A stretch of DNA of 64,000 bases from IMG/VR virus record IMGVR_UViG_3300036892_000014, positions 1-64,000 of that record, one strand, 5' to 3'. A program made the position numbers and the translations under genes. How positions within the stretch are numbered: the first letter of the stretch is position 1; every line of letters starts with the position of its first letter. Shown here in pieces: positions 1 to 64,000 of this stretch. A model generated the notes under the pieces. It did no database searches, was not told the DNA's origin, and saw only the letters and a list, made by a program, of their open reading frames with translations. The DNA is from a virus.

Positions 1-26
1 GTATTGCCACTAGTAAAAGGCTCACG

Positions 27-287
27 TTACTCTCCCTGTATAAATTCGCGTGCGGTCTTGCGGTTCTTCACATGCTTTGCAATCTTACCCGAGTCTGGGC
101 GCGGGCCGACGCCTAGACACAGTAGCGTGGTGCCCGCGAAGGTCTCCGTGAATTCCACAACGCTACGGTTCAGTACGCGTGCCGCTACCGTGTGCGCTGT
201 ACGGGCTGCCTCGCCTGCGTCGTTATTGGCGAAGGTGAACACGTCCAAGCCTGCCTTGCGTGCATCCTCGAATGTTTTGATCTCCAT
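27..287 (-). CDS. hypothetical protein, 86 aa
   Basis: Not recognised. The 86-residue reading frame has a good ribosome-binding site (GGAGG six bases before ATG). It is the most downstream gene of the leftward small-gene cluster. The protein is mixed charge, without signal peptide or membrane segment, and contains a run of Thr/Val/Ala around residues 30-55. No operator-promoter of the type seen in the rest of the cluster lies directly upstream, so it may be read from the promoter at 567-611. Confidence 0.6.
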   Translation of the reverse strand: MEIKTFEDARKAGLDVFTFANNDAGEAARTAHTVAARVLNRSVVEFTETFAGTTLLCLGVGPRPDSGKIAKHVKNRKTAREFIQGE

Positions 288-416
288 TTTATCCTCCGAC
301 TAGTCGAATGCACTACTCACGGCTCAAAGGCTGGTGCTTATTATTGTGCCAGTCCAGCGGCAACGCTCTGAGTGCACTCGGCTAGTCGGGCTCGCTTGTA
401 TCGAGCCCTGTGCTAG

Positions 417-542
417 TCAATCCTTGTCCTGCTCGTTCAACTTCTTCGCTTCCTCAAATTCGAGTTCGCCTTCGGCGGTTTCCAGATTCAGCTTGGCTTC
501 CGCTTCGGCGTTCAGCTTCTTGAGTGTATCTAGGCTCCACAT
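417..542 (-). CDS. very small hypothetical protein, 41 aa
   Basis: A 41-codon frame starting MWSLDTLKKLNAEAEAK and ending NEQDKD. AGGAGG lies seven bases before the ATG, and a promoter with -35 TAGACA, 17-bp spacer and -10 TACACT ends about 25 bp upstream. The peptide is strongly acidic and helical with Leu/Ala/Glu heptads, so it may form a short coiled coil. Function unknown. The match of promoter, leader and ribosome-binding site makes it a credible gene despite its size. Confidence 0.6.
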   Translation of the reverse strand: MWSLDTLKKLNAEAEAKLNLETAEGELEFEEAKKLNEQDKD

Positions 543-566
543 TTGATGCCTCCTGATTACTTGTAC

Positions 567-611
567 AGTGTATTCTGAGTCCGAAAGTTTGTCTATAGTA
601 CTTTTGGTACC
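567..611 (-). promoter_or_regulatory. operator-promoter, copy 1 of the early repeat
   Basis: Read on the minus strand: palindrome GGTACC-AAA-AGTACTA, then -35 TAGACA, 17-bp spacer, -10 TACACT. It drives the 41-aa gene. Six further copies of the same arrangement occur in the first 4.4 kb. Confidence 0.75.
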
Positions 612-838
612 TATTTGCGGTCCCTAATGAGCAGGTAGCAGACAACCACAACGATGGGCGAGACGCCCGCAAACAACGCTGGTACCCAGAACGGGATGCT
701 TATCAGAACCAGCACGAAGACGGTTATCAAGACTCCAATCCAAAATTTGTCGCTACGGGTAGCGGGCTTTTCGTGGTAGTAGCAGGAAGCAACGAAGGCG
801 TCCTGTTTGGCTTGGTCGGTGTTTTGTTCTACTCTCAT
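611..838 (-). CDS. small inner-membrane protein, 75 aa
   Basis: Hydrophilic N-terminus of about 30 residues, then two hydrophobic segments (about residues 34-50 and 53-70) separated by a short turn, ending in basic RDRK. It is therefore a two-pass membrane protein of unknown role. The -10 box (TAAACT, 845-850) ends only six bases before the ATG and there is no Shine-Dalgarno sequence, so the transcript would be essentially leaderless. Confidence 0.65.
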   Translation of the reverse strand: MRVEQNTDQAKQDAFVASCYYHEKPATRSDKFWIGVLITVFVLVLISIPFWVPALFAGVSPIVVVVCYLLIRDRK

Positions 839-844
839 GTAAAC

Positions 845-890
845 AGTTTACCAGAACGCTGGGATATGTCAATGGTACTAAAGTACTACC
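845..890 (-). promoter_or_regulatory. operator-promoter, copy 2
   Basis: Minus strand: palindrome GGTAGTACTTTAGTACC, -35 TTGACA (867-872), 16-bp spacer, -10 TAAACT. The palindrome overlaps the stop codon of the 29-aa gene 878-967. The predicted start of transcription falls on the ATG of gene 611-838. Confidence 0.75.
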
Positions 891-967
891 CTCAAGAAAA
901 CAATCAGCCCTAGGAGCAGCCCGAGGACTATGAAAAATTTGACGCTGTTCTTGGCGCTCAGAGTCAT
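878..967 (-). CDS. single-pass membrane peptide, 29 aa
   Basis: A 29-codon frame, MTLSAKNSVKFF followed by an uninterrupted hydrophobic stretch ending LRVVL. GAGG lies eight bases upstream, and the ATG overlaps the stop of the zinc-ribbon gene (ATGA), indicating translational coupling. Function unknown; the size and layout are typical of phage membrane peptides. Confidence 0.5.
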   Translation of the reverse strand: MTLSAKNSVKFFIVLGLLLGLIVFLRVVL

Positions 968-1161
968 AGTCGTATCCTCATTTCTCTCAACAACACAAGG
1001 TCGGCGGCGGTCAAGAACGGCTTGCCTGGAGTCCGTGGCGTAGGCGTCGAGAGCGTGAACGGCTGCTGACAGTGCCAGCACTTACCAGGGCGGCCCTCGA
1101 TATGGGTTTTCCTCGCGTGATTCATTACACCGCAGTATGGACACTTCGCGCTAAGCATCAT
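964..1161 (-). CDS. zinc-ribbon protein, 65 aa
   Basis: N-terminal CPYC (residues 7-10) and CWHC (residues 28-31) pairs form a classic rubredoxin-like zinc ribbon, followed by a Pro/Thr linker and a basic helix. Such mini zinc ribbons often bind nucleic acid or RNA polymerase; the actual partner is unknown. Either ATG of the double MM start is possible. The 3' end overlaps the next gene by ATGA. Confidence 0.6.
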   Translation of the reverse strand: MMLSAKCPYCGVMNHARKTHIEGRPGKCWHCQQPFTLSTPTPRTPGKPFLTAADLVLLREMRIRL

Positions 1162-1315
1162 AGTCGGCCATCCACTTTATCTTGTGCTTCGCTGGCTTGC
1201 GGCGAGCGTCTGGAATAACTTTCACCGCAGTTGTTATGCAGACAGTACGCTGTTGGTGCTTCCTCGCACGACGGCGGGCATCCTTCGCTTTGTTCATTCT
1301 GCGTACGTTTCGCAT
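1151..1315 (-). CDS. small basic protein, 54 aa (one of two overlapping frames)
   Basis: MRNVRRMNKAKDARRRAR start with GAGG four bases upstream. Very Arg/Lys rich, so possibly nucleic-acid binding. Its last codons overlap the start of the zinc-ribbon gene. It shares about 155 bp with a second frame (1158-1388) that encodes a membrane segment. I cannot tell which is translated, or whether both are. Confidence 0.4.
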   Translation of the reverse strand: MRNVRRMNKAKDARRRARKHQQRTVCITTAVKVIPDARRKPAKHKIKWMADYDA

Positions 1316-1388
1316 GGTTCCTCGCCATTCGGTAGACAAGATACAGTCCGCCCAAGATAGAATTAAATATCCAAAGTAGTCTAGGCAT
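1158..1388 (-). CDS. possible membrane-anchored Cys protein, 76 aa (overlapping frame)
   Basis: MPRLLWIFNSILGGLYLVYR gives one hydrophobic N-terminal segment, followed by a tail with four cysteines. It starts six bases after the stop codon of gene 1394-1513 without a clear Shine-Dalgarno sequence, so it would depend on coupling. It overlaps the basic frame 1151-1315 in another phase. Confidence 0.4.
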   Translation of the reverse strand: MPRLLWIFNSILGGLYLVYRMARNHAKRTQNEQSEGCPPSCEEAPTAYCLHNNCGESYSRRSPQASEAQDKVDGRL

Positions 1389-1393
1389 CAGCG

Positions 1394-1513
1394 TTACCAC
1401 AGCTTCAGAATGAAGTGGAACAGTACAACGCCTATCGCGCCGTAGATCAGAAATGGCAGCGAGAGCACGAACAAGACGATGGCCGTGAGCGTAACGACTC
1501 TTGCAGTCTGCAT
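1394..1513 (-). CDS. membrane peptide, 39 aa
   Basis: MQTARVVTLT start, then a hydrophobic segment spanning about residues 8-34 and a short basic end. A strong ribosome-binding site (AGGGAGG) lies four bases from the ATG. Not recognised; too short for family assignment. Confidence 0.5.
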   Translation of the reverse strand: MQTARVVTLTAIVLFVLSLPFLIYGAIGVVLFHFILKLW

Positions 1514-1514
1514 A

Positions 1515-1922
1515 CTACCTCCCTGTGCTTTCAACAAAAGCGTTATAATCTGCCTCCACCTCGATGGTCAGATTGTATAAGGTCCGCACGCGGCGGTTGT
1601 GCTGAGCGAGTGCGTTTCCAATTGCAAACGCGTCCTGCGGATAATAGTCGCGACCGTTAGGCGCAGCCTGCATCACGGCTAACTGAGCAGCACGCAACGC
1701 TTCTAGCACGTTCTCATACTGCTTGCAGAGTGTTCCTTCGTCGGTGCCGTTCAGGTGCGCGGTCGGAATAATTCTCTTGCTCATTTTGTTCTCCGGTTCG
1801 AAGTCTGAATCAGTGTAGCGGTCGTCGGCCATAGTATGTGCAGCGTTGGGGACGTTCCACAGCGCGTGGAGGTTAGCTACCGCATAGTAGAGGCAGGTGA
1901 GACAGATAATCGCTTTAATCAT
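1515..1922 (-). CDS. conserved small phage protein with HLNGT and NGRDYYP motifs; possible two starts
   Basis: The C-terminal 89 residues (from M47, start at 1784 with GGAG upstream) carry HLNGT and NGRDYYP, a combination I recognise from many phage-encoded small proteins of unknown function. The frame extends upstream to an ATG at 1922 that overlaps the stop of the preceding gene (ATGA) and adds a hydrophobic signal-anchor-like start, MIKAIICLTCLYYAVAN. Both a short cytoplasmic form and a membrane-anchored form are therefore possible. Confidence 0.65.
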   Translation of the reverse strand: MIKAIICLTCLYYAVANLHALWNVPNAAHTMADDRYTDSDFEPENKMSKRIIPTAHLNGTDEGTLCKQYENVLEALRAAQLAVMQAAPNGRDYYPQDAFAIGNALAQHNRRVRTLYNLTIEVEADYNAFVESTGR

Positions 1923-2257
1923 TGTACAGACCTTTCTGCGATGCCCAAGAATATACGAGTCGGATCGTAAGTCAAACGGCCTACCTCGCGGTTGTATTCC
2001 GCCGAGAAAGGGTTAGAATCAGAGAAGACCACGAAGTTGCTCTTCGGGTCGAGTTTGTCATGGGCGCACATCTTCACCCAGAGGTTCTTCAAGACGAAGC
2101 GTTGTGGGTTAGTGGCTTCGGGTTCGCCGGTTTCAGGGTTAACGGGCAGAATCGCGGTCTCGCCGTTCGAAGCGTACAGCACGCGAAACTCGACGCCAGA
2201 GTACTTGCGGGCGAGACGGTTCAGGTGACGCTTGATGACTGCTTGGCTTGGTCGCAT
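1919..2257 (-). CDS. paralog family protein A, 112 aa
   Basis: I place the start at 2257 (MRPSQAVIKR). The longer frame to 2293 would translate the -10 box itself, and GGAGG stands eight bases before the 2257 ATG. The second half (NLWVKMCAHDKLDP, then NFVVFSDSNPFSAEYNREV) is clearly related to the proteins at 2326-2619 and 4097-4345, so this is one of three paralogs. Function unknown. Confidence 0.7.
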   Translation of the reverse strand: MRPSQAVIKRHLNRLARKYSGVEFRVLYASNGETAILPVNPETGEPEATNPQRFVLKNLWVKMCAHDKLDPKSNFVVFSDSNPFSAEYNREVGRLTYDPTRIFLGIAERSVQ

Positions 2258-2278
2258 TCCCATTGCCTCCATGTAAAG

Positions 2279-2322
2279 AGTGTACCGCAACACCAGAATT
2301 CTGTCTATAGTACTTTAGTACC
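2279..2322 (-). promoter_or_regulatory. operator-promoter, copy 3
   Basis: Minus strand: palindrome GGTACTAAAGTACTA, -35 TAGACA (2302-2307), 17-bp spacer, -10 TACACT (2279-2284). It probably drives the run of overlapping genes from 2257 down to about 878. Confidence 0.8.
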
Positions 2323-2325
2323 GAA

Positions 2326-2619
2326 TTATTCGTAGTACGTGCCGTCGAGTGAGCCTTTAACCCGGGTGAGACCGAGGTCGGTCATTGCAGCGTGCTTCGC
2401 ACGACGGGCTGCGTTGGCTTTGATGCGCTTCACCATTTTGAAGTACGCGGACATCCGGGTGTTGTACTCGTCGGCCTTCGGGTTGCCGTTCGAGAAGATG
2501 ATGCAAGTCGCCGAGGTATCGGTGATGCCGTCGATGGCGCACGCTTCCAACCAAAGGGCGCGGAGTTCCCGTTTCGCGAGCACGACTTGATTGTATTCTT
2601 TGACGGTGTAGTTTGACAT
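2326..2619 (-). CDS. paralog family protein B, 97 aa
   Basis: Start at 2619 (MSNYTVKEYN), chosen because GAGGG stands five bases upstream and the upstream alternatives at 2631 and 2647 lie in or next to the promoter. It shares the LW-x3-C, IIFSNGNPKADEYN and A-x-RRAKHA-x-M segments with proteins A and C. Predominantly helical and basic at the C-terminus. Function unknown. Confidence 0.7.
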   Translation of the reverse strand: MSNYTVKEYNQVVLAKRELRALWLEACAIDGITDTSATCIIFSNGNPKADEYNTRMSAYFKMVKRIKANAARRAKHAAMTDLGLTRVKGSLDGTYYE

Positions 2620-2637
2620 TGTGTCCCTCATGAAACC

Positions 2638-2682
2638 AGTATCGCATGCGCTCCGAAATTGGTCAATGGTACTTTGGTACTA
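2638..2682 (-). promoter_or_regulatory. operator-promoter, copy 4
   Basis: Minus strand: palindrome TAGTACCAAAGTACC, -35 TTGACC (2661-2666), 17-bp spacer, -10 GATACT. It drives gene 2326-2619. Confidence 0.8.
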
Positions 2683-2877
2683 AAGATTCATCGCCTTCGT
2701 GAAGTCAGGGAGTTCGTTGTTATCTTCCACGACTCGGAAACCGTGCCAACCGTCCTTAGACGCAGCTTCTTTGACCTTTTCAACTTGCTTCGCAGTCAAC
2801 GCCATGCTGGTGAGTGTTTTCTCATCCAGTCGGTCATTCGAGTTCTTCGGCATCGCCCAAACAATGTAGAGTTTCAT
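2680..2877 (-). CDS. hypothetical protein, 65 aa
   Basis: MKLYIVWAMPKNSNDR start, GAGG eight bases upstream, own operator-promoter. Short alpha/beta pattern with a KQVEKVKEAASKDGW helix and a C-terminal GFRVVEDNNE strand. Not recognised. Confidence 0.65.
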   Translation of the reverse strand: MKLYIVWAMPKNSNDRLDEKTLTSMALTAKQVEKVKEAASKDGWHGFRVVEDNNELPDFTKAMNL

Positions 2878-2900
2878 GATATGCCTCGCTTTCTGAAACC

Positions 2901-2944
2901 ATCATCTCACGCATGCGGATGGTTGGCAATGGTACTTTAGTACC
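2901..2944 (-). promoter_or_regulatory. operator-promoter, copy 5
   Basis: Minus strand: perfect palindrome GGTACTAAAGTACC, -35 TTGCCA (2924-2929), 17-bp spacer, -10 GATGAT. It drives gene 2680-2877. Confidence 0.75.
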
Positions 2945-2946
2945 GA

Positions 2947-3129
2947 TTATCGCAGGCCGATAAACTGACCGTACTCCGTCTTGTACCAGTTACCGATGCG
3001 AGAACGTACCTCGCCGATAAACTTCATTTTGCAGAACCGTAGAGGTACGAGGTACAGCTTGTCTCCGCTTGCTTGTCCGGATGCGACAGGGACTGCAGTC
3101 TTGCGGACTTCGAAGGGCGCTTTAACCAT
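2947..3129 (-). CDS. hypothetical protein, 60 aa
   Basis: Starts MVKAPFEVRKTAVPV with GGGAG nine bases upstream. Beta-rich, basic, unrecognised. Its transcript carries an untranslated leader of roughly 110 nt that can fold into GC-rich hairpins (about 3150-3230), unlike its neighbours, so post-transcriptional control is possible. Confidence 0.65.
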   Translation of the reverse strand: MVKAPFEVRKTAVPVASGQASGDKLYLVPLRFCKMKFIGEVRSRIGNWYKTEYGQFIGLR

Positions 3130-3241
3130 TGAGTGTTCTCCCTACTAAGGGCCGCTGTAGTCGATTGCGACATATTGCGGGCCTTAGAAGGGGGGCGAGG
3201 TCTCTCAGGTCTCGCCCTGTGCTCTCTCTCAATCTGTAACC

Positions 3242-3287
3242 AGTGTACACCCGGCGCTCGATATCCGTCAATGGTACGTTGGTACTA
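3242..3287 (-). promoter_or_regulatory. operator-promoter, copy 6
   Basis: Minus strand: palindrome TAGTACCAACGTACC, -35 TTGACG (3266-3271), 18-bp spacer, -10 TACACT (3242-3247). It drives gene 2947-3129. The frame 3122-3331 that crosses it would translate the promoter and was rejected. Confidence 0.75.
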
Positions 3288-3704
3288 ATCAGTGTATGCC
3301 GCAGACATACCATTCTCATTGAACAGCACACATCTAGCGCTGTGAATCGGTGATGCTAATTCTTTCACCCACTTGTTCATCACAACAGCCATAAACGATT
3401 TGTCATGAGGATTATATCCAATCTTAACCGGGAGGTCTTTACCATTACGGTCTATGCCGCAACAACTACCAACCAGCAGCCCGACAGCGAAAGCGTGAAC
3501 GTTCTTTCTGTTTTCGCGAAGCACGCGCTGCCTACCGGATTCTCGAACTTTAAAGGTTACATCTTTAAGAACGAGACGGTGACGACGTGCAACCACTTTC
3601 CCGTTTTGCATGATTGAATAAAGCAGACGAGTGCTGCGACCGTGTTTTAAATTACGATAAACCCAAATACGCTTTGTTTTATCAAGTTTGGAAGTCGTCT
3701 TCAT
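3285..3704 (-). CDS. conserved hypothetical phage protein, 139 aa
   Basis: Start at 3704 (MKTTSKLDKTKRIWVYRNLK) with GGAGG nine bases upstream; the frame stays open to 3803 but lacks a site there. The IWVYRNL opening, VLKDVTFKVRESGRQRVL and NVHAFAVG segments look like a family I have seen in phage and metagenome proteins, always unannotated. Probably a small beta-rich fold. The 3' end overlaps operator copy 6. Confidence 0.65.
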   Translation of the reverse strand: MKTTSKLDKTKRIWVYRNLKHGRSTRLLYSIMQNGKVVARRHRLVLKDVTFKVRESGRQRVLRENRKNVHAFAVGLLVGSCCGIDRNGKDLPVKIGYNPHDKSFMAVVMNKWVKELASPIHSARCVLFNENGMSAAYTD

Positions 3705-3723
3705 ACTCCAATTCCTCCAGTAA

Positions 3724-3927
3724 CTAATCTCGTCGGATACGAGCAGCGTGTAGTCGTTCCAGCACATCGATGGCCACATCGTGGTCCATTTTATGGTCAT
3801 CAACTACATGGGTGAGGAAACGTAAGCCGAATCGATTGTGCAGGTATTTGACGCACATTGGCAGTTGGCTATCTCCACGTGTGTTGGGACAGATACGATA
3901 TAGACAGCGGGGGTGCGGGTGAGCCAT
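3724..3927 (-). CDS. hypothetical protein, 67 aa
   Basis: MAHPHPRCLYRICPNTRGD start. A TATAAT box (3946-3951, preceded by TTGCAC with a short 15-bp spacer) would start transcription about 12 nt upstream, which argues against the longer frame from 3972. No clear Shine-Dalgarno sequence. His/Arg rich with three cysteines; unrecognised. Confidence 0.45.
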   Translation of the reverse strand: MAHPHPRCLYRICPNTRGDSQLPMCVKYLHNRFGLRFLTHVVDDHKMDHDVAIDVLERLHAARIRRD

Positions 3928-3998
3928 CGTCGGAGCATTGAGAGCATTATAGCCAACCATCTGACAGTGCAAGCCAATGTGCGATGCGAACAGGAAAG

Positions 3999-4100
3999 TT
4001 ATTCATAAATCACCTCGCTCAGTAACCACCAACCAATCGTGAGCAGCACGGTCAAGAGGACCAAGCTGACCGAGATTTGCACGATCGCTTGACTATTCAT
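3999..4100 (-). CDS. membrane peptide, 33 aa
   Basis: MNSQAIVQISVSLVLLTVLL start with one hydrophobic helix to residue 30. The ATG overlaps the stop of gene 4097-4345 (ATGA), so translation is coupled. Unrecognised. Confidence 0.5.
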   Translation of the reverse strand: MNSQAIVQISVSLVLLTVLLTIGWWLLSEVIYE

Positions 4101-4345
4101 GATAGCCCGAGAGACTTCAAGGTAGCGTGGCGTTCGCGGCGAGCCTCATTCTTCCGGATGCGTGCTAGGCCCTTGTGAAACTCAGCCATCGCTTCATTGT
4201 GCGCCTTGCACGCGGCGCTAGATTGATCGAACACCACAAACTTGGAATCAACTGGCACACCAGCTTCGGTGCAGGCTGCGTTCCAGAGTACCTTGATGTT
4301 GGCCTTCCAGAGATTCAGTTGGCTGACTTCTCGCTTGGTGAGCAT
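4097..4345 (-). CDS. paralog family protein C, 82 aa
   Basis: Start at 4345 (MLTKREVSQLNLWK), eight bases after GGAGG; the longer frame to 4378 runs through the -10 box. Closely related to protein B (VLWNAACTEAGV, KFVVFDQSSAACKAHNEAM, NEARRERHATLKSLGL) and more distantly to protein A. Function unknown. Confidence 0.7.
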   Translation of the reverse strand: MLTKREVSQLNLWKANIKVLWNAACTEAGVPVDSKFVVFDQSSAACKAHNEAMAEFHKGLARIRKNEARRERHATLKSLGLS

Positions 4346-4366
4346 CGGTGTTGCCTCCATGTAAAG

Positions 4367-4410
4367 AGTGTACCGCAAGCCTTGGAAACTGTCAATAGTA
4401 CTTTAGTCCT
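4367..4410 (-). promoter_or_regulatory. operator-promoter, copy 7 (half-degenerate palindrome)
   Basis: Minus strand: AGGACTAAAGTACTA, -35 TTGACA (4390-4395), 17-bp spacer, -10 TACACT. The distal palindrome arm is mutated compared with the other copies. It is the outermost promoter of the leftward cluster. Confidence 0.7.
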
Positions 4411-5810
4411 GTTCTGGCTGTCACCTGAGACTGTAAGCGTTCCTAGTTTCATATGTTCACCTCAATCTGAGAGATTATCAGGTTGGCGACAGAATGTCAA
4501 GTGTTATTTTTCAACTATTTTGGCGACAGGTCGATTCGTCGTTTGTTCGCCCATCTATCTTAAGAGATGTAAGAGTCTTAGATATCCTGAAGTTCTTAAA
4601 GCTCTTCAGATTCATTATAGATATCTAGATATATTAGGGAAAGATGCCCCAAATGCTGTCGCCAAAGGGGCGGGGTCGGGAGAGAGAGCTAATTATAAGT
4701 CATATTTAAGTTATAATTAATTATCTCCTAAATAGCGTAAGTCATTTGTTTTTATAAACATGGAAAACCCCGCGATAAGTATATATTATCTTTTGGTCAA
4801 ATATTGTGTGTGTGTGTGTATGGACGACACCGCTTTGGCGACACCATTTTGTTAAACTCTTTATTATGTGTGGTTTACAAGCCAAAAAGGTGTCGCCGCC
4901 AATGGAATCAATGACTTACAAGATCGTGAAATGGCGACAGGATCGTGGCGACAGCTTCCGGCCTCAAATTGATAAGGGCGACGGTATACAGACATCTTAT
5001 GAGGACACTAGAGGCCGACATAGTCTCAACGATGATTCGCTCTCGTGAGACGATGTCAGACCAATTCTCATTTTGAGACAAGAGCGTTGTTTAGCCTAAG
5101 ACAGGCGATGAGACAGCGCAAGTCATTAATAACACAAGCGTTATACGCACACATCAGAATTGTGAGACGCGGATGGTTCATCTGGCGCACAAAAAGCGAG
5201 AAAATTACAAAATTTTTACGCTTTCGATGCAAATAAAAGCGATTTTACGCTAAAACGTTGAAAACACACAAGTTAGTAACACACAAAAGCCAGATAACAG
5301 GCGGAACACTGACGAAATGCTCGGACGAGGTAGCTTAGCCAACGACTCCGAGAGACCTGTGGCAACGTGAGCATAACTAATCATTAAGCGCATCAGCAGT
5401 AAGCGCAATCAAATCAAGGGTTTGCAACAAAGTGCAATGAATGTGTAATCGGCAATAGGTTGGCATTAGTCGTGCTTTTAGTAAACGTAAGTCATTGAAG
5501 ACGAATGAGTTGCTGCTATGTTATGTGCTATGTTGTAGATAGCCTTCGTCCTATAAGTCCTTTGGAATCATGAGGGTGCCGCCAGCCAGTAATCCGCCAA
5601 GACACCCACCCGCCCCTCCCGCACGTTGACGATGGCGACGGTAGCAGTTTCAGCGTACCCTCTGCTCTCGTAGCATCAGGATACCTAAGTCCTTTAGAAT
5701 CAGTTAGTTACATAGTTGAGCGGTCTGGGTCGGGTCTGTCTGTCAGACCACCTCTGCTAACCTCTGTATCATCAGTGAGACTGGGTGTCAGACCACCTGA
5801 GACAGGAACA
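4411..5810. other. divergent AT-rich intergenic region, possible origin or control region
   Basis: About 1.4 kb between leftward and rightward genes with no convincing ORF; the longest frames have no ribosome-binding site. It contains the TGGCGACA repeats (4484-4953), a (TG)n tract near 4805-4820, a very AT-rich stretch with short GCG/CGC inverted repeats (about 5190-5260), and repeated motifs such as CGTAAGTCATT and TAAGTCCTTT(A/G)GAATCA. Position and content fit a replication origin or the main lysis-lysogeny control region; neither is proven. Confidence 0.5.
4484..4953. repeat. iterated 8-mer TGGCGACA
   Basis: Six perfect copies within 470 bp: 4484-4491, 4521-4528, 4657-4664 (inverted), 4836-4843, 4932-4939 and 4946-4953. 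Seven-of-eight matches lie at 4891-4898 (inverted) and 5633-5640. Such clustering is far above chance and resembles iterons or protein-binding repeats. Confidence 0.7.
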
Positions 5811-5951
5811 ATGACAACGGCAATGGTTAACAGAATTTTCGAGGCCGACTCACGTTGGCTCGCCAGTCTTTGCGAAGAGGAGCTAAAGCAGAGAGAAGCG
5901 ACGGCACGGCGCAATAGAAAAGTTTTAAAGGAACCAGCCAATGAGCAGTGA
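5811..5951 (+). CDS. hypothetical protein, 46 aa
   Basis: MTTAMVNRIFEADSRWLASL start, AGGA four bases upstream. Highly charged and helical. Its stop overlaps the first codons of the next gene by 11 bp. First rightward gene after the intergenic region; role unknown. Confidence 0.5.
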   Translation: MTTAMVNRIFEADSRWLASLCEEELKQREATARRNRKVLKEPANEQ

Positions 5952-6483
5952 GACGATTGCGAACAAAGCGCCAGAGTCATTTGGCCAAAAGATTGAAAGG
6001 GAAGCACTTGGTCTACCTGACCCGCTAACAGACCGTGTTCGACCGAACGAGTCTCAGGGCGACGTGCCCATCCCGAAAGAATTCCGCACCGCTGTTGACC
6101 CCGCGCTGTACCCGAAGGATGGCGTTGCCGGGGATTCGTCCCAGGCCGCCGTCACCTCGAAGACGCTTTACGGCACTGTTACGCTACCATCCTCTACGAA
6201 AGAGGAATCGACATGGGAAGAAGAGGGCGGACACCCCGGCTACGATGTCTCGAAGACGCCCCAAGAAGTTTTGGACAAGATCGTCGAACAGGCCGCCATT
6301 GAGTTAGGCACATCTGCCGCCGCAGCATTTAGCGGAAAGTCAGAACCGCCGCGCATGGTCGCCGTACAGATCGACACGCTGTTGGAAGGTTCGACCGCAG
6401 GCGATCTAGCTAAGTTTAAGAAACAGGTCATCGCCGCATTTAAGCATTTGGGCCTTGACGTGAGGAAGCACTTTGGAGTATAG
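5941..6483 (+). CDS. hypothetical acidic protein, 180 aa
   Basis: Starts MSSETIANKAPESFGQ with AAGGA upstream. The N-terminal half is Pro/Asp/Glu rich and probably disordered. The C-terminal part (VSKTPQEVLDKIVEQAAIEL and DLAKFKKQVIAAFKHLGLDV) is helical. A DVSKTP motif recurs in the protein at 7433-7708. Unrecognised. Confidence 0.6.
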   Translation: MSSETIANKAPESFGQKIEREALGLPDPLTDRVRPNESQGDVPIPKEFRTAVDPALYPKDGVAGDSSQAAVTSKTLYGTVTLPSSTKEESTWEEEGGHPGYDVSKTPQEVLDKIVEQAAIELGTSAAAAFSGKSEPPRMVAVQIDTLLEGSTAGDLAKFKKQVIAAFKHLGLDVRKHFGV

Positions 6484-6484
6484 T

Positions 6485-6697
6485 ATGGATGCATACCCGC
6501 AGCGTGAACGACCGCCCGTCAGTGAAGTGAAGGATGCAACGTGCCGCGAGAATGCTTGCACGGATGCAGCGAAGAAACAGTGCGGACGCAACGGATTTCC
6601 TTTCATGGACGACCGCATCGACGAACCGAACAAGCCGCCTATGCTGGCCGAAGACACAAAGTACGACCGAGACAAGGCGACGCATAAGAACGGATAA
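6485..6697 (+). CDS. hypothetical Cys-containing protein, 70 aa
   Basis: Start at the ATG at 6485 (MDAYPQRERPPVSEVKD), with GGAG six bases upstream; a TTG at 6473 is also in frame. Hydrophilic, three cysteines in a CRENACTDAAKKQC pattern. Unrecognised. Confidence 0.5.
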   Translation: MDAYPQRERPPVSEVKDATCRENACTDAAKKQCGRNGFPFMDDRIDEPNKPPMLAEDTKYDRDKATHKNG

Positions 6698-6706
6698 GGA
6701 AAAGAA

Positions 6707-6787
6707 ATGTACGCAATTATCTGTCTCGTTGTTACGTTGGCTGTCGGGGCTCTGTTTATCGCGGCCTTCAGAAAATCTTGGAATTAA
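6707..6787 (+). CDS. membrane peptide, 26 aa
   Basis: MYAIICLVVTLAVGALFIAA followed by a basic end. AAGGA stands six bases upstream. One transmembrane helix; too short to classify. Confidence 0.4.
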   Translation: MYAIICLVVTLAVGALFIAAFRKSWN

Positions 6788-6797
6788 GGGAAACGAA

Positions 6798-6893
6798 ATG
6801 ATGAAAGCAGTCCTGCATTATTTGGATAAAGAGATTTTCAGGCTCTCAGCGCAGTTGCGCTATTTGAAGAACCTGCAAAAGTTTCTTTCATAA
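6798..6893 (+). CDS. short helical peptide, 31 aa
   Basis: MMKAVLHYLDKEIFRLSAQL start with AAGGG upstream. Amphipathic helix with Leu heptads, so perhaps a coiled-coil peptide. Unrecognised. Confidence 0.4.
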   Translation: MMKAVLHYLDKEIFRLSAQLRYLKNLQKFLS

Positions 6894-6917
6894 AGTTCTT
6901 GACAAACAGGAGATATC

Positions 6918-7145
6918 ATGGTAGAATTCGTATTAGCAATCGGGGCTGTCATCGCAACAGCCGTCGCGATCTCGAAGCACTTCTCCGCGGCGCAGCTTAA
7001 GGTTGACCTAGCCTCAGCGAAGGCAGCCGTGGTGAGCGAAGTGAACAAGGTCAAGGCTACAGTCATCGTCGAGTTGGCCAAGGTCGCTCCGAGCGCAAGC
7101 GCGGACGTTCAGGCACTCGTGGTTAAGATCAAAGCAGTGCTTTGA
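6918..7145 (+). CDS. membrane-anchored helical protein, 75 aa
   Basis: One N-terminal hydrophobic segment (MVEFVLAIGAVIATAVAI) followed by a long Ala/Val/Lys amphipathic helix. AGGAG precedes the ATG. The layout would fit a holin- or spanin-like accessory, but nothing specific supports that. Confidence 0.55.
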   Translation: MVEFVLAIGAVIATAVAISKHFSAAQLKVDLASAKAAVVSEVNKVKATVIVELAKVAPSASADVQALVVKIKAVL

Positions 7146-7188
7146 TGCCTCGCTCTCAAGAGCAGACAGAATTCTGTAAAGTTTCAAT

Positions 7189-7265
7189 GGTGAGCCAGGC
7201 GAAACAGGTGACGCGCTAGACTGTGAATCTGGTTACAGTGGGTTCGAGACCCACGGCCCACCCCA
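7189..7265 (+). tRNA. tRNA-His (GTG)
   Basis: First gene of the tRNA array. Anticodon GTG; acceptor GTGAGCC/GGCCCAC with one A-C mismatch. It has the extra G at -1 and discriminator C that define tRNA-His. T-loop TTCGAGA, encoded CCA, then ATTTT. Confidence 0.9.
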
Positions 7266-7337
7266 ATTTTAAATCCACGACTACGGTCAGGTGCAAAGTT
7301 TGAAGTTGAAGTTGCCGAAAGAAAAAGTTTAGATAAC

Positions 7338-7414
7338 GCGCCTGTCCAGGCATTGGGGTCGCCCCAGAATTCGGACCATCTGGTCCCGAACGCTCGCGAG
7401 AGGATCGGGGCACA
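7338..7414 (+). ncRNA. unassigned folded RNA, four-way-junction shape
   Basis: GCGCCTGTCC (7338-7347) can pair with GGATCGGGGC (7402-7411) around three hairpins: TGGGG/CCCCA, TTCGGACCA/TGGTCCCGAA and CTC-GCGA-GAG. The 3' end reads ACA-TTTT, echoing the CCA-ATTTT ends of the tRNAs, but no tRNA D- or T-loop is present. It may be a decayed tRNA or a different small RNA. Confidence 0.35.
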
Positions 7415-7432
7415 TTTTAGAAAGCAGGGTTT

Positions 7433-7708
7433 ATGGCCGGATACGAGATGGATGTTCCCGAGTATCCGCACAGAATGACGTACCGCGTCGTCGGAGGTTT
7501 CCACTTGCCTTACGACGTGTCAAAGACTCCCGAAGAAAAGAAGTCCAGCCCGCAGCGGCTTGAGCAGTTGATCTTGGCAGGCGAGCAAGCGAGTATAACG
7601 TTTCGCGTTCTTCCCGTGGACATACAGCAACTGTACGTGAAACAGTTCGCGATGTTACTGGCCGAGATCGAGAAGTTGAGATTGAAGTTGCCTAAAGAAA
7701 AAGTTTAG
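7433..7708 (+). CDS. hypothetical protein, 91 aa
   Basis: MAGYEMDVPEYPHRM start, with AGGG close upstream. Contains YDVSKTPEEKK, echoing the 180-aa protein at 5941, and a C-terminal coiled-coil-like helix ending KLRLKLPKEKV. The final G of its TAG stop is also the first base of tRNA-Phe. About 35 bp of its 3' end are duplicated, with small changes, at 7300-7332. Confidence 0.6.
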   Translation: MAGYEMDVPEYPHRMTYRVVGGFHLPYDVSKTPEEKKSSPQRLEQLILAGEQASITFRVLPVDIQQLYVKQFAMLLAEIEKLRLKLPKEKV

Positions 7709-7782
7709 CCGCTCTAGCTCAGTGGTAGAGCGCCGGTCTGAAAAGCCGGGCGTCTGTGGTTCGATTCCCCAGTGCGGCACCA
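7708..7782 (+). tRNA. tRNA-Phe (GAA)
   Basis: Canonical cloverleaf, anticodon GAA in loop CTGAAAA, T-loop TTCGATT, encoded CCA followed by AGTTTT. G1 is the last base of the upstream stop codon. Confidence 0.95.
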
Positions 7783-7861
7783 AGTTTTGGCTGAGTATGC
7801 TTCGCCGTGCAAACGGAATGAAGACCAACCAGCGGTCCTGTTACCAGGAGCCGCAAAGTTT

Positions 7862-7972
7862 ATGAAAACTAGATGGTGTACGATTTGTCACTGGTGGTTA
7901 ACATTGCCGTGGTCTCACAACCACTGCTCTAAGTGTGGCTCGCGTCTAGTACAAGTAGCAAATCGGTTTTAG
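7862..7972 (+). CDS. mini zinc-ribbon protein, 36 aa
   Basis: Start at 7862 (MKTRWCTICHWWLTLPWSHN), giving CTIC and CSKC pairs. AGGAG stands ten bases upstream, inside a strong hairpin (GCGGTCCTG/CAGGAGCCGC, about 7832-7854) that could mask it. The last base of TAG is G1 of tRNA-Leu. Role unknown. Confidence 0.5.
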   Translation: MKTRWCTICHWWLTLPWSHNHCSKCGSRLVQVANRF

Positions 7973-8055
7973 CCCTGCTGGTGGAATGGCAGACGCGCCG
8001 CACTCAAAACGCGGTTCCTTCGGGAGTCTCAGTTCGAATCTGAGGCGGGGCACCA
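7972..8055 (+). tRNA. tRNA-Leu (CAA)
   Basis: Class II tRNA with long variable arm, anticodon CAA, T-loop TTCGAAT, encoded CCA. G1 is shared with the preceding stop codon. Confidence 0.95.
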
Positions 8056-8061
8056 AAGATT

Positions 8062-8142
8062 GGAGTGACTTCGAAAACGGTCAATAAGTTTCGAAGCTTG
8101 TTGAACCGCAGCCTCCGCCTAGAAAGCGCGGGCAGCACTCCA
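8062..8142 (+). ncRNA. unassigned folded RNA with alternative pairings
   Basis: GGAGTG (8062-8067) and CACTCC (8136-8141) close the unit. Inside, CTTCGAAA (8069-8076) can pair with TTTCGAAG (8089-8096), or CGGTCAATAAG (8078-8088) with CTTGTTGAACCG (8097-8108). The two pairings are mutually exclusive or pseudoknotted. A third hairpin (around CTAGAAA) precedes the closing strand. Not a tRNA by any usual feature. Confidence 0.4.
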
Positions 8143-8166
8143 TAGTTTTAGTCCAAGTTTGACCGC

Positions 8167-8298
8167 GTGGAAGGATACCAAGGTTCTCTCGTGAACGATG
8201 AGGCCCAGAAACGCGAAACGTCGGCGGACGAGACTCCGCAGGTAGTCGTCAAAAAGTTCGTAGGCATGATAGCGCGGCTCCGCCGAATAAATCGGTAA
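8167..8298 (+). CDS. possible small protein, 43 aa (GTG start)
   Basis: Frame VEGYQGSLVNDEAQKRET to RLRRINR. No Shine-Dalgarno sequence. The following 70 bp hold further short fragments with protein-like composition in shifted frames, so this may be the remnant of a longer gene. Confidence 0.3.
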   Translation: MEGYQGSLVNDEAQKRETSADETPQVVVKKFVGMIARLRRINR

Positions 8299-8371
8299 AG
8301 ACGGGTACGCCGACCGAGATCACGCTACCGATGTTTGATTGACAAGGGCCGCTTAATCGCGGTCGGAGATT

Positions 8372-8461
8372 ACCCCGCAGCGATGGTTCGCGGCAGAGTT
8401 CTATAAACTCTTCGGGCCAGATAAGCCTTGCTATGTCGTCCGATTCGACAGTGGGGTACCA
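8372..8461 (+). tRNA. aberrant class II tRNA-like gene (TAT at anticodon position)
   Basis: Acceptor ACCCCGC/GTGGGGT, discriminator A and encoded CCA followed by ATTTT are intact. T-stem TGTCG/CGACA has loop TCCGATT. The anticodon stem AGAGT/ACTCT closes loop TCTATAA, putting C rather than U at position 33 and TAT at 34-36. A variable arm of about 20 nt is present. The D-arm is a 4-bp stem with a TGGT loop. It may be an Ile(AUA) reader, a degenerate Leu/Tyr tRNA, or inactive. Confidence 0.5.
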
Positions 8462-8466
8462 ATTTT

Positions 8467-8552
8467 GCGCTGCTGATGGAATGGCAGACATGCGGGACTT
8501 AAACCCCCGTGGGAGAAATCCCATGAGCGTTCGACTCGCTCGCGGCGCACCA
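8467..8552 (+). tRNA. tRNA-Leu (TAA)
   Basis: Class II, anticodon TAA in loop CTTAAAC, T-loop TTCGACT, acceptor GCGCTGC/GCGGCGC, encoded CCA. Confidence 0.92.
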
Positions 8553-8576
8553 AGTTCTAGAAGTCATGGAGTCTTT

Positions 8577-8816
8577 ATGAGCAAGTCATATGGTGATAAC
8601 CGCGACGACCAAGCATCAGTGCCGTCGGCTGGCGGGGAAATTCGTGCCCGTGGTAAGAGCAGCGCCGAGCAGGATAAGGGTCGCGACGATCAGTCGGCTG
8701 TGGCTGTTGGCGGTGGTGTGAACCGCATGCGTGGTAAGTTGACAGCCGAACAGGACAACGGTCGCGATGACCAGTTTTCAAAGCCGTCAAGCGGCGGAAC
8801 GATCCGTAAGAAGTAA
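8577..8816 (+). CDS. repetitive hydrophilic protein, 79 aa
   Basis: Start at 8577 (MSKSYGDNRDDQASVPSAGG) with GGAG six bases upstream. About three imperfect 27-residue repeats, each opening with RDDQ and containing a GG-x3-R-x-RGK-x2-AEQD pattern. Probably disordered. It sits between tRNA genes; role unknown. Confidence 0.55.
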   Translation: MSKSYGDNRDDQASVPSAGGEIRARGKSSAEQDKGRDDQSAVAVGGGVNRMRGKLTAEQDNGRDDQFSKPSSGGTIRKK

Positions 8817-8905
8817 TGCTCACGGGAATAATTATCGGGCTGGCGATTGTGGTGGCTATAGAGTTGATCTCGGACCACCCGCTGTTCGTCCGTCGTAGAA
8901 AATAA
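8816..8905 (+). CDS. membrane peptide, 29 aa
   Basis: MLTGIIIGLAIVVAIELISD then a basic end. The ATG overlaps the preceding stop (TAATG), indicating coupling. One transmembrane helix. Confidence 0.45.
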   Translation: MLTGIIIGLAIVVAIELISDHPLFVRRRK

Positions 8906-8911
8906 GTTTAT

Positions 8912-8987
8912 GCGTTTGTAGCTCAATAGGCAGAGCACTCCCCTCTTAAGGGATAGGTTGCTGGATCATTGCCAGCCGGACGCACCA
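8912..8987 (+). tRNA. tRNA-Lys (CTT)
   Basis: Anticodon CTT in loop CTCTTAA, acceptor GCGTTTG/CGGACGC, encoded CCA. The T-loop ATCATTG departs from the TTC rule although its stem (GCTGG/CCAGC) is perfect. Confidence 0.85.
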
Positions 8988-9006
8988 TTTTGTACGTACA
9001 TTAGTT

Positions 9007-9050
9007 GGGGAGTGCCCTAACACTCCCCGACATCCTTTAGGGAGGATGCC
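9007..9050 (+). promoter_or_regulatory. HNH leader, copy 1
   Basis: Perfect hairpin, stem GGGGAGTG (9007-9014) with CACTCCCC (9021-9028), loop CCCTAA. Then a smaller hairpin, CATCC (9031-9035) with GGATG (9044-9048), that overlaps the Shine-Dalgarno GGGAGG of the HNH gene. The first resembles a terminator without a U-tract; the second could occlude ribosome binding. Confidence 0.65.
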
Positions 9051-9557
9051 ATGATTTGTAAACTTTGTAGCGAGGTCTTTTCGTCGAAAGACAAGCGAAG
9101 ACTATTTTGTTCTAGGTCTTGTTCAGCAACGTACTCGAACAAGTTTGGTGATAGACCAGTTTCACAGAACAGACGACCGTGTCCAGATTGTGGGCAAGAG
9201 ATTAGAAATAAGAATACCAAGACTTGCATAGATTGCCGTGCTGGCAGGCAGCACAGAGAAACAGGATTTCTCAAAAAGAAAGACGTGAATCGTGAGAGGA
9301 TTAGCGCTCACGCTAGAAGGGTTATCAAAGAACACCTCTCGTCTTGTAAAGTTTGCGGGTACGACTTTGCTGTAGAAGCAGCGCACGTCAAACCCGTTAA
9401 AGAGTTTTCAGGTGACGCGACGATAGAAGAGATTAACAGAATAGAAAATCTGTTGCCTCTATGTCCTAATCACCACTTAGAGTTCGACCGAGGTAAGTTG
9501 ACTCTAGAAACAATCTTATCGGTTGCGGATGCGAGCGGCAGCAATGCGGCCTTTTAA
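9051..9557 (+). CDS. free-standing HNH homing endonuclease 1, 168 aa
   Basis: N-terminal zinc-binding Cys pairs (CKLC, CSRSC, CPDC, CIDC) precede an HNH nuclease core: CKVCGYDFAVEAAHVKPV about residues 98-115, and NLLPLCPNHHLEFDRGKL about 137-154. Family role: makes a double-strand break in an unoccupied allele to spread itself. The last 12 residues (VADASGSNAAF and the stop) are encoded by the 5' half of tRNA-Lys(TTT); the stop codon sits in the tRNA anticodon loop. Confidence 0.9.
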   Translation: MICKLCSEVFSSKDKRRLFCSRSCSATYSNKFGDRPVSQNRRPCPDCGQEIRNKNTKTCIDCRAGRQHRETGFLKKKDVNRERISAHARRVIKEHLSSCKVCGYDFAVEAAHVKPVKEFSGDATIEEINRIENLLPLCPNHHLEFDRGKLTLETILSVADASGSNAAF

Positions 9558-9594
9558 GCCGAGTGTCAGGGTTCGAGCCCCTGGCGACCGACCA
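9520..9594 (+). tRNA. tRNA-Lys (TTT), overlapping HNH 1
   Basis: Anticodon TTT in loop CTTTTAA, acceptor CGGTTGC/GCGACCG, T-loop TTCGAGC, encoded CCA then ATTTT. Its first 38 nt are also the 3' end of the HNH gene. Confidence 0.88.
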
Positions 9595-9600
9595 ATTTTG

Positions 9601-9692
9601 TGGGAATATAGTTCGGGATAATATCCGAATAGTCCTGGCAACGCATGCGAAACCAGGAAAGGGCGTCGTGAGAATCGGCGAGTTCCCAGCCA
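9601..9692 (+). tRNA. aberrant tRNA-like gene, identity undetermined
   Basis: Acceptor TGGGAAT/GTTCCCA, discriminator G, encoded CCA and trailing TTTT are tRNA-like. A 6-bp stem TCCTGG/CCAGGA closes an oversized 14-nt loop (CAACGCATGCGAAA) where the anticodon loop should be. The D-arm is enlarged (TTCGG/CCGAA) and the T-loop is TGAGAAT. Either a decayed gene or an insertion in the anticodon loop. Confidence 0.45.
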
Positions 9693-9700
9693 TTTTACGT

Positions 9701-9790
9701 GGAAGTGCGGCGAAGACGGCGGGTCGTATCTGTCTGTAAAACAGATTGCCCTTGTGGCACTAAGAGGTTCAAATCCTCTCGCTTCCACCA
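9701..9790 (+). tRNA. tRNA-Tyr (GTA)
   Basis: Class II with long variable arm as usual for bacterial tRNA-Tyr. Loop CTGTAAA, T-loop TTCAAAT, acceptor GGAAGTG/CGCTTCC, encoded CCA. Confidence 0.95.
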
Positions 9791-9798
9791 TTTTCTAT

Positions 9799-9873
9799 AG
9801 TTCACTGGCGCAACAGCAGCGCAGTCTCTTGATAGGGGAACGGTTCGTGGTGCAAATCCACGGTGGACTACCA
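9799..9873 (+). tRNA. tRNA-Ile (GAT)
   Basis: Anticodon GAT in loop TTGATAG, acceptor AGTTCAC/GTGGACT, encoded CCA. The D-loop AACAGCA lacks the GG pair and the T-loop is TGCAAAT, so the D-T loop contact is probably altered. Confidence 0.85.
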
Positions 9874-9997
9874 ACTTAGTGTTGAGTTCGACGTGTGCAA
9901 GCGTCGGATGTAGTACAGCACAATCAGTTCGTTCTCGGACGTAAACCGAATGGTGGATCAATAATTCCTGATGACACTCCTGCCCAGGGAGAATCAC

Positions 9998-10489
9998 ATG
10001 ATTATTGTTTCCGATAGTTGGGACGGACAAATAAGAAAGCTGTCCTCTCATAGTTGTTTGCAATGCAGTGAAGAATTTTTCGCGCCGCTTAAAGCGCGAG
10101 CTAAGTATTGTAGTAGAGACTGCATGGGTTTTGCTACGCGGACTCGAATCAAGATTTCGTGTTCTAGGTGTCGTAAAGAGTTTGAACGACAACAGAACAA
10201 AGTTAAAGAGTTAAACTATTGTAGTAGGGAGTGCAAAGAGTTAGACCAGCAGATTGGCGGTCCTCTAGCGCTACCACACTACAAAGACGGCAGACACGAT
10301 TACAGAAATCGAGCGTTTCGCTTACAAGGAAAGAAGTGTAAGCAATGTAGCTTCGATGAAGACGAGCGAATGCTCGATGTTCATCACATAGATAGTAATC
10401 GAGATAACGGACGACCTGAGAACTTAGTTGTTCTTTGCGTTTGGTGTCACGCCGCCACCACAAGAAAAGTTTCTGGGGCTATCGCCTAA
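9998..10489 (+). CDS. free-standing HNH homing endonuclease 2, 163 aa
   Basis: Start at 9998 (MIIVSDSWDGQIRK), behind AGGGAGA. The frame from 9971 would translate the leader hairpin. Cys pairs (CLQC, CSRDC, CSRC, CSREC) lead to the HNH core CKQCSFDEDERMLDVHHIDS about residues 113-132 and NLVVLCVWCHA about 140-150. The 3' end continues 15 bp into tRNA-Ala(TGC); the TAA lies in the tRNA D-arm. The 124-nt spacer before it folds into hairpins, and CTCC/GGAG can pair around the ribosome-binding site. Confidence 0.9.
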   Translation: MIIVSDSWDGQIRKLSSHSCLQCSEEFFAPLKARAKYCSRDCMGFATRTRIKISCSRCRKEFERQQNKVKELNYCSRECKELDQQIGGPLALPHYKDGRHDYRNRAFRLQGKKCKQCSFDEDERMLDVHHIDSNRDNGRPENLVVLCVWCHAATTRKVSGAIA

Positions 10490-10551
10490 TTGGGATGGCA
10501 CTTCCCTTGCAAGGAAGAACAATGTCGGATCGTCCCCGACTAGCTCCACCA
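10475..10551 (+). tRNA. tRNA-Ala (TGC), overlapping HNH 2
   Basis: Anticodon TGC in loop CTTGCAA, acceptor GGGGCTA/TAGCTCC, encoded CCA. The T-loop ATCGTCC is unusual; its stem GTCGG/CCGAC is perfect. Confidence 0.88.
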
Positions 10552-10560
10552 AGTTTCAAT

Positions 10561-10635
10561 TCGCGGCTGGCAGATCGGCTCATGCATCGGTCCTACACAC
10601 CGACCAGCGAGGTTCAACTCCTCGGCGGCGAACCA
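10561..10635 (+). tRNA. tRNA-Val (TAC) with C33
   Basis: Stem TCGGT/ACCGA closes loop CCTACAC, so the anticodon is TAC but position 33 is C instead of the near-universal U. Acceptor TCGCGGC/GCGGCGA has one G-G mismatch. T-loop TTCAACT, encoded CCA. Confidence 0.82.
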
Positions 10636-10639
10636 TTTT

Positions 10640-10714
10640 GGCTCCTTGGTCCAACGAACAAGACTCAGCGCTACGAACGCTGCAATTTCGGTTTGAATCC
10701 GAAGGGGGCTTCCA
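10640..10714 (+). tRNA. tRNA-Arg (ACG)
   Basis: Anticodon ACG in loop CTACGAA, stem CAGCG/CGCTG, T-loop TTTGAAT, discriminator T, encoded CCA. D-loop lacks a clear GG. Confidence 0.9.
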
Positions 10715-10719
10715 ATCTT

Positions 10720-10795
10720 TGGGGATTCGTCTAAACGATAAGACATCTGGCCGTTAACCAGACCGATGAAGGTTTGAATCCTTTGTCCCCAGCCA
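10720..10795 (+). tRNA. tRNA-Asn (GTT) with C33
   Basis: Stem TCTGG/CCAGA closes loop CCGTTAA: anticodon GTT with C at position 33. Acceptor TGGGGAT/GTCCCCA, T-loop TTTGAAT, encoded CCA then TTTT. Confidence 0.88.
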
Positions 10796-10803
10796 TTTTA
10801 CGA

Positions 10804-10879
10804 GCACGCATCATATAGCGGTCCAATATTCCGAGCTTGTACCTCGGTCACTTCCGTTCGAATCGGAATGTGTGCTCCA
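10804..10879 (+). tRNA. tRNA-Thr (TGT)
   Basis: Anticodon TGT in loop CTTGTAC, acceptor GCACGCA/TGTGTGC, T-loop TTCGAAT, discriminator T, encoded CCA. Confidence 0.92.
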
Positions 10880-10884
10880 GTTTT

Positions 10885-10958
10885 GCTTTGCTCGTCTAGT
10901 GGTAAGACGACGGTTTCGTAAACCGCAAACGACTGTTCGATTCAGTCGCGAAGCTCCA
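10885..10958 (+). tRNA. tRNA-Thr (CGT)
   Basis: Anticodon CGT in loop TTCGTAA, acceptor GCTTTGC/GCGAAGC, T-loop TTCGATT, discriminator T, encoded CCA. The acceptor resembles that of the next tRNA-Thr, suggesting duplication. Confidence 0.92.
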
Positions 10959-10964
10959 GTTTAT

Positions 10965-11038
10965 GCTTTGTTCGTACAAAGGAAGTACACGTCTTTGGTA
11001 AAGACGAAACGATGGGTCAGTACCATCACGAAGCTCCA
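10965..11038 (+). tRNA. tRNA-Thr (GGT)
   Basis: Anticodon GGT in loop TTGGTAA, acceptor GCTTTGT/ACGAAGC, encoded CCA. T-loop GTCAGTA, the same unusual loop as in tRNA-Glu(CTC). Confidence 0.88.
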
Positions 11039-11043
11039 GTTTA

Positions 11044-11109
11044 CGCCCCGAGTCACGCAACACGTAGCCTACAAAACAGGTAGGAGCTAGTGGCCTTTTG
11101 AAAGGGGCG
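11044..11109 (+). ncRNA. unassigned tRNA-sized folded RNA without CCA
   Basis: CGCCCC (11044-11049) pairs with GGGGCG (11104-11109). Inside are CCTAC/GTAGG with loop AAAACAG and a CCTTT/AAAGG hairpin. It is followed by AAAAATTT. No U33, no T-loop, no CCA. It occupies a tRNA slot in the array, so it may be a decayed tRNA or a small RNA released with the tRNAs. Confidence 0.35.
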
Positions 11110-11119
11110 AAAAATTTAC

Positions 11120-11198
11120 GGTCTCGTGGCCCAGCCTGGCCCACGGCGCTCCCCTGTCACGGGAGATTTCACGAGTTCAAATCTCGTCGAGACCGCCA
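11120..11198 (+). tRNA. tRNA-Asp (GTC)
   Basis: Anticodon GTC in loop CTGTCAC, acceptor GGTCTCG/CGAGACC, discriminator G, T-loop TTCAAAT, encoded CCA. Confidence 0.93.
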
Positions 11199-11204
11199 AT
11201 TTAT

Positions 11205-11278
11205 GGCCCTGTCTTCTAATGGCAGGATTCTTGCTTCTCAGGCAGGCGGCAGCGGGTCAGTACCGCTCAGGGCTACCA
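11205..11278 (+). tRNA. tRNA-Glu (CTC)
   Basis: Anticodon CTC in loop TTCTCAG, acceptor GGCCCTG/CAGGGCT, T-loop GTCAGTA (unusual), encoded CCA then ATTTT. Confidence 0.88.
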
Positions 11279-11283
11279 ATTTT

Positions 11284-11358
11284 CGCGCAGTACGTTATGG
11301 GTTAGACAGCGTGCCTTTCAAGCACGCAGACAGAGTTCGAGTCTCTGCTACGCGACCA
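11284..11358 (+). tRNA. tRNA-Glu (TTC)
   Basis: Anticodon TTC in loop CTTTCAA, T-loop TTCGAGT, acceptor CGCGCAG/CTACGCG with one mismatch, encoded CCA. The next 90 nt (11359-11448) hold only hairpins (ATGTGT/ACACAT, TGCAC/GTGCA) and no gene. Confidence 0.9.
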
Positions 11359-11448
11359 ATTATCGATGTGTGCGACAACTTTAGCGAAGTAGTTCTCGGA
11401 CACATTGCACGATGCGGTGCAAGTAGCAATTCCGCGTCGGAGTTTAAT

Positions 11449-11533
11449 GCCCTGCTGATGGAATTGGCAGACATATCCGTCTTAGAAACGGATGCCTTCG
11501 GGCGTACAGGTTCGACTCCTGTGTGGGGTACCA
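11449..11533 (+). tRNA. tRNA-Leu (TAG)
   Basis: Class II, anticodon TAG in loop CTTAGAA, T-loop TTCGACT, acceptor GCCCTGC/GTGGGGT with several wobbles, encoded CCA. Confidence 0.93.
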
Positions 11534-11541
11534 ATTTCAAT

Positions 11542-11629
11542 TGTGGGTTCGACTAGTGGCCGATGTCGCCTGTCTCATAAGCAGGTCAGCGAAAGCGCAC
11601 CGTTGGTTCAAATCCAACACCCGCAACCA
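11542..11629 (+). tRNA. tRNA with CAT anticodon and a class II variable arm
   Basis: Loop CTCATAA gives anticodon CAT (Met, or Ile if lysidine-modified). Acceptor TGTGGGT/ACCCGCA, discriminator A, T-loop TTCAAAT, encoded CCA. Between anticodon and T-stems lie 16 nt (11586-11601) containing a GC-GAAA-GC hairpin. Such a long arm is normal only for Leu, Ser and bacterial Tyr tRNAs, so the charging identity is uncertain. Confidence 0.82.
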
Positions 11630-11647
11630 ATTTGATGCATCATAGGC

Positions 11648-11692
11648 CGGGGTGCCCTTAACACCCCGACCAACTCTTTAAGGGAGAGTGCT
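11648..11692 (+). promoter_or_regulatory. HNH leader, copy 2
   Basis: Hairpin CGGGGTG (11648-11654) with CACCCCG (11662-11668), loop CCCTTAA. Then ACTCT (11673-11677) with AGAGT (11685-11689) enclosing the GGGAG ribosome-binding site. Same architecture as the leader at 9007, different stem sequence. Confidence 0.65.
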
Positions 11693-12187
11693 ATGTTTAA
11701 CAAGGCAGAAAACCATAAGCGTTACATGCGGGAAGTTTGGTATCCGGCTAACAAGCGAAAACACCAGACGATGGTTCACCGACGTAAGGTAGCCATACTA
11801 GAATTTGTTCGAGCCGCTAAAGCAATCGGCTGTTCGAGGTGTCCAGAGAAAGAGATATGCTGTCTGGACTTTCATCACGCTAAAGGTAAGAAGAGCGCCA
11901 GCCTATCAAGGGTTCATACGTTGGGCTGGTCGTGGGCTAGGATTAAGCGAGAGATCGCAAAGTGCATTATATTGTGTTCTAACTGTCACAGGAAAGAACA
12001 TGCTAGAGGCCGTGGGCTCGTTTCCCACCCCTGCTACCAATTTATGAATCATAAACGCCGTCGCCCAAAGAATCGCCGTGCTGGATGTCTCATGTGCAAA
12101 GCGCATAAGATGAACGGTGCAAAAGGTGAAATGCTCGCGACCAAGGTCAAGGGCATCAAGGGTAAGATACGGCTTGAAGAAGTTTAA
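11693..12187 (+). CDS. HNH endonuclease 3, read through a tRNA fragment into a CxxC mini-protein, 164 aa
   Basis: Residues 1-105 are an HNH protein: CSRCPEKEICCLDFHHAKGK about 46-65, and CIILCSNCHRKEHARG about 91-106. The frame then crosses a tRNA 3' end (12012-12039, about residues 107-116). It continues without stop into a module starting MNHKRRRPKNRRAGCLMCKA, which I recognise as a free-standing small basic CxxC protein of phages and plasmids. Either a genuine fusion or an HNH gene that lost its stop. Confidence 0.8.
   Translation: MFNKAENHKRYMREVWYPANKRKHQTMVHRRKVAILEFVRAAKAIGCSRCPEKEICCLDFHHAKGKKSASLSRVHTLGWSWARIKREIAKCIILCSNCHRKEHARGRGLVSHPCYQFMNHKRRRPKNRRAGCLMCKAHKMNGAKGEMLATKVKGIKGKIRLEEV
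12012..12039 (+). pseudogene. tRNA 3' fragment (T-arm, acceptor 3' strand, CCA)
   Basis: T-stem GTGGG/CCCAC with loop CTCGTTT, then CCCTGCT, discriminator A and CCA, followed by ATTT as after the intact tRNAs. No matching AGCAGGG 5' strand exists upstream; that position is occupied by HNH codons. Consistent with a tRNA truncated when the HNH gene arrived. Confidence 0.6.
12044..12187 (+). CDS. small basic CxxC protein, 47 aa (in frame with HNH 3)
   Basis: The segment from MNHKRRRPKNRRAGCLMCKA to IRLEEV looks complete by itself and matches a small protein type seen alone in other phages. Here no Shine-Dalgarno sequence precedes its ATG, and it shares the HNH 3 frame. Whether it is made separately is unclear. 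Confidence 0.4.
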   Translation: MNHKRRRPKNRRAGCLMCKAHKMNGAKGEMLATKVKGIKGKIRLEEV

Positions 12188-12261
12188 GCGATGTTGGTAT
12201 AGTGGTAGAACGATTCCTTGCCAAGGAATAGGCACCGTTTCGATTACGGTACGTCGCTCCA
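12188..12261 (+). tRNA. tRNA-Gly (GCC)
   Basis: Anticodon GCC in loop TTGCCAA, acceptor GCGATGT/ACGTCGC, T-loop TTCGATT, discriminator T, encoded CCA. It begins on the base after the upstream TAA. Confidence 0.94.
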
Positions 12262-12263
12262 TA

Positions 12264-12295
12264 GCCGCGAGTGGTGAAAGCCACGGACGGCTCCA
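12264..12295 (+). ncRNA. minihelix-like tRNA fragment ending in CCA
   Basis: GCCG (12264-12267) pairs with CGGC (12288-12291) around hairpin GTGG/CCAC with loop TGAAAG. Discriminator T, CCA and AGTTT follow exactly as after the real tRNAs. The D- and anticodon arms are absent. A deletion derivative or a deliberate CCA-ended mini-RNA. Confidence 0.4.
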
Positions 12296-12338
12296 AGTTT
12301 CGTTAACCCCGCAATTATGGCGGGACAACCAAATCGTA

Positions 12339-12361
12339 GGTAGGTTGAAAACCCTACCCCA
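12339..12361 (+). ncRNA. second CCA-ended hairpin
   Basis: GGTAGG pairs with CCTACC (12353-12358) over a loop of about 8 nt, directly followed by CCA-ATTTT. Just upstream, CCCGC/GCGGG encloses AATTATG like an anticodon arm (about 12308-12325). It looks like a tRNA reduced to two arms. The following 110 nt hold hairpins but no gene. Confidence 0.3.
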
Positions 12362-12475
12362 ATTTTACCATATGCCTTGCGGCATGATCGGCATACATAG
12401 TAGAAGCCGCAGTCTTCGCTGCCCGTCAGTTGTTCAAGACTTTAAACATGGGCGACGGGCGAATTTAGGTGATCT

Positions 12476-12721
12476 ATGTTCACAGCCGTAGTGATGACAC
12501 TCGGACTTGTTGTAGACTTGGTCGCTCTGTATTTCTTAGTCGGCATTTGGCGCGATGACAGATTGATGAGAATCGCCGCAGAAGACACATTGAAGGTGCA
12601 GCAAGAATATCTCGGCCTCAGACGAAAGTGGTATGAGAGTCGCACAAAGAAGAAGACTGATGCTCAAGAACCGAAAGCCGCAACTGGAATTCCTGATGGC
12701 GGTAGTTCGAACCCTGTGTAA
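12476..12721 (+). CDS. membrane-anchored protein, 81 aa
   Basis: MFTAVVMTLGLVVDLVALYF hydrophobic anchor, then a charged helical tail (KVQQEYLGLRRKWYESRTKK) and a disordered end. AGGTGAT lies upstream of the ATG. It overlaps the next small membrane gene. The orientation and pairing recall Rz/Rz1-type nesting, but lengths and motifs do not confirm it. Confidence 0.5.
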   Translation: MFTAVVMTLGLVVDLVALYFLVGIWRDDRLMRIAAEDTLKVQQEYLGLRRKWYESRTKKKTDAQEPKAATGIPDGGSSNPV

Positions 12722-12785
12722 CGTGGCAGGCGTAATCATCAGCATCATTTACGTTCTTTGGCAAATGCATTTGTTACCTTTTTAA
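12696..12785 (+). CDS. membrane peptide, 29 aa, nested over the end of the previous gene
   Basis: MAVVRTLCNVAGVIISIIYV then WQMHLLPF. Starts inside gene 12476-12721 in another frame, and its TAA is immediately followed by tRNA-Gly(TCC). One transmembrane helix; function unknown. Confidence 0.4.
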   Translation: MAVVRTLCNVAGVIISIIYVLWQMHLLPF

Positions 12786-12859
12786 GCGGGCTTGACCGAA
12801 CGGCCAGGTACCTGCCTTCCAAGCAGAGGAAGCGATTTCGACTATCGCAGTCCGCTCCA
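12786..12859 (+). tRNA. tRNA-Gly (TCC)
   Basis: Anticodon TCC in loop CTTCCAA, acceptor GCGGGCT/AGTCCGC, T-loop TTCGACT, discriminator T, encoded CCA. Confidence 0.93.
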
Positions 12860-12861
12860 GT

Positions 12862-12952
12862 ATTCGGGTAGAGGGGTTCGAATCCCACAGGCGTGAACGG
12901 GTAAGGCCGCACGTTGCTATAGTGTAATGGCAGCACACCCGAAATTAGTTCC
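12862..12952 (+). pseudogene. tRNA halves in swapped order (Gln-like)
   Basis: The left part (12862-12893) reads like a tRNA 3' half: TTCGGGT, then GGGG-TTCGAAT-CCC, then AGGCGTG. The right part (about 12910-12945) reads like a 5' half: CACGTTG, a D-arm TATAGTGTAATGGCAGC, then ACCCGAA. ACCCGAA complements TTCGGGT, and CACG pairs with CGTG, so the halves fit one molecule read in permuted order. The T-stem is imperfect and no CCA is present. Either debris of duplication and deletion or a permuted tRNA. Confidence 0.4.
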
Positions 12953-12954
12953 GC

Positions 12955-13029
12955 GAGTCGCAAGTGTTATGGCTGCATCTCCGTCTCCAAAACGGTAGGG
13001 TGATAGTTCGAATCTATCGCGTCTCGCCA
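12955..13029 (+). tRNA. tRNA-Trp (CCA)
   Basis: Anticodon CCA in loop CTCCAAA, acceptor GAGTCGC/GCGTCTC with one T-T mismatch, discriminator G, T-loop TTCGAAT, encoded CCA. Confidence 0.9.
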
Positions 13030-13036
13030 ATTTTAT

Positions 13037-13111
13037 GGGTCTCTCGTTCAATGGAGAGGACGCCACACTTCTAAGGTGGCTATGTCGGTTCGATTCCGAC
13101 GGGGCCTTCCA
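13037..13111 (+). tRNA. tRNA-Arg (TCT)
   Basis: Anticodon TCT in loop CTTCTAA, acceptor GGGTCTC/GGGGCCT, T-loop TTCGATT, discriminator T, encoded CCA. Confidence 0.92.
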
Positions 13112-13117
13112 GTTTCT

Positions 13118-13192
13118 GAATGTATAGCTCAATGGAAAGAGCTAGGGTTTCCTAAACCCTCGATCCAGGTTCGACTCCTGGTACGTTCTCCA
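13118..13192 (+). tRNA. tRNA-Arg (CCT)
   Basis: Anticodon CCT in loop TTCCTAA, acceptor GAATGTA/TACGTTC, T-loop TTCGACT, discriminator T, encoded CCA. Confidence 0.93.
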
Positions 13193-13206
13193 GTTCAAGG
13201 GGCAGT

Positions 13207-13605
13207 ATGAAACTCAGTAGGTTCCCATATTGGCAACTGCTAGCGATACCTGCTCTAGCGTGGTGCCTAGGACTCGGATTAAACCAGGCGGTATTGATTG
13301 CCAATCACGGGAAGTTCCCCGTGATGGTGAATGAAGTCCAGTATGAGATACATTGCACCGCGGATGAAGACTCAGATGACGCGCCGTCATCATCGTGTGT
13401 AAAAGGCGGTCAGTTCTTTGATAGAGAACATAGTGTTATGGGGCCGAACTCGCGTCTGAAACCATTAGCCGACATCCTTCCGATAGTCGGCGGCGTATAC
13501 AGTATCGGCGACACTCTACTCCTCGTGGGTGGAGAGTCATTTGCAATTTTGAAATTTATGTGGCTTGCTCTGGTAATCAGAAAGGCCTCACAGAACTTAG
13601 GGTAG
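13207..13605 (+). CDS. DUF5317-like membrane protein, 132 aa
   Basis: Hydrophobic N-terminal segment (LLAIPALAWCLGLGLNQAVL) followed by IANHGKFPVMVN, an acidic loop, a SVMGPNSRLKPLADILPI segment, SIGDTLLLVGG and a second membrane segment. The pattern fits the DUF5317 family of bacterial membrane proteins of unknown function. GGGG lies upstream. Its stop codon overlaps the predicted 5' end of the RNase P RNA, so both are probably on one transcript. Confidence 0.55.
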   Translation: MKLSRFPYWQLLAIPALAWCLGLGLNQAVLIANHGKFPVMVNEVQYEIHCTADEDSDDAPSSSCVKGGQFFDREHSVMGPNSRLKPLADILPIVGGVYSIGDTLLLVGGESFAILKFMWLALVIRKASQNLG

Positions 13606-13912
13606 GCTGGACGACCGCAGGAAACTGAGGAAGTTCGGGACTCTTCTAGACAGAAGACTGTGGAAGATGCAGGACGCGTAAGCGTACGGGTAAGGCCAGA
13701 TGCGGTGCAGATGCTATGGGAAACCAAATGCGGACATCGCCATTCAAGTCTGGGCACTCCCTCTTCGGAGCAATCTCAAATAGGACCTGAGCGCGTCTAG
13801 CGCGATGACGGTCGGGTTGAGAGCAAAGACGGATGGTCGTCAACTTATAACGTGACAATTCGAAAGATTTGTCAACTTATAACGTGACAGAATCCCGGCT
13901 ATAGGCCGACCC
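13600..13912 (+). ncRNA. rnpB: RNase P RNA, phage-borne and compact
   Basis: RNase P RNA is the catalytic part of the enzyme that removes tRNA 5' leaders. P1: GGGTAGG (13600-13606) with CCGACCC (13906-13912), one A-G mismatch. P2: ACGACC (13611-13616) with GGTCGT (13835-13840). P3 is a minimal CAG-GAAA-CTG. The CR-I-like GAGGAAGTTCGGGACTC (from 13627) pairs with CR-V GACAGAATCCCGGCTATAG (from 13885) to form P4, keeping the bulged U. P8-like ACGC-GTAA-GCGT. The block CGGAGCAATCTCAAATAGG (from 13765) matches the conserved P15-J15/16 region. About 313 nt against roughly 377 in E. coli. It lies between tRNA-Arg and tRNA-Ser genes. Confidence 0.88.
13839..13889 (+). repeat. 19-bp direct repeat inside rnpB
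   Basis: GTCAACTTATAACGTGACA occurs at 13839-13857 and 13871-13889, a 32-bp period, between P2 and P4 of the RNase P RNA. One copy would give a normal-length joining region, so this looks like a tandem duplication tolerated by, or functional in, the ribozyme. Confidence 0.9.
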
Positions 13913-13923
13913 AAAGATATTAC

Positions 13924-14009
13924 GGATCAGTGGCGAAATGGTAGACGCACGAGTTTGCTAAACTCGCAACTGAAAGGTTGTGCCTGTTCAAGTCGGGCCT
14001 GATCCGCCA
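13924..14009 (+). tRNA. tRNA-Ser (GCT)
   Basis: Class II, anticodon GCT in loop TTGCTAA, acceptor GGATCAG/CTGATCC, discriminator G as expected for Ser, T-loop TTCAAGT, encoded CCA. Confidence 0.94.
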
Positions 14010-14017
14010 AATTTCAA

Positions 14018-14102
14018 GGAAGATTCCGCTCATGGTGGGCAATCCGGTTTGAACCCGGAGGCTGCTGAAAGGCAGGGGTTTCGATTACTCACTCTTCCTC
14101 CA
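14018..14102 (+). tRNA. tRNA-Ser (TGA)
   Basis: Class II, anticodon TGA in loop TTTGAAC, T-loop TTCGATT, encoded CCA. The discriminator is T rather than the usual G of bacterial Ser, and position 7-66 is a T-C mismatch. Confidence 0.88.
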
Positions 14103-14108
14103 TTTTAA

Positions 14109-14182
14109 CCACGAGTCGGCAAACGGCAAGCTGAATGTCTGCAAAACATTTACCGCTGGTTCGACTCCAGCCTCGTGGTCCA
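14109..14182 (+). tRNA. tRNA-Cys (GCA)
   Basis: Anticodon GCA in loop CTGCAAA, acceptor CCACGAG/CTCGTGG, discriminator T as usual for Cys, T-loop TTCGACT, encoded CCA. Confidence 0.94.
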
Positions 14183-14191
14183 AGTTTCTAC

Positions 14192-14266
14192 TGGGCGATG
14201 GTGTAACGGTAACATCACGGACTTTGAATCCGTTGGATGAACGTTCGAATCGTTCTTGCCCAGCCA
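14192..14266 (+). tRNA. tRNA-Gln (TTG)
   Basis: Anticodon TTG in loop CTTTGAA, acceptor TGGGCGA/TTGCCCA, discriminator G, T-loop TTCGAAT, encoded CCA. Confidence 0.94.
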
Positions 14267-14274
14267 ATTTCAAT

Positions 14275-14349
14275 TGCTCGGTCATCTAATTAGTAGGATG
14301 CGATCCTCTGAAGATTGTCATGCTGGTGCGAGTCCAGCCCAAGCAACCA
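14275..14349 (+). tRNA. tRNA-Gln (CTG)
   Basis: Anticodon CTG in loop CTCTGAA, acceptor TGCTCGG/CCAAGCA with one mismatch, T-loop TGCGAGT, encoded CCA. Confidence 0.9.
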
Positions 14350-14350
14350 A

Positions 14351-14426
14351 CACCCGATAGCTCAAAGCGATTAGAGCACCTGGCTTGACCAGAGAGATAC
14401 CGCCTAGCGAACGGTTTGGGTGACCA
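14351..14426 (+). tRNA. aberrant tRNA-like gene
   Basis: Acceptor CACCCGA/TTGGGTG, discriminator A, encoded CCA-ATTT and a normal D-arm are present. The anticodon arm does not fold well (CTGG/CCAG leaves a 5-nt loop CTTGA) and the T region has ACCG/CGGT with a 9-nt loop. GAC (Val) or TTG could be the anticodon. Probably decayed or strongly diverged. Confidence 0.45.
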
Positions 14427-14433
14427 ATTTAAT

Positions 14434-14522
14434 CGGGTTATAGCTCCGTAATCTGGCAGCGGTCTGGTTTTGGAAACCAGTGACTAACGTCCTTCGAGGT
14501 CCGAATCCTCGTAGCCCGACCA
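14434..14522 (+). tRNA. tRNA-Pro (TGG) with a class II-like variable arm
   Basis: Anticodon TGG in loop TTTGGAA. Acceptor CGGGTTA/TAGCCCG with the C1-G72 pair typical of Pro. T-loop TCCGAAT, encoded CCA. The variable region (14481-14494) is 14 nt and can form GAC-TAAC-GTC, which is abnormal for tRNA-Pro. Confidence 0.85.
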
Positions 14523-14542
14523 TTTTGTATGTACGTACATTT

Positions 14543-14592
14543 GACGGGACGAGCCTGTAACTCGTCCCGTCTACTCTTTACAGGAGAGTATC
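14543..14592 (+). promoter_or_regulatory. HNH leader, copy 3
   Basis: Eleven-bp perfect hairpin (14543-14553 with 14561-14571), loop CCTGTAA. Then ACTCT (14573-14577) with AGAGT (14585-14589) around the ribosome-binding site. Same architecture as the leaders at 9007, 11648 and 28745. Confidence 0.65.
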
Positions 14593-14973
14593 ATGATTAG
14601 TTCAGAAGCGCAGAAAGCGTGGAAGAGAAAAGACTATCTAGATAAGAAAGCATATAAGAAAGCATATTATTTAGCGCGAGACACCGAGCGATACTACAGG
14701 TTTCGAGAGATTTTGATTGAGGCGAAGAGAAAGCCTTGCATAGATTGCGGACACGAGTTTCCGACCTGTGCAATGGATTTGCATCATAGAAACCAGAGTG
14801 AGAAGATTCGAAACGTCTCTACCTTAAAAGACTTCTCTTCCGAGAAGAAATTGAGAGAAGAGATTGCCAAGTGTGATGTGATATGTGCTTGCTGTCATCG
14901 AATCCGCTCAGATAAAGACAAAGTTTACTTCGGGAATTCTGATAGTGGTAATCTACGCCCTTCGGATGGGTGA
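14593..14973 (+). CDS. free-standing HNH homing endonuclease 4, 126 aa
   Basis: Basic helical N-terminus, then CIDCGHEFPTCAMDLHHRNQ about residues 54-73 and AKCDVICACCHRIRSDK about 94-110, an HNH core with zinc cysteines. The final 15 codons (from the FGNSDSGNLRPSDG segment) are the 5' half of tRNA-Pro(CGG); the TGA lies just past its anticodon loop. Same arrangement as HNH 1 and 2. Confidence 0.9.
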   Translation: MISSEAQKAWKRKDYLDKKAYKKAYYLARDTERYYRFREILIEAKRKPCIDCGHEFPTCAMDLHHRNQSEKIRNVSTLKDFSSEKKLREEIAKCDVICACCHRIRSDKDKVYFGNSDSGNLRPSDG

Positions 14974-15004
14974 GACAGAGTTTCGATTACTCTATTCCCG
15001 ACCA
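14931..15004 (+). tRNA. tRNA-Pro (CGG), overlapping HNH 4
   Basis: Anticodon CGG in loop TTCGGAT, acceptor CGGGAAT/ATTCCCG, T-loop TTCGATT, encoded CCA. Last tRNA of the array; its first 43 nt are also HNH coding sequence. Confidence 0.9.
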
Positions 15005-15013
15005 TATTAAAGT

Positions 15014-15048
15014 AAAGCCGCCTTCGCTTTAACAAGCAGGCGGCTTTT
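15014..15048 (+). terminator. rho-independent terminator closing the tRNA array
   Basis: AAGCCGCCT pairs with AGGCGGCTT across a loop of about 14 nt and runs into TTTT. Position fits the end of the tRNA/rnpB transcript and the start of the virion operon. Confidence 0.85.
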
Positions 15049-15068
15049 GTATTTCTGGAGGTGTCGTC

Positions 15069-15542
15069 ATGTGGATGGGACAAGGGCAACTAAACTTCGA
15101 TGACGGCACTGTGCAGGTTACCGCAGCGGGTGGACCCGCAACCATTATTCAGACTGTGGCTATCGACCCCACAGCGCCAACAACCGGACAGGTTCTAACC
15201 GCGATCAGCGCCAGCGCAGCAAGTTGGCAAGCTGCTGGTGGTTCTTCATTGAACTACAAGACCATACGTTCTGCCCCGACGAGCTTTACTCAGGCAGGAA
15301 TTACCGGTCCTATCGTGATGTCTTTCTCTACACCTTTTGCGGACAACAACTACACCATACAGGTCACTGTATTAGGTGATGAAGTTGCTCCAGGCACACC
15401 CACAATCACTCAGTTCCCTTCAGTAGGAATTAGTTACATCGCGCTTCAGACAACCCCTGGCGCTGGTGTGAATGTGTGGATTGCAAATAACGATTCCATT
15501 GCGCACACGGGCATCATACACGTCACCGCAATTCACGACTAA
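15069..15542 (+). CDS. virion surface or fibre-associated protein, 157 aa
   Basis: GGAGG precedes the ATG. Short N-terminal LNFDDGTVQVTAAGG segment, Ala/Ser/Thr linker, then a beta-rich domain (SLNYKTIRSAPTSFTQAGIT to IHVTAIHD) typical of phage fibre and baseplate appendages. No family recognised with certainty. Confidence 0.55.
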   Translation: MWMGQGQLNFDDGTVQVTAAGGPATIIQTVAIDPTAPTTGQVLTAISASAASWQAAGGSSLNYKTIRSAPTSFTQAGITGPIVMSFSTPFADNNYTIQVTVLGDEVAPGTPTITQFPSVGISYIALQTTPGAGVNVWIANNDSIAHTGIIHVTAIHD

Positions 15543-15557
15543 GATTCAGGAGACACG

Positions 15558-17087
15558 ATGGCCACAGTAACTGCACAACTAGCATCAGCGGCAAATTATG
15601 TGTTACTTGCGGCTGCTGGTATCACAAATTCGGGTTCGTCAATTATATCAGGTGGAAACATCGGCTCATACCCGACTACGTCTATCACTCCAGGCGCTTG
15701 GATTCTCATCCCGCCTAGCGTCATCGATAACGCCGACGCCCAGCAAGCGAACCTAGACGGGCTCGCAGCTTATAATTATTTTGCGGCACTTCCCTTCACT
15801 TCACTCTCAGCATCCTCTGTAAACCTTTCCGTTTCAGGAAACGGCGCAACACCCTTCACGTATACTCCCGGTAACTATTCCGCTGGAACAAGCATGGACA
15901 TCCCGACATCTATCACACTAGATGCGCAGGGAAACCCTCAAGCTGTGTTTATCTTCAAGGCGGGCAGCACTGTTACCCTTGAGAGCGGCGCTTCCATCAT
16001 TTTGGCTAACGGCGCGAATGCTGCGAATGTCGTTTGGTTGGTGGGCAGCTCATTGACGACCGTCTTCGCGGGCGTGTCTGTATTCAACGGACAGGTGCTC
16101 GCCGCTACATCTATCACACTCGGCGGTGGGAATTTTAATGGGCGTGCGCTAGCAGGATTGGTCAACAGTTCCGGCGCTATCACCATCGCAACAGCATTGA
16201 CCATGACAGGTTCTTCTGTCGCAGCCCAGCCGACTACGGCAGGCGGACAGGCGCAAGCATTGATCGCGTCTCAGCCAGGACAGACATTCCTACAGGCGTA
16301 TCCTCAAGTAACGCCGAACGGCATCGGCCCGCAGAATCTCGACCTGATGCACATCAAGGATGAGGGTGGATTTGATCTTGTAACTGTTGACTACACCGGA
16401 GCGGTACACGGCGGCGCAGGAAGCTACGCAACCAGTTTCGCATCGGCCTCTGTTGCAGTTTCCACGTTCGCTGTAACGAATGTGGTCGCTTCAACGGGCG
16501 TGTACACGGGAACATTCACGGGCGGCGCGGCTAACGCGTTCGCTGGTCAGAATGCAGTCATCCTCGGATTCACGAACGGCGGCAACAACGGCACGAAGCT
16601 TATCACGGCTTCATCTGCTACCACGATTACCGTATCGACCGCCGGTCTCGTAAATGAAACTGCGTCGGCTACCGCTTCGGTCTCAAACTTCAGCCTAGCG
16701 ACCTACACGGGAACCATTACGGGCGGCGCTAACAACGCCTACGCGGGACGTACGGTAACCTTCACGGGTTTCTTGGCGGGCACAGGCGCAAACAATGTGA
16801 CTGCGCTTGTTATCTCAAGCACGGCAACCACGTTGGTTGTTGCGTACTCCGATCAAGTCACCGAAACCCAAACAGGACTCGCAACGCTTCCGTCGGCCTT
16901 CGCGGCAGTGCCAGGTGGTACGCGTCTTGGAACGTATTACACCCGTCTAGGTCAGAGCGCAACCATCGCGCAGATATTCGCCGACGCCTTCACGAACCCG
17001 TCATTGCTTGACATCGTTCACATTGTTAATTTGGGAGGTAACATCAGTTACGTTTTGAATTACCAAGGTGTTGCGAGCGGAAGCTAA
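15558..17087 (+). CDS. virion adhesin-like protein with DUF3494 (ice-binding-like) domain, 509 aa
   Basis: Residues about 3-215 are a DUF3494 domain, the beta-helical fold of many ice-binding proteins and adhesins: YVLLAAAGITNSGSS, GNYSAGTSMDIPTSITLDAQ, VFIFKAGST, SGASIILANGA, VVWLVGSS. Residues about 310-445 hold two copies of a beta module (YTGTITGGA-type). The C-terminus has LGTYYTRLGQSATIAQIFADAFTN. A near-identical DUF3494 domain sits inside the tail hub at 52080-52735. Probably surface exposed; ice binding itself is not established. Confidence 0.75.
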   Translation: MATVTAQLASAANYVLLAAAGITNSGSSIISGGNIGSYPTTSITPGAWILIPPSVIDNADAQQANLDGLAAYNYFAALPFTSLSASSVNLSVSGNGATPFTYTPGNYSAGTSMDIPTSITLDAQGNPQAVFIFKAGSTVTLESGASIILANGANAANVVWLVGSSLTTVFAGVSVFNGQVLAATSITLGGGNFNGRALAGLVNSSGAITIATALTMTGSSVAAQPTTAGGQAQALIASQPGQTFLQAYPQVTPNGIGPQNLDLMHIKDEGGFDLVTVDYTGAVHGGAGSYATSFASASVAVSTFAVTNVVASTGVYTGTFTGGAANAFAGQNAVILGFTNGGNNGTKLITASSATTITVSTAGLVNETASATASVSNFSLATYTGTITGGANNAYAGRTVTFTGFLAGTGANNVTALVISSTATTLVVAYSDQVTETQTGLATLPSAFAAVPGGTRLGTYYTRLGQSATIAQIFADAFTNPSLLDIVHIVNLGGNISYVLNYQGVASGS

Positions 17088-17194
17088 ATCGGTTTAGCCC
17101 TCGGGGTTGCTCCCGAAGGTGAGACTTGGGGAGTGCCTACTCGCTCCCGTATTAAAACAAATCAGAAAGCGTAGGGAGCAACAGGGGATTTAAA
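17088..17194 (+). other. intergenic hairpins resembling an HNH leader
   Basis: CCTCGGG/CCCGAAGG and GGGAG/CTCCC hairpins lie before a TTG-started gene. The second, around 17131-17153, resembles the HNH leader hairpins but no HNH gene follows. May be a terminator or a leader scar. Confidence 0.35.
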
Positions 17195-17575
17195 TTGGCA
17201 ATCACACAAGTAGAGTTAGCCACACCAGCGGGACTGTTTGTCTTTACGGATACGTCCATGGGGGCCTCTGTTGACGCAGTGAAGGCTTCTTCCGCTTTAG
17301 TGTATAGTATCAATATCAATAATTCTGCGAACAGTGTGCCGTCTTATGTTCGGCTGTTTAATCTGGCGTCAGGTTCGGTAATCGTCGGCACAACTGCCCC
17401 GGACTCAGTTTTGTATGTTCCTGCCAATGCAGTTGTTAGTTTTGCACTGTTCACGGGTGTACTGGCCGGAATAACTTTTGGTACGGCGCTATCTGCGTGC
17501 TGTGTCACGACAGGCGGAACGGCGGGCGTAACAGCGCCGTTGTCTTCCGTGGCCGTGACCATCACTTACGTTTAA
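17195..17575 (+). CDS. virion-associated beta protein, 126 aa (TTG start)
   Basis: No ATG fits; TTG with GGGG about eight bases upstream gives MAITQVELATPAGLFVFTDT. All-beta pattern with SYVRLFNLASGSVIVGTTAP, as in small head-decoration or capsid-associated proteins. Function uncertain. Confidence 0.55.
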   Translation: MAITQVELATPAGLFVFTDTSMGASVDAVKASSALVYSININNSANSVPSYVRLFNLASGSVIVGTTAPDSVLYVPANAVVSFALFTGVLAGITFGTALSACCVTTGGTAGVTAPLSSVAVTITYV

Positions 17576-17645
17576 TATTCGCTATTTGCGAATCGAGAAC
17601 GGAGAAATTTAAAATTTTGTTAGCATCCAAAAGGGTGCTTCAATA

Positions 17646-17691
17646 AAGCGCAGCGTTTGCGTGCTAGAGTAATCGAAGCGCAGCGTTCGCG
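17646..17691 (+). repeat. short direct repeat AGCGCAGCGTT(T/C)GCGT
   Basis: Two copies (17646-17662 and 17675-17691) in the spacer before gene 17709. Meaning unknown. Confidence 0.5.
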
Positions 17692-17708
17692 TTCATAGGG
17701 AGAAACAA

Positions 17709-18647
17709 ATGGGTGTTATCGCACAGTATCAAGTAAGCTTGGCATATCCGTCAACAGTCGGCGGAACGTCGGGCGTATTGCAGTATTTTTTCAGCAACAA
17801 CAGCCAGAACTTGTGGAACGTGGGCGCAACAGGCGTCAACACTCCGCAGAATAGCGCTCAGTTGGGCGCGGTTCCGTCAGCAACAAGTTCATTGGGTATG
17901 TTGCCATTCGACACCAGCGGATTCAAGTTGCAGGGCGGTCGTTTGTCTCTGTTTGTTTCCGGTGTGTTTTCATGCACGACTGGAACCCCGACGGTTACCC
18001 CGCTGATTCAGATTGTAACTCCGAATGCAACAACGGGTTCGATCTACACCAATCCGCAGTATACAGACTTCATGATAGGAGTCCCGTCTAGTGCATTGGT
18101 TGCAAACAGTCCGGTTGCGTTCTCAGCCGAAGCGGATATGGTTTTCGATCCGACCTCCGGAACGCTAGCTGGAATTCAGAACTACCAGATCGTGCCGAAG
18201 TCACCAGGGACGGCCTACGTATTGACGCAGGTAGCCGTTGCAGGAACCTCAACCACGTACACTGGAACCATCACGGGTGGTGCAGCGAATGCATACGCCG
18301 GTCAGACATTCCAGATTGCTGGATTCGCGGGCGCTGGCAACAACGTTAACGTGTTGGTTGTATCTTCAACCGCAACCACGTTGGTTGTAACGACCGCAAC
18401 CCAGGTTAACGAAACGCATGCTGCAACCGCAACGGGTGGTGGTGTGCCAGTTAACAACGGCCCAGGATTCTTCACTGCAATTCAGGGATTGGTTGCCGCA
18501 ACTCCGGTCAACCCGAACATCCCAGGACAGCAGACGAATTCTTACGGCATGAACCCGGGCTTTGGATTCGTAGCTGGAGTAACCTTCAGTTCAGGCAACG
18601 TTGGCAACAGCGCTAGCCTTTACGAGTTCAAGATCGTTCAGTTCTAA
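17709..18647 (+). CDS. virion protein with beta module, 312 aa
   Basis: MGVIAQYQVSLAYPSTVGGT start, GGGAGA upstream. The main body is beta-rich with a hydrophobic core typical of capsid decoration or vertex proteins. Residues about 172-240 are one copy of the dispersed YTGTITGGAANAYAG...QVNETHAATA module. The C-terminus FVAGVTFSSGNVGNSASLYE suggests a jelly-roll type ending. Exact role unknown. Confidence 0.6.
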   Translation: MGVIAQYQVSLAYPSTVGGTSGVLQYFFSNNSQNLWNVGATGVNTPQNSAQLGAVPSATSSLGMLPFDTSGFKLQGGRLSLFVSGVFSCTTGTPTVTPLIQIVTPNATTGSIYTNPQYTDFMIGVPSSALVANSPVAFSAEADMVFDPTSGTLAGIQNYQIVPKSPGTAYVLTQVAVAGTSTTYTGTITGGAANAYAGQTFQIAGFAGAGNNVNVLVVSSTATTLVVTTATQVNETHAATATGGGVPVNNGPGFFTAIQGLVAATPVNPNIPGQQTNSYGMNPGFGFVAGVTFSSGNVGNSASLYEFKIVQF

Positions 18648-18658
18648 TAAACCAATTT

Positions 18659-18700
18659 CGTTAGAGACTAACGGGGCGCAGATACAGAACGCGCCCCTTG
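18659..18700 (+). terminator. tandem hairpins, probable terminator
   Basis: CGTTAG/CTAACG (18659-18673) followed by GGGGCGC/GCGCCCC (18673-18697) and TTG. Strong stems but a weak U-tract. Confidence 0.45.
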
Positions 18701-18769
18701 TCTGCTACGATACTGTGCAAACCAGGACCTGTCGGACGTTATAGTCGTTGACACCTTTTATAGGCTCCG

Positions 18770-19099
18770 ATGCTATTCCTAATTGCTCCCGCCGTCGAGG
18801 CGGTTCATTCTGTTGTTGAAATTCTCGGATGGCCTACGCTATTGGCAACGATAGTGTGGGTTGTACGCAAGTGGGACAAGCTGACAGGAGAATTGAGAAG
18901 CATTGATAAGCGCACGCAAGACAACTTGGTTACTACAACAGTCGTGAAGGCTGCCGTGGAAACGATTAGAGACAATCACCTGGCCCATGTCGAACAGGGC
19001 GTGAAAGATTTAGCGTCATCGCACGACAAGACTATTGAAGTATTGGGCAGCATCGACAAGAACATCGCACTTCTTGTGGACCGCTTCCCGAGGGCGTAA
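18770..19099 (+). CDS. membrane-anchored coiled-coil protein, 109 aa
   Basis: One N-terminal hydrophobic segment (about residues 15-33) then a long polar helix with heptads to the end. The arrangement resembles small phage holin- or spanin-like proteins; no motif makes this certain. Confidence 0.5.
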   Translation: MLFLIAPAVEAVHSVVEILGWPTLLATIVWVVRKWDKLTGELRSIDKRTQDNLVTTTVVKAAVETIRDNHLAHVEQGVKDLASSHDKTIEVLGSIDKNIALLVDRFPRA

Positions 19100-19100
19100 C

Positions 19101-19289
19101 ATGCCAGCCGTTTCTAAAGCGCAACAGATCGCTATGGCAATTGCCGAGCATCATCCAGAAGACCTTAACTCAGACAATGCGGGCTTGAAGAAGATGACAC
19201 ATCAGCAACTGCACGACTTCGCATCGACCCCGCGTAAGCATCTTCCTTCATATGTTCACGCGCATAAAGCACGTAAAGATGCTTCTTAA
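19101..19289 (+). CDS. small phage protein with LHDFASTPRKHLP motif, 62 aa
   Basis: MPAVSKAQQIAMAIAEHHPE start and QLHDFASTPRKHLPSYV end match the layout of the DUF3008/DUF6496-type small proteins (SKAQQ start, L-x-DFASTPRKGLP motif) common in phages and soil bacteria. Function unknown. Confidence 0.65.
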   Translation: MPAVSKAQQIAMAIAEHHPEDLNSDNAGLKKMTHQQLHDFASTPRKHLPSYVHAHKARKDAS

Positions 19290-19373
19290 TATTCGGATAC
19301 TTTGGAAGAGAATTCAACTTCATTGGCATTTGTTTAGACAAAAGTTGGGGCTTTACGATTAGGGAGACTGATA

Positions 19374-19592
19374 ATGGCTTTACTCCAACTTGAACCCTCC
19401 CTGCCGTTGGTAACGCCGAAAGGAAAGGGTCGCGCAGTCGTTTTGATTGACTACGGAATTGAAGAGAATTTGCTCTGGGTTGTTTTTATAGACGAGACAG
19501 GTGAGTGCTGGGCGTTCCAAAACAAAGATGTTCGTTTGGAGTCCAATATTACGATAGGGGCAAAGCGGGACTCATCACCATTGAGGAAGTAA
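19374..19592 (+). CDS. conserved hypothetical protein, 72 aa
   Basis: TPKGKGRAVVLIDYGIEENL and WVVFIDETGECWAFQNKDVR indicate a small beta barrel. I recall similar unannotated proteins in phage virion regions. The stop overlaps the next ATG (TAATG). Confidence 0.6.
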   Translation: MALLQLEPSLPLVTPKGKGRAVVLIDYGIEENLLWVVFIDETGECWAFQNKDVRLESNITIGAKRDSSPLRK

Positions 19593-20212
19593 TGAGACAG
19601 TTCTCAGATACCCCGTATAAGTTGGCTAGGATGACCAAGGAACCGATTCTCTATCTCGTTCGTCATGGCGCAACATTGGGTGATGATACATACAGTGGAC
19701 CACCGAATCCGCCCCTGACCGAACAGGGACGCAATGACGCCGCAGAAGTAGCGCAATTCTTTGTCGGCAGAAAGACGGGTGATATTGTTTCTTCTGAACT
19801 AGGTAGGACGCAAGCGACCGCTAATGAAATTGGAAAGGCACTCGGCAAGAAAGTCCAATTGAGTAAGGGACTAGATTCGCTCGACGTTGGGGATGTATCC
19901 AAGATCAAAGATAAAGACGAAGCGGATAAAGTAATTCATCACCACCAAGATAATCCGGATGAACCCATCCCTGGCGGCGAATCTATTAATCATTTTGACC
20001 GCAGGATTGAACCGGAGTTGATGAAGGGCATCGGCACTTACTACAAAACGGGGTTGCCGTCGATCTTCTCCATTCATCACAGTGTTCAGCACACAGCAGG
20101 AAAGATTTTTAATAATGACAAGGATTCCGCGTTGACTCATCCAGGTGGGGTAGTAGCAGTTTACAAAGATTCAAATGGCTTTCGGGCCGTTCCGATTTTT
20201 AAACCGGAATAA
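19592..20212 (+). CDS. histidine phosphatase (phosphoglycerate-mutase-like), 206 aa
   Basis: Start at 19592 with GAGG five bases upstream. YLVRHGAT (RHG at residues 24-26) is the catalytic signature, PLTEQGRNDAAEVAQF and SSELGRTQATANEIG follow in the usual spacing, and SIHHSVQHTAG supplies the second catalytic His. Family members are phosphomonoesterases or mutases. In a virion operon the substrate is unknown and it may be packaged. Confidence 0.8.
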   Translation: MRQFSDTPYKLARMTKEPILYLVRHGATLGDDTYSGPPNPPLTEQGRNDAAEVAQFFVGRKTGDIVSSELGRTQATANEIGKALGKKVQLSKGLDSLDVGDVSKIKDKDEADKVIHHHQDNPDEPIPGGESINHFDRRIEPELMKGIGTYYKTGLPSIFSIHHSVQHTAGKIFNNDKDSALTHPGGVVAVYKDSNGFRAVPIFKPE

Positions 20213-20227
20213 TTTTAGGAGTCAGTC

Positions 20228-20533
20228 ATGGCAAAGAAGCACCCGTTCAGTCATACTGTGGTTGAACACCACAAAGACGGAAGTCACACCGTCCACCACA
20301 TTCATGAGAAGCACGGTCATCAACACACCGCGCCTGTTCGTGAAGGCGATGTGAAGGGTGCGGCAGGCGGTCACGATGAGATGATGGATCACATGATGGA
20401 TCACACCTCTGAGCCGAACCCGGGCGAGGCAGAAGCGGCAGCGGGTCCAGCAGGCGCAGCACCAGCGGCAGCAGCCCCGGCAGCACCAGCGGCAGCACCG
20501 ATGGGCGCGTCGTCAACCGGCGCAGGACAGTAA
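20228..20533 (+). CDS. His-rich N-terminus, Ala/Pro tail protein, 101 aa
   Basis: HHKDGSHTVHHIHEKHGHQH and DEMMDHMMDHTSEPNPGE could bind metal ions; the last 35 residues are Ala/Pro/Gly repeats. I recognise the His-rich part as recurring in related uncultured phages. Role unknown. Confidence 0.6.
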   Translation: MAKKHPFSHTVVEHHKDGSHTVHHIHEKHGHQHTAPVREGDVKGAAGGHDEMMDHMMDHTSEPNPGEAEAAAGPAGAAPAAAAPAAPAAAPMGASSTGAGQ

Positions 20534-20574
20534 CATCGGACATTCCTCGGCCCATTACCGAGGCGCAGACTCGT

Positions 20575-20623
20575 GGGCGTGCCTAACTCACGCCCGCAGT
20601 CGCATTCTAGTTAGGAGAAAGAT
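20575..20623 (+). promoter_or_regulatory. HNH-type leader without an HNH gene
   Basis: GGGCGTG (20575-20581) pairs with CACGCCC (20589-20595), loop CCTAACT, followed by TTAGGAGA and an ATG. This matches the HNH leader architecture, but only a 23-codon frame follows. A second hairpin, CCTCGG/CCGAGG, lies just upstream at 20545-20563. Confidence 0.45.
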
Positions 20624-20695
20624 ATGCCTGTTAAGGGTCAGATTAATCCTGCGATTCGAGATCAGCGAACTATTTGGATGAGTCTAAGGAAATGA
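20624..20695 (+). CDS. short frame after the orphan leader, 23 aa
   Basis: MPVKGQINPAIRDQRTIWMS then LRK, with a strong ribosome-binding site. Possibly the start of a deleted HNH gene. No other support. Confidence 0.3.
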   Translation: MPVKGQINPAIRDQRTIWMSLRK

Positions 20696-20755
20696 GATTA
20701 GAACCAACAACCGAGGATTTTACGGTTGCTTCGAAATTATTGCAGGAGCACTTAA

Positions 20756-20944
20756 ATGGCAAAGCACAATGCGTCCCTATACAGGGCGATGCATCAACTT
20801 AGAAAAGGAAATTTGCATAAGCATCTTGGTATTCCTGAAGGTAACTCTATTCCCGCTGAGAAATTAGAAGTCTCTCCGAATGATAGTGAACACGTCAAGC
20901 ATATGAAGAATTTTGCAAAAACCATGTCAGGATTTAAACACTAA
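20756..20944 (+). CDS. small basic protein, 62 aa
   Basis: AGGAG eight bases upstream; helical, Lys/His rich (HQLRKGNLHKHLGIPEGNSI). Layout recalls small phage proteins ahead of holin and terminase genes. The stop overlaps the next ATG. Confidence 0.55.
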   Translation: MAKHNASLYRAMHQLRKGNLHKHLGIPEGNSIPAEKLEVSPNDSEHVKHMKNFAKTMSGFKH

Positions 20945-21171
20945 TGTGGAGTTTAATTAAGTCAACAGTCCTCGACAACGATGGCACTGTAAATCCAGCG
21001 CACATCATCACTATAGCATTGACTGCGGCAATCATCGCCTGGGGTACTCACGTGGCAATTCACACGCACGCAATGCCTGAACTAACCGGAGCAGCGGCTC
21101 TTCTAGGCGGGGGCGCAGCCGTGAACGTTGCGCACAAGGCTGAAGACATCGTCGCAAAGATCAAGGAGTAA
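20944..21171 (+). CDS. holin-like membrane protein, 75 aa
   Basis: Two hydrophobic stretches (about residues 18-40 and 45-62) flanked by short polar ends, DGTVNPAHIITIALTAAIIA then AALLGGGAAVNVAHKAEDIV. Size, topology and place just before the terminase gene fit a phage holin. No lysin gene is recognised nearby, so this stays tentative. Confidence 0.45.
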   Translation: MWSLIKSTVLDNDGTVNPAHIITIALTAAIIAWGTHVAIHTHAMPELTGAAALLGGGAAVNVAHKAEDIVAKIKE

Positions 21172-21173
21172 CC

Positions 21174-21440
21174 ATGCCACAGCAAGACGATGGCGGTGTA
21201 GCAGCAAAGCTTGCAGAAGCCAAGGCTGCTTTGACGGGCGCATCGAATTCTAACGTATCACCAACGAAGTCACCTTACGCACCGCCGCCGTCGTACGCAG
21301 CGCCGCACGCGATAAGGAAGGGTGGTGGCCCTAAGCCCCCAGCGCCTAAGCCAGGCGTATCGGGGGAAGTAGAGTCAGCCGCCGCAGGCCTAGCAGCAAA
21401 GCAAAAGAATGTTGACGACTACAAAGCCGCCAACCAATAA
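21174..21440 (+). CDS. Pro/Ala-rich hypothetical protein, 88 aa
   Basis: Low-complexity Pro/Ala/Lys composition with a helical start and end. Located where many phages encode the small terminase subunit, but no DNA-binding motif is visible. Confidence 0.5.
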   Translation: MPQQDDGGVAAKLAEAKAALTGASNSNVSPTKSPYAPPPSYAAPHAIRKGGGPKPPAPKPGVSGEVESAAAGLAAKQKNVDDYKAANQ

Positions 21441-21452
21441 GTTGGAGGCTCA

Positions 21453-23729
21453 ATGCCTATTACAGGAATCGAAAAGGACCGCTTAAATTTTGTTGACGAG
21501 CGCGTTCGTACGCAGAAGGCTATATGGCCTGGAATCGTCGAGAAGTGGGATGCTGAAGCGAATGGAAAGCGCTACAAGTCCGAAGTCCTTTCGATGAAGG
21601 CGTTGTGGAACCTGTATGTGGGTGGCAATCCGGAACAGTTGACCGAGGAAGAAGAGGCTCGCGGTAAGAAGCCATTAAAGAAAAAAACCGGGTACGAAGT
21701 CATCCCGATCAAAGCGTTTGAGTTGCCTGGGCGATTTAACGAGAAGGGTCGCAAGCGCGACGACACCTTGATTCACACGGGTGTCAATGGCTATCTCCAC
21801 TTCAATCAGTGGTTGATGGCTCGCGATCAGGCGCGTAAGGATTTGTTCTGGTTCGGAAAAGAAGTCTTCCACATGGACTTCGAGCCTGAAGTGCATCAAG
21901 TAACCTGCAATCAGTTCGTGCAGAAAGATTTTGATGGCGTTTGGGTAGAAGATTATGGCCAGAAAGAATTTAAAGTAGCTATGGCAAGTCAGACTCGTAT
22001 TCCTAGAGTGTGGGTGCAGGCTGACGAGTACGAAAAGAATTCCTTGCGAGACATCGGGTACTATATGCCCGACCCAATAGAAGCGGAGAAAGGTCCTAAC
22101 CTTGCCCGCACTATGATTTTGTTGGACCCTCGTGGGTTCTTCAAGTCATACACAGACGCGCTAGATTGCGTCCAGTGGATTATCAACTGCCCAGACATTC
22201 GTATCCTCATCATGAGCGGTACGTATAAGTTGACATTGCAGTTCCTTGCCAACGCAAAGGGTAAGTTCTATCTTCCACGTGGACTACGTCCGACTTACTT
22301 TCATTTACTGTTCCCAGAATATGTTATTCGAGGGGTTGACGGTGATTCGAAAGAGCCTTTGATTCTCGACCCGACACTGCGCCGACTAGAGTCCCAAGAC
22401 CCGACGTTGGGAATCATGTCTATCGGATCGTCATTGTCCGGGTTCCACTGCGACGTGTTAAAGTTCGACGATATCGTCACAGACGAGAATTGCAACACGG
22501 ATGAGACCAGAGAAGGACTGAAGGACAAGGCCGACGGCGCGGTCAACTTGCGCATGCCGTGGGGCTGGACGGATATCATCGGGACGCGCTACTTCCCAGA
22601 TGACTATTACGGACTACTCTTGGACAAGTTCAAAGAAAGTCCAGAAGATTTTAACCTGAAGTTTTTTACCCGCGCTGCATGGGTAGTTAAGCCTGAGTTC
22701 AAAGACGTAGAAGAAAGAAGTTTGTTTGAACTGAAAGAGGATATGGTTGATCTGACCTTTCCACAGCATAAGTCATGGAAGAGTCTTCGTCAGGACTTGA
22801 AGAACGAGAAAAGTTTTCGCTGCCAGCAACTTAACCAACCTGTCTGGGGAAACGAGAACAGCGTCAAGTTTGATCGCGGCGTGTTGGAAGCGCACAGAGG
22901 TGTTAAACTATTGGCCGAAGTGGTCATGGCACCCGGAAAAGTTTACGGTGCTATTGACCTAGCGCGTGAGAACAAACAGTTCTCAGACTTCACGGCACTT
23001 GCTGTCGGAAAAGTCTATCAAGAAGGTTCGATCCCGATTCTTACACCAGAGCAAGCCGCAGCGTCAGTGCGGCTAGAAGGAAAGTGGATTCTGGTCGTCC
23101 TCGATGTGCAATTTGGGAAGTGGTCTCAGACGGAGATCGCGGCTAGGATTGCAAAGATGCATGACGTATGGCGTCCTTCGCAGTGGTACGGCGAGGATAC
23201 CGGCGGCATTCAGCTATTGAAGGAAAAGATTGTAGACGTATCCAAAACGACGTACGGCCATTGGCCGTATATTGATTGGAGAACGCCGGATAATTCCGAG
23301 AATGCAAAGCGAGGCCGCATCAAAGGCCTTGAGATGCTTCTTACCACCGATAGACTGTTCTTTTTGACGGGCGGGTGGAATTCGGAAGTGTTCGAACAAC
23401 TTGAGAAATATAAAGGACAGAAGAGTACGCGCTTCTTTAAGGATGACGTACCTGATGTTCTATCTCAGTTGGCTAATAAATATATTCCGAGCATCATTCA
23501 GAAGTCGAAAAAAGAATTGATCGAGGAAGCTAGTCAGAGGGAAGCCCAGTATAGGGAGTATCTTCGTCGCGAGGTCAAGAGACAGATTTACGGCGAGGAT
23601 AACGGGGGCTTCGGCATGGCAGCACCCAGTCAATCATATTGGTACAATGAGCCTCCCCCACAGCAGCCGTCATCGCCAGTGAGTGAGATTGCACGAAAGT
23701 TGTTTGGCGGCAATGGGATGAGGGGATAA
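21453..23729 (+). CDS. terL: terminase large subunit, 758 aa
   Basis: Packages DNA into the capsid. N-terminal ATPase: adenine-motif region about residues 160-200, Walker A-like LLDPRGFFKSYTDAL near residue 222, Walker B LKFDDIVTDEN near 339, coupling segment IMSIGSSLSGFH before it. C-terminal RNase H-like nuclease: GAIDLARENKQFSDFTALAV near 500, EDTGGIQLLKEK near 578, acidic VPDVLSQLANKY near 670. Length is normal. Stop adjoins the portal ATG. Confidence 0.9.
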   Translation: MPITGIEKDRLNFVDERVRTQKAIWPGIVEKWDAEANGKRYKSEVLSMKALWNLYVGGNPEQLTEEEEARGKKPLKKKTGYEVIPIKAFELPGRFNEKGRKRDDTLIHTGVNGYLHFNQWLMARDQARKDLFWFGKEVFHMDFEPEVHQVTCNQFVQKDFDGVWVEDYGQKEFKVAMASQTRIPRVWVQADEYEKNSLRDIGYYMPDPIEAEKGPNLARTMILLDPRGFFKSYTDALDCVQWIINCPDIRILIMSGTYKLTLQFLANAKGKFYLPRGLRPTYFHLLFPEYVIRGVDGDSKEPLILDPTLRRLESQDPTLGIMSIGSSLSGFHCDVLKFDDIVTDENCNTDETREGLKDKADGAVNLRMPWGWTDIIGTRYFPDDYYGLLLDKFKESPEDFNLKFFTRAAWVVKPEFKDVEERSLFELKEDMVDLTFPQHKSWKSLRQDLKNEKSFRCQQLNQPVWGNENSVKFDRGVLEAHRGVKLLAEVVMAPGKVYGAIDLARENKQFSDFTALAVGKVYQEGSIPILTPEQAAASVRLEGKWILVVLDVQFGKWSQTEIAARIAKMHDVWRPSQWYGEDTGGIQLLKEKIVDVSKTTYGHWPYIDWRTPDNSENAKRGRIKGLEMLLTTDRLFFLTGGWNSEVFEQLEKYKGQKSTRFFKDDVPDVLSQLANKYIPSIIQKSKKELIEEASQREAQYREYLRREVKRQIYGEDNGGFGMAAPSQSYWYNEPPPQQPSSPVSEIARKLFGGNGMRG

Positions 23730-25844
23730 ATGTCGGAACCGCTAAATAATCAGGCAGCGTTGATACTTGGGAATCGCGAGGTTACCGCTGCGGATCAGAT
23801 TACGTCAGAGAACATACACAAGGATAAGGATACTGGTACCTTCCTGTATGATGACCAAGCGGCTCTGAAGTTAGTTATTAACGATGCGGCAATGGCGGAC
23901 AACTACGCCAACGTCAATCAGTGGGCCAGCACTTGGACGCAGTCAGCGATTATTTTGCAGAGTCCAGCGAGCGCTTCGGCGTTCGACGGCGGCAACATAG
24001 CGCAGGCTAACGTTCCCAAGTTCACGTTATCGAACCACATAAGTGAGATAGTGCCGAAGATTATGGAAGGACTCTTTTATGAAGACCCTCCGTTTCTTCT
24101 TCGCCCGCGCCCGGGTACAAAACAGGAAATAGTCCGTTCAAAGACGGCACTGTTCTCTGCGCAATTGTGGGACATGCAGTTCAAGGTTGAGATGGAGCGT
24201 GGCCTTGAACAGATGGCGCTACTCGGCACCACAGTATTTAAGTGGGGCTACTTAGAGCGTCCCGTTAAATTGAAGCAGTTTCGCCGTAAGCAGGAACAGT
24301 TGCAACTTAATACATCTGTTCCAACTGACCCGATTAACACACCGGATTCTGACGCTTACGAAATGTTTATCCTCGACGAAGTGGAATCACGTCCGTGGAT
24401 AAAGTACTGTGATATTCGTACTGTATTGGTTGAGCCAGGATGCCGTTACGGCGATATCCGTCGCGCAAAGTGGGTAGTATATCGCGACTTTGCTACATAT
24501 GATGATTTGAACACGCTGCGCAATGTTCCAGGCTACGATATCCCCGACGAGAAAACGTTGAGGGCGTTGTTCATGTCTGGTGCGACAACGGGTGCTGACA
24601 ACATTACCATGACCATCCCAGAAGGGATGCGTGGTTATTTGCAGCAAGCGTTGCCACGTAGCTTCAGGAGTTCGACTGATGAGTTGCAGAACTCGTTGGA
24701 AATTCTTGAGCGCTGGGACAATGATAAGGTTATTGTCGCGCTTACCTTCAATGGTAAGCACATACTGATTCGTAACGAACTCAACCCGTACGGAAAGATT
24801 CCGTTCCTTTCGGCCAACTGGCGCAACCTGCCAGACAGTTTTTACGGACAAGGCCTAGGCCAGCTAATCGGAAGCGAGCAAATCGTGGAGCAGGGAGTTA
24901 CCAACCTTGCGCTCGATCTACTTGCTTATGGATTGCAGCCGACAGCCATTCGTAAGAAGGGCTTCAACGTTCCGACACAGATGACCCGTTGGAAGCAAGG
25001 CGGAATCATCGACGTTGACGACGACGTTGACAAGGCTTTTAAGTTTATGACCATGCCTCCCGTACCGAGCGAGGCTTGGCAATTCATTAACCAGGCAAAG
25101 CAGGATGCGGCTGGAACATCAGGTTCAAACGAAATCGTAGGCCAGGGCGGCACCGTCGGTGGTGGTCGCGGCACCGGAATGCGTTCGGGTACCGGAGCGG
25201 CAGCCGTTGTTCAGGCTAATGCTAGCCGACTTGACGGCCCGACCACACGCGTGATTGAGCAGGTTTTTGAACCGTGGCTTTACCAGATGGATCAGTTGAA
25301 TAATGAACTGCTTCCGACCAGTGTCCTCCGTCGTGTATTGGGCGAGGAAATGGGCAATGACTACTTGCAAGATCACATTGAATTTCGCAATGCGAAGTTT
25401 CAGTATGAAGTTCTTGCAGGAGCGCATCTCGGGGCCAAGAAAGAAATGGCTCAGGCGTTGCCAGTCATCATTCAACTTTTGAATAACCCGACGTTCGTGA
25501 AGAACGTTAATGACGGGCACTATCAGTTCGACGCGGTTGCAATCTTCAAGGCGTTTACGGATGCGGCAGGTTGGAAGTTCTCTCAAGAATTCCTACGCCC
25601 GATGACACCAGAAGAAACACAACGCTATGAAGCGAATTCGCCAGCGGCACTTCAGCAGCAACAGTTGAAGGCGCAGCAGAATCAGGCGCAGCAAAAGTTC
25701 CAACAGGAACAGCAATTAGAAGATCAAAAGCAACTCGGAAAGGCGGGAGCAGAAGTTCTTCGCGCAACAACTGAGCACAGCTTGTCTTCTGAAGATACGG
25801 GAGAACCGGGCAATCAAGGTTTCGGTTCGGAAGTTTCCGTTTAA
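23730..25844 (+). CDS. portal protein, 704 aa
   Basis: Ring at the packaging vertex. Directly after the terminase gene, right size for a podovirus-type portal. Typical features: N-terminal virion-facing domain, PKIMEGLFYEDPPFLLRPRP, central clip/stem region with LIGSEQIVEQGVTNLALDLL, and a Gln-rich C-terminal helix (residues about 635-670) like a portal barrel or crown. Confidence 0.85.
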   Translation: MSEPLNNQAALILGNREVTAADQITSENIHKDKDTGTFLYDDQAALKLVINDAAMADNYANVNQWASTWTQSAIILQSPASASAFDGGNIAQANVPKFTLSNHISEIVPKIMEGLFYEDPPFLLRPRPGTKQEIVRSKTALFSAQLWDMQFKVEMERGLEQMALLGTTVFKWGYLERPVKLKQFRRKQEQLQLNTSVPTDPINTPDSDAYEMFILDEVESRPWIKYCDIRTVLVEPGCRYGDIRRAKWVVYRDFATYDDLNTLRNVPGYDIPDEKTLRALFMSGATTGADNITMTIPEGMRGYLQQALPRSFRSSTDELQNSLEILERWDNDKVIVALTFNGKHILIRNELNPYGKIPFLSANWRNLPDSFYGQGLGQLIGSEQIVEQGVTNLALDLLAYGLQPTAIRKKGFNVPTQMTRWKQGGIIDVDDDVDKAFKFMTMPPVPSEAWQFINQAKQDAAGTSGSNEIVGQGGTVGGGRGTGMRSGTGAAAVVQANASRLDGPTTRVIEQVFEPWLYQMDQLNNELLPTSVLRRVLGEEMGNDYLQDHIEFRNAKFQYEVLAGAHLGAKKEMAQALPVIIQLLNNPTFVKNVNDGHYQFDAVAIFKAFTDAAGWKFSQEFLRPMTPEETQRYEANSPAALQQQQLKAQQNQAQQKFQQEQQLEDQKQLGKAGAEVLRATTEHSLSSEDTGEPGNQGFGSEVSV

Positions 25845-25859
25845 CCAATAAGGAATAGC

Positions 25860-26195
25860 ATGCCTACACCACTAATGTTTGATGAACTAAATGCAACTGA
25901 GCGCGTTAATCTCGCGGGACTCCAACAGCATCCAGGATATGCAGTTCTGGAGAAGTTGATGATGTCCGCTTGCCGTCGCGCCACTGAATTAGTTATCGCA
26001 TTGGACCCGACCGCGGAGGACTACGAGCGTAAGCTACGAGTCCTTCAAAGTCTTGCTCGCGAACGAAGTCAATTTTGTACGTTGGTCTTGAAGTCTGTAG
26101 CCTGGCAAGTTGATTATGAAGCCGAGTTACAGAAGAAAGAGAAGCCAACAGACAAGCCAGAACGTAATCCAATACTGAAGGGGATGCCACAATGA
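25860..26195 (+). CDS. hypothetical protein between portal and scaffold, 111 aa
   Basis: All-helical and charged; LAGLQQHPGYAVLEKLMMSA then long helices. Position suggests a head-assembly factor. Overlaps the next ATG by ATGA. Not recognised. Confidence 0.55.
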   Translation: MPTPLMFDELNATERVNLAGLQQHPGYAVLEKLMMSACRRATELVIALDPTAEDYERKLRVLQSLARERSQFCTLVLKSVAWQVDYEAELQKKEKPTDKPERNPILKGMPQ

Positions 26196-27412
26196 GTGAT
26201 CTAGCACCTACGCCACAAAGCATTGATATGGCCATGATCCGCGGATGGGACGCGGCGACCATGAAGAGATATATGGCTGGCCCGTTACGTGCTACCATAT
26301 TTGAAGTGATCTCGAACGCTGAGACTGCTAGGCAGGAACAAGCGGCTGCTGCACAGACGGAACTGGCGCAAGCCCCTCCTGTTGTCGGTGAGCCCGCAAC
26401 TACGGATGTTGCCGAAGTAGAGCGTGTTCGCGCACAGCGTGTTGCCGAAGAAGCGCAGCGCGTTGAAGCACAGCGTCTCGAAGCAGAAGCTGTCGCTGCG
26501 CAAGTACCAAAAAAGATCGTTCTTGAATATCAAGTGACAGATGAGAGCGGGAACGCCATCGGGCGTCCGACTCATCTTGAAGCCACCAGCCATGAAGAAA
26601 TGGTTGCGAAGGTTAAGGAAGCGCACATACAAGCAACGCGTGCGTTTAATCGCTTGAAGAGTCAGAAAGTACAATCCCTGAAAGAGGCAACCGCGTCAGG
26701 ACAGATCGTGACGCCTCCCCAGGCTGCTCCGAGCATGTCCGATGAGGAAATGATCGCAGCCATTAAGGCACTAAAGTCAGACGACCCGAAGGTCGCCTTG
26801 GAAGCTCACAGAAAGTTGCAAGCGGATGAACTAGCCAAGCAGAAGGCTGTATCCGATGCGGAACTCGCTAGAGTAAATGAAGATCGTCGCCAAGAAAAAG
26901 TCAGCCATGGTTTCTTGAACGATCACAAACACGATTTTAATCCGTGCGAAGCGAACATTAATCTGATTCGTGATTACTTCCAAGAAAATCAATTACCTTG
27001 GACACGCGATAATCTAGAAGTAGCTTTGCTCGCTAAGTCATCAGAGTTGGCTGGAGTTGTACAGCCAACAGCGCCTGTCGCCCCTAATCCGGTTCCGACA
27101 GCAACGCTACCCGCAGCAGCGGTAACAACTACAGTAGCGGTCCCGCCAGTGCAGGCGGCTCCGACTGCGACGGTCGCAGCAATTCCTCCGGCAAATCCGG
27201 CAGTGATTGTTCCGAGACCGGGCGTTAACGCAGGAGTAGTTCCCGGTGAGACCTCAGGGTCGCGCCCGACAGGAACGACTTCGAGCGGCATAACGGTAGC
27301 AGAGATTACTTCATGGGATGCTAAGACGATGCGTGAGAAGATGCGTAATCCGCAGCTTCGAGCCCAAATACAGGCAGTCATCGCAGCCAACCCCACGAAT
27401 AAGTTTCGCTAA
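26192..27412 (+). CDS. scaffold-like capsid assembly protein, 406 aa
   Basis: Long Gln/Ala/Glu-rich coiled-coil regions with Pro/Ala/Val linkers, immediately before the capsid gene, as expected for a scaffolding protein. The same motif stands at both ends: near residue 12 (IRGWDAATMKRYMAGPLRAT) and near residue 370 (ITSWDAKTMREKMRNPQLRA). Such paired end motifs could be capsid-docking elements. Acidic and probably absent from mature virions (inference). Confidence 0.65.
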   Translation: MSDLAPTPQSIDMAMIRGWDAATMKRYMAGPLRATIFEVISNAETARQEQAAAAQTELAQAPPVVGEPATTDVAEVERVRAQRVAEEAQRVEAQRLEAEAVAAQVPKKIVLEYQVTDESGNAIGRPTHLEATSHEEMVAKVKEAHIQATRAFNRLKSQKVQSLKEATASGQIVTPPQAAPSMSDEEMIAAIKALKSDDPKVALEAHRKLQADELAKQKAVSDAELARVNEDRRQEKVSHGFLNDHKHDFNPCEANINLIRDYFQENQLPWTRDNLEVALLAKSSELAGVVQPTAPVAPNPVPTATLPAAAVTTTVAVPPVQAAPTATVAAIPPANPAVIVPRPGVNAGVVPGETSGSRPTGTTSSGITVAEITSWDAKTMREKMRNPQLRAQIQAVIAANPTNKFR

Positions 27413-27459
27413 AGAGTCCCAGCGAAGTCTGAAGACTAAGGGGCACACGGAGGCTTGCT

Positions 27460-28701
27460 ATGGCAGGCTCACCGAATCCGTCAGCAGCAAATGTAGGAAA
27501 TATACTGACGGCGCAAAGCATTATGTTTGATAAGGAACTCATCCCGAACTTGAAGGGAGAAACGGATGCGTTCATCGTAGCAGCAGAAAAGCGTGTACAG
27601 CCGAACGGCGTTGGTATCAACCGCCAGTTCTTCCAGTACAACACTTTGACTGGTGATACGACACAGGTAGGAGACGGAGTTGTTGGCTCACCGGAATTCG
27701 TCGGTCAGATCAGCGCCCCGGCTCAGTTGGGCGAATGGAACAACTACACGAACTTCAGTTCGTTCGTAATTGCTTCAGCGCTTGACGACCTAGTGGGTAA
27801 TTCCGCAGTCGAACTAGCCTACCAGGCTGGTCAGAGCATTTCCGAGTTGTACAGCGCCGTAGCAGACAGTGCTGGTCTAGCCTCAGTGGACACACAGGTT
27901 AACCAGAGCGCTTTGCTAGCATCGCCTTACACATTGGACTTGGCAACTGTACGTGAATTGAAGCAGCAGCTTGTTTCAAAGAACGTACTGCCGAACCGCA
28001 ATGGTAAGTTCGCAGGCGTTGTATCTTCTAACGTGTTGGGCGACATCTTCAACGCAACGACAGTGAACAACTCAATCGTTGACTTGTGGAAGTACGCAAA
28101 CATCGAGAAGTTCGACAAGATCGCTGGTGCAGACCAGAAGATGGACATCGAACTCCCGGGAACGAACATCGTGCTTCGTCAGACGCCGTTCGTAACCACG
28201 ACCGCTAACTACGCTGGCTCAGGTAAGATTTCTTACCGTACCTACGTAATGGGACAGTATGCCTTGATCGGCATCTGGCAGCAAGTTGGTGGAGACACCG
28301 ACTTGGGTGACGGAGACTGGCGCACAATCGACTGCAAGGTCGTAGAGAGCGCACCGGCATCAGCATTTGATCCGACGGGAACAATCGGTGGATAAAGAGT
28401 ACTGTCCACTTTAAATTTTCTCTGATTGACTTGAACGCTGAAAAGCCAACAAGGGGCAAGCCGAAAGGCAGCCTGAACGACTAAGTGAGAAAACACCCTC
28501 TGACAAAAGGGTGATGCGATAGTCTGACCATACGGGAATCAAAACCGTATGAACCGAACAGAAATGATTCGGTACACTCTGGTGAGTGTTAACAAGAGCG
28601 GGTGCTCATATAAATTTCACCAAACAGTTTCATTGCCGCCAGCACGTGGGGCTAACACCCAGCGTATGCGCTACATTGACTCTGTCCCAGCAATTCAGTA
28701 A
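27460..28701 (+). CDS. major capsid protein, split by a group I intron, 344 aa after splicing
   Basis: Exon 1 is 27460-28393, exon 2 is 28601-28701. The unspliced frame stops at 28395 after TGTIGG. Splicing joins T to GG, giving W and then CSYKFHQTVSLPPARGANTQ to IDSVPAIQ, a natural capsid C-terminus (GGW followed by SYKF). N-terminal GINRQFFQYNTLTGDTTQVG and LGEWNNYTNFSSFVIASALD resemble N4-gp56/P22-type major capsid proteins. Expression depends on splicing; the truncated unspliced product would lack the last 33 residues. Confidence 0.88.
28394..28600 (+). ncRNA. group I self-splicing intron, 207 nt, no ORF
   Basis: P1: exon GTGGAT pairs with guide GTCCAC (28404-28409), with the required U-G at the splice site. 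P10: intron AGTACT with exon-2 GGTGCT. P3: TTTTCTC with GAGAAAA. P7: GACTA with TAGTC, within AACGACTAAGTG and GCGATAGTCTGA. P8: CACCCT/AGGGTG. P9: CATACGG/CCGTATG. P9.1: CCGAA/TTCGG. P9.2: ACACTC/GAGTGT. The intron ends in G. All hallmark pairings are present, so activity is likely. Confidence 0.92.
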
Positions 28702-28744
28702 TAAACCTCTTCCCACGGGCTTATAATCCGTGGTATACTAATCA

Positions 28745-28792
28745 GGGGCATGCCAGAAACATGCCCCAGATTCTCTTTTCTGGAGAGTACAC
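28745..28792 (+). promoter_or_regulatory. HNH leader, copy 4
   Basis: GGGGCATG (28745-28752) with CATGCCCC (28760-28767), loop CCAGAAA. Then CTCT/AGAG around the ribosome-binding site GGAG. Same architecture as in the tRNA array. Confidence 0.65.
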
Positions 28793-29284
28793 ATGTTCTA
28801 TGGATTTAAGTCAAGAAGTGCTAGACAAAAGTATTATAAGAAGTGGAATAAAAGAAACAAACATCGCACTAAGAAATATGCCAAGAAGTGGTATTTAAAC
28901 AATCGGGATAGGATTCTCAAGAGAGAAAAATCAAGGAAAGTCCGAACCCGAAAGTACAAGACTCGAAGACTGTGGAGAAGCCGTAATCGACTTCGAGAAC
29001 TATCATATGGTTTGAAAGCCAAGTACGACATGAGTCTTTCTGGGTATAGAAAGATGTTCAAACATCAGAAAGGAAGATGTGCGATTTGCGGGAAGAAAGA
29101 GTCTATGCGGGATTCAAACACCGGAAAGATTCGTCTTCTCTGTGTAGACCACAATCATAAAACTAAAAAGATTCGTAAACTCCTATGTTGGCACTGTAAC
29201 CTTGGCATAGGTATTTTCAAGGACGACTGGAGGCTATTGCAAATAGCATCTAGATATTTGAAAACGAATAAAGGAACTCGGTAA
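28793..29284 (+). CDS. free-standing HNH endonuclease 5, 163 aa
   Basis: Very basic N-terminal half (Lys/Arg/Tyr rich), then a recombination-endonuclease-VII-like HNH core: CAICGKKESMRDSNTGKIR near residue 95, LCVDHNHKTKKIRKLLCWHC near 118, and NLGIGIFKDDWRLLQIASRY. Sits 91 bp after the capsid gene and may act as the mobility partner of the ORF-less intron upstream. The stop overlaps the next ATG. Confidence 0.88.
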   Translation: MFYGFKSRSARQKYYKKWNKRNKHRTKKYAKKWYLNNRDRILKREKSRKVRTRKYKTRRLWRSRNRLRELSYGLKAKYDMSLSGYRKMFKHQKGRCAICGKKESMRDSNTGKIRLLCVDHNHKTKKIRKLLCWHCNLGIGIFKDDWRLLQIASRYLKTNKGTR

Positions 29285-29937
29285 TGGCACAATCTCAAAC
29301 GCCGCCGCTTCAGACGCTGACGAATCCCTGGGAAGGACGCAGTGACCTGAAAACCACAAGAGCCACAATAAAACAACTCTTAGCTGGTGGGACACCCTCG
29401 TGGGTCCGTTGGCCGAAGGACTATCGTAGCTTCGCCCAGGAATCGATTCTCGCCGACAAAGAAGTTAGTGATCGGATGACGTTGCGTTACAAAATGGAAG
29501 ACCAGGAACTGCTTCTAAATGAAGAGGCACGGAAGGTTAATCCATGGCGTACTCGGAACTTCGTAGAGAAGATGAGGAACTCGGGCATCAGATGCTATAC
29601 GATCTTCAATGGATTCCCTCCATCGACGGTCGCACTTTGGGCCTTCAGACCGGGAACAGACCATGTCGTACCCGTGTGTTATTTGCAGACCCCGGCGATG
29701 TACGAATGGAGCGTGTTAAGGCTCGATAAACGTGGTCTACCAGCGGGAGAATCCTTTCGCGGATGGCGAACCGTTGTCGGGCAATTGATTGAGAAAGGGA
29801 TTATTTCAGAGGCGCGAGCCAATGAAATTTTCGGACGACCGTGCGATGGCCCCGTTAGTCGCAGGTACAGAAGAAATATGTACTGGCTCCGCAATCGGCG
29901 TGAACTAGTGGCAACTCCCGAAGAGATAGAACTGTAA
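29284..29937 (+). CDS. conserved virion-region protein, 217 aa
   Basis: TNPWEGRSDLKTTRATIKQL and WRTRNFVEKMRNSGIRCYTI followed by an alpha/beta middle and a basic end. Position after the capsid gene suggests a head-completion or accessory role. Family not recognised. Confidence 0.6.
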   Translation: MAQSQTPPLQTLTNPWEGRSDLKTTRATIKQLLAGGTPSWVRWPKDYRSFAQESILADKEVSDRMTLRYKMEDQELLLNEEARKVNPWRTRNFVEKMRNSGIRCYTIFNGFPPSTVALWAFRPGTDHVVPVCYLQTPAMYEWSVLRLDKRGLPAGESFRGWRTVVGQLIEKGIISEARANEIFGRPCDGPVSRRYRRNMYWLRNRRELVATPEEIEL

Positions 29938-29940
29938 AAC

Positions 29941-30020
29941 AGTAGTATCGTCCAGTGGACGTTAAACCATCGCCTAGGACTACTAGGACAAGCGCTGGGC
30001 TGTGCCCGATGCGCGAGGAA
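29941..30020 (+). other. folded spacer, partly tRNA-like
   Basis: Begins TAGTATCGTCCAGTGGACG, like a tRNA D-arm, then CCTAG/CTAGG and GCGC-T-GGGC with GCCC-GAT-GCGC hairpins just before the next ribosome-binding site. No acceptor strand or CCA. Could be a tRNA scrap or a leader structure. Confidence 0.3.
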
Positions 30021-30025
30021 GTACA

Positions 30026-30553
30026 ATGACCGATCAAACACCGGGCGCAACCCCGCAGCCTGCATCATCCGATGCAGCTACGTTGCAAATGCTTGTCCAG
30101 TTGCTACTGGCCGAACGCCAGGATGCGATGACGGACAGACAGGAAAAGATTCGCGCCATTCAAGAGCGCGAAAAGCAACGCCGTATCAATTCTGAACATA
30201 CGCTGGCCGAGAAGAAGACCAGTCAGAAGTTCTGCACTCACAAGAAGAATCAGAAGGGCATTCGTGGTCCGCACGTGGACTACGCTGTCTCGTTCCATAC
30301 TTTTACCAGCGCTGAGAGCTACATACGTTGCTTGATTTGCGGTATGAAGTGGAAGAACAAGGACACCGATGAATACCTGGTTCGTCGCGGAGAGAAGGTG
30401 CCTAACCACACCGGAATGGGGTGGGCAGGCGCTTACAAGATGTTAAGTGAAAGCACCAACACGGCAACATCATCTGAAGTTCAGTTGACGACAAGTCCCG
30501 TTGTACATGCGGCACCGGACTTTGCGACCAACATACGCGCAGTCGAGATTTAA
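30026..30553 (+). CDS. zinc-binding virion-region protein, 175 aa
   Basis: Start at 30026 behind GAGGAAGTACA. Helical Gln/Glu-rich N-terminus (about residues 15-65), then FCTHKKNQKGIRGPHVDYAV and YIRCLICGMKWKNKDTDEYL, which supply Cys/His ligands for one zinc. Short disordered end. Unrecognised. Confidence 0.55.
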   Translation: MTDQTPGATPQPASSDAATLQMLVQLLLAERQDAMTDRQEKIRAIQEREKQRRINSEHTLAEKKTSQKFCTHKKNQKGIRGPHVDYAVSFHTFTSAESYIRCLICGMKWKNKDTDEYLVRRGEKVPNHTGMGWAGAYKMLSESTNTATSSEVQLTTSPVVHAAPDFATNIRAVEI

Positions 30554-30704
30554 CCTAAAGTATCCGGCACGGCGGATTATACTCTCGGACTCCGATGCAA
30601 TTCCGAGATTCCCCAGGAGATAACTCTGTACATTCATTTCTAATCATCACTAGACTACGGGTAGCGAACGGGTCTGGTGACCCGCCGCCTTAGTCCTCTT
30701 AAAC

Positions 30705-30849
30705 ATGACTCACTCTACGAAGCCTCAAAACCTGATAGGAAAACGATTTGGAAAGTTACTTGTTCTCAAACAAACTGCGAGCAAAAATCGCGTTAGACGT
30801 TGATAAGTTTAAGGAGCATATCAAGAAGATTGCTTCTTACGTAGATTAA
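30705..30849 (+). pseudogene. remnant of an HNH-type endonuclease
   Basis: MTHSTKPQNLIGKRFGKLLV then LKQTASKNRVRR and a stop: IGKRFGKLLVLK is the usual opening of phage HNH/AP2 endonucleases. In another frame the next 45 bp encode VDKFKEHIKKIASYVD, a typical end of such proteins. The whole middle, including the HNH core, is missing. The 150-nt region upstream holds hairpins (TCTCGGA/TTCCGAGA, GGGTC/GACCC) and no gene. Confidence 0.55.
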
Positions 30850-30853
30850 AAAT

Positions 30854-32197
30854 ATGGCTAACTTCCCTAATTCACAAGCGACATATACGTTGCAGAACAT
30901 GCTCGACAAGGTGCTCCCTCTTGGAGATGTGCGCCCAGTCTTGAGTGAAATTGCCGGTTACCAACTTGAACCATTCATTACGATCTGCACCGACGTTTAT
31001 CGCGAAATCGTAGGTGTGCCGTTTCCTCACAAGTGGAATGAAATCCAGTGCCCGCAATTTTATACGAACAGCCTTCAACAAGATTATGTGCTTTTGAATC
31101 CAGACGGTACCAGTTTTTATAATCTAGAATGGTTGGAGCGCGGCATGGCTGTCGAGATGACATCAAACGTGCTCCCGAAGCCATGGGGCTATGTTGAGTG
31201 CGGTCGTCAACTTCCTGCGGTAACGGGCACCATCGAACAGTTTGCCGGATGGGAAAATCCCACCTTCGTCTGCAACACCTTTCCAAATTACATGTTATAC
31301 TACGGAACCTGGGGCGCGAACAAGGCATCGGCATCGCAAGGAAATAACCCAGAGCCTGGAAGACCCATCTTCAATCCGCTAGGCGCGTCAGTCCTGGCCG
31401 CCACATACACTGCTGGCACAATCATTTTCACACTTAACTATGTTCCACAGGGTCTCATCGTTGGCGGTAACATGACCGTTGGTGCTGCGTTCCCGCGTAC
31501 GTATAACAACACGTACGTCATTACTGCTATCCTAGGAAACAATATTACTGTAACGTCTGTGATAAATCCGGGCGTATATGAAGCAGGTGGAATCATATCG
31601 GTTCTCGGAAACGACAACACGCCATACTTGTTCAGTCTGTCCCAACTTCAGAATCCAATTTGCCAAATCAAAGACACAAATGGAAACCTTCAGGTTGTGA
31701 CACAGTACGGAGTCTGTGGACTCAATCAACCAGCATGGCCTGCATCGAATGCTGCGCCAGGAACCCAAACGAATGACGGGACAGTCATATGGACGGTTGC
31801 CGATCCGAACGGCATGGGGGTTCGTATTCTTCCTGTTCCGAATCAAAGTGGGGTTGTGTTTCAGATTAATCTAGTCGGACAGATGCCAGCAATCCAGTTC
31901 ACGGATTTGTCAGACACGATTGCACCGCTCCCAAATAAGTACGAGAGTTACTTCCGTCAGGGTGTCATCGCGCAGTGTTACCGCTACAGCCCCGATCCGA
32001 AGATACGCGCAAAGTTTGATATAGAATTTAAGTTGTGGAAGTTGACGTTGAATGATCTTCGTGCTGCGGAAGATCGTGAACTCGAAGAGAACCGTTTCGT
32101 TCCTGAGCAGTCTATTTGGTCACGTGGCGGTTCACGTGGTGGTACTTGGCGCGGAGCAGGATATCCGTTCAACTATCCGGGTGGTACGGGATACTAA
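30854..32197 (+). CDS. head-tail adaptor-like or tail tubular-like structural protein, 447 aa
   Basis: VGVPFPHKWNEIQCPQFYTN and QQDYVLLNPDGTSFYNLEWL correspond in order to segments of the protein at 48096-49043, so the two are related. The C-terminus (YESYFRQGVIAQCYRYSPDP, KIRAKFDIEFKLWKLTLNDL) is helical. In podoviruses proteins of this kind join portal and tail. An inserted beta stretch, residues about 180-265, resembles the dispersed module. Confidence 0.6.
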   Translation: MANFPNSQATYTLQNMLDKVLPLGDVRPVLSEIAGYQLEPFITICTDVYREIVGVPFPHKWNEIQCPQFYTNSLQQDYVLLNPDGTSFYNLEWLERGMAVEMTSNVLPKPWGYVECGRQLPAVTGTIEQFAGWENPTFVCNTFPNYMLYYGTWGANKASASQGNNPEPGRPIFNPLGASVLAATYTAGTIIFTLNYVPQGLIVGGNMTVGAAFPRTYNNTYVITAILGNNITVTSVINPGVYEAGGIISVLGNDNTPYLFSLSQLQNPICQIKDTNGNLQVVTQYGVCGLNQPAWPASNAAPGTQTNDGTVIWTVADPNGMGVRILPVPNQSGVVFQINLVGQMPAIQFTDLSDTIAPLPNKYESYFRQGVIAQCYRYSPDPKIRAKFDIEFKLWKLTLNDLRAAEDRELEENRFVPEQSIWSRGGSRGGTWRGAGYPFNYPGGTGY

Positions 32198-32367
32198 TGG
32201 ACATTAAGAATGTAGGCGCGGCAACGCCGGTAAACACATTAGACACGATGCCAAAACCGTTGACTGCGCACGAGCTAGTAGAACCGCCGATAGCGAACAC
32301 CACACCACCGGATTTATTTAAGGCAGCGAGTTATAAGACGGCTCGCAAGACTCGTCAGCAAGGATAA
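32197..32367 (+). CDS. small hypothetical protein, 56 aa
   Basis: MDIKNVGAATPVNTLDTMPK start, overlapping the previous stop (TAATG). Pro/Thr/Lys rich, probably disordered. Confidence 0.5.
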   Translation: MDIKNVGAATPVNTLDTMPKPLTAHELVEPPIANTTPPDLFKAASYKTARKTRQQG

Positions 32368-32369
32368 AG

Positions 32370-33443
32370 ATGGCACCAGCATTTGTACAAGCAGTCGGAT
32401 CAACCCAACTTAATCCTGCTTCGCCGACCGTATCATTCGGTTCAAATGTGTCTGCGGGTAACGCGATCATTGTGTATGGTGGTTCTTATCTCTCTGGAAC
32501 TACAATAAGTTCTGTAACCGATAACCTGGGTAATTTATACACTGAGATTCCAAATGGGTCAGGAATACATGCAAATATCACGTGGAGCATCTGGGCGACG
32601 TTCAGTATCACAGGCGGCGCTTGTACGGTAACCGTAAACTACGGCAGTGGTAGCAGCAACGCAAGAATCGCAATTGCAGAATATTCTGGTGTATCATCGT
32701 TCGATCAAACAAGTAACGAACAGGGACTTGCGTCAAGTGGGCCAACTGCGATCTCTTCGGGGAACGTCACCACAACATCAGCATCGGAGATGCTAGTCGG
32801 AATCGGTTTTATTAATAATGACGGGGCTGTTTTCACGCCAGGTACTGGGTTTTCTTTAGACCTGAATAACGTCGATACTACCTTGAGTACGTTACTCTTT
32901 ATCGAAGATATGGCGGTATCATCGATAGGAAGTTATGCAGCAACAGGGAGTTTCACCGGCTCATTTTTCGGTTGGAGCTTAGCACTTGTAACTCTTGTTG
33001 GAGCCGCCGTAATACCTCCAACAGGATCGTTTAATCTTCAAGGTAATGCGGGAGTCCCATTCGCCAGCGTATCGTTGACGGGGACTGCTACTGCAACAGT
33101 GACAGCGGATGCGAACGGCACGTACACGTTCGAGAACCAAACGACGGGCACGTATACGATCACGCCGACCTTGGCAACTTACACATTCACACCTACCACG
33201 CATAGCGAGACAATCACAACCGCCGACATCTACGGCATTAACTTCACGGCGGTGAATGCGTCGGCAGCCACGTCCGTTATCGATTCACGTCCCGCTCCGA
33301 ATTCAACCGTGGACATTGAAGATACGCAATTTTATATTCCTGCTAACCCACCGTCCCATCTACTACCCGTGGATTCGAGAGCAGCGGGCGCACCAGTTGA
33401 TTCGAGGATAAGCATTCCAGAGAATTCAAGGACAGAGGCATAA
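32370..33443 (+). CDS. beta-rich virion appendage with carboxypeptidase-regulatory-like domain, 357 aa
   Basis: Residues 1-205 look like a concanavalin- or fibre-type beta sandwich. Residues about 215-290 (VPFASVSLTGTATATVTADA, NGTYTFENQTTGTYTITPTL) fit the CarboxypepD_reg/Cna-B-like repeat. The end is a Pro/Ser/Asp-rich tail with three DSR motifs. Probably surface exposed on the particle. Confidence 0.6.
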   Translation: MAPAFVQAVGSTQLNPASPTVSFGSNVSAGNAIIVYGGSYLSGTTISSVTDNLGNLYTEIPNGSGIHANITWSIWATFSITGGACTVTVNYGSGSSNARIAIAEYSGVSSFDQTSNEQGLASSGPTAISSGNVTTTSASEMLVGIGFINNDGAVFTPGTGFSLDLNNVDTTLSTLLFIEDMAVSSIGSYAATGSFTGSFFGWSLALVTLVGAAVIPPTGSFNLQGNAGVPFASVSLTGTATATVTADANGTYTFENQTTGTYTITPTLATYTFTPTTHSETITTADIYGINFTAVNASAATSVIDSRPAPNSTVDIEDTQFYIPANPPSHLLPVDSRAAGAPVDSRISIPENSRTEA

Positions 33444-33444
33444 C

Positions 33445-34134
33445 ATGGCTACCGAAGCAGAACTTTCGCAACAGATAGTGGCGCTACACAAGCGCCTACT
33501 GAAGATGGAACAGGAACACACCTCGCGCAGGGGTCTGCCTGGTGAGAGGGGCGAGGCTGGTGCGCCTTCTTTTATTCCCGGGCCGCAGGGAGTACAGGGA
33601 ATTCCCGGCCAATCTATTCGCGGTGAAAAAGGCGATTCAGTGCGCGGAGAAAAAGGTGAGCCAGGAATTTCTAATACACCGGGACCCCCTGGGGCGAACG
33701 GGGCAGACGGAAGAGATGGCATCGATGGAAAGAACGGTGTAGATGGAAAATCCGGCAGAGACGGAAAGAACGGAGCGGACGGGAAAAACGGCGTAGATGG
33801 AAAAGATGGTACCGATGGAAAGAACGGTGTAGACGGAAAGCCGGGCATAGACGGTAAGAACGGAGTAGACGGGAAAGATAGCATCGACGGAAAAGACGGT
33901 ATCAATGGAAAGAATGGCATCGACGGAAACCCCGGCACAAATGGGAAGAACGGTCTTGACGGCAAAGATGGTGTCAACGGTAAAGATGGTGTCGATGGCA
34001 AAGACGGCATCGGAACACCAGGCCCCCGTGGACCAGCTGGAGACATTTCTGCTGCCCTGTCCAACTGCGAAAAGTATGTACAGACAGAGTTAGCTGCTTT
34101 CAGAAAAGAAATTCTTAGTCTTTTAGCCAAGTGA
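33445..34134 (+). CDS. collagen-like fibre protein, 229 aa
   Basis: After a coiled-coil start (AELSQQIVALHKRLLKMEQE) come about 50 Gly-X-Y triplets, many DGK and NGV, interrupted once (SFIPGP) and broken at GKDSIDG. The end, AALSNCEKYVQTELAAFRKE, is a second coiled coil suited to trimerisation. Phage collagen-like proteins form fibre shafts. Confidence 0.85.
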   Translation: MATEAELSQQIVALHKRLLKMEQEHTSRRGLPGERGEAGAPSFIPGPQGVQGIPGQSIRGEKGDSVRGEKGEPGISNTPGPPGANGADGRDGIDGKNGVDGKSGRDGKNGADGKNGVDGKDGTDGKNGVDGKPGIDGKNGVDGKDSIDGKDGINGKNGIDGNPGTNGKNGLDGKDGVNGKDGVDGKDGIGTPGPRGPAGDISAALSNCEKYVQTELAAFRKEILSLLAK

Positions 34135-34251
34135 AAACAACTTCGATTCCTATCTTTTTCATGTTCTCAGCGAAGAGATACTGCTCCCGTCGTATCCCGT
34201 CATTCAAACTTTTGACTTCTTCTAGTAGAAGCTCTAGGGAAACAAATTCTC

Positions 34252-34279
34252 TTGACAATCGCTAGAATCTGAGTACAAT
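34252..34279 (+). promoter_or_regulatory. sigma-70 promoter for the HTH gene
   Basis: TTGACA (34252-34257), 16-bp spacer, TACAAT (34274-34279). One of few clear rightward promoters inside the virion operon. The 117-bp stretch before it (34135-34251) has a leftward open frame rich in Leu/Glu without a start signal, and a TTCTACTAGAAG palindrome. Confidence 0.75.
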
Positions 34280-34306
34280 GTGTACAGCTGTTGGAGGTAG
34301 CTCACC

Positions 34307-34645
34307 ATGGCAACTGCTATGTCGACTCGTACCGATGAACTTCGAGCATTCAAGAAAGAGGTCGGCACCATTGACGTGAAGGTTGATGCGGAATTTCAGA
34401 GAGCACTGCGGACGGCTCAGGAGCTGCTGGAGATGTCGGATCAGGAGATTGGCGACGCGCTTTCGGTGAGCCACCCCACCGTGAATCGTTGGATAAACGG
34501 CACGAACCTTCCTTACAACGCGATGAGGAAAGTGGTGTTGAGTTGGATTTATGAAAAACTGGCCGCGAAGGTGCGGACAATTGAGGGATTCAGGCCCCAT
34601 TCAATGACCGCACAACTCTCGAATATAGCCCCTAGAATCTTTTAG
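34307..34645 (+). CDS. helix-turn-helix regulator, 112 aa
   Basis: GGAGG precedes the ATG. Residues about 30-80 (FQRALRTAQELLEMSDQEIG, DALSVSHPTVNRWINGTNLP) form a Cro/C1-type HTH. With its own promoter inside a structural operon it is a candidate moron or phage repressor. Targets unknown; the palindromic operators at 0.6-4.4 kb are possible. Its last 45 bp overlap an opposite gene. Confidence 0.75.
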   Translation: MATAMSTRTDELRAFKKEVGTIDVKVDAEFQRALRTAQELLEMSDQEIGDALSVSHPTVNRWINGTNLPYNAMRKVVLSWIYEKLAAKVRTIEGFRPHSMTAQLSNIAPRIF

Positions 34646-34750
34646 CCTTCTTCGAGTCGGTTCGAAGCCAAATACACGCAAAGCCCTGTGAATGTGTCCA
34701 GCGCTTTTTCCTAGTTGTTTTGCAATGCACATGCAGTTTACATAGTTCAT
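34601..34750 (-). CDS. small HTH-like protein, 49 aa, convergent and overlapping
   Basis: MNYVNCMCIAKQLGKSAGHI start with GGAGG eight bases upstream and a strong promoter. AKQLGKSAGHIHRALRVFGF reads as a helix-turn-helix. It ends inside the HTH gene on the other strand (45-bp overlap). The pair could form an antagonistic switch. Confidence 0.6.
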   Translation of the reverse strand: MNYVNCMCIAKQLGKSAGHIHRALRVFGFEPTRRRLKDSRGYIRELCGH

Positions 34751-34770
34751 TTTGTAGTCCTCCACTCTGT

Positions 34771-34799
34771 ATAGTATCACAGTTGGAGGTGATTGTCAA
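34771..34799 (-). promoter_or_regulatory. sigma-70 promoter for the 49-aa gene
   Basis: Minus strand TTGACA (34794-34799), 17-bp spacer, TACTAT (34771-34776). Ends about 20 bp before the start codon. Confidence 0.78.
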
Positions 34800-34811
34800 G
34801 GACTAATTTTC

Positions 34812-37811
34812 ATGGCAACAGCACCCCCGAATTCAAGCAAGCCGACGACAGCAATTCCCGTTGCGGGAGACTACAACGTAACTGCACCCGTTCTTATTGA
34901 CGGGCAGGCTACTGCGCTGCAAGTCGATGTAAACGGTAACCTGAAGACGACGAGCACTGGCGGCGGCGGTGGAAATGTAAATCTTACGGGTATCAACGGC
35001 ACCGCTCCGTCACTGACGAATCCCCTCGCTGTAGAACTGAGCGACGGCACGAATCCGCTAGGCGTGTCGGGCAATCCTCTTTATGTTACAGGCACTATTA
35101 GTGCGTCGAACCCAAGCGTTGGTGCGACAGGTGTGGCTGCTCCGACATCTGCGACTGAGATAGGTATTATTGTTGCCGGTGATCTCGAAGGTGTGAGTTC
35201 TTCCAACCCTCTTCCGGTAAGCGGTACGGTAGCAGTTTCAAACTTCCCAGCGACGCAACCAGTCAGCGGAACGGTAACCGCCGTACAACCTACTGGAGCA
35301 AATCTTCACGTTGACGTGGATAACTCTGTTGCTGTTACCGGAACTTTCTTCCAGGCAACACAGCCTGTAAGTGGAACCGTAGCAGTTTCAAACTTCCCGG
35401 GAACACAACCTGTTTCAGGTACAGTCGTTGCAGAGATAGAAGGTCATGCAGGCGCGACACTGGACAGTGCTGCGGGCACTCCGAACGCTCAAGCGGTTAC
35501 CGTTCAAGGTAACGCTAGCGGCGTCCCTGTTCCGGTAAGTGGAAGCGTAACGGTAACGCAAGCAACGGGCGCAAATCTTCACGTTGATGTGGACAATTTC
35601 CCGGCAACGCAACCAGTCAGTGGAACGGTAGCCGTTTCGAACTTCCCAGCAACACAGCCTGTTAGCGGAACTGTCGTTGCAGAAATTGAAGGTCACGCTG
35701 GAGCAACATTGGACAGTGCTGCGGGTACCCCGAACGCTCAAGCAGTTACGATTCAAGGTAATGCGAGCGGTGTACCTGTTCCGATATCAGGAACTGTTAC
35801 GGCCACGGTCGCAAGCACGACGATCACAGGCAACGTTACGGTTGTTCAACCTACGGGAACCAATCTTCATACAGTTGTTGATTCGGGAACCATCACGGCT
35901 GTCACAGCGATCACGAACGCTCTACCTGCGGGTACGAACACCATCGGGAAGGTGGACATCCTCGGCAACGCGGGCGCGATTCTAGACGGGACAGCGGGAA
36001 CACCATCGGTTGGCGTCTTGACCGTTCAAGGTGTTTCAGGCGGAACAGCGCAGCCAGTTTCAGGAACGGTAGTCGCAGAAATCGAAGGTCACGCAGGAGC
36101 GACACTCGATAGCGCTGCGGGTACTCCGAACACACAGGCCGTAACGATTCAGGGTAATGCAAGCGGAGTCCCGGTTCCTATTTCTGGTAGCGTGACAGCT
36201 ACGGTAGCCAGCACCACGATCACAGGCAATGTAACAGTCGTACAGCCGACGGGTTCGAACCTTCACGTAGACATTGACAACACGGTTCCCGTAACCTTGG
36301 CATCAACGACGATCACCGGTACGGTCGCGGTAGACGGCGCACTCACGAATAATAACGCAGCACCAACCGCGACGCTTCAAGGAATTCTTGGAGCAATCGC
36401 GGAAACTGCGTACAGCACGGTTACTTATACGACAGGCGATATGGTTTTGCCTGTTACAGATTTGCACGGCGCACTCAACTTTGATCTACAAGCCTACGCG
36501 GGAACCGCGCTAGGTGCAGGTTCCAACTACGGAACATCACCGGGCGCTGTAAACGTCATGGGTGTAAACGCCTTCATTACGAACACACCAGCGTTTACGC
36601 TTGCTAGCACCACGATCACAGGTACGGTAGCCGTTGACGGGGCACTGACGAATAACAATGCTGCGCCTACCGCAACGCTTCAGGGCGTCCTAGCCGCGAT
36701 TGCGGAAACTGCGTACAGCACAGTCACCTACACGACGGGAGATATGGTTCTTCCGGTCACCGACTTGCATGGCGCTCTAAATCAAGACCTCCAAGCTGTT
36801 GCAGGTGTAGCACTCGGCGCAACGGCTGTAACCACTTATGGCGGCACCCCTGCTGCCGTGAACGTTCCTGCGGTGAACGCGGCGATTACGAACACGCCTG
36901 CGGTTACTCTGACGAGTACGACGATTACGGGAACGTCTACGATTGCGGGAAACAAGACGAACAACAACGCAGTCCCTGGCGCTACGAATCTCGGCGTGTT
37001 GCCAGCTATCGCTGCGACGGTGTATACGACCAACACTTATACCAACGCCGACCAAGTTGCGCTCGTAACGGATTTGAACGGCGCTATCAATACTGATTTA
37101 CAGGCTGTTGCTGGAAATGCCGTTGTTACGGCCACGACCGGCGTTCAGTTGGTGGGTATCGAAGGTCACGGCGGCGCAGCACTCGACGCGGTTACGACCG
37201 CAGCCACAGCCCCAGTGAACGGTCTCGCCGTACTTGACGTGTACACAGCAACCGTGCCCGTCTTGACCACGGGTCAGTCTCTCGCATTGCAAGCCGACAC
37301 AACTGGCGGACAGTACGTAAACCAAGAAGGTCGCAAGGCAACGTTTGCGTGCCAAATAATTTCTGGTACCGCAGTTTCAGGCGGTAACTTTGTTTTAGTT
37401 GGATCGGCCACTAAGGTCATTCGTATCACGCGTGTAGTATTTTCTGGTTATGCAACGGCTGCTGGGTCTACTTCTGTTGGCTGCCAAATCTCCACGCCGT
37501 ATACGGGTGGAACGTCATCTACAACCGGTACCCAAATTGGACCATTCGATAGTGCTAGTGCTGCGGCCACCGCCACGAGATTAGTATACACCGTAGCTCC
37601 CACTGGCGGGGGATCACCGCAGTCATATCCGATTACTTTTAATTACACTTTCGCGGCAGTTGCAACGGGGAACATCTATACTTGGGATTTTGGTAACCGC
37701 GCCGCGGGTTGTCCGGTCTTGCGCGGTACGTCGCAGATTTTTGCATTGTTTATTTCTGTTGCGCCAGCAACTTGCACGTATACTTGCGAATTCGAATGGA
37801 CAGAGGAATAA
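34812..37811 (+). CDS. large repetitive virion appendage protein, 999 aa
   Basis: Built from repeats: QPVSGTVAVSNFPATQPVSG type units (about residues 130-300), three copies of AEIEGHAGATLDSAAGTPNA plus QAVT-x-QGNASGVPVP (about 205, 290, 420), and two near-identical TGTVAVDGALTNNNAAPTAT units (about 500, 600) with a third diverged one. The last 200 residues (TAPVNGLAVLDVYTATVPVL to FEWTEE) are shared with the next protein. Likely a long tail-fibre-like or capsid-fibre protein; receptor unknown. Confidence 0.65.
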   Translation: MATAPPNSSKPTTAIPVAGDYNVTAPVLIDGQATALQVDVNGNLKTTSTGGGGGNVNLTGINGTAPSLTNPLAVELSDGTNPLGVSGNPLYVTGTISASNPSVGATGVAAPTSATEIGIIVAGDLEGVSSSNPLPVSGTVAVSNFPATQPVSGTVTAVQPTGANLHVDVDNSVAVTGTFFQATQPVSGTVAVSNFPGTQPVSGTVVAEIEGHAGATLDSAAGTPNAQAVTVQGNASGVPVPVSGSVTVTQATGANLHVDVDNFPATQPVSGTVAVSNFPATQPVSGTVVAEIEGHAGATLDSAAGTPNAQAVTIQGNASGVPVPISGTVTATVASTTITGNVTVVQPTGTNLHTVVDSGTITAVTAITNALPAGTNTIGKVDILGNAGAILDGTAGTPSVGVLTVQGVSGGTAQPVSGTVVAEIEGHAGATLDSAAGTPNTQAVTIQGNASGVPVPISGSVTATVASTTITGNVTVVQPTGSNLHVDIDNTVPVTLASTTITGTVAVDGALTNNNAAPTATLQGILGAIAETAYSTVTYTTGDMVLPVTDLHGALNFDLQAYAGTALGAGSNYGTSPGAVNVMGVNAFITNTPAFTLASTTITGTVAVDGALTNNNAAPTATLQGVLAAIAETAYSTVTYTTGDMVLPVTDLHGALNQDLQAVAGVALGATAVTTYGGTPAAVNVPAVNAAITNTPAVTLTSTTITGTSTIAGNKTNNNAVPGATNLGVLPAIAATVYTTNTYTNADQVALVTDLNGAINTDLQAVAGNAVVTATTGVQLVGIEGHGGAALDAVTTAATAPVNGLAVLDVYTATVPVLTTGQSLALQADTTGGQYVNQEGRKATFACQIISGTAVSGGNFVLVGSATKVIRITRVVFSGYATAAGSTSVGCQISTPYTGGTSSTTGTQIGPFDSASAAATATRLVYTVAPTGGGSPQSYPITFNYTFAAVATGNIYTWDFGNRAAGCPVLRGTSQIFALFISVAPATCTYTCEFEWTEE
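35265..36760 (+). repeat. in-gene tandem repeats of the 999-aa protein
   Basis: Diverged DNA copies of a unit of roughly 240-400 bp, plus an almost exact repeat of the VAVDGALTNNNAAPTATLQG segment near 36320 and 36620. Such repeats could recombine and change fibre length. Confidence 0.7.
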
Positions 37812-37812
37812 A

Positions 37813-38766
37813 ATGGCAATTATATCGGAAAATATTCAATCCTACATTCTTAAAGGTGACGGCGTAAGTACGGTAGGTACCATCAATCTTGGATACGGTC
37901 CCCCGTTCGCCACCTTCGTGCAGGCGATTCAGCAGAACGGCAGTGTAGATGTTTCCTCTAACGTGTCGTCCATCGTTCTAACTGGCAGCACCATAACTGT
38001 CAATTTCGTTGCAACATTTTCTTACACTGTTGTGATATTTATAAATACCGTACCTGAGACACTTGTTGTTTCTGGCAGCGTAGCCGCTACAGGGTCTTCG
38101 GGCGGGGTTATGGATACCGTTATAACACCTGCCACTGCTCCGACGAATGCTTTGGCGACTCTAGGGGTTTACTATTCTACCCCTCCCGTTCTAACTACGG
38201 GTCAATCTGTGGTGGATCAGACAGACACCACGGGCTCGCACTATGTGAACGTTGAAGGCAGAAAGGCTACGTATCGTGCGGCTACATTCAGTTACCAACC
38301 GACAGGCAGCGGAACCCAACCTATGTTATCGATTAGGGGTTCCGCGACAAAAACAATTCGTGTCACGCGACTTCAGTTTTCAATCGGATATACTACGGGA
38401 CTTATCGGTGGAACGTTACTCATACTCCAGAGATTTAGTGTACTATCTGGCGGAACGCCTACCGCCCTTACCGCGGGTTCGAATGATATCAATAATCCTG
38501 CGGCTACTGCACTGGTGCAGACTTGGTCACCGCTGGCTACGACGGCCACGACGGTTGGCGGGCAACTTCAGATTCAGAAATATAACCTCGCTACCGAAGC
38601 CGTAGGCGCAGGCGACAACACGATGCCGCCGTATGAGTGGCAGTTCGGAGATCACTCTGCACAGAGCATTGTTCTGCGTGGCACGAGCGATTACTTCGGA
38701 CTGATGATGCTCAGTGTTCCTACAGCGCCCCTAGTTAATTTTACGATTGAGTGGACAGAAGAATGA
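37813..38766 (+). CDS. appendage protein sharing the C-terminal domain of the 999-aa protein, 317 aa
   Basis: Start at 37813 (MAIISENIQSYILKGDGVST) behind GAGGA. The N-terminal 95 residues are a separate beta domain. From about 100 on it parallels the end of its upstream neighbour (TAPTNALATLGVYYSTPPVL, GSHYVNVEGRKATY, FTIEWTEE). Two proteins with one tip domain suggest alternative fibres or a fibre and its adaptor. Confidence 0.6.
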   Translation: MAIISENIQSYILKGDGVSTVGTINLGYGPPFATFVQAIQQNGSVDVSSNVSSIVLTGSTITVNFVATFSYTVVIFINTVPETLVVSGSVAATGSSGGVMDTVITPATAPTNALATLGVYYSTPPVLTTGQSVVDQTDTTGSHYVNVEGRKATYRAATFSYQPTGSGTQPMLSIRGSATKTIRVTRLQFSIGYTTGLIGGTLLILQRFSVLSGGTPTALTAGSNDINNPAATALVQTWSPLATTATTVGGQLQIQKYNLATEAVGAGDNTMPPYEWQFGDHSAQSIVLRGTSDYFGLMMLSVPTAPLVNFTIEWTEE

Positions 38767-39185
38767 TGAAACTAACTACAGTCAGCGAATCAGATCGGGA
38801 ATTGATCCAGTCATTTATAGATGCAGACACTCTGTCGCGTCCGTCAACCCCCGACTTCTGGTTCACGAGGGACGACGCTCTTCTTTCTTTTGCAGTAGAG
38901 GACAACCTGGGCGTTGTTTTGTTTGCACGATTCGACCAACCCGTGGACGGCCAGGTTCGTTTCCACACCTTGTTTATGCCGGAAGACGGAACCAGTCGCA
39001 AGCGTGTTGCAATCGTTTTGATTAAGGGTTTTCAATCTGTTATCGATAAGATTAAAGAGTCATGCAGTAGCGTGATCTTTGAAAGTATTAGTGCCGACCT
39101 GACTCACTTCATGGTTGGGCACTTCAGTTTTGTCCCGGTAGACGGGACTAAGGATTACGTTTTGTACTTCGGAGCACAGCAATGA
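38763..39185 (+). CDS. possible GNAT-fold virion protein, 140 aa
   Basis: Overlaps the previous stop. The alternation of strands and helices (FTRDDALLSFAVEDNLGVVL, VRFHTLFMPEDGTSRKRVAI, IESISADLTHFMVGHFSFV-like end) resembles the small GNAT-like proteins encoded in phage tail regions, but the acetyl-CoA loop is not clear. Confidence 0.45.
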   Translation: MMKLTTVSESDRELIQSFIDADTLSRPSTPDFWFTRDDALLSFAVEDNLGVVLFARFDQPVDGQVRFHTLFMPEDGTSRKRVAIVLIKGFQSVIDKIKESCSSVIFESISADLTHFMVGHFSFVPVDGTKDYVLYFGAQQ

Positions 39186-41302
39186 CGATTCAATTGACAC
39201 CAGGCCAACAGGCTCTTGTCCCGGGATTTGGTACTCCCCCGGCAACGACAGGCGCTCCCGCCGAACAGACGGATGATAACACGGCAGGAGCAGCGGCGCT
39301 CCAACCTGCGCCCGTGAATGGCGGCGCAACTATCGGACAGCGCATGGTCGCGAAGGGAAGTCCCAAATTGGACGCCTTCACTGCTGGCTTAAATGCTATA
39401 GCTCAAACCAATCCGGCTCCAGCCGCCCCAGGCGCGTGGGCAAAGAATCTAGTCGCTGCTGTTCCACATTTGCTTGGTAATGCAAGCTCGGCATTCGGTG
39501 ATGCAGCCGCTGCGGGTGAGGGCCTTCGCCCTGGACAGGGCTGGCTGGCAGGAGCCGAGAAGACGGCGTCAGCGCACAGCGAACGTGTGGGTAAAGAGAA
39601 ACAGCAACAGTTCGCGAACAGCCAAGAAGCCCAGAAGACTGCGGCACAGGTAGCATACAACCAAGCTGAGACGATGCAAATTTCACGTAATATCCAGAGG
39701 CAAGATGCGGAGGCTCGCACGTCATCCGCTAACATAGGAAAGGCTGCCATTGATGCAGGAAGGGCGACTCACGATACAAAAGACAACATTCCAGATTCTG
39801 CGTTTCAGGACATGGTAAAGAAGAATCCAGATTACATGCAAACGCACTATGCGCAGATCACTGCGTACGAGCCCATGATCGGTCCAGATGGTAAGCAGAT
39901 GATTGACCCGAAGACCAAACAACCAATCGAGAATCCTACTTGGTCAGTTCAGGAGCGTGCCCCGAAAGCGAATACGACGGCTCCAGTGACGATGACCAAG
40001 GCAGTTCACGATGACTGGGTAGCTGCTGGGATGAAAAACGTCCCCGACGTTGGCGTAGAGGTTCCGTACGACTCATTTCATGATCTAGCTGGCACGGCGC
40101 ATACTGTAGCAAATACGGTTCACCTAGCTAATCAAGACCGTAATGAGCAGCTAACGGATGAACAGATTCAGCAGAATCATGACCTCTTTGCAAAGCCAGC
40201 CGTGGCAAACGCGATAGCTGCGGACCCGGCGCATGGTGCTATCGGCGGAATTCAGAAGTCATTGGACATTGCCAAACAGCACGATCAGGCTTTGACTGCT
40301 CAGCTTGCGCTTGCACAAAAGAAGGGCGACACAGCAGCGGTCCAGAAGTTGCAAAGCACGCTTGCGGACGTGAAGCAACAAGAGGCCGATATAAACAAGG
40401 CTTATAGTACTTTTACGGCGAAAGACAAGCAAGACTATGCGAAAGACCTTGAGAAAGAGCGTGTAGACAACGCTGATATTCGTCAGAAGAATGCTGCGGC
40501 AGACAAAGACCAGGCGGATGCGCTAAAGACAAAGAATGATGCAGCGATGGAAGGCACGCTGAATCCCGCCGGGGCTAATGACCTAACGGGTGAAACGTAC
40601 TTGAATGCGCTGCCAGTTGGTCCGCGGAATGTGATAAAAGCAATCGCAGAGGGTCGTGAGACTCGCTCGTCTCGTCAGTTACAAGACAAGAATGGCAACC
40701 CGTCGCCCCTAGCGATATCGTTACATCGTGCATATCCAGACCTCGACATTACAAATCTGACCGCCTATTCAAAACTTCGCGAGAAGTTTGAGACAGGTAA
40801 GGAATCAATTGCCCTGAACGGTGGTGGTACTGCATTGAAGCACTTGAGTGAACTACAGCAGTTAAACACGAATAAATCTCGTATCCCGGGCACTGATGAT
40901 TACAACGCTTACAACAACAAACTAGACACACTTGCGGGTGAGTTGCTCACTTTCTACGGCACACCTCTAACCAATGAAAACATAGCGGGAATAAAGAAGA
41001 CCCTCGGGGCCACTTTCAACAGGGACTCAGCTATCAAAACCCAGATAGGTTCTATGGGCGACAAACTTGTGAGCTATGAACAGACTTGGAAGAATGGTCA
41101 ACCCCGCCCTTCGTACACTCCACCGATGCCGAGCATTGACCCAGAAGCCAAGGCTGCGCTGATTCGTTTGGACCCACAGTTTGCGAAGGCGCATCCGTCT
41201 CTTTCAACCGTCAACATGAAGGCACCGGACGGCACAATCCAACCTGTTTCAGCCGATCAAGTCGATCACTTTAAGTCTCTAGGAGCCACGGTAGATAAGT
41301 AA
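39182..41302 (+). CDS. internal virion or tape-like protein, 706 aa
   Basis: Almost entirely helical, Ala/Gln/Lys rich, with long coiled coils (about residues 330-470) and a disordered Pro/Ala start. A HLSELQQLNTNKSRIPGTDD segment in the C-terminal third is of a kind common in DNA-ejection proteins. Overlaps both neighbours by ATGA/TAATG, so it is co-translated with the 1980-aa protein. Confidence 0.5.
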   Translation: MTIQLTPGQQALVPGFGTPPATTGAPAEQTDDNTAGAAALQPAPVNGGATIGQRMVAKGSPKLDAFTAGLNAIAQTNPAPAAPGAWAKNLVAAVPHLLGNASSAFGDAAAAGEGLRPGQGWLAGAEKTASAHSERVGKEKQQQFANSQEAQKTAAQVAYNQAETMQISRNIQRQDAEARTSSANIGKAAIDAGRATHDTKDNIPDSAFQDMVKKNPDYMQTHYAQITAYEPMIGPDGKQMIDPKTKQPIENPTWSVQERAPKANTTAPVTMTKAVHDDWVAAGMKNVPDVGVEVPYDSFHDLAGTAHTVANTVHLANQDRNEQLTDEQIQQNHDLFAKPAVANAIAADPAHGAIGGIQKSLDIAKQHDQALTAQLALAQKKGDTAAVQKLQSTLADVKQQEADINKAYSTFTAKDKQDYAKDLEKERVDNADIRQKNAAADKDQADALKTKNDAAMEGTLNPAGANDLTGETYLNALPVGPRNVIKAIAEGRETRSSRQLQDKNGNPSPLAISLHRAYPDLDITNLTAYSKLREKFETGKESIALNGGGTALKHLSELQQLNTNKSRIPGTDDYNAYNNKLDTLAGELLTFYGTPLTNENIAGIKKTLGATFNRDSAIKTQIGSMGDKLVSYEQTWKNGQPRPSYTPPMPSIDPEAKAALIRLDPQFAKAHPSLSTVNMKAPDGTIQPVSADQVDHFKSLGATVDK

Positions 41303-44300
41303 TGGCACAAGACTGGTTCGCACAGAACGCTCCGACCGCAACGGCAACCGCACCTGCGCCGCAGGCACAACCAGCGGCTCCAGCGCCTGCGCAAGCTGCG
41401 TCGGCACCAGCGGGCGGTGATTGGTTTACGAAGAATGCTCCGAAGCCGCAAGCAGCCCAGGCTAATGTAGAAGGTGCTCCGACGCACATTCTTGAAGGCG
41501 GTGTCATTAAGCGTTTCGGGGAACGTCTCGGGCAGAGTCTCGGAATGCCGACGAACCAGGCAGAACTTCAGGCTGCGGCACCGACAACGGGCGATTACGC
41601 TGAACTAGCAACAGGCACCAAGCCGCTGATTGACGCTGGCAAGATGCTGTACAATTATGGCAAGACGGCTCTTCAAGGCGCACACGAGGCGGGTCAGGAA
41701 ATCGGAGAAGCCGGAACGAACATCGCCGAAGGCGGCCCAGTCGGCGCAAACATCGGCAAGGCTGCGGGCGGCGTTCTACATGGCGCATTGTCCGCTGTGC
41801 CATTCGTTGGCGCTCCGTTAGAGCAGGCCGGGGTAGACGTTCACGCCGGAAATTATGCCGGAACTATCGGCGGAATGCTTGGTGTGTTGGCACAGATCGA
41901 GGGACCGCATGCCGTTGACGAAGTTCTTCAATCACGAGCAGTGAAGTTGGCAGAGACAAATCACGCGTCTGCGGAAGCACAACACAATATTCGTGTCAAG
42001 GAACTCGATACTCATCTAAACCAGGCGCAGGCGGCCTCCGCGGCAGCCGATCAAGCTGTGGCAGCCGAACAAGCCGGAACAGGAACCAGACAGCAAACCA
42101 TTGACGCCAAGAATTACGCCAGCGAGGCGGCAGCCCAGGCTAAGAAGTCTCAGCAGGCCCTGGCCGAAGCTACCGTAGCAAAGAATACAGCGGCGTATGA
42201 GCGCGATAAGGTTGTGCGCAAAACAGTGGATGATGTGCAGAAGTCTAAGCCCGTCGTAGATCAGAAGCAGACGAAGGCACAAGCAGGGGCACTCGAAGAC
42301 TCAATGAAGAGCGCACCTCCGGCAGCAAATGGTCCCGCTGCATATACAGTAGATGACGCTAAGATCGCCCGCGGTTACGAAGAACAAGAACACGCGAAGA
42401 AGCCAGTTACAACAATTCAGGGACGTGCCGAAGCACTTCAGAATATCTCGGACAGAATTGATGACCGAGTCGGTGAGTACGTTCAGGACTACGCGAACGA
42501 ACCTATCTCCACAAATGTTAATATGGATGTACGCGGCGAACTCGCCAAGAGCCCGAAGGCAGACTTCGTTGAAAAGGGCATGGCGGAATTGGAGAACTGG
42601 AATCTGACTGACCCGAGTATGGCAGAGGCTCAGAAGCTGGTTACGGATTTGAACGCGGAGAATCGTGCCACTCTTAAGAAGAACTTCTGGGATGTTGCGA
42701 CTGCGCTCAAGGTCGATCCAGCCTTTGCAGCACGTCAGGCTGCACTGGATTCGCTGCGCAAGGGCATAGACGGAACGCTCGTGGATCACGGTGTCGATGG
42801 CGTGCGTCAACTTCGCAATGACCAAGCATCTATCATTCGCGTGAAGAGTGCCGTCGAGAAGCAAGCACTGAACGGCGATCAAGTTGTACGTGGTAGCGGC
42901 CAAGCTGGTAGATTGCGTAATTTCGCAGCTAGGAGCGCTGACAAGGTAGGGGCAGTCGGGGGCGGTATCAGTGGTGGAGTCGCTGGTGCTGCTTATGGCC
43001 CTGCTGCTAGCGTATATGGTATAATATCCGGCGCACGCATGGGCGAAGAACTTGGAAGGTGGGTCGGGAAGAAAATTCAGCCTGGTGATGTGACCAGAGA
43101 TGCGCTCATAGAACGTAGTAACAAGACGACGGGCGCGGGCCGTGCGATTACAGATATCAAGGACAATAATGCAAGGCCGAGTAATCCCCCAGGCTTTCCA
43201 ACGCCGCCTGCACCGACGGACGCATTATCGCAGCGCGACATACTTCAAATTCAACGTGAGCAGTCACCACTTCACGGCGAGCTAGCGACACACTTAAACA
43301 AGTCAGTTAACGATCCGAAGGCGTCATATGCTGCGTTAGAGAAGCAGTTCATGGACGATTATGAAGATAAGGTACGCAACGGTGTCAAGATTGAACCCGC
43401 CGACAAGCAACTATTCGGTAAGATAAACCAGCAAGACCTTTCCGACAATCAGGCTGTACAGAAGATGCAGCAAGAGCAAGCGGAGAAGGTAGCCGCCGGG
43501 CAGAAGCTTCTACCGACAGCAACCTTACCCGAGAATGCCGAGCCTGCGATGCAGATGCGCGGCAGAATGCAGAAGGGCATGAACACGCAGAACGCCCTCG
43601 TTCACGATATGGCGCACGCCGTGGTAGCTGATGAGATCATGGGCGACAAGCTTCCGAGCCTAGGTATTAACTCTCACCTACACCCAGAGAATGCAGGCAC
43701 GAGCGCCGTCGCAACCGCGGCATTCGACTGGAGCAAGTTTGTAGACGAAGACGGCAATATGGACCCGAAGAAATTCGCACCAGCGATTGACGATCTTGCG
43801 ACGGTCTTCGTATCGGGTGGCATTGCAAACGATTTGTTCCACGATATCCCGTTCACTGAGAACCATCACCTAGGAGCGGACCTACATATTCTTCGCCGTT
43901 TGATGAATGCAATCGATATAGACAAGCCTACGCAGCAAGCTATTGTCACGCGTGCGGGCCAGAGAGCAGCAGAAATCCTAAGCCGTCCTGGTGTGGAAGA
44001 CGTACTCCACGAACATGCGGCAGTCCGTGAGCCGGGGCTTGATTCACATATGCACGTTAGCCCAGAGAGAATGCAGCAAATAATTCAAGACGTAAAGGGT
44101 GGAGACAATGAAGTCGGAAATGAGCCTGCAAGCGGCAATGGAAAGCCTAATCGGAACCCTGAACAAGGAGCCGAAGAACGAAGAGGAAAAGGAGCAGCAG
44201 AAGGCGCTAAAGCTGCAACTAAAGACGATGTGGGTAAAGTCGTCGGCAAAGAACGCGAAGGAAGCGCAGAAGGAACTGGAAAAGAAACAGGAAGCAAGCA

Positions 44301-47244
44301 AGCCGAAGGAATCAAGCCAGTCAACCCCTCGCTCGAAGAAAAGCCCGAGCTAACGCACCGCAAGACTCCGCAAGGTGGGGAAGTTAGCCTAGACAGCGAA
44401 CAGAATGGGTTGATAAAGAACCGTGGCTGGTTGACGTATGCCAACGAGGGCGACACCGCGCACGTACGAGTATCCGACATGGACCAAGCGTTCCGTGGTC
44501 AGGGACACGGACAGAAGATGTATGAGCGTGCTGCGGACGAGGCTCGTGCAAATGGCTCGAAGGTTCTAGCCAGCGACGTGCCCGACCAGATGTCTACGGA
44601 TGCTGTCCGCGTCTGGGACAAGCTATCTGAGAAGCACCCAGGCGAGATCGAGAAGACGCCGACGGGATACCGTTGGAACCTAGAAGCGAAGCCTGAGATC
44701 AAGCCAGAGAATCCTGCGCTAAGCGATTATCAAGTTCCAACTAGAAAACATTTAAGTACACCAGATGAGGCGTCGAACCCTGGTGCAACAGTAAAAACCA
44801 TGCAGCACGAGTTGGGTCACTACATGGTCGGGCACAATGAGGGCTTAGAAGCGAAGGGGATATTGAGGCACACTCATCCAGATGTGCCGAGCGGCACAAA
44901 TGCGGCGGTATCGTGGGACACATCTATTCTCGACCAAAACACGGGTCGAGTTAAGCCGGAAAAGGTTCCAAGCGTGGTTCGAATGGCGATGGGCGGGATT
45001 GCTCAAGATGAAATCTTAGGCATTCCGAGAGCCGAGAATCGTAACTTCAATACCAAATTCTCAATTGGTGACGGGCGTCTTGCTAGGAAAATTCTCCACG
45101 ACGCGGGCTACACACCCGAACAGATTGAACCGATGTTGCATCAGGCTATAGATGATGCAAAAGCGCACTTGACAAAGCCTGCGGTTTCTGATATTCTCAG
45201 GGAGAATGCAGGTACGAGAGAGAATGGTCTTTCGAACCAGTATCATTACAGCCCAGAACGCCTAAAGGCGATGGGAGACGAGGCAGCAAGGAGGATAGCA
45301 AATGAGCCTAACAACGGAGCAGCTATTACAGAAGGTGGCAGAGGACGTGCAGAAAATGTCGCCGGAAGAGAAGGCGAGGCTCAGGGAGCAGTTGGACAAG
45401 GAGTTCCTAAAGAAGGGATAAAGCCAGAGAATCCTGCGCTATCCAATGAAGATTTACAACGTGGCTTGAAAGAGACTACCACAGGCAACCCCGACCACGA
45501 TCAGATGATTCGAAACGCTGGCGGAATTCCTGCGGGCAACATGGGCGGCAAGCTGCCACTGTATCACGACCCGACATCTGGTTCAACGCTCGCCACAGAA
45601 GCGCACAACATGAGTGAGGCAGAGGTTCGCAGAAATTTACACGAATCTAGAGCAGCGTTTGCGCCGCAGAATGCCGTCGCAGAACAAGCGAAGTCTGGCG
45701 GCTTCAGTTTCAACCCGAAGGACGGTAGCGTCCCGAAGGACGGATACATGGTTGAGACCCATCTCGACCGCGGCAAGGACCTAGGTCACCCTCCGACAAC
45801 GGACGACATCAAACAGTTTATCGCAGACAATAAGGACGTTCTGGACAAGAATCCGAACCTCCACGTCGGCGGTTGGGGTAACACGCTAGGAATCTCAGAA
45901 CGTATCGCTGACCAAGATGCTGCAATCAAGGCAGGCACAGACAGGAATCAGAAGGCTATCTTCGACGTGAAGAGCGGCAAGGACATCCAGACAGGCGGTA
46001 CGGGCGCAGTGCCGATCAAACCCGCGAACCCAGCGCTTTCGAAGGCTCAGTACCCAGAAAATCCAGAGGGATTTGAGAATATCCACCCCGACTTGTTGAA
46101 GAGCATGGAGCCGGACGAGAAGGAATTCGTAAAGGGTGACAAGCGTAAGCAGACTGCAATCGAAAAGTCTTACAATGACATCAAGCCTACCATCGATGAA
46201 ACCAAGGCAGCCATGCAAGCGGGTGGTGCTCTGGGCGGTTGGTGGCAGAGATTCATGGACACGTTCAAGGCACTCGGCGAGCCCACAGAGGCCGCGAAGA
46301 TCGAGCAACTCGGCCCAGAGCATGCGGAGGCTTTGAAGGCTTGGCACTCAGCGGTATCGGGTAACAAATCAGTCTCGGACGCTAATAGAACTGCATGGGG
46401 CACCTACGCCGACTGGCTAGACCAGGGTCGCCCGAAGGATCGCGAATCAATTAACAAGATCGTTGCGGCGAATGGGAAGCCAAAAGGCAATGCTGCAATA
46501 TCAGATACCATCAAGAACGGTAAGGTCATCAACAAGGGATTGGATACGACGAAGCTGCACAGCTTAATCAACTCTCCGCAGATGCGCGACGTGAATCCTG
46601 AGCCGTTTCACGGCGGTATATTCAATCCGAACAACCCGAGTCCAATAGCGGGTGTGTCGAACGGTGCTAGGAAGATTCCGTCAATGGGCGCTACCGTAGC
46701 TGGCGAGGGAAACCTGAATCGCTTGGTGCTCGACGCTCACATGCTCGACTTTTACGGCGAGAACGGTTGGACGGATAATAAGTACATTGCGCATTCTATT
46801 CACCTTCGTCAGGCTGCCGAGGAACTAGGCTTGAAGGCTGGAGAAGGGCAAGAGCAGATATGGGGCACTGTTCTAGGTATTAAGAAGTTGTTACGTGAGG
46901 GTGTGCCTACTAGCGACATACCGCACGAGCTAACAAATGATGTTGTAAATTCTATCGGAAAGGACTATGCTGATATCATCAGGGAAGACCCAGAGCTGAA
47001 TACGATATTTGAACAGCTCAAGAAGCATGGGATCGACCCGGGAGGCACACGTGCTCAATCAAGACTCGCAGAAATTACCAACAAGCCAGCAGTTAAAGAA
47101 ACGGGAGCTAATCAAGACCTTCTTACAAATGTTGCTGAAAGAATCAAAGGAAGGCTCAAGAACCTCCCAGAAGCCGACGACTCCAGCTTCAACTTTGGAG
47201 CAAACGTAAAGTCGAAGGCAGGACTCGCTGCGCTCAGGCATTAA
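41302..47244 (+). CDS. giant multidomain internal virion protein (polyvalent-protein type), 1980 aa
   Basis: Ala-rich coiled-coil N-terminus, a Gly-rich segment (about 545-590), then enzyme-like modules. A degenerate metallopeptidase domain has HDMAH near residue 768. A GNAT-like domain has QAFRGQGHGQKMYERAADEA near 1070. An apparently intact zinc-peptidase domain has HELGH near 1170. Long charged linkers separate them, and a C-terminal domain carries NRLVLDAHMLDFYGENGWTD near 1810. Such polyvalent proteins are thought to enter the host with the DNA. Confidence 0.7.
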   Translation: MAQDWFAQNAPTATATAPAPQAQPAAPAPAQAASAPAGGDWFTKNAPKPQAAQANVEGAPTHILEGGVIKRFGERLGQSLGMPTNQAELQAAAPTTGDYAELATGTKPLIDAGKMLYNYGKTALQGAHEAGQEIGEAGTNIAEGGPVGANIGKAAGGVLHGALSAVPFVGAPLEQAGVDVHAGNYAGTIGGMLGVLAQIEGPHAVDEVLQSRAVKLAETNHASAEAQHNIRVKELDTHLNQAQAASAAADQAVAAEQAGTGTRQQTIDAKNYASEAAAQAKKSQQALAEATVAKNTAAYERDKVVRKTVDDVQKSKPVVDQKQTKAQAGALEDSMKSAPPAANGPAAYTVDDAKIARGYEEQEHAKKPVTTIQGRAEALQNISDRIDDRVGEYVQDYANEPISTNVNMDVRGELAKSPKADFVEKGMAELENWNLTDPSMAEAQKLVTDLNAENRATLKKNFWDVATALKVDPAFAARQAALDSLRKGIDGTLVDHGVDGVRQLRNDQASIIRVKSAVEKQALNGDQVVRGSGQAGRLRNFAARSADKVGAVGGGISGGVAGAAYGPAASVYGIISGARMGEELGRWVGKKIQPGDVTRDALIERSNKTTGAGRAITDIKDNNARPSNPPGFPTPPAPTDALSQRDILQIQREQSPLHGELATHLNKSVNDPKASYAALEKQFMDDYEDKVRNGVKIEPADKQLFGKINQQDLSDNQAVQKMQQEQAEKVAAGQKLLPTATLPENAEPAMQMRGRMQKGMNTQNALVHDMAHAVVADEIMGDKLPSLGINSHLHPENAGTSAVATAAFDWSKFVDEDGNMDPKKFAPAIDDLATVFVSGGIANDLFHDIPFTENHHLGADLHILRRLMNAIDIDKPTQQAIVTRAGQRAAEILSRPGVEDVLHEHAAVREPGLDSHMHVSPERMQQIIQDVKGGDNEVGNEPASGNGKPNRNPEQGAEERRGKGAAEGAKAATKDDVGKVVGKEREGSAEGTGKETGSKQAEGIKPVNPSLEEKPELTHRKTPQGGEVSLDSEQNGLIKNRGWLTYANEGDTAHVRVSDMDQAFRGQGHGQKMYERAADEARANGSKVLASDVPDQMSTDAVRVWDKLSEKHPGEIEKTPTGYRWNLEAKPEIKPENPALSDYQVPTRKHLSTPDEASNPGATVKTMQHELGHYMVGHNEGLEAKGILRHTHPDVPSGTNAAVSWDTSILDQNTGRVKPEKVPSVVRMAMGGIAQDEILGIPRAENRNFNTKFSIGDGRLARKILHDAGYTPEQIEPMLHQAIDDAKAHLTKPAVSDILRENAGTRENGLSNQYHYSPERLKAMGDEAARRIANEPNNGAAITEGGRGRAENVAGREGEAQGAVGQGVPKEGIKPENPALSNEDLQRGLKETTTGNPDHDQMIRNAGGIPAGNMGGKLPLYHDPTSGSTLATEAHNMSEAEVRRNLHESRAAFAPQNAVAEQAKSGGFSFNPKDGSVPKDGYMVETHLDRGKDLGHPPTTDDIKQFIADNKDVLDKNPNLHVGGWGNTLGISERIADQDAAIKAGTDRNQKAIFDVKSGKDIQTGGTGAVPIKPANPALSKAQYPENPEGFENIHPDLLKSMEPDEKEFVKGDKRKQTAIEKSYNDIKPTIDETKAAMQAGGALGGWWQRFMDTFKALGEPTEAAKIEQLGPEHAEALKAWHSAVSGNKSVSDANRTAWGTYADWLDQGRPKDRESINKIVAANGKPKGNAAISDTIKNGKVINKGLDTTKLHSLINSPQMRDVNPEPFHGGIFNPNNPSPIAGVSNGARKIPSMGATVAGEGNLNRLVLDAHMLDFYGENGWTDNKYIAHSIHLRQAAEELGLKAGEGQEQIWGTVLGIKKLLREGVPTSDIPHELTNDVVNSIGKDYADIIREDPELNTIFEQLKKHGIDPGGTRAQSRLAEITNKPAVKETGANQDLLTNVAERIKGRLKNLPEADDSSFNFGANVKSKAGLAALRH

Positions 47245-47303
47245 AACTTAAATCTTCTTCAGGGCGTCCGTAGTTCGGGCGCTCGTTGTATTTTCGGAGC
47301 ACT

Positions 47304-48083
47304 ATGTACAGCACAAAGATAATTCTGGAAATTCAGGACAAAATCGGAGAGTACGTCGTCATCGAGAAGGATTCTCATGACTATGACGGTCCAGTCGATC
47401 TGTGCTGCGGACCATCTGGCTCGGAAGAAAACATAGCGAATCAGCAAGCAGGACTCGGCAGCGCCCTGACTGGTTATCTGAATTCGAGCTTCGCCAACCA
47501 GCAAGATGTCTTGTCTAATTTGAATTCACAGCTTAACCCAATCCTGGCGCAGGGGCCATCACAGGCTGGATTCTCCCCGACCGAAACTGCACAACTAAAT
47601 ACACAGAATATTAACTCTAATGCAGCGGCAGCATCTAATGCAGAACGCAGCGTTGATTCTAAGTTGGCAGGACAGGGCGGGGGGCAGAACGGAGTTTCTA
47701 GTGGCATCAAGAATCAGATCGACGCCAGTCTAGCGTCTACGGCTGCGGGCAATACGGCAGCAGGCCAGACACAGATCGGGCTCGCTAGTGAAGCGCAAGG
47801 GAACGCGAACTGGAAGACTGCGGCTGCGGGCTTGAACGCTCTTGGGCAGCAGTATGGAAGTTCGGCACAGACCTTCGGTGGACAAGCTGATACAGCAGAA
47901 GCTAATGCATTCGGTTCAGCTAACCAGATTCAAACACAGAAGAATCAAGAGCAGGCGGACATTGCTGGCGCAGTTACAAGTTTGCCAGGTATGATTGCCC
48001 CAGGGGCGGGCATGCTGTCAGCAGGTATATCAGCGTTGAGCCCGAATGCCGATACCGGATTCTTAGACGCTATTGCCGGTTAG
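47304..48083 (+). CDS. internal virion or minor tail protein, 259 aa
   Basis: Start at 47304 (MYSTKIILEIQDKIGEYVVI) with CGGAG upstream; a TTG at 47286 is also in frame. After a short N-terminal domain with CC at residues 34-35, the protein is Gln/Ala/Asn-rich and helical, ending in a Gly/Ala hydrophobic stretch. It resembles small injected virion proteins; not assigned. Confidence 0.55.
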   Translation: MYSTKIILEIQDKIGEYVVIEKDSHDYDGPVDLCCGPSGSEENIANQQAGLGSALTGYLNSSFANQQDVLSNLNSQLNPILAQGPSQAGFSPTETAQLNTQNINSNAAAASNAERSVDSKLAGQGGGQNGVSSGIKNQIDASLASTAAGNTAAGQTQIGLASEAQGNANWKTAAAGLNALGQQYGSSAQTFGGQADTAEANAFGSANQIQTQKNQEQADIAGAVTSLPGMIAPGAGMLSAGISALSPNADTGFLDAIAG

Positions 48084-48095
48084 CAAGGAAGCTAA

Positions 48096-49043
48096 ATGAG
48101 TTTACTAAATAATTTATCAACGAGTGTAGCATTTTCCAAGCCATTTCTTGCGGGCGTATCTCTCTTCGCATGGAACAACTCGGAACCTGCGTGCAGCGTC
48201 CAGCAGTTGGTACGCAATATAATTCTAGGTGCCCCGTATATATGGCCATGGAATCGCTCAAATTTTCCACTGACTATCACAACCGCCAACCAAGATTATC
48301 CAGTCTCTATTCCAAATTTCGGATTCTTAGAGAAGGGTTCGCTTCAAGACAGCACAGGAAAATTCTATCAAATTCCGACCGTGTATAATACAACTGGGTT
48401 GGCTGTAAGTACGACCAAGGCCCGTCCTATGACGATATCGATAGAAACAAATGATGGGAATGGGAATCTCTTACTGCGTTTCAGTGCCGTACCCGACCAA
48501 AGTTATACCGTAAATCTTGTCTATCTGAGGGCATCTGCGCCCGAGGGCATCGGTGTTCAGCCAAATGGAATCGCCAGTGCAGCAGCCGCATCACAGGGGA
48601 ATACGGCCTATACAGGTTCATTTAACCCCGCGGCGCTTCCTGCGTTGTCATACACAGTCATATCTGGATTTGTCAACGCGGGGAACAACGGAACATTTGT
48701 GATCGTCTCCTGCTCAGCTACAACACTAGTCGTAGCCAATGAGAATGGTGTTGTGGAAACGCCGCTTACCACGGCAAGTGCATTTCCAAATGCATGGGCT
48801 CCGATTCCAGATCAATTCTCGGATATCTTCAACCCACTGTTTTTGGCAGAAATGGCTGCACCCTATGACCCGCAATTATCCGCGGAGTACCGTAAGCGTG
48901 GTATGGCGGCATTGATCGCACGTCAGGATGGGTTGCTAGCAACGGCGAAAAATGTATTCGCTGAAACGTCGCAAGACAAGGAAGCTGAGAAGCAGCGTGA
49001 AGCGCTTGAAGTAACTCAGGCCGTTCAGGCTCGCGGAGTTTAA
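48096..49043 (+). CDS. tail tubular or adaptor-like protein, 315 aa
   Basis: LVRNIILGAPYIWPWNRSNF and ANQDYPVSIPNFGFLEKGSL correspond to the 447-aa protein at 30854. Residues about 165-230 carry a diverged copy of the dispersed beta module (VISGFVNAGNNGTFVIVSCS). The C-terminal helix KRGMAALIARQDGLLATAKN is typical of this protein type. Likely part of the tail connector. Confidence 0.6.
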   Translation: MSLLNNLSTSVAFSKPFLAGVSLFAWNNSEPACSVQQLVRNIILGAPYIWPWNRSNFPLTITTANQDYPVSIPNFGFLEKGSLQDSTGKFYQIPTVYNTTGLAVSTTKARPMTISIETNDGNGNLLLRFSAVPDQSYTVNLVYLRASAPEGIGVQPNGIASAAAASQGNTAYTGSFNPAALPALSYTVISGFVNAGNNGTFVIVSCSATTLVVANENGVVETPLTTASAFPNAWAPIPDQFSDIFNPLFLAEMAAPYDPQLSAEYRKRGMAALIARQDGLLATAKNVFAETSQDKEAEKQREALEVTQAVQARGV

Positions 49044-52000
49044 ATGGGACAGCAACTATTTGGAAAGGAAGGGGCGCAAACAGGGAAGGGGCCGAAGTGG
49101 ACTCCTCTGCTTGCGGACAGACTCTTCACAGGTTTGTTCACGAATCGTGCGCCGCTCGGGGACACTGCGGATTCGTTTGCTGCGAAGCTTTACTATGGCG
49201 GACGCAAAGATACATTGTGGGATGACGGAACCGGAGACTATTCTAAGAACGTAGAACTCACAAATAAGTTGACGCTGCAACGACGTTTCGGACTTTCTGA
49301 ATTTTCTAGTTTCTTGTATCCGACACCTCCTAATCGAGCATATAGGTTCGAACTATCTACCGGAGATATTCAGGTAATCATTGATACTCCGTCTGGTGTG
49401 TATTGGGATCAGCAAGACGGTAATGTCGTATTATTGTATTCAAAGGTTGGCGCACCGATCACAGCGGATGCCCTTTTCGCGGGGTTGCCGGGGAATCCTG
49501 CGGTAGCAGTCGTTTCCGCTGCGAATGATTTTGAGAACGGGCAGAGGGTTTACCTCAGCGGCACTATAAACGGAAGCGGTGAACTAAACGGGTGGCAGAC
49601 GGTACTTATCGCAAACCCAGTAACCGGGCAGTTTCAGTTCGATTTTCCTGTTACAGGCGATATAGAATATTTTAATGGGACGCCCGATGTGGGTTTTGTT
49701 AGCACGTCAGGGCCTGCTTATTTTCAGTCTGTGGGCGATATTCTTTATATCGGAGATGGGCCCAACCTTTACGCCTATACCCCGTTGAACACGAACGTTT
49801 CCGGCATAGGAAATAATCAAATTTGGCTATGGGGTATCCAACCTCCAACGAACCAACCACTTTTGACAGTTACGCCATCTGGTAGCGCTGCTGTTGCATG
49901 GCAGGCGGATACCGCATTTACGACCATGGGTCTAGTTATCGACGCGGGCGCGGGTGGTACAGGTGATATCTTTCAATTAGTCAATGTGAACGCTGCATTG
50001 ACAAATTCTACACAGTTCGCGACGACGGGAAACGGTCAGCCAGCATGGAACCAAATTCCGGGCGGGACAACTACAGATAACACCATCACATGGACGAACA
50101 AGGGACCTATCGTCGCCTGGACTCCGGACACTGCGTACAACAATGCGACTCTCGGTGGAACTTTGGCGCAACCTTGTATTATTTACGATCCAGGTTGTTC
50201 CGCATGCTATATTTCAACCAGTTCATCGGTGGGAACCAGCAGCCAAAATAAACCAAAATTCACTGGGGCATTTGGCCAAAAGATTTTAGATGGAACGGAC
50301 TTTAGCGGTGTCTTCTGGTTCTGCCTGGGCTCGCCGAAGATTATGGGAATCTGGCAGCCAAGTACGGCATATCCTGCGCTCGGTTCTGTTCATGATAACG
50401 ACTCAGTCTCGGGTATTTCCGAACCCGTTGGCCCTGTTGCTGCGGGCATCGGCGGCGCAACGCCTCAGCAAATTTTCTGGCAGACATCAGCGGGCGGAAC
50501 ATCGGGCACGGGTGGCACGGGTCCGTTTCAAATGGGGACGGCGGTGGGCACGCTTACGACTGACAACAATAACATTCAGTGGCTGGCGTTAGGAAGCCCG
50601 ACATGGACAGCCGGTCGCACCATCTTGGGCTACACGACCTTCGGCGCAGTCTTCACTGCGATCAAGGACTCTAACGGAAACTTCCAGGTCGCGCTGACTT
50701 CAGGAACGGCGGGAACGGTGCAGCCGGTATGGCTGACGGAATACGGTCAGGTCACGACCGAGACAGGCGGAACGCTTGTCCAGTGGGTTAACGTTGGTCC
50801 TAGCATGAACTGGGTAGCGTCTACAATCTTCTACCTACCAGTCGGGGGCTTTGCTCCTCCAACGGGTGCAGGCGCAGGAACGGATAACCCGTACCCCGGT
50901 TCAATCGTAGTTGATACGAACGGGAACCTACAAGCGGTAATAGCTTCTGGCGTCAGTGCAGGCTCTCACCCAGTTTGGGCAACCATCTTAAACAATTCAA
51001 CAACGGATGGTACAATCACATGGCGAATGGTCGGAACACAGTCTGTGGAAAGTCTTTCTTGGCTTACATCGCATACCTGGGCAGTAAGTTACAAGGCACG
51101 TTCGACTGACGATTATTACTCAACCAAATTGACCACGACGAGCGCAACAGGTGTTAGCACGACTGCGCTACCGATTCCACCAGGACGTAAGCAACCGCTA
51201 CCAGCAATCACAGGTTCAGGGACGGGAGATATTTCATCTGCATCTCCAGTTACAACACTGACAGGAGCAAATGCAGGAGCAGTCGTACAACTTCAAATTC
51301 TAGGCAGCACGAACCCAGCCGTTGACACGATTGTAATCTGGCGCGATGCGGATGGCGGCGGTCTCGATAATATGTTTGAGTTAACCGAAATTCCGAACGT
51401 ACCGCCAATTAACGGTGTAGCACAATTCGCTTATTTCAATGACTACTTGCCAGATATTCCGACGACAGTCAGTGGAGTATTGTTGCCCGGATTGGACAAT
51501 CTAAGTCCAGCTCCGATTGACGATGTGAACGATCCGCCTCCTGCGGGCTATCTCCCGATGGCGTTCTACTATGAGCGCATCTGGGGGTCGGTAGGAAATA
51601 CCGCTTACATTTCTGGCGGCCCAGACACCTTGGTGGGTAATCCGAATTCTTGCTTTAATCCGTCGGACAATTTCTCATTCTCAAGTCAAATTACGAGAAT
51701 TCAACCGAATCCGTCTGTGATGCTTTGCTTCACTACGTCCGATATAGACGGTGTTTATGGCGGCCCGCAGACTGCGTCATTTTACCCGGGCAATGTATCA
51801 CCTGGTATCGGGTTACGCTCATTCAATGCATTGGACACGTACGGTGGGGAAGTTTACTTCTTCAGTTCTGGAAGGCAGTTCATGACACTGTCTCCGAATC
51901 TAAGCGTTGCTGAACTAGGATTTCCGGTTCAAAATGTTCTAGCAAATATTGACCCGACTAATGCATATGTTGCGGTTCTGCAAGCAGAGGGAGATAACTC

Positions 52001-53339
52001 AATCTACGTGGGTACTGGCTTGAGTCCTTCTGCCGTTGGAATCGGAACGATTACGCCGGGAACAGATGCGCTAAAGGCTGCCCTAGGAATTGCGGCAACT
52101 TACGCGTTACTAGCAGCCGCAGGCATCACGAATTCGGGTGCCACATTAATCACAGGCGGAAATATCGGCTCATTCCCGACCACGAGCATCACGGGATTCG
52201 TCGGAAGCAACTTCACTCCACCTGCGACAACGGACAATACAGATGCTGCGGCAGCCCAGACGGCAGCATTAAGTGTATACAATTTGTATTCTGGGTTGAC
52301 GTTCGTATCGTTGAGCGCGTCATCCGCTGATTTGTCTGTTCTAGGTAACGGAGCTACGGCTTCGACTTATAATGCAGGAAATTACTCAGCGGGAACGAGT
52401 ATGGATATTCCTACAAGCATCACGCTAGACGCTCAAGGCAACCCAAACGCAGTCTTTGTATTCAAGGCTGGTAGCACGTTGGTTCTAGAGAGCGGGGCAT
52501 CAATCATCTTAGCCAATGGCGCTCAAGCTGAAAACGTTGTGTGGCTCGTGGGCAGTTCAGCCACGACTGTAGGCACCGTAGGCGTATTCAATGGAAACAT
52601 TCTAGCTAACACGAGCATCAGTCTCGGCGGTGGAACCTTGAACGGTCGTGCTCTAGCAGGCATCGTAACCAGTTCGGGGGCAATCACTATCGCGACAGCT
52701 ACAAATATCACGGTTCCGAGTATCGCTACGGTATTGACTCCTGGTGGAGGAACCGGAACAGGTTGGTACAGATTAAATCCTCGCCAGATGCCCGAGCAGA
52801 CTGCGGTATGGTCTCCGTTTGCTGCGCCGGTCACGGGTTGCAAGATGCTTCAGACGATTGAAATATCCACTGGCGTGCATAAACTTCTAGTCGGCAGTAC
52901 ATTAGTCAATGAGCCAATTGGGGAGCGCAACACATCAATATTCACCGATCTAGGCGCATCTTATCCTTCATACTTCACAATCGGTTCTCTAGTGTTGTGT
53001 CCGCCGTCGCAGATTGCCGTTCTCGGTTTCATTGAGGGTGATTATGCTGCGCTAGGCGATCATCCACAGGTCAGTGTTCTTTTGAATGAAGTCTCGGGGG
53101 ATTTCACGAACGTGCCATTTACAGGAATCTATGATTCTCCATCGGTCTACGGAGACAGTGGAACCATAATTCCTACAAGCTATTATCCGCTGCGCTATGA
53201 ATTTAGCGGCATCTTAGATGATAACACCGAACCTAGGGTAGCTCGTCACTTGATGATGCAGTTTGATTTTGGCGTCCAGCCCGTAGGTTCAGAACTTTGG
53301 GATTTCACTTTGTATGGGCATGTCATGCAGGAAAAGTAA
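49044..53339 (+). CDS. tail hub protein with an inserted DUF3494 domain, 1431 aa
   Basis: N-terminal LLADRLFTGLFTNRAPLGDT and YGGRKDTLWDD match the start of a tail protein family widespread in podoviruses and uncultured phages. The middle is a string of beta repeats. After DNSIYVGTGLSP the chain is interrupted at residues about 1010-1235 by a complete DUF3494 domain, then resumes with GTGWYRLNPRQMPEQTAVWS. The insertion sits where homologs pass directly from YVG to TGWYR (recalled, not searched). Confidence 0.75.
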   Translation: MGQQLFGKEGAQTGKGPKWTPLLADRLFTGLFTNRAPLGDTADSFAAKLYYGGRKDTLWDDGTGDYSKNVELTNKLTLQRRFGLSEFSSFLYPTPPNRAYRFELSTGDIQVIIDTPSGVYWDQQDGNVVLLYSKVGAPITADALFAGLPGNPAVAVVSAANDFENGQRVYLSGTINGSGELNGWQTVLIANPVTGQFQFDFPVTGDIEYFNGTPDVGFVSTSGPAYFQSVGDILYIGDGPNLYAYTPLNTNVSGIGNNQIWLWGIQPPTNQPLLTVTPSGSAAVAWQADTAFTTMGLVIDAGAGGTGDIFQLVNVNAALTNSTQFATTGNGQPAWNQIPGGTTTDNTITWTNKGPIVAWTPDTAYNNATLGGTLAQPCIIYDPGCSACYISTSSSVGTSSQNKPKFTGAFGQKILDGTDFSGVFWFCLGSPKIMGIWQPSTAYPALGSVHDNDSVSGISEPVGPVAAGIGGATPQQIFWQTSAGGTSGTGGTGPFQMGTAVGTLTTDNNNIQWLALGSPTWTAGRTILGYTTFGAVFTAIKDSNGNFQVALTSGTAGTVQPVWLTEYGQVTTETGGTLVQWVNVGPSMNWVASTIFYLPVGGFAPPTGAGAGTDNPYPGSIVVDTNGNLQAVIASGVSAGSHPVWATILNNSTTDGTITWRMVGTQSVESLSWLTSHTWAVSYKARSTDDYYSTKLTTTSATGVSTTALPIPPGRKQPLPAITGSGTGDISSASPVTTLTGANAGAVVQLQILGSTNPAVDTIVIWRDADGGGLDNMFELTEIPNVPPINGVAQFAYFNDYLPDIPTTVSGVLLPGLDNLSPAPIDDVNDPPPAGYLPMAFYYERIWGSVGNTAYISGGPDTLVGNPNSCFNPSDNFSFSSQITRIQPNPSVMLCFTTSDIDGVYGGPQTASFYPGNVSPGIGLRSFNALDTYGGEVYFFSSGRQFMTLSPNLSVAELGFPVQNVLANIDPTNAYVAVLQAEGDNSIYVGTGLSPSAVGIGTITPGTDALKAALGIAATYALLAAAGITNSGATLITGGNIGSFPTTSITGFVGSNFTPPATTDNTDAAAAQTAALSVYNLYSGLTFVSLSASSADLSVLGNGATASTYNAGNYSAGTSMDIPTSITLDAQGNPNAVFVFKAGSTLVLESGASIILANGAQAENVVWLVGSSATTVGTVGVFNGNILANTSISLGGGTLNGRALAGIVTSSGAITIATATNITVPSIATVLTPGGGTGTGWYRLNPRQMPEQTAVWSPFAAPVTGCKMLQTIEISTGVHKLLVGSTLVNEPIGERNTSIFTDLGASYPSYFTIGSLVLCPPSQIAVLGFIEGDYAALGDHPQVSVLLNEVSGDFTNVPFTGIYDSPSVYGDSGTIIPTSYYPLRYEFSGILDDNTEPRVARHLMMQFDFGVQPVGSELWDFTLYGHVMQEK

Positions 53340-54638
53340 ATGACAAAGAATTCAAAACAACCACCCGATAACTATGGATTGGACCCGAAGAGATGGGAAC
53401 CCGTAGAGACGAAGGTCATTCAGCCGTTTGCTTCACAGACGACTGCGCAAATTCCCCCTCCTGCGAATGACGTTCGTCCAGACAATCTAAGAAGCAGCTT
53501 GCCATTGGCGCTAGGACTACAGTCTGATTTGGTTGCCACTCAGGCTGCTGGAGGGCCGGTAACCCGCTTGATGCCGCCCAGACCGTCCGGTGTTTCGCCG
53601 GTGAACGCTGCGACAGCTAGCACCAGCAAGCCGTTAACGCAGGCCGCGGTTGCGGGTGTCGTGGATACAATTCTACCGGGCTCTGTTTCTAAGGTCGGTG
53701 ACCCAAATTTTTATTTCGTTCGTACGAGTCTAGGAAACGGAACGAGCAAGGGCGTTGCGGACAGCCAAGCTAACAACCGTTATGCAAGGACGGCAACGCA
53801 TTCTAGTAACTTACCCTTGACCAATCCGCTCACCAGCACAGACGCTGGAACGAGTGCTACGGTTACGATTGCGCCCTACCTCTTACAGACGCCGGACACT
53901 TCTCTGAATTTTGACGGAGGCCAGGTTAGTTACTTAGGCGGAACGATTGTAGGACTTTCTTATGGTACGCTTTATTATATCTGGCAGACGCAATTACCTG
54001 AACTACCTGTGTTCTCTGGCGGCGCAACGAACTACTTCTCGTCTCTAGCCAAGGCGGCGACACTAGCCCCGGGCACGACCGAGAATTCGTCTACCAATCT
54101 TTTTGTTGGCTCGATCACAACTGCGACAATGGGCGGCGGCCCTACTGTCGGGAATGGGGATGGCGGTTCAGCGTCCAACCAGACAGGGTTGACTGCAAAC
54201 TTCGGGCCGACAACTCAGATTAATCCGTATTACACCCCTAATTATAACGCCTATGTTGGTGTAACAAATTCGGGCGGACAGACAACTATATCGAGTGCTA
54301 GCCTTCACCCGCAATCAGCCTGTGTTTGGAATGGCTTTGTTAACCCAGTGGTCGCAGTCCCATCGTCCATAACATTGAATGTAACCAGTGTGTTTACGCT
54401 TACGGGAGCCACAGGCAATGCGCAATTAGAATATTCAACTAACGCGGGAACCAGCTTCAACGTCATATACAGTGCTACAGCCAACAGAGCGACGACGACA
54501 GATCGAGTGTCTATTCCCCCAAGTACTCCGTTTGGAAATATTTACATATTGGCCCAGGCCGCGGCAACCGGGGCACTTGGGCCGGGGGATTCAGTGTTTC
54601 AACAATTAACTGCTATAAGTCTGACGGTTGTATATTAA
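53340..54638 (+). CDS. tail-fibre-associated structural protein, 432 aa
   Basis: Pro/Gln-rich N-terminus (KNSKQPPDNYGLDPKRWEPV), Ala/Thr-rich middle and a beta-rich C-terminal half with QSACVWNGFVNPVVAVPSSI. Adjacent to the tail hub and spike genes. No family recognised. Confidence 0.55.
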   Translation: MTKNSKQPPDNYGLDPKRWEPVETKVIQPFASQTTAQIPPPANDVRPDNLRSSLPLALGLQSDLVATQAAGGPVTRLMPPRPSGVSPVNAATASTSKPLTQAAVAGVVDTILPGSVSKVGDPNFYFVRTSLGNGTSKGVADSQANNRYARTATHSSNLPLTNPLTSTDAGTSATVTIAPYLLQTPDTSLNFDGGQVSYLGGTIVGLSYGTLYYIWQTQLPELPVFSGGATNYFSSLAKAATLAPGTTENSSTNLFVGSITTATMGGGPTVGNGDGGSASNQTGLTANFGPTTQINPYYTPNYNAYVGVTNSGGQTTISSASLHPQSACVWNGFVNPVVAVPSSITLNVTSVFTLTGATGNAQLEYSTNAGTSFNVIYSATANRATTTDRVSIPPSTPFGNIYILAQAAATGALGPGDSVFQQLTAISLTVVY

Positions 54639-54646
54639 GAGGAAGC

Positions 54647-54925
54647 ATGCGTTCGAAAACAATCACAGTAAATAATAACGCGATCTCGGTAGCGCATGAG
54701 GTTACTACCAGAGACGATCATCAGACAGTGATAAAATTGTCTGCTCGCCATGCTGCGAGCAAGACTACAGTCGAGCATAGGTTCACAATTGGTAGCGTTG
54801 AGGGATTGCCAGCGGGATATGGGGCGGAACAATTGCAGAAGGATTTCGATGCTGCCAGACAGAAACTCGCAGAGCTTTGTGAGTCGAGGGCACGTGGAAA
54901 GAAACTAGCCAAGGAGTTAGTCTAA
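54647..54925 (+). CDS. hypothetical protein, 92 aa
   Basis: Beta-hairpin-rich N-terminus (SKTITVNNNAISVAHEVTTR), then a long basic helix. AGGA upstream, overlapping the next gene by ATG. Unrecognised. Confidence 0.55.
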   Translation: MRSKTITVNNNAISVAHEVTTRDDHQTVIKLSARHAASKTTVEHRFTIGSVEGLPAGYGAEQLQKDFDAARQKLAELCESRARGKKLAKELV

Positions 54926-55476
54926 TGCCTCAAGATATCGACGGGGTACCACATGTAATCATGCCTGTTCTTCACCCATCAGGTGACGTTGACAGAATCG
55001 CCGTGCCTGCGGACACGCCGCTAGCCGACGTGCATAGCGCTTTAAGCGACTACTATCACCAAGCACAACCAGACGCTCAAGGGAGTGTTGAGAATAATCC
55101 CGTCTTTAAGAATGCCGCGGCTCAAGCCGTGGCTGCGATGCACGCCAGTGAAATGCGAGGACGTGGTGGTCACGAAGCAGGCTTCTCGATGAGCCGCACA
55201 GGTCAGGCGAGCAAGGTTGATATACAGCCCGACGAGGAAGCATCCGGCAAGGGTCATATGACGCAGACCTTTCCCGCGAATACGATAGGAAGCTTACATA
55301 CGCATGATTCTGGTCACAAGGATATTCCGAGCCAAGGCGATGTGAACGCAGCGAAGCAGGCCAAGACAACCATTTATGTGGCGTCAAGAACCGGACTCCA
55401 CGCAGTTGACCCAGGCGGAAATGTTACACAAGTTTTTAAGAGTCCGACCTGGGCGACAGACAAAATTTCGAAGTGA
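54925..55476 (+). CDS. JAMM-motif (JAB-like) putative metallopeptidase, 183 aa
   Basis: IGSLHTHDSGHKDIPSQGDV (about residues 121-140) gives H-x-H-x8-S-x2-D, the zinc signature of JAB/MPN peptidases, followed by TTIYVASRTGLHAVDPGG as in secreted or phage-tail JAB-like domains. The upstream Glu usual for JAMM enzymes is not obvious. In tail modules such domains may process tail proteins or cell-wall peptides. Confidence 0.6.
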   Translation: MPQDIDGVPHVIMPVLHPSGDVDRIAVPADTPLADVHSALSDYYHQAQPDAQGSVENNPVFKNAAAQAVAAMHASEMRGRGGHEAGFSMSRTGQASKVDIQPDEEASGKGHMTQTFPANTIGSLHTHDSGHKDIPSQGDVNAAKQAKTTIYVASRTGLHAVDPGGNVTQVFKSPTWATDKISK

Positions 55477-55485
55477 GGAAATAAT

Positions 55486-57873
55486 ATGCCAGCAGTGCCA
55501 GCATTCGTATTGACAGGTACATTCAGTTCGTTGACTTCGACGGATACAGGTTATGTGACAATTGAACTTCAGAACTTTCGTCCGTTCATTCCGCGCTCAG
55601 GCGGTTACGTAATCGAGCCCACGAATGTATCTACCGCGCCTCCTGCGGCGACTTTCTCGGTAACGGTATACGGCAATGATGTTATAACTCCTGGGAATAC
55701 ATTTTACTTGATAACTGTGTTCGACGCGAACGGGCGACCAGTATCTTCGGGTAAGTATTTCTTGGCAGGAACGAGCGGCGATCTTTCAACTTTGCTTCCT
55801 GCTGGGGTAACTCCTGCGCCGACTCCGAGTCCTGCGCTCGTCGGTGCGGGCGAAGTTCTTATTGGGCCTGTTACGGGCACTGGTGCGCCCACTTTCCGAA
55901 ATTTACAGATCACTGATCTTCCTACGACTGGGAATTACGATTTCAACGGAACCTTCACGGGAAATACTGGCTTCTCAGGTTCTCTGACATTCCCAGGAGA
56001 TGCAACCATTATAATGGGCGGAGCCAGCGATCCTTACGCTGGATTAATTTCCGCGGCTATCACGGCTCTGCCTTCGAGTGGGGGTGTTATCGACGCCCGC
56101 TCTAGCAACGTGGCCAGCATCCCGCAAGGCTCTGTCGATCCTGGCTCAAAGTCGGTCACGATCTTGCTCGGCCCATGGACATACACCTTCACGCAAGTCA
56201 AGGTTCGCTCTGGTCTTAGAATTTATGGTTCAGACGAACAAAGAACGCTCGTGCAGGCTTCTTTGACGGCCAGCGGTTCCTTGTTTACAGGCCCTGCGCC
56301 AACGGAAGTCGCAGCCTTCTCCGTAGCCTTTCAAGACTTTTCTGTTATCGGTCCTGGCGGGAATACACAGACGCCTGCTACGCCTAACTATCTAGACGCA
56401 TTTCATTTTGATGCATCCAACGTTCTCTCTGCAAACTATCCGAATGCTAATCTACTCAACTGCGTCTGGAACCGAATATCCGTCAACGGATTCGGTGGAA
56501 GTGCTTGGAAGTTTCTTGGCGCTCAAACCGCAGGGAACGCTGGGGCACACCAGTTTCTTTCATTCTACGACTGCGCAGGTATTGCAAACATTGGTCCTGG
56601 TTCTGGCGCCATATCTGGATTCACTTTGACTTCAGTGGCTGTGACAGGAGTGACGACAACCTACAACGGCACCATCACGGGCGGGGCTGCGAATGCTTAT
56701 GCAGGATTCCAGTTCACTGTGGCAGGATTTGTGAATGCTGGAAACAACGTAACCTTTACCGTCACGTCATCGACAGCTACGACGTTGGTTACCACGACTA
56801 CGACCCAGGTCAATGAGACTCATGCGGCTACCTCAACCGGCATCGGTATGAGCCCAGTTTTGATGATCGTAGGCTCTAACTTCCAGCACTTCTGGTGGAA
56901 TTCTCAAATTAACGGATACCTTGAGAACGCGGCGACGGACAGCACTAATGGTTCTATCCCGTTGGTCTATATCGGAAACTCTGGCTCGATTGGCAGTGAG
57001 GGAAACCCATTCATCATCGGATTCAAAGGACTGACCGTCCAGGGCAGACAGAATGCCGTTCAACTGGACGGTTGCACGGACGTAACCTTCAATAAAATTC
57101 ACATGGAGCGTAACTTCGTCTGCTTCGATGTTTCTTATGCTGCTGGCGTGCCAGGGATCGTGCCATCTGGTGGAACGAACTCTTTTAACTCCGGACTCAC
57201 CGTAGACGCGTCATCCTTCGATACGGATACTGCGGTTAACTCAGGCAGCGGCGCAATCATCGCAGTAAATACCACGAAGCTGTACGGGATGACGCTACAA
57301 AACTCTGTTTACAACTCTCCGCTATTTGGGCAGACGGGGGCAGGAAGTCCAGACCACTGGCTACTGCTGAACTCTACACCAGCGGTTCCGGTGAGCTTAC
57401 TGAACAACATCGATGTAAACGCAGCATCCGATGCCTCTTTCTCATCAGCCGTGATGCTGTACCCGAATGCGCCAACGACTGCGATACGTGGGGGCACGGC
57501 GAACGGTACGAACTACACGACCACATCAACCAGTCTCACTCCAGTGGACGCAACGAATCTTAAGTATGTGATCGGAATCCCGCTGGGTTGGAAACTATTA
57601 GTACAGGTTTCAGGCTCATCCCAGTCCGATACCGCCGCAACCACGGATCAGATTGCTATCGTTGACGGCGTGACCACGGTCGCAAGCACAATCGTAAACT
57701 ACACCGCTGGTGCTGGGGGAGCATTCTCTCTAAGCGCGTTGATAACGGGGAACGAGGCTCCTCATACGATTGAACTACAGTTTGCAACCGGCAACGCTGG
57801 AGATAAGCTTGAAATTGTGAACCAGCCAACGGGTTGGGTAAACATGACCTTCTTGCTCACCCCGTCTAACTAA
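55486..57873 (+). CDS. tail spike, beta-helix type, 795 aa
   Basis: N-terminal particle-binding beta domain (residues 1-115), linker with PAPTPSPALVG, then a pectate-lyase-like beta-helix from about 190 to 660 (VIDARSSNVASIPQGSVDPG, VRSGLRIYGSDEQRTLVQAS, GLTVQGRQNAVQLDGCTDVT). It is interrupted at 385-450 by a full YTGTITGGA-type beta module. The C-terminal 130 residues form a beta sandwich. Probably binds or cleaves host surface polysaccharide. Last gene of the virion operon. Confidence 0.7.
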   Translation: MPAVPAFVLTGTFSSLTSTDTGYVTIELQNFRPFIPRSGGYVIEPTNVSTAPPAATFSVTVYGNDVITPGNTFYLITVFDANGRPVSSGKYFLAGTSGDLSTLLPAGVTPAPTPSPALVGAGEVLIGPVTGTGAPTFRNLQITDLPTTGNYDFNGTFTGNTGFSGSLTFPGDATIIMGGASDPYAGLISAAITALPSSGGVIDARSSNVASIPQGSVDPGSKSVTILLGPWTYTFTQVKVRSGLRIYGSDEQRTLVQASLTASGSLFTGPAPTEVAAFSVAFQDFSVIGPGGNTQTPATPNYLDAFHFDASNVLSANYPNANLLNCVWNRISVNGFGGSAWKFLGAQTAGNAGAHQFLSFYDCAGIANIGPGSGAISGFTLTSVAVTGVTTTYNGTITGGAANAYAGFQFTVAGFVNAGNNVTFTVTSSTATTLVTTTTTQVNETHAATSTGIGMSPVLMIVGSNFQHFWWNSQINGYLENAATDSTNGSIPLVYIGNSGSIGSEGNPFIIGFKGLTVQGRQNAVQLDGCTDVTFNKIHMERNFVCFDVSYAAGVPGIVPSGGTNSFNSGLTVDASSFDTDTAVNSGSGAIIAVNTTKLYGMTLQNSVYNSPLFGQTGAGSPDHWLLLNSTPAVPVSLLNNIDVNAASDASFSSAVMLYPNAPTTAIRGGTANGTNYTTTSTSLTPVDATNLKYVIGIPLGWKLLVQVSGSSQSDTAATTDQIAIVDGVTTVASTIVNYTAGAGGAFSLSALITGNEAPHTIELQFATGNAGDKLEIVNQPTGWVNMTFLLTPSN

Positions 57874-58070
57874 AATTCACCAATCGCCCCGGTCGGGCGT
57901 TGGGCGGTCGAACGACTCGCGGGCAGAATCCTGCAAGCGGAACCCTTATTTGCGCGGTTCGCTACCTCTATCTCGGCGACCCGCTTAGAGGGAACTTGCT
58001 TCCAAAGGTACCACGTGCCATGATCCAGGTATTCGATGGCGTAGGGTTCTGTGAATTTTGTGATCGTCAT
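57870..58070 (-). CDS. hypothetical protein, 66 aa
   Basis: Start at 58070 (MTITKFTEPYAIEYLDHGTW) with AGGAG seven bases upstream. KQVPSKRVAEIEVANRANKG then a basic tail. Converges on the tail spike with a 4-bp overlap; a CGCCC/GGGCG hairpin near its 3' end could terminate either transcript. Unrecognised. Confidence 0.55.
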   Translation of the reverse strand: MTITKFTEPYAIEYLDHGTWYLWKQVPSKRVAEIEVANRANKGSACRILPASRSTAQRPTGAIGEF

Positions 58071-58285
58071 GGCGTATCTCCTGAGTGTACAACCCCAGCC
58101 AGACGGTCGGTGTAGTAGTCTTCGTCCTCGACCGCCGTGACTTCGATGATATCGGAGCACGGGTACTTAGGGTGAATAGTATCCTGCTTAACCAAGGTGC
58201 GTGCGGTCTGTTCGCCGTTCTTAGCACGATCCAACTTGGATAGTAGCGTCAAAAGATTGCGTCTTGTTAGATAAACTTTTTGCAT
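58067..58285 (-). CDS. hypothetical protein, 72 aa
   Basis: MQKVYLTRRNLLTLLSKLDR start, AGGAGG upstream. Basic helical N-terminus and acidic C-terminal part (VTAVEDEDYYTDR). Coupled by ATGA to the next gene. I recall similar unnamed phage proteins. Confidence 0.6.
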   Translation of the reverse strand: MQKVYLTRRNLLTLLSKLDRAKNGEQTARTLVKQDTIHPKYPCSDIIEVTAVEDEDYYTDRLAGVVHSGDTP

Positions 58286-58330
58286 TGGTTCCTCCTGTTA
58301 TCGAGGGTCATCTGACACAGCCGCTTCTGG

Positions 58331-59326
58331 TCAGGAGAAGCCGACAGCATTCCCGCTCTCGTTCGTCTTCTGCTTCGGATGAACCTTCATCGTCTTGAGT
58401 CGCTGAATGACTTCCTCGTAAGGCTGATCCAGGCACGTCACGGCGATCACGAGTTCCTTCACGTGAGAAATGCTCAGCTTCTCTGTGTCCTTGATGGCCT
58501 TCTCGAAAGGGAATGTGGTATCCCCGTGAAGGATATGAGTCAAATACTGGCGGCGCATCCCCTCCGCGGGCATGTCGATCTTGATGACTTCATCGAATCG
58601 GCTCGGGCGGTTGACGATTCTAGCGCCAAGTTCCTCGGGGTAGTTGGTCGTCGCCAGTGAGACGATGTTCTCTGTCTGGTTCTCGCCGTCGAGCAGCGCG
58701 AGTAGTTCATGCTCGCCAGAGTTACGGATGATTTCGTCGATGTCTTCAAAGATGATGATAATGGGGCGGTCGGGCTCGATACTTCGAAACTGGCGCAAGG
58801 CCGCCTTGATGAAACCAGGCTGCTTCACAATGAACACGATCCCGCCCATCTTGACGAGCTGGTTCATTAACAGAATCAGAGTGACCGTCTTGCCGCTACC
58901 TGGAGGCCCCCAGAGCAGAATCCCGCGCTTGTAAATGACTTCACGCTTTACGTACTCTTCTCTACGAGTCCAGAACTTCTTGATGCCTTCGATGACTCGT
59001 TTAGAGTTCGAATCATGAAGATCGACTAGGTTATCCGTGACGATGTTCTTCAAGACGAAGACGATACTTCCCTCCTGATCCTGGGAGATTTCGTACACCG
59101 CGGGCGGTAGAATCGGGACCGTCATGCTCGCCGCGGAGAATGTTTCATCCGGTCGAACGATCCACTGTGCAACATCCGTGGAAAGCTTCTCTATTTTTTC
59201 AAGCTTCTCTATTTTTTCAAGCTTCTTTTTTCCTGTAACGGCCTCAAACAAATCTCCCACGCTGAATTTTCGCTTGAACTTCGGTGGTCGCCCAGGCTTA
59301 TTCAACTGTTTCTGTAGGTCATCCAT
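58331..59326 (-). CDS. AAA+ ATPase, 331 aa
   Basis: Walker A GPPGSGKT at residues 140-147, Walker B IIIIFEDIDE at 189-198, sensor region SLATTNYPEELGARI, arginine-rich NRPSRFDEV, and a C-terminal lid helix: the classical AAA (FtsH/Cdc48-like) pattern without protease domain. The N-terminal region has a lysine-rich stretch with an 18-bp in-frame tandem repeat (LEKIEK twice). Probably a remodelling ATPase; AGGGAGG precedes the ATG. Confidence 0.88.
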   Translation of the reverse strand: MDDLQKQLNKPGRPPKFKRKFSVGDLFEAVTGKKKLEKIEKLEKIEKLSTDVAQWIVRPDETFSAASMTVPILPPAVYEISQDQEGSIVFVLKNIVTDNLVDLHDSNSKRVIEGIKKFWTRREEYVKREVIYKRGILLWGPPGSGKTVTLILLMNQLVKMGGIVFIVKQPGFIKAALRQFRSIEPDRPIIIIFEDIDEIIRNSGEHELLALLDGENQTENIVSLATTNYPEELGARIVNRPSRFDEVIKIDMPAEGMRRQYLTHILHGDTTFPFEKAIKDTEKLSISHVKELVIAVTCLDQPYEEVIQRLKTMKVHPKQKTNESGNAVGFS

Positions 59327-59474
59327 GATTGCCTCCCTGTTTTGCTCTCTTTAGAATCCACAAGCACGCGTCGCAACGTCCCATCCAATACATCCTAGCC
59401 AATGCTGTCTTACTCGACTTCAAGAAGTACCTAGCTAGTCGAAGTTGTAATCTGACAGTCTGTGCAGTTTGCAT
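59319..59474 (-). CDS. possible small CxxC protein, 51 aa
   Basis: MQTAQTVRLQLRLARYFLKS then ARMYWMGRCDACLWILKRAK. Overlaps both the end of gene 59431-59703 and the start of the ATPase gene. No ribosome-binding site; a shorter start at the internal Met is possible. Weakly supported. Confidence 0.25.
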   Translation of the reverse strand: MQTAQTVRLQLRLARYFLKSSKTALARMYWMGRCDACLWILKRAKQGGNHG

Positions 59475-59703
59475 TTAGGTCCAGTAGAAAAGATAAAATT
59501 TTTGCCATCGAGACCGGGCGCAGGAAAGCTATGCTGTCTATGCTGTCTATGCTGTCTAGTTGACGAAACTGATATTCCTTGCTATATTCGTCGTACCCGA
59601 TCTCGCCGATCTTGCAGTACTCTTGCTTGTGGAGCACCGTCCCCATAGTATAAGACGTGGTGTTACTTACGTTGTAGCCTTTTTCTGTTTTGACAAAGTT
59701 CAT
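59431..59703 (-). CDS. hypothetical protein, 90 aa
   Basis: Start at 59703 (MNFVKTEKGYNVSNTTSYTM) behind AGGAG; the longer frame runs into the neighbouring gene. Contains DSIDSIDSI from a 9-bp triplication. Unrecognised. Confidence 0.55.
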   Translation of the reverse strand: MNFVKTEKGYNVSNTTSYTMGTVLHKQEYCKIGEIGYDEYSKEYQFRQLDSIDSIDSIAFLRPVSMAKILSFLLDLNANCTDCQITTSTS

Positions 59704-59711
59704 GTTTTCTC

Positions 59712-60389
59712 CTATTCCAAAACGCACGGCACGCAGAATCCGCCGTTCGCGTGATTGTACAACTCGCCACAAATGCCGCACGGTCTCATATCCGTTAAAT
59801 TGTCCCAACGCTTGCCAGGCAGTGGTTCTAGGTCGCCTTGCATCTGCTCGCTGAGACTCGGGCCGGATGGCTCGCTCGCGGTGCGTGCCAGCTCGGCCCT
59901 CGCGGCTATAGCCAGCTCACAGTCGTGTTGTGCGTGCACGCCAATCTTTCCGCAGTGCTCGCAAACATACTCAGGATCATCAACGCGCAGCGGGCCGGTG
60001 CGTGCTAGTTCGGCTTTCAGCTCATCAGAACACCCTTTCAGCAAATCCCCTATTGTGTAGTTGGGCAAAACATCATATTCCTTTGCCTCTTTATGCCACT
60101 TCGCCGCCAGCCCCTCCAGCCTCTTGTGCAGGTCAGTCATCGAACTTCCACTCCGCTTTCTCGTGCGTACGTGCGAGTAATATTCACCGGTCGTAGGACT
60201 AATCTGCATCTTATCGGCTTCTACCTCTAACCCATCCTCAAGTAGTTTTTTTACTTGTCGGAAAAGTTTTTCCTTGAAAAGGGTGCGGTCTCGATGAAAA
60301 ACAAGATATTCGTTAGTCCATCGTCCGCCCCCTCGATCTTGCTCGTGCTGGCTCATCCGGTCCCGCAACCGTTCGTTCGGTACGCTCAT
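59712..60389 (-). CDS. hypothetical protein with two zinc-binding Cys clusters, 225 aa
   Basis: GGAGGGG precedes the ATG. The middle, LHKRLEGLAAKWHKEAKEYD to CSDELKAEL (about 87-128), is a helical pair common in phage-encoded small proteins. It is followed by CEHCGKIGVHAQHDC (about 143-157) and CGICGELYNHANGGFCVPC near the end, which are zinc-finger-like. May be two proteins (internal start at 60139). Function unknown. Confidence 0.6.
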   Translation of the reverse strand: MSVPNERLRDRMSQHEQDRGGGRWTNEYLVFHRDRTLFKEKLFRQVKKLLEDGLEVEADKMQISPTTGEYYSHVRTRKRSGSSMTDLHKRLEGLAAKWHKEAKEYDVLPNYTIGDLLKGCSDELKAELARTGPLRVDDPEYVCEHCGKIGVHAQHDCELAIAARAELARTASEPSGPSLSEQMQGDLEPLPGKRWDNLTDMRPCGICGELYNHANGGFCVPCVLE

Positions 60390-60580
60390 CGGCCCCTCCG
60401 CGTGTAGTCAACTCGCTTGTGACATTTTTGATTTTCGTGTAACCAAAGTGCCCCAGCATCGACGTACGGCTTACCGCAATATCTGCACCATTGTTGGCAT
60501 TGAGTGATTTTTTCGTTATGAGTGAGTAGGTGCCACGGCTTGCGCCCTTGGTTCGGTACGTGGCTGGCGGCGATGTTCAT
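60386..60580 (-). CDS. small zinc-finger protein, 64 aa
   Basis: CRYCGKPYVDAGALWLHENQ plus a following C-H pattern resembles a C2H2-type finger. GAGGG eight to ten bases upstream. Overlaps the next gene by ATGA. First gene after the promoter at 60605. Confidence 0.6.
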   Translation of the reverse strand: MNIAASHVPNQGRKPWHLLTHNEKITQCQQWCRYCGKPYVDAGALWLHENQKCHKRVDYTRRGR

Positions 60581-60604
60581 GATGTTATATCCCTCAGTGA
60601 GAAC

Positions 60605-60633
60605 ATTGTCTCAATTTTCCGATTCCTTGTCAA
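60605..60633 (-). promoter_or_regulatory. sigma-70 promoter
   Basis: Minus strand TTGACA (60628-60633), 17-bp spacer, GACAAT (60605-60610), about 25 bp before the zinc-finger gene. It probably drives the leftward run down to the AAA+ ATPase. Confidence 0.78.
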
Positions 60634-60646
60634 GAAAAATCGACAC

Positions 60647-61000
60647 CTATTTTCCAGTTGGGCTGCCTTCCTTCTCAATGGCGAGATCATAAATTTTCAG
60701 GATGCGTGAGTGCCCACGCCAGCCTATATTGAGACCAATGATATCTCGCGTATGGTACAATTCTTTGGCCGCATCCTCCAGGGCGATGAGAGCTGACCTA
60801 CAATAAGGCGATGAGTACAAGGCCCCAAATGAGTACAAGGCCCCAAATGCACACCAACAAGTAGCCTCTGGATCATTGCACTGCTCCATTCTCATTCCAT
60901 GCAACGACCACCACGATCTCTTCGCCCATGCCATCCGACACCAATGGCGTCGTTTGGTGATCTTCGCTCGTGCTGCCTTCAAAATTTCTAGCTTTGTCAT
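60647..61000 (-). CDS. DUF6197-like protein, 117 aa
   Basis: WCAFGALYSFGALYSSPYCR, AAKELYHTRDIIGLNIGWRG and ILKIYDLAIEKE correspond to the CA-x-GAL, N-x-R and C-terminal helix pattern I associate with DUF6197, a common phage and actinobacterial family of unknown function. GALYSFGALYS results from an 18-bp tandem duplication at about 60810-60845. Confidence 0.65.
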   Translation of the reverse strand: MTKLEILKAARAKITKRRHWCRMAWAKRSWWSLHGMRMEQCNDPEATCWCAFGALYSFGALYSSPYCRSALIALEDAAKELYHTRDIIGLNIGWRGHSRILKIYDLAIEKEGSPTGK

Positions 61001-61233
61001 CCCTTGACTCCTTGAACGATTCTGCGTTTTACTTCTTTAAATGCACGGCAATGACGGCAAATGCGATTGGTAGGGAGTAGGGCGCGCTGCCAGCAGGGAT
61101 AAGAACTATCCTTGAACTCTGAACTGGTGCAAGATTCCTTAGCAAGAATCTCACCTAATTCAGCATTGCTCAATTCTTCTACTTGCCTTTGTTGCAGGTG
61201 AAAGAAAGTCGATTCATGTATGTACGTGGTCAT
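60997..61233 (-). CDS. hypothetical protein, 78 aa
   Basis: Start at 61233 (MTTYIHESTFFHLQQRQVEE), nine bases after GGAGG. RICRHCRAFKEVKRR near the end and two other cysteines could bind zinc. Overlaps the DUF6197-like gene by ATGA. Own promoter upstream. Confidence 0.6.
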   Translation of the reverse strand: MTTYIHESTFFHLQQRQVEELSNAELGEILAKESCTSSEFKDSSYPCWQRALLPTNRICRHCRAFKEVKRRIVQGVKG

Positions 61234-61262
61234 GGGTGTTACCTCCATACTTCACATTATAC

Positions 61263-61291
61263 ATTATCGGATAATTACCGGAAAATGTCAA
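61263..61291 (-). promoter_or_regulatory. sigma-70 promoter with palindromic spacer
   Basis: Minus strand TTGACA (61286-61291), 17-bp spacer containing the inverted repeat CCGGTAATTATCCG, -10 GATAAT (61263-61268), with a second TATAAT a few bases on. The palindrome is a plausible operator. Confidence 0.75.
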
Positions 61292-61379
61292 GAACAATTT
61301 AGTACAGGCCCATTTCCCCTTGCCAAAGAGCACGCCTTGTGCCATACTTCCTTTCGCGGAACAAGCTCGTGCTTCCCGC

Positions 61380-61727
61380 TCACCTCCGGCCCGGGGGATG
61401 CCATGAACGTCCTCCGGCGCCGGATACCCCTCCCATCGCAGCGTAGCAGGCTCGCAGATACTGCAGTTCCGCCCCGCTAGCTCTCTCCATACGCTTGCGC
61501 TGATAATCCAGGACCGCGTAGCATTGCGGACGCGAAGCGGGACGATACCGCAGATCGAAATTGGTAAACCGGAAACCGAAACTGCGGGCCGGTGGTTCAT
61601 TCGCAGCAGGCGGCTCCTGCGATTCCAGCGCGTCTCTCCAACCGTGGAGATAGTAAATCAATTGGCCTGCATCGAATATTAGGCGCTTCTCTGCTGCTTG
61701 CTTTGCTCGCTTAATTTCGTCGGTCAT
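61380..61727 (-). CDS. hypothetical protein, 115 aa
   Basis: Start at 61727 (MTDEIKRAKQAAEKRLIFDA), GGAGG five bases upstream. Helical N-terminus, RPASRPQCYAVLDYQRKRME in the C-terminal half, disordered end. Unrecognised. The 90 bp between its end and the promoter at 61263 hold no gene. Confidence 0.5.
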   Translation of the reverse strand: MTDEIKRAKQAAEKRLIFDAGQLIYYLHGWRDALESQEPPAANEPPARSFGFRFTNFDLRYRPASRPQCYAVLDYQRKRMERASGAELQYLRACYAAMGGVSGAGGRSWHPPGRR

Positions 61728-61917
61728 CTTTCCCTCCGTAGTCGTTCCAGTGCGGACAGCCGTCCTTCGACTTCGCGCACATTTCATAGCACTTGTAATC
61801 GTGTCCGCACTGACCGTGGCAGTCCGACTTGTGTCGAGCGTCGCGGAGGTAGATTATCCCCAAAACCCCAATAAGTCCGAGTATAAAGATCAAGATCATC
61901 TTCTCCATATTCTCCAT
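61711..61917 (-). CDS. membrane-anchored Cys-rich protein, 68 aa
   Basis: N-terminal transmembrane helix (MILIFILGLIGVLGIIYLRD), then CHGQCGHDYKCYEMCAKSKD and GCPHW: five closely spaced cysteines suited to disulfides or metal binding outside the membrane. AGGAGGG precedes the ATG. Unknown role; a surface or exclusion function is only a guess. Confidence 0.6.
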   Translation of the reverse strand: MENMEKMILIFILGLIGVLGIIYLRDARHKSDCHGQCGHDYKCYEMCAKSKDGCPHWNDYGGKDDRRN

Positions 61918-61935
61918 AAATCCCTCCTAGAAGCT

Positions 61936-62169
61936 TTAGAACTTCCACCAAGGCTTCTTGAGTCTCGATGGAGTAATCATCAAAGTGATTAACTGATACA
62001 GCCCGAGCAGGGAGTCTATCGTCATGTTGACGCGGAGAACGCCGTCCTTGATGAAGGCGAAGTCTTCAACCTTTGTCTCGGGTGCGGGCGTGATGCCGAA
62101 TTCCACGATCAATGACCCATCCTTGACGACCACGTCTACCGTGGCACCGCAGCTAAGTTGTGCCTTCAT
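61936..62169 (-). CDS. hypothetical protein, 77 aa
   Basis: Beta-rich N-terminus (MKAQLSCGATVDVVVKDGSL) and a C-terminal helix. Overlaps the upstream gene by ATGA. Unrecognised. Confidence 0.55.
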   Translation of the reverse strand: MKAQLSCGATVDVVVKDGSLIVEFGITPAPETKVEDFAFIKDGVLRVNMTIDSLLGLYQLITLMITPSRLKKPWWKF

Positions 62170-62504
62170 GATCGTTCCTTCAACCCCAAGACACGGAGCA
62201 AATCTTTGCGCATATCCTTTATCTTACGCTCTAACCACGCGGACTCAGCCATGTCGGCAGCATGCGCGATATCCTGCGCTAAATCCTTATCCATATTTAA
62301 TTCTTCCGCGGCCTCAATAAAACCAGAGTTAGTGTGTTCGAATCCCTGAACAGCGCAGATCGGACAGAAGTCATACCCGATCCCATACTCGATCCTAGTA
62401 CCACGTTCGAAAAAGTCCGTGCACCGAATGTTGCCGCCCGGGAAAATTTCCCACCGCTTGTCCTTCAACTTGCCGAGCGCTTCTAGAAATTGTTCGTAGG
62501 TCAT
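62166..62504 (-). CDS. hypothetical protein, 112 aa
   Basis: WEIFPGGNIRCTDFFERGTR, CPICAVQGFEHTNSGF and a long helical C-terminus. Single CPIC pair. Overlaps the integrase gene end by ATGA, so it is in the integrase transcript. Confidence 0.55.
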   Translation of the reverse strand: MTYEQFLEALGKLKDKRWEIFPGGNIRCTDFFERGTRIEYGIGYDFCPICAVQGFEHTNSGFIEAAEELNMDKDLAQDIAHAADMAESAWLERKIKDMRKDLLRVLGLKERS

Positions 62505-63391
62505 GACGCCTCCAGTTGGAACCCGAGTCCCGCCTGCTCCGCGAAAGCCTTGCGCTTCTGAATCTCTTCGCCAACCATGGTGTAGCGATCAGAGATTGTA
62601 CTATCCGCGTGTCCAGCCCAGTAGTGAACCACTGGCTCTGGTATCCCAAGCATTCGCAGGTGGGTGACACGGAACCTGCGCAGGCTATGGAATCCACCGA
62701 TTATACCATACTTCACTAACGCTTGTCTATAGAAACTTTCAGACTTCGAAAAGATCACCCCGCCGCCGAAGAGGTGCTTCTGTACGAAGGCACACAACGT
62801 AGAGTGCATATCCACTTCCCGAACACCCGCCGGGGTCTTCGGGCTGTCCTCTCCCCGCTGGCGAGATACTAAGACTTTACACCCATCGAAGTGATTTGCC
62901 ACGTCCGACCGGCTGTTCGAGATATCCAGTGCCTCATTCACACGGAGGCCGGTCCCAGCCAATAAGGCGATCAAACAGGCGGTTTCAGTGTCCGAAGCCT
63001 CTAGAGCCAGTTTGATGGCTCCTGCGACCGCTGTAGCGTTTGCTATGGGTCTTCGCTGATTCTCTACGACCGGCAAGTCAATAAAGTCTGAATTCCACGT
63101 CCTAGGGTACATCTGGTTCCCGTTTTCGTCTACCGCCGATGCGATAATCTGTTTTAAGATATTGATAACAAGGGAGATAGTTGCCGCCGAAAGCCTCTTT
63201 TCAGACAGTGAAGCGATCAGAGACTTAACTGCCCCATTATCAATGACTTCAACTTTCTTCTTCCCGAGCACTGGAACTAAGTGCTTATTTATCATCATCT
63301 TATACGTGTACGCCGTGCTTGAGCGGATCGGGTTCCGCTTGCGGTTCGTGCTCTGTTTGAGAAACGTGTCGGCCTGTTCCTTGAATGTCAT
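62501..63391 (-). CDS. int: tyrosine recombinase (phage integrase), 296 aa
   Basis: N-terminal SAM-like core-binding domain (residues 1-90). Catalytic residues in the expected order: R150 (AGTGLRVNEAL), K185, H235-x-x-R238 (FHSLRRFR), H261 (YWAGHADST) and nucleophile Y270. Length typical. Indicates a temperate phage. No arm-type repeats or attachment core could be identified by eye. Confidence 0.92.
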   Translation of the reverse strand: MTFKEQADTFLKQSTNRKRNPIRSSTAYTYKMMINKHLVPVLGKKKVEVIDNGAVKSLIASLSEKRLSAATISLVINILKQIIASAVDENGNQMYPRTWNSDFIDLPVVENQRRPIANATAVAGAIKLALEASDTETACLIALLAGTGLRVNEALDISNSRSDVANHFDGCKVLVSRQRGEDSPKTPAGVREVDMHSTLCAFVQKHLFGGGVIFSKSESFYRQALVKYGIIGGFHSLRRFRVTHLRMLGIPEPVVHYWAGHADSTISDRYTMVGEEIQKRKAFAEQAGLGFQLEAS

Positions 63392-63411
63392 GTTTTCAAC
63401 CTCTGGACTTA

Positions 63412-63440
63412 ATACTAACTTAAGCGCAGGGATTTGTCAA
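63412..63440 (-). promoter_or_regulatory. integrase promoter
   Basis: Minus strand TTGACA (63435-63440), 17-bp spacer, TAGTAT (63412-63417), overlapping the 3' end of the upstream small gene. AGAGG precedes the integrase ATG. Confidence 0.75.
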
Positions 63441-63581
63441 GTCTTTTCTTTTCTTCATCGCCAGAATCAGGTCGTCCGCGCACTTTCTGCACCCGCCGAG
63501 CCCGTTCAAGAAGATGATAATGCGCCGACCGTGGGCACGGCAGTACACGGGCGGCTTCTTGCTAACCCACTCGGCCTTCAC
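63420..63581 (-). CDS. small basic protein, 53 aa (GTG start)
   Basis: VKAEWVSKKPPVYCRAHGRR then GGCRKCADDLILAMKKRKD: CRKC with an upstream C-x2-H forms a possible zinc site. The GTG overlaps the stop of gene 63578-63910 (GTGA). The integrase -35 lies within its last codons. Confidence 0.5.
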   Translation of the reverse strand: MKAEWVSKKPPVYCRAHGRRIIIFLNGLGGCRKCADDLILAMKKRKDLTNPCA

Positions 63582-63910
63582 TTCACCGCCCAAGCGAGCA
63601 GCGCCGCCTTGTTGAGGCCGCTGAACCGCATGCAGCCCACTAAGAAGTCGCCCTCGTAGAAGTAAGCGTTCCAGCCGAACTTTCCCCAGCCCGTTACAGG
63701 GAGTCCGAAAAGTCTTTCTTCGATGACGTTGGAATAAGCGAAACGAACGTACTGCCCTAAGAGTTCTCTCGGCTGTCCACTTAGGATCACCCGCTTCAAT
63801 TCCCTCCGACGAACGCGGCGGTACACCCTACCGTCATCAGTCAATTGGGAGAGATAGAGCCACCCGAGTTTAAACGTCTTGCCGCCTTCGGCTGTGATAT
63901 ATTCGCTCAT
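63578..63910 (-). CDS. hypothetical protein, 110 aa
   Basis: MSEYITAEGGKTFKLGWLYL start; basic DDGRVYRRVRRRELKRVILS followed by a beta-rich C-terminal part. Coupled to both neighbours. Unrecognised. Confidence 0.55.
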   Translation of the reverse strand: MSEYITAEGGKTFKLGWLYLSQLTDDGRVYRRVRRRELKRVILSGQPRELLGQYVRFAYSNVIEERLFGLPVTGWGKFGWNAYFYEGDFLVGCMRFSGLNKAALLAWAVK

Positions 63911-64000
63911 GTTGTTTTCCTTTCGAGCGGGTCAACCCAAACCCCAGGCTTCCTCGCTTCGATGATTCGTTTCGTGTACTCACGCACCGACTCGCGTTCC
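63907..64000 (-). CDS. partial hypothetical protein, C-terminus only
   Basis: The visible end reads ERESVREYTKRIIEARKPGV then WVDPLERKTT, running off the window edge. Overlaps the next ATG by ATGA. Unrecognised. Confidence 0.5.
   Translation of the reverse strand, partial: ERESVREYTKRIIEARKPGVWVDPLERKTT

Follow-up and report, generated by a model that had tools for sequence, protein, structure and literature searches.

A bacterial-type RNase P RNA gene with a rebuilt specificity domain in the tRNA array of a phage

Introduction

RNase P RNA, the catalytic RNA with which bacteria trim their tRNAs, is generally counted among the core ribozymes of cells. In bacterial RNase P, the L15 GGU pairs with the CCA of the tRNA. 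Reduced forms include the type T RNA of Pyrobaculum and the minimal RNase P RNAs of organelles, in which the specificity domain is reduced and the catalytic domain is kept; type T is archaeal and the others are organellar, and both use other proteins. Type T RNase P is mentioned in PMC7191817. The catalytic domain of the E. coli RNA cleaves on its own with reduced efficiency (PMC5839562). In yeast mitochondria, fMet-RPM1-Pro is one transcription unit with RPM1 between tRNA-fMet and tRNA-Pro (PMC3797045). A survey of huge phages lists phage tmRNA and translation factors, with no mention of RNase P RNA (PMC7162821).

Here we describe an RNase P RNA gene in the first 64,000 nt of the IMG/VR record IMGVR_UViG_3300036892_000014, the stretch analysed, hereafter called the window. 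It was confirmed to be a phage-borne RNase P RNA gene of the bacterial type. The RNA resembles bacterial class A (RF00010, rnpB or M1 RNA) in its full-length model match and in having the helices, CR elements and L15 GGU in order. It differs from that class in that the gene sits in a tRNA array and no partner rnpA is encoded, P18 is absent, the specificity domain is ~64 nt without the J11/12-J12/11 sequences, and the score of 93.6 bits falls short of the cut-off, which is 100. By motif spacing, the nearest cellular type is the betaproteobacterial RNA with its compact specificity domain; compared with that type, the window subtype lacks even the GUGAAA and ACAGA elements. The reduced specificity domain recalls the type T and organellar minimal RNAs, a likeness taken from general knowledge and not from sequence comparison. 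As with RPM1, tRNA genes flank an RNase P RNA, which is co-transcribed with its substrates in yeast (PMC3797045) and, by inference, in the phage; RPM1, however, is organellar and not viral, and has a separate origin.

Results

Identity of the gene and of the record

A covariance-model search with an E-value threshold matched window positions 13599-13917 on the plus strand to RF00010, the class A bacterial RNase P RNA model (E = 4.8e-29, 93.6 bits), over model positions 1-367 of 367. The Rfam gathering score for this model is 100 bits, and since the window RNA falls ~6 bits under it, it does not meet that membership criterion and a default Rfam scan misses it: at the gathering cut-off only tRNAs were reported in the window, and RNase P was seen once the E-value threshold was used. 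Other phage P RNAs scored 131-299 bits against the same model. No second RNase P RNA was found in the whole 83,881-nt record, which IMG/VR holds as a virus classed as linear, and no 16S rRNA was found in it. Terminase and portal genes are present (Table 1); these were assigned by PHROG scans because Pfam Terminase_6N was positive in only one record among the relatives.

The sequence-only reading had proposed that the phage carries an RNase P RNA gene within its tRNA array, and had named the lack of a covariance-model match as grounds for giving it up. The full-length match, the terminase and portal genes in the same record and the same-strand tRNAs on both sides bear the proposal out. The positions it gave for the gene, 13600-13912, are exactly those of the P1-closed RNA, and P1, P2, the 3-bp P3, P4 with its bulged U and CR-V lie where it placed them; CR-IV is likewise present.

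Elements of the RNA

P1, P2, P3, the P4 bulged U, P5, P7, P8, P9, P15 and P16 follow one another in the expected order, as do CR-I, CR-IV, CR-V and the L15 GGU, which meets the membership criterion for these elements. For CR-V, 0.08 chance matches with up to 3 mismatches would be expected in the window. J18/2 carries a single change, AGACGGAU for AGANGAAU. CCA is encoded by all 28 tRNAs found by ARAGORN in the window, in agreement with the retained L15 GGU. The direct repeat TCAACTTATAACGTGACA is exact over 18 nt, lies around P19 (13840-13889) and has one end inside that hairpin; judged from its letters, the P19 helix looks as if it had grown by tandem duplication.

Table 1. Coordinates of the RNase P RNA, its elements and neighbouring genes, given as window positions.
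Feature	Coordinates	Strand	Basis or remark
RNase P RNA gene (rnpB-like)	13599-13917; P1-closed core 13600-13912	+	RF00010 span
P1	13600-13608 with 13904-13912	+	Covaries with relatives
P2	13610-13616 (GACGACC) with 13835-13841 (GGUCGUC)	+	Covaries
P3	13618-13627	+	Three pairs CAG/CUG, GAAA loop; sequence and model alignment
P4, 5' strand	13632-13640; pseudoknot with 13893-13900	+	Bulged U at 13634; covariation
P5	13653-13657 (GAAGA) with 13762-13766 (UCUUC)	+	Four-sequence structure count
P8-like hairpin	13658-13672	+	CUGUGGAAGAUGCAG; marks the window subtype, with almost no variation
P9 hairpin	13674-13685	+	ACGC-GUAA-GCGU; covariation at every pair
Reduced specificity domain	13692-13755	+	One imperfect hairpin GGCCAGA...UCUGGGC, internal loop CAUUCAAG
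CR-IV / J5-15	13767-13784	+	GGAGCAAUCUCAAAUAGG; sequence and model alignment
L15	13814-13817	+	GGGU, containing GGU
P19 hairpin	13853-13874	+	UGACAAUUC-GAAA-GAUUUGUCA; homologous hairpin in G065
Direct repeat TCAACTTATAACGTGACA, copy 1	13840-13857	+	Flanks/forms P19
Direct repeat TCAACTTATAACGTGACA, copy 2	13872-13889	+	Sequence
CR-V	13887-13904	+	ACAGAAUCCCGGCUAUAG
tRNA array	7190-15004	+	28 tRNAs (ARAGORN), 3' CCA encoded in all 28
tRNA-Ser(GCU)	13924-14009	+	Starts 6 nt past the RNase P RNA
tRNA missed by ARAGORN, probably Ser(UGA)	14017-14103	+	Anticodon loop UUUGAAC; tRNA-Sec model 31.8 bits, weak
Terminase large subunit	21453-23729	+	PHROG profiles
Portal protein	23730-25844	+	PHROG profiles

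Loss of P18 and the rebuilt specificity domain

P18 is deleted in the alignment of the window RNA to RF00010, so that this class A criterion is not met, and by eye it is also missing from three relatives (G009, G064 and G065). The subtype does have a P19, which is capped by GAAA in the window RNA. The motif strings of J11/12 (ACAGARA) and J12/11 (GUGAAA) were not seen in 13692-13755, where the model alignment shows deletions. The specificity domain of the window subtype is instead a single imperfect hairpin of ~64 nt with a covarying stem and a shared internal loop (AUUCAAG); in G009 the domain is almost gone. The RNA had also been called structurally compact on account of a P3 of only three base pairs. 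The short P3 stands, and the compactness comes mainly from the specificity domain and the lost P18, not from P3 alone.

In other phages the specificity domain is reduced in other ways, with total lengths of 227-243 nt (L217, L398, L400) and 257-260 nt (L401, L402). The RNAs at L398 and L400 (in G072 and G080) and at L217 (in G061) have no recognisable specificity domain and have in common the segment CACUAAGCC...AAAAAGCA.

Relatives sharing the subtype

The P8 motif pattern alone gave mostly chance matches, and a second anchor was added for specificity. Three phages, G064 (101 kb, 24 tRNAs), G065 (64 kb, 21 tRNAs) and G009 (71 kb, 28 tRNAs), carry the window subtype and share its unusual P8 sequence, CUGUGGAAGNUGCAGG. 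The window phage is 62-64% identical to G064 and G065 in the portal protein, 71-73% in a 311-aa head-module protein and about 35% in the terminase, and in all three the tRNA array and rnpB lie before the terminase gene. G009 is a more distant phage that encodes a terminase, portal, major head protein and DNA polymerase. The L15 GGU is kept in all four members of the subtype.

RNAalifold, given the four sequences, recovered P1, P2, P5, P7, P8, P9, P15 and P16 unprompted, and in 28 of the 65 pairs of its structure pairing was kept after two-sided changes. For a formal count, P4 was added as a pseudoknot (67 pairs) and the alignment compared with 500 shuffles. Paired cells amounted to 98.0% (80.7% in shuffles), 31 of the 67 pairs had two-sided changes and were still paired (13.4 in shuffles), and the covariation score was 0.532 (0.172 in shuffles), a value reached in 0 of the 500. 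Structures slid by 1-3 columns left only 30-37% of cells paired. P4 was 100% paired, with two-sided changes in 4 of 8 pairs and the bulged U unchanged, which meets the membership criterion for this helix. The set of four sequences is small, and one column of G064 is misaligned in P5, which lowered the score and did not raise it. Compensatory changes across four phages show that selection within phages maintains the RNase P fold; the RNA is thus not a relic and was not copied recently from a host.

The tRNA array

With the probable Ser(UGA), the window holds 29 tRNA genes in total, all on the same strand as the RNase P RNA, and gaps of 4-9 nt are common between those of the array. The nearest upstream tRNA of the RNase P RNA is a tRNA-Arg 406 nt away. 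An ORF with a DUF5317 match (13207-13605) overlaps the start of the RNase P RNA by 7 nt at its end. HNH endonuclease genes occur within the array (9051-9557, 9971-10489, 11693-12187 and 14593-14973); G009, G064 and G065 have relatives of the third and fourth in their own arrays, so homing could contribute to the spread or shuffling of such arrays. The same two ORFs were considered as substitutes for the P protein and rejected, as they are HNH endonucleases. A histidine phosphatase family protein (PF00300) is encoded at 19505-20212, between the array and the terminase gene.

Recurrence among viruses

We scanned 2.9 million viral contigs for exact matches to conserved rnpB motifs and then searched records with RF00010. 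The gene is not unique to the window phage: ~40 viral records had RF00010 matches, and about 30 are counted as holding such a gene. Records with rnpB and no tRNAs (G032, G037, G044, G069, G085 and others) entered the tally only and may be cellular.

For a check of context, 31 loci including the window were kept, each comprising the RNA and up to 1.5 kb on either side. At least three same-strand tRNAs were present in 28 of them, compared with no tRNA at all within 1.5 kb in any of 40 bacterial rnpB loci used as a control, nearly all of which are from Betaproteobacteria because of the motif pattern used for choosing them. In 13/31 viral loci no more than 7 nt separated the 3' end of the RNA from the following tRNA, and at several the RNA also started 0-6 nt after an upstream tRNA. 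Thirty of the 31 viral sequences formed 27 clusters at 90% identity, and every one of the 30 forms the seven P4 pairs that were tested around the bulged U.

A group of jumbo-like phages (G003, G005, G018, G015 and G010; contigs up to 463 kb) has a ribonucleotide reductase beside the rnpB/tRNA block, and in the first three the same DNA helicase lies on its far side; the P RNAs of this group differ from one another by 19-37%. Genes for tmRNA and RNase P RNA lie <0.5 kb apart and near tRNAs at two loci (L072 in G018 and L073 in G021).

Partner protein, origin and novelty

RnpA (PF00825) was not found in the window record or in 14 other viral records, in a search for which 10 of 14 control genomes were positive. 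The absence makes host RnpA the likely partner; the metagenomic records are possibly incomplete, and a divergent P protein could escape detection. Several other phage P RNAs share a betaproteobacterial specificity domain, ACAGAGACGAGUC...GGGUGAAACG. In a rough tree the phage P RNAs group together and not with the sampled bacteria.

Blastn searches of 50,697 annotated phage records with seven queries found no true phage rnpB, and the open-access literature yielded no account of RNase P RNA in a phage, subscription papers and preprints being outside the scope of the search. Within these limits, the earlier statement that no established phage case was known still holds. The blastn matches to Salmonella AGRM01000002 and 'Acinetobacter phage MD-2021a' are cellular sequence filed as phage. 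Microcystis phage MaAM05 (MW495066; L404) is filed as a complete phage genome, and its rnpB stretch looks cellular, holding glyS, mtgA and fabI. Faecal fragments matched by phage rnpB are unverified, with at most one tRNA, and were not counted. The molecule itself is of a known kind; as far as could be searched, its occurrence in phages and the remodelled subtype are new.

Discussion

We consider it likely that the gene encodes a working phage RNase P RNA that acts with host RnpA to process the transcript of the phage tRNAs; data on its transcription, on RnpA binding and on cleavage are lacking. Strand and spacing suggest that the RNA would be transcribed together with the array. Covariation shows that it folds into a catalytic domain that is conserved and a specificity domain that is minimal; it would bind the RnpA of the host, as the phage appears to encode none. 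The complex is then inferred to remove the 5' leaders of the CCA-encoding phage tRNAs. Since only 6 nt separate the 3' end of the P RNA from tRNA-Ser, 5' processing of this tRNA would also free the P RNA 3' end, a self-maturation in cis or in trans that is inferred from the layout alone; 13 of the 31 phage loci are laid out in the same way. The putative gain is tRNA processing late in infection without dependence on host rnpB expression. Such reduced RNAs could be active, because the E. coli catalytic domain alone cleaves (PMC5839562); with the usual substrate-reading sequences missing from the specificity domain, activity may be weak or specialised.

In the absence of a phage RnpA, the RNA has no choice but to compete for that of the host, and its reduced specificity domain is what a mere protein binder might have. 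It could thus be a decoy that titrates host RnpA or processing factors and blocks host tRNA maturation without processing phage tRNAs. We regard this as unlikely, since the catalytic elements are retained: the P4 helix around the bulged U is fully paired in every viral sequence tested, P4 changes within the subtype are compensating, and no subtype member has lost the L15 GGU, while the location in tRNA arrays better fits a processing role. The closeness of tRNA-Ser, the 13 loci with gaps of at most 7 nt and those where the RNA almost abuts an upstream tRNA would also suit an RNA that serves mostly to cleave the transcript it is part of, at the tRNA or tRNAs next to it, ordering or timing the processing of the array, with little activity in trans. 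Little credence can be given to this, as other loci, including those of G009, G064 and G065 in the same subtype, have 168-367 nt to the next tRNA, and close spacing of genes is the rule in such arrays.

It is plain that some rnpB-bearing records, both in IMG/VR and among annotated phages, are cellular sequence (MW495066 is one), which raises the question of a recently captured or decaying host rnpB, or of host sequence joined to a viral contig by misassembly. Here, however, the window RNA had no DNA match in 399 Pseudomonadota genomes (a search without a positive control) and none among plasmids, a nearly identical bacterial rnpB was not found, phage genes are on the same contig, and tRNAs abut the RNA gene. 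The compensatory evolution across four phages and the conserved place in related phages go further, and because of this covariation and synteny we consider decay and contamination ruled out, leaving them next to no weight.

The reading of a working phage ribozyme can be widened, with somewhat less assurance, to the phage P RNA lineages as a whole. It is fairly probable that phages evolved P RNA lineages of their own, with specificity domains independently reduced or rebuilt, and that these array-borne RNAs use host RnpA and mature themselves at an adjoining tRNA, so that phage tRNA maturation relies only in part on the ribozyme of the host.

Some phages thus seem to bring their own tRNA-maturing ribozyme, its catalysis being inferred, and related phages have kept and remodelled the gene. 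Maintenance of the gene in many tailed phages, amid their tRNA arrays, would add tRNA 5' maturation to the steps of translation that phages supply, and a phage P RNA would explain how phages with very large tRNA arrays could have them processed as the host RNA fails. The phage RNAs are also natural minimal variants of RNase P RNA, and because the window subtype keeps the catalytic core and replaces the specificity domain, the need for that domain becomes directly testable.
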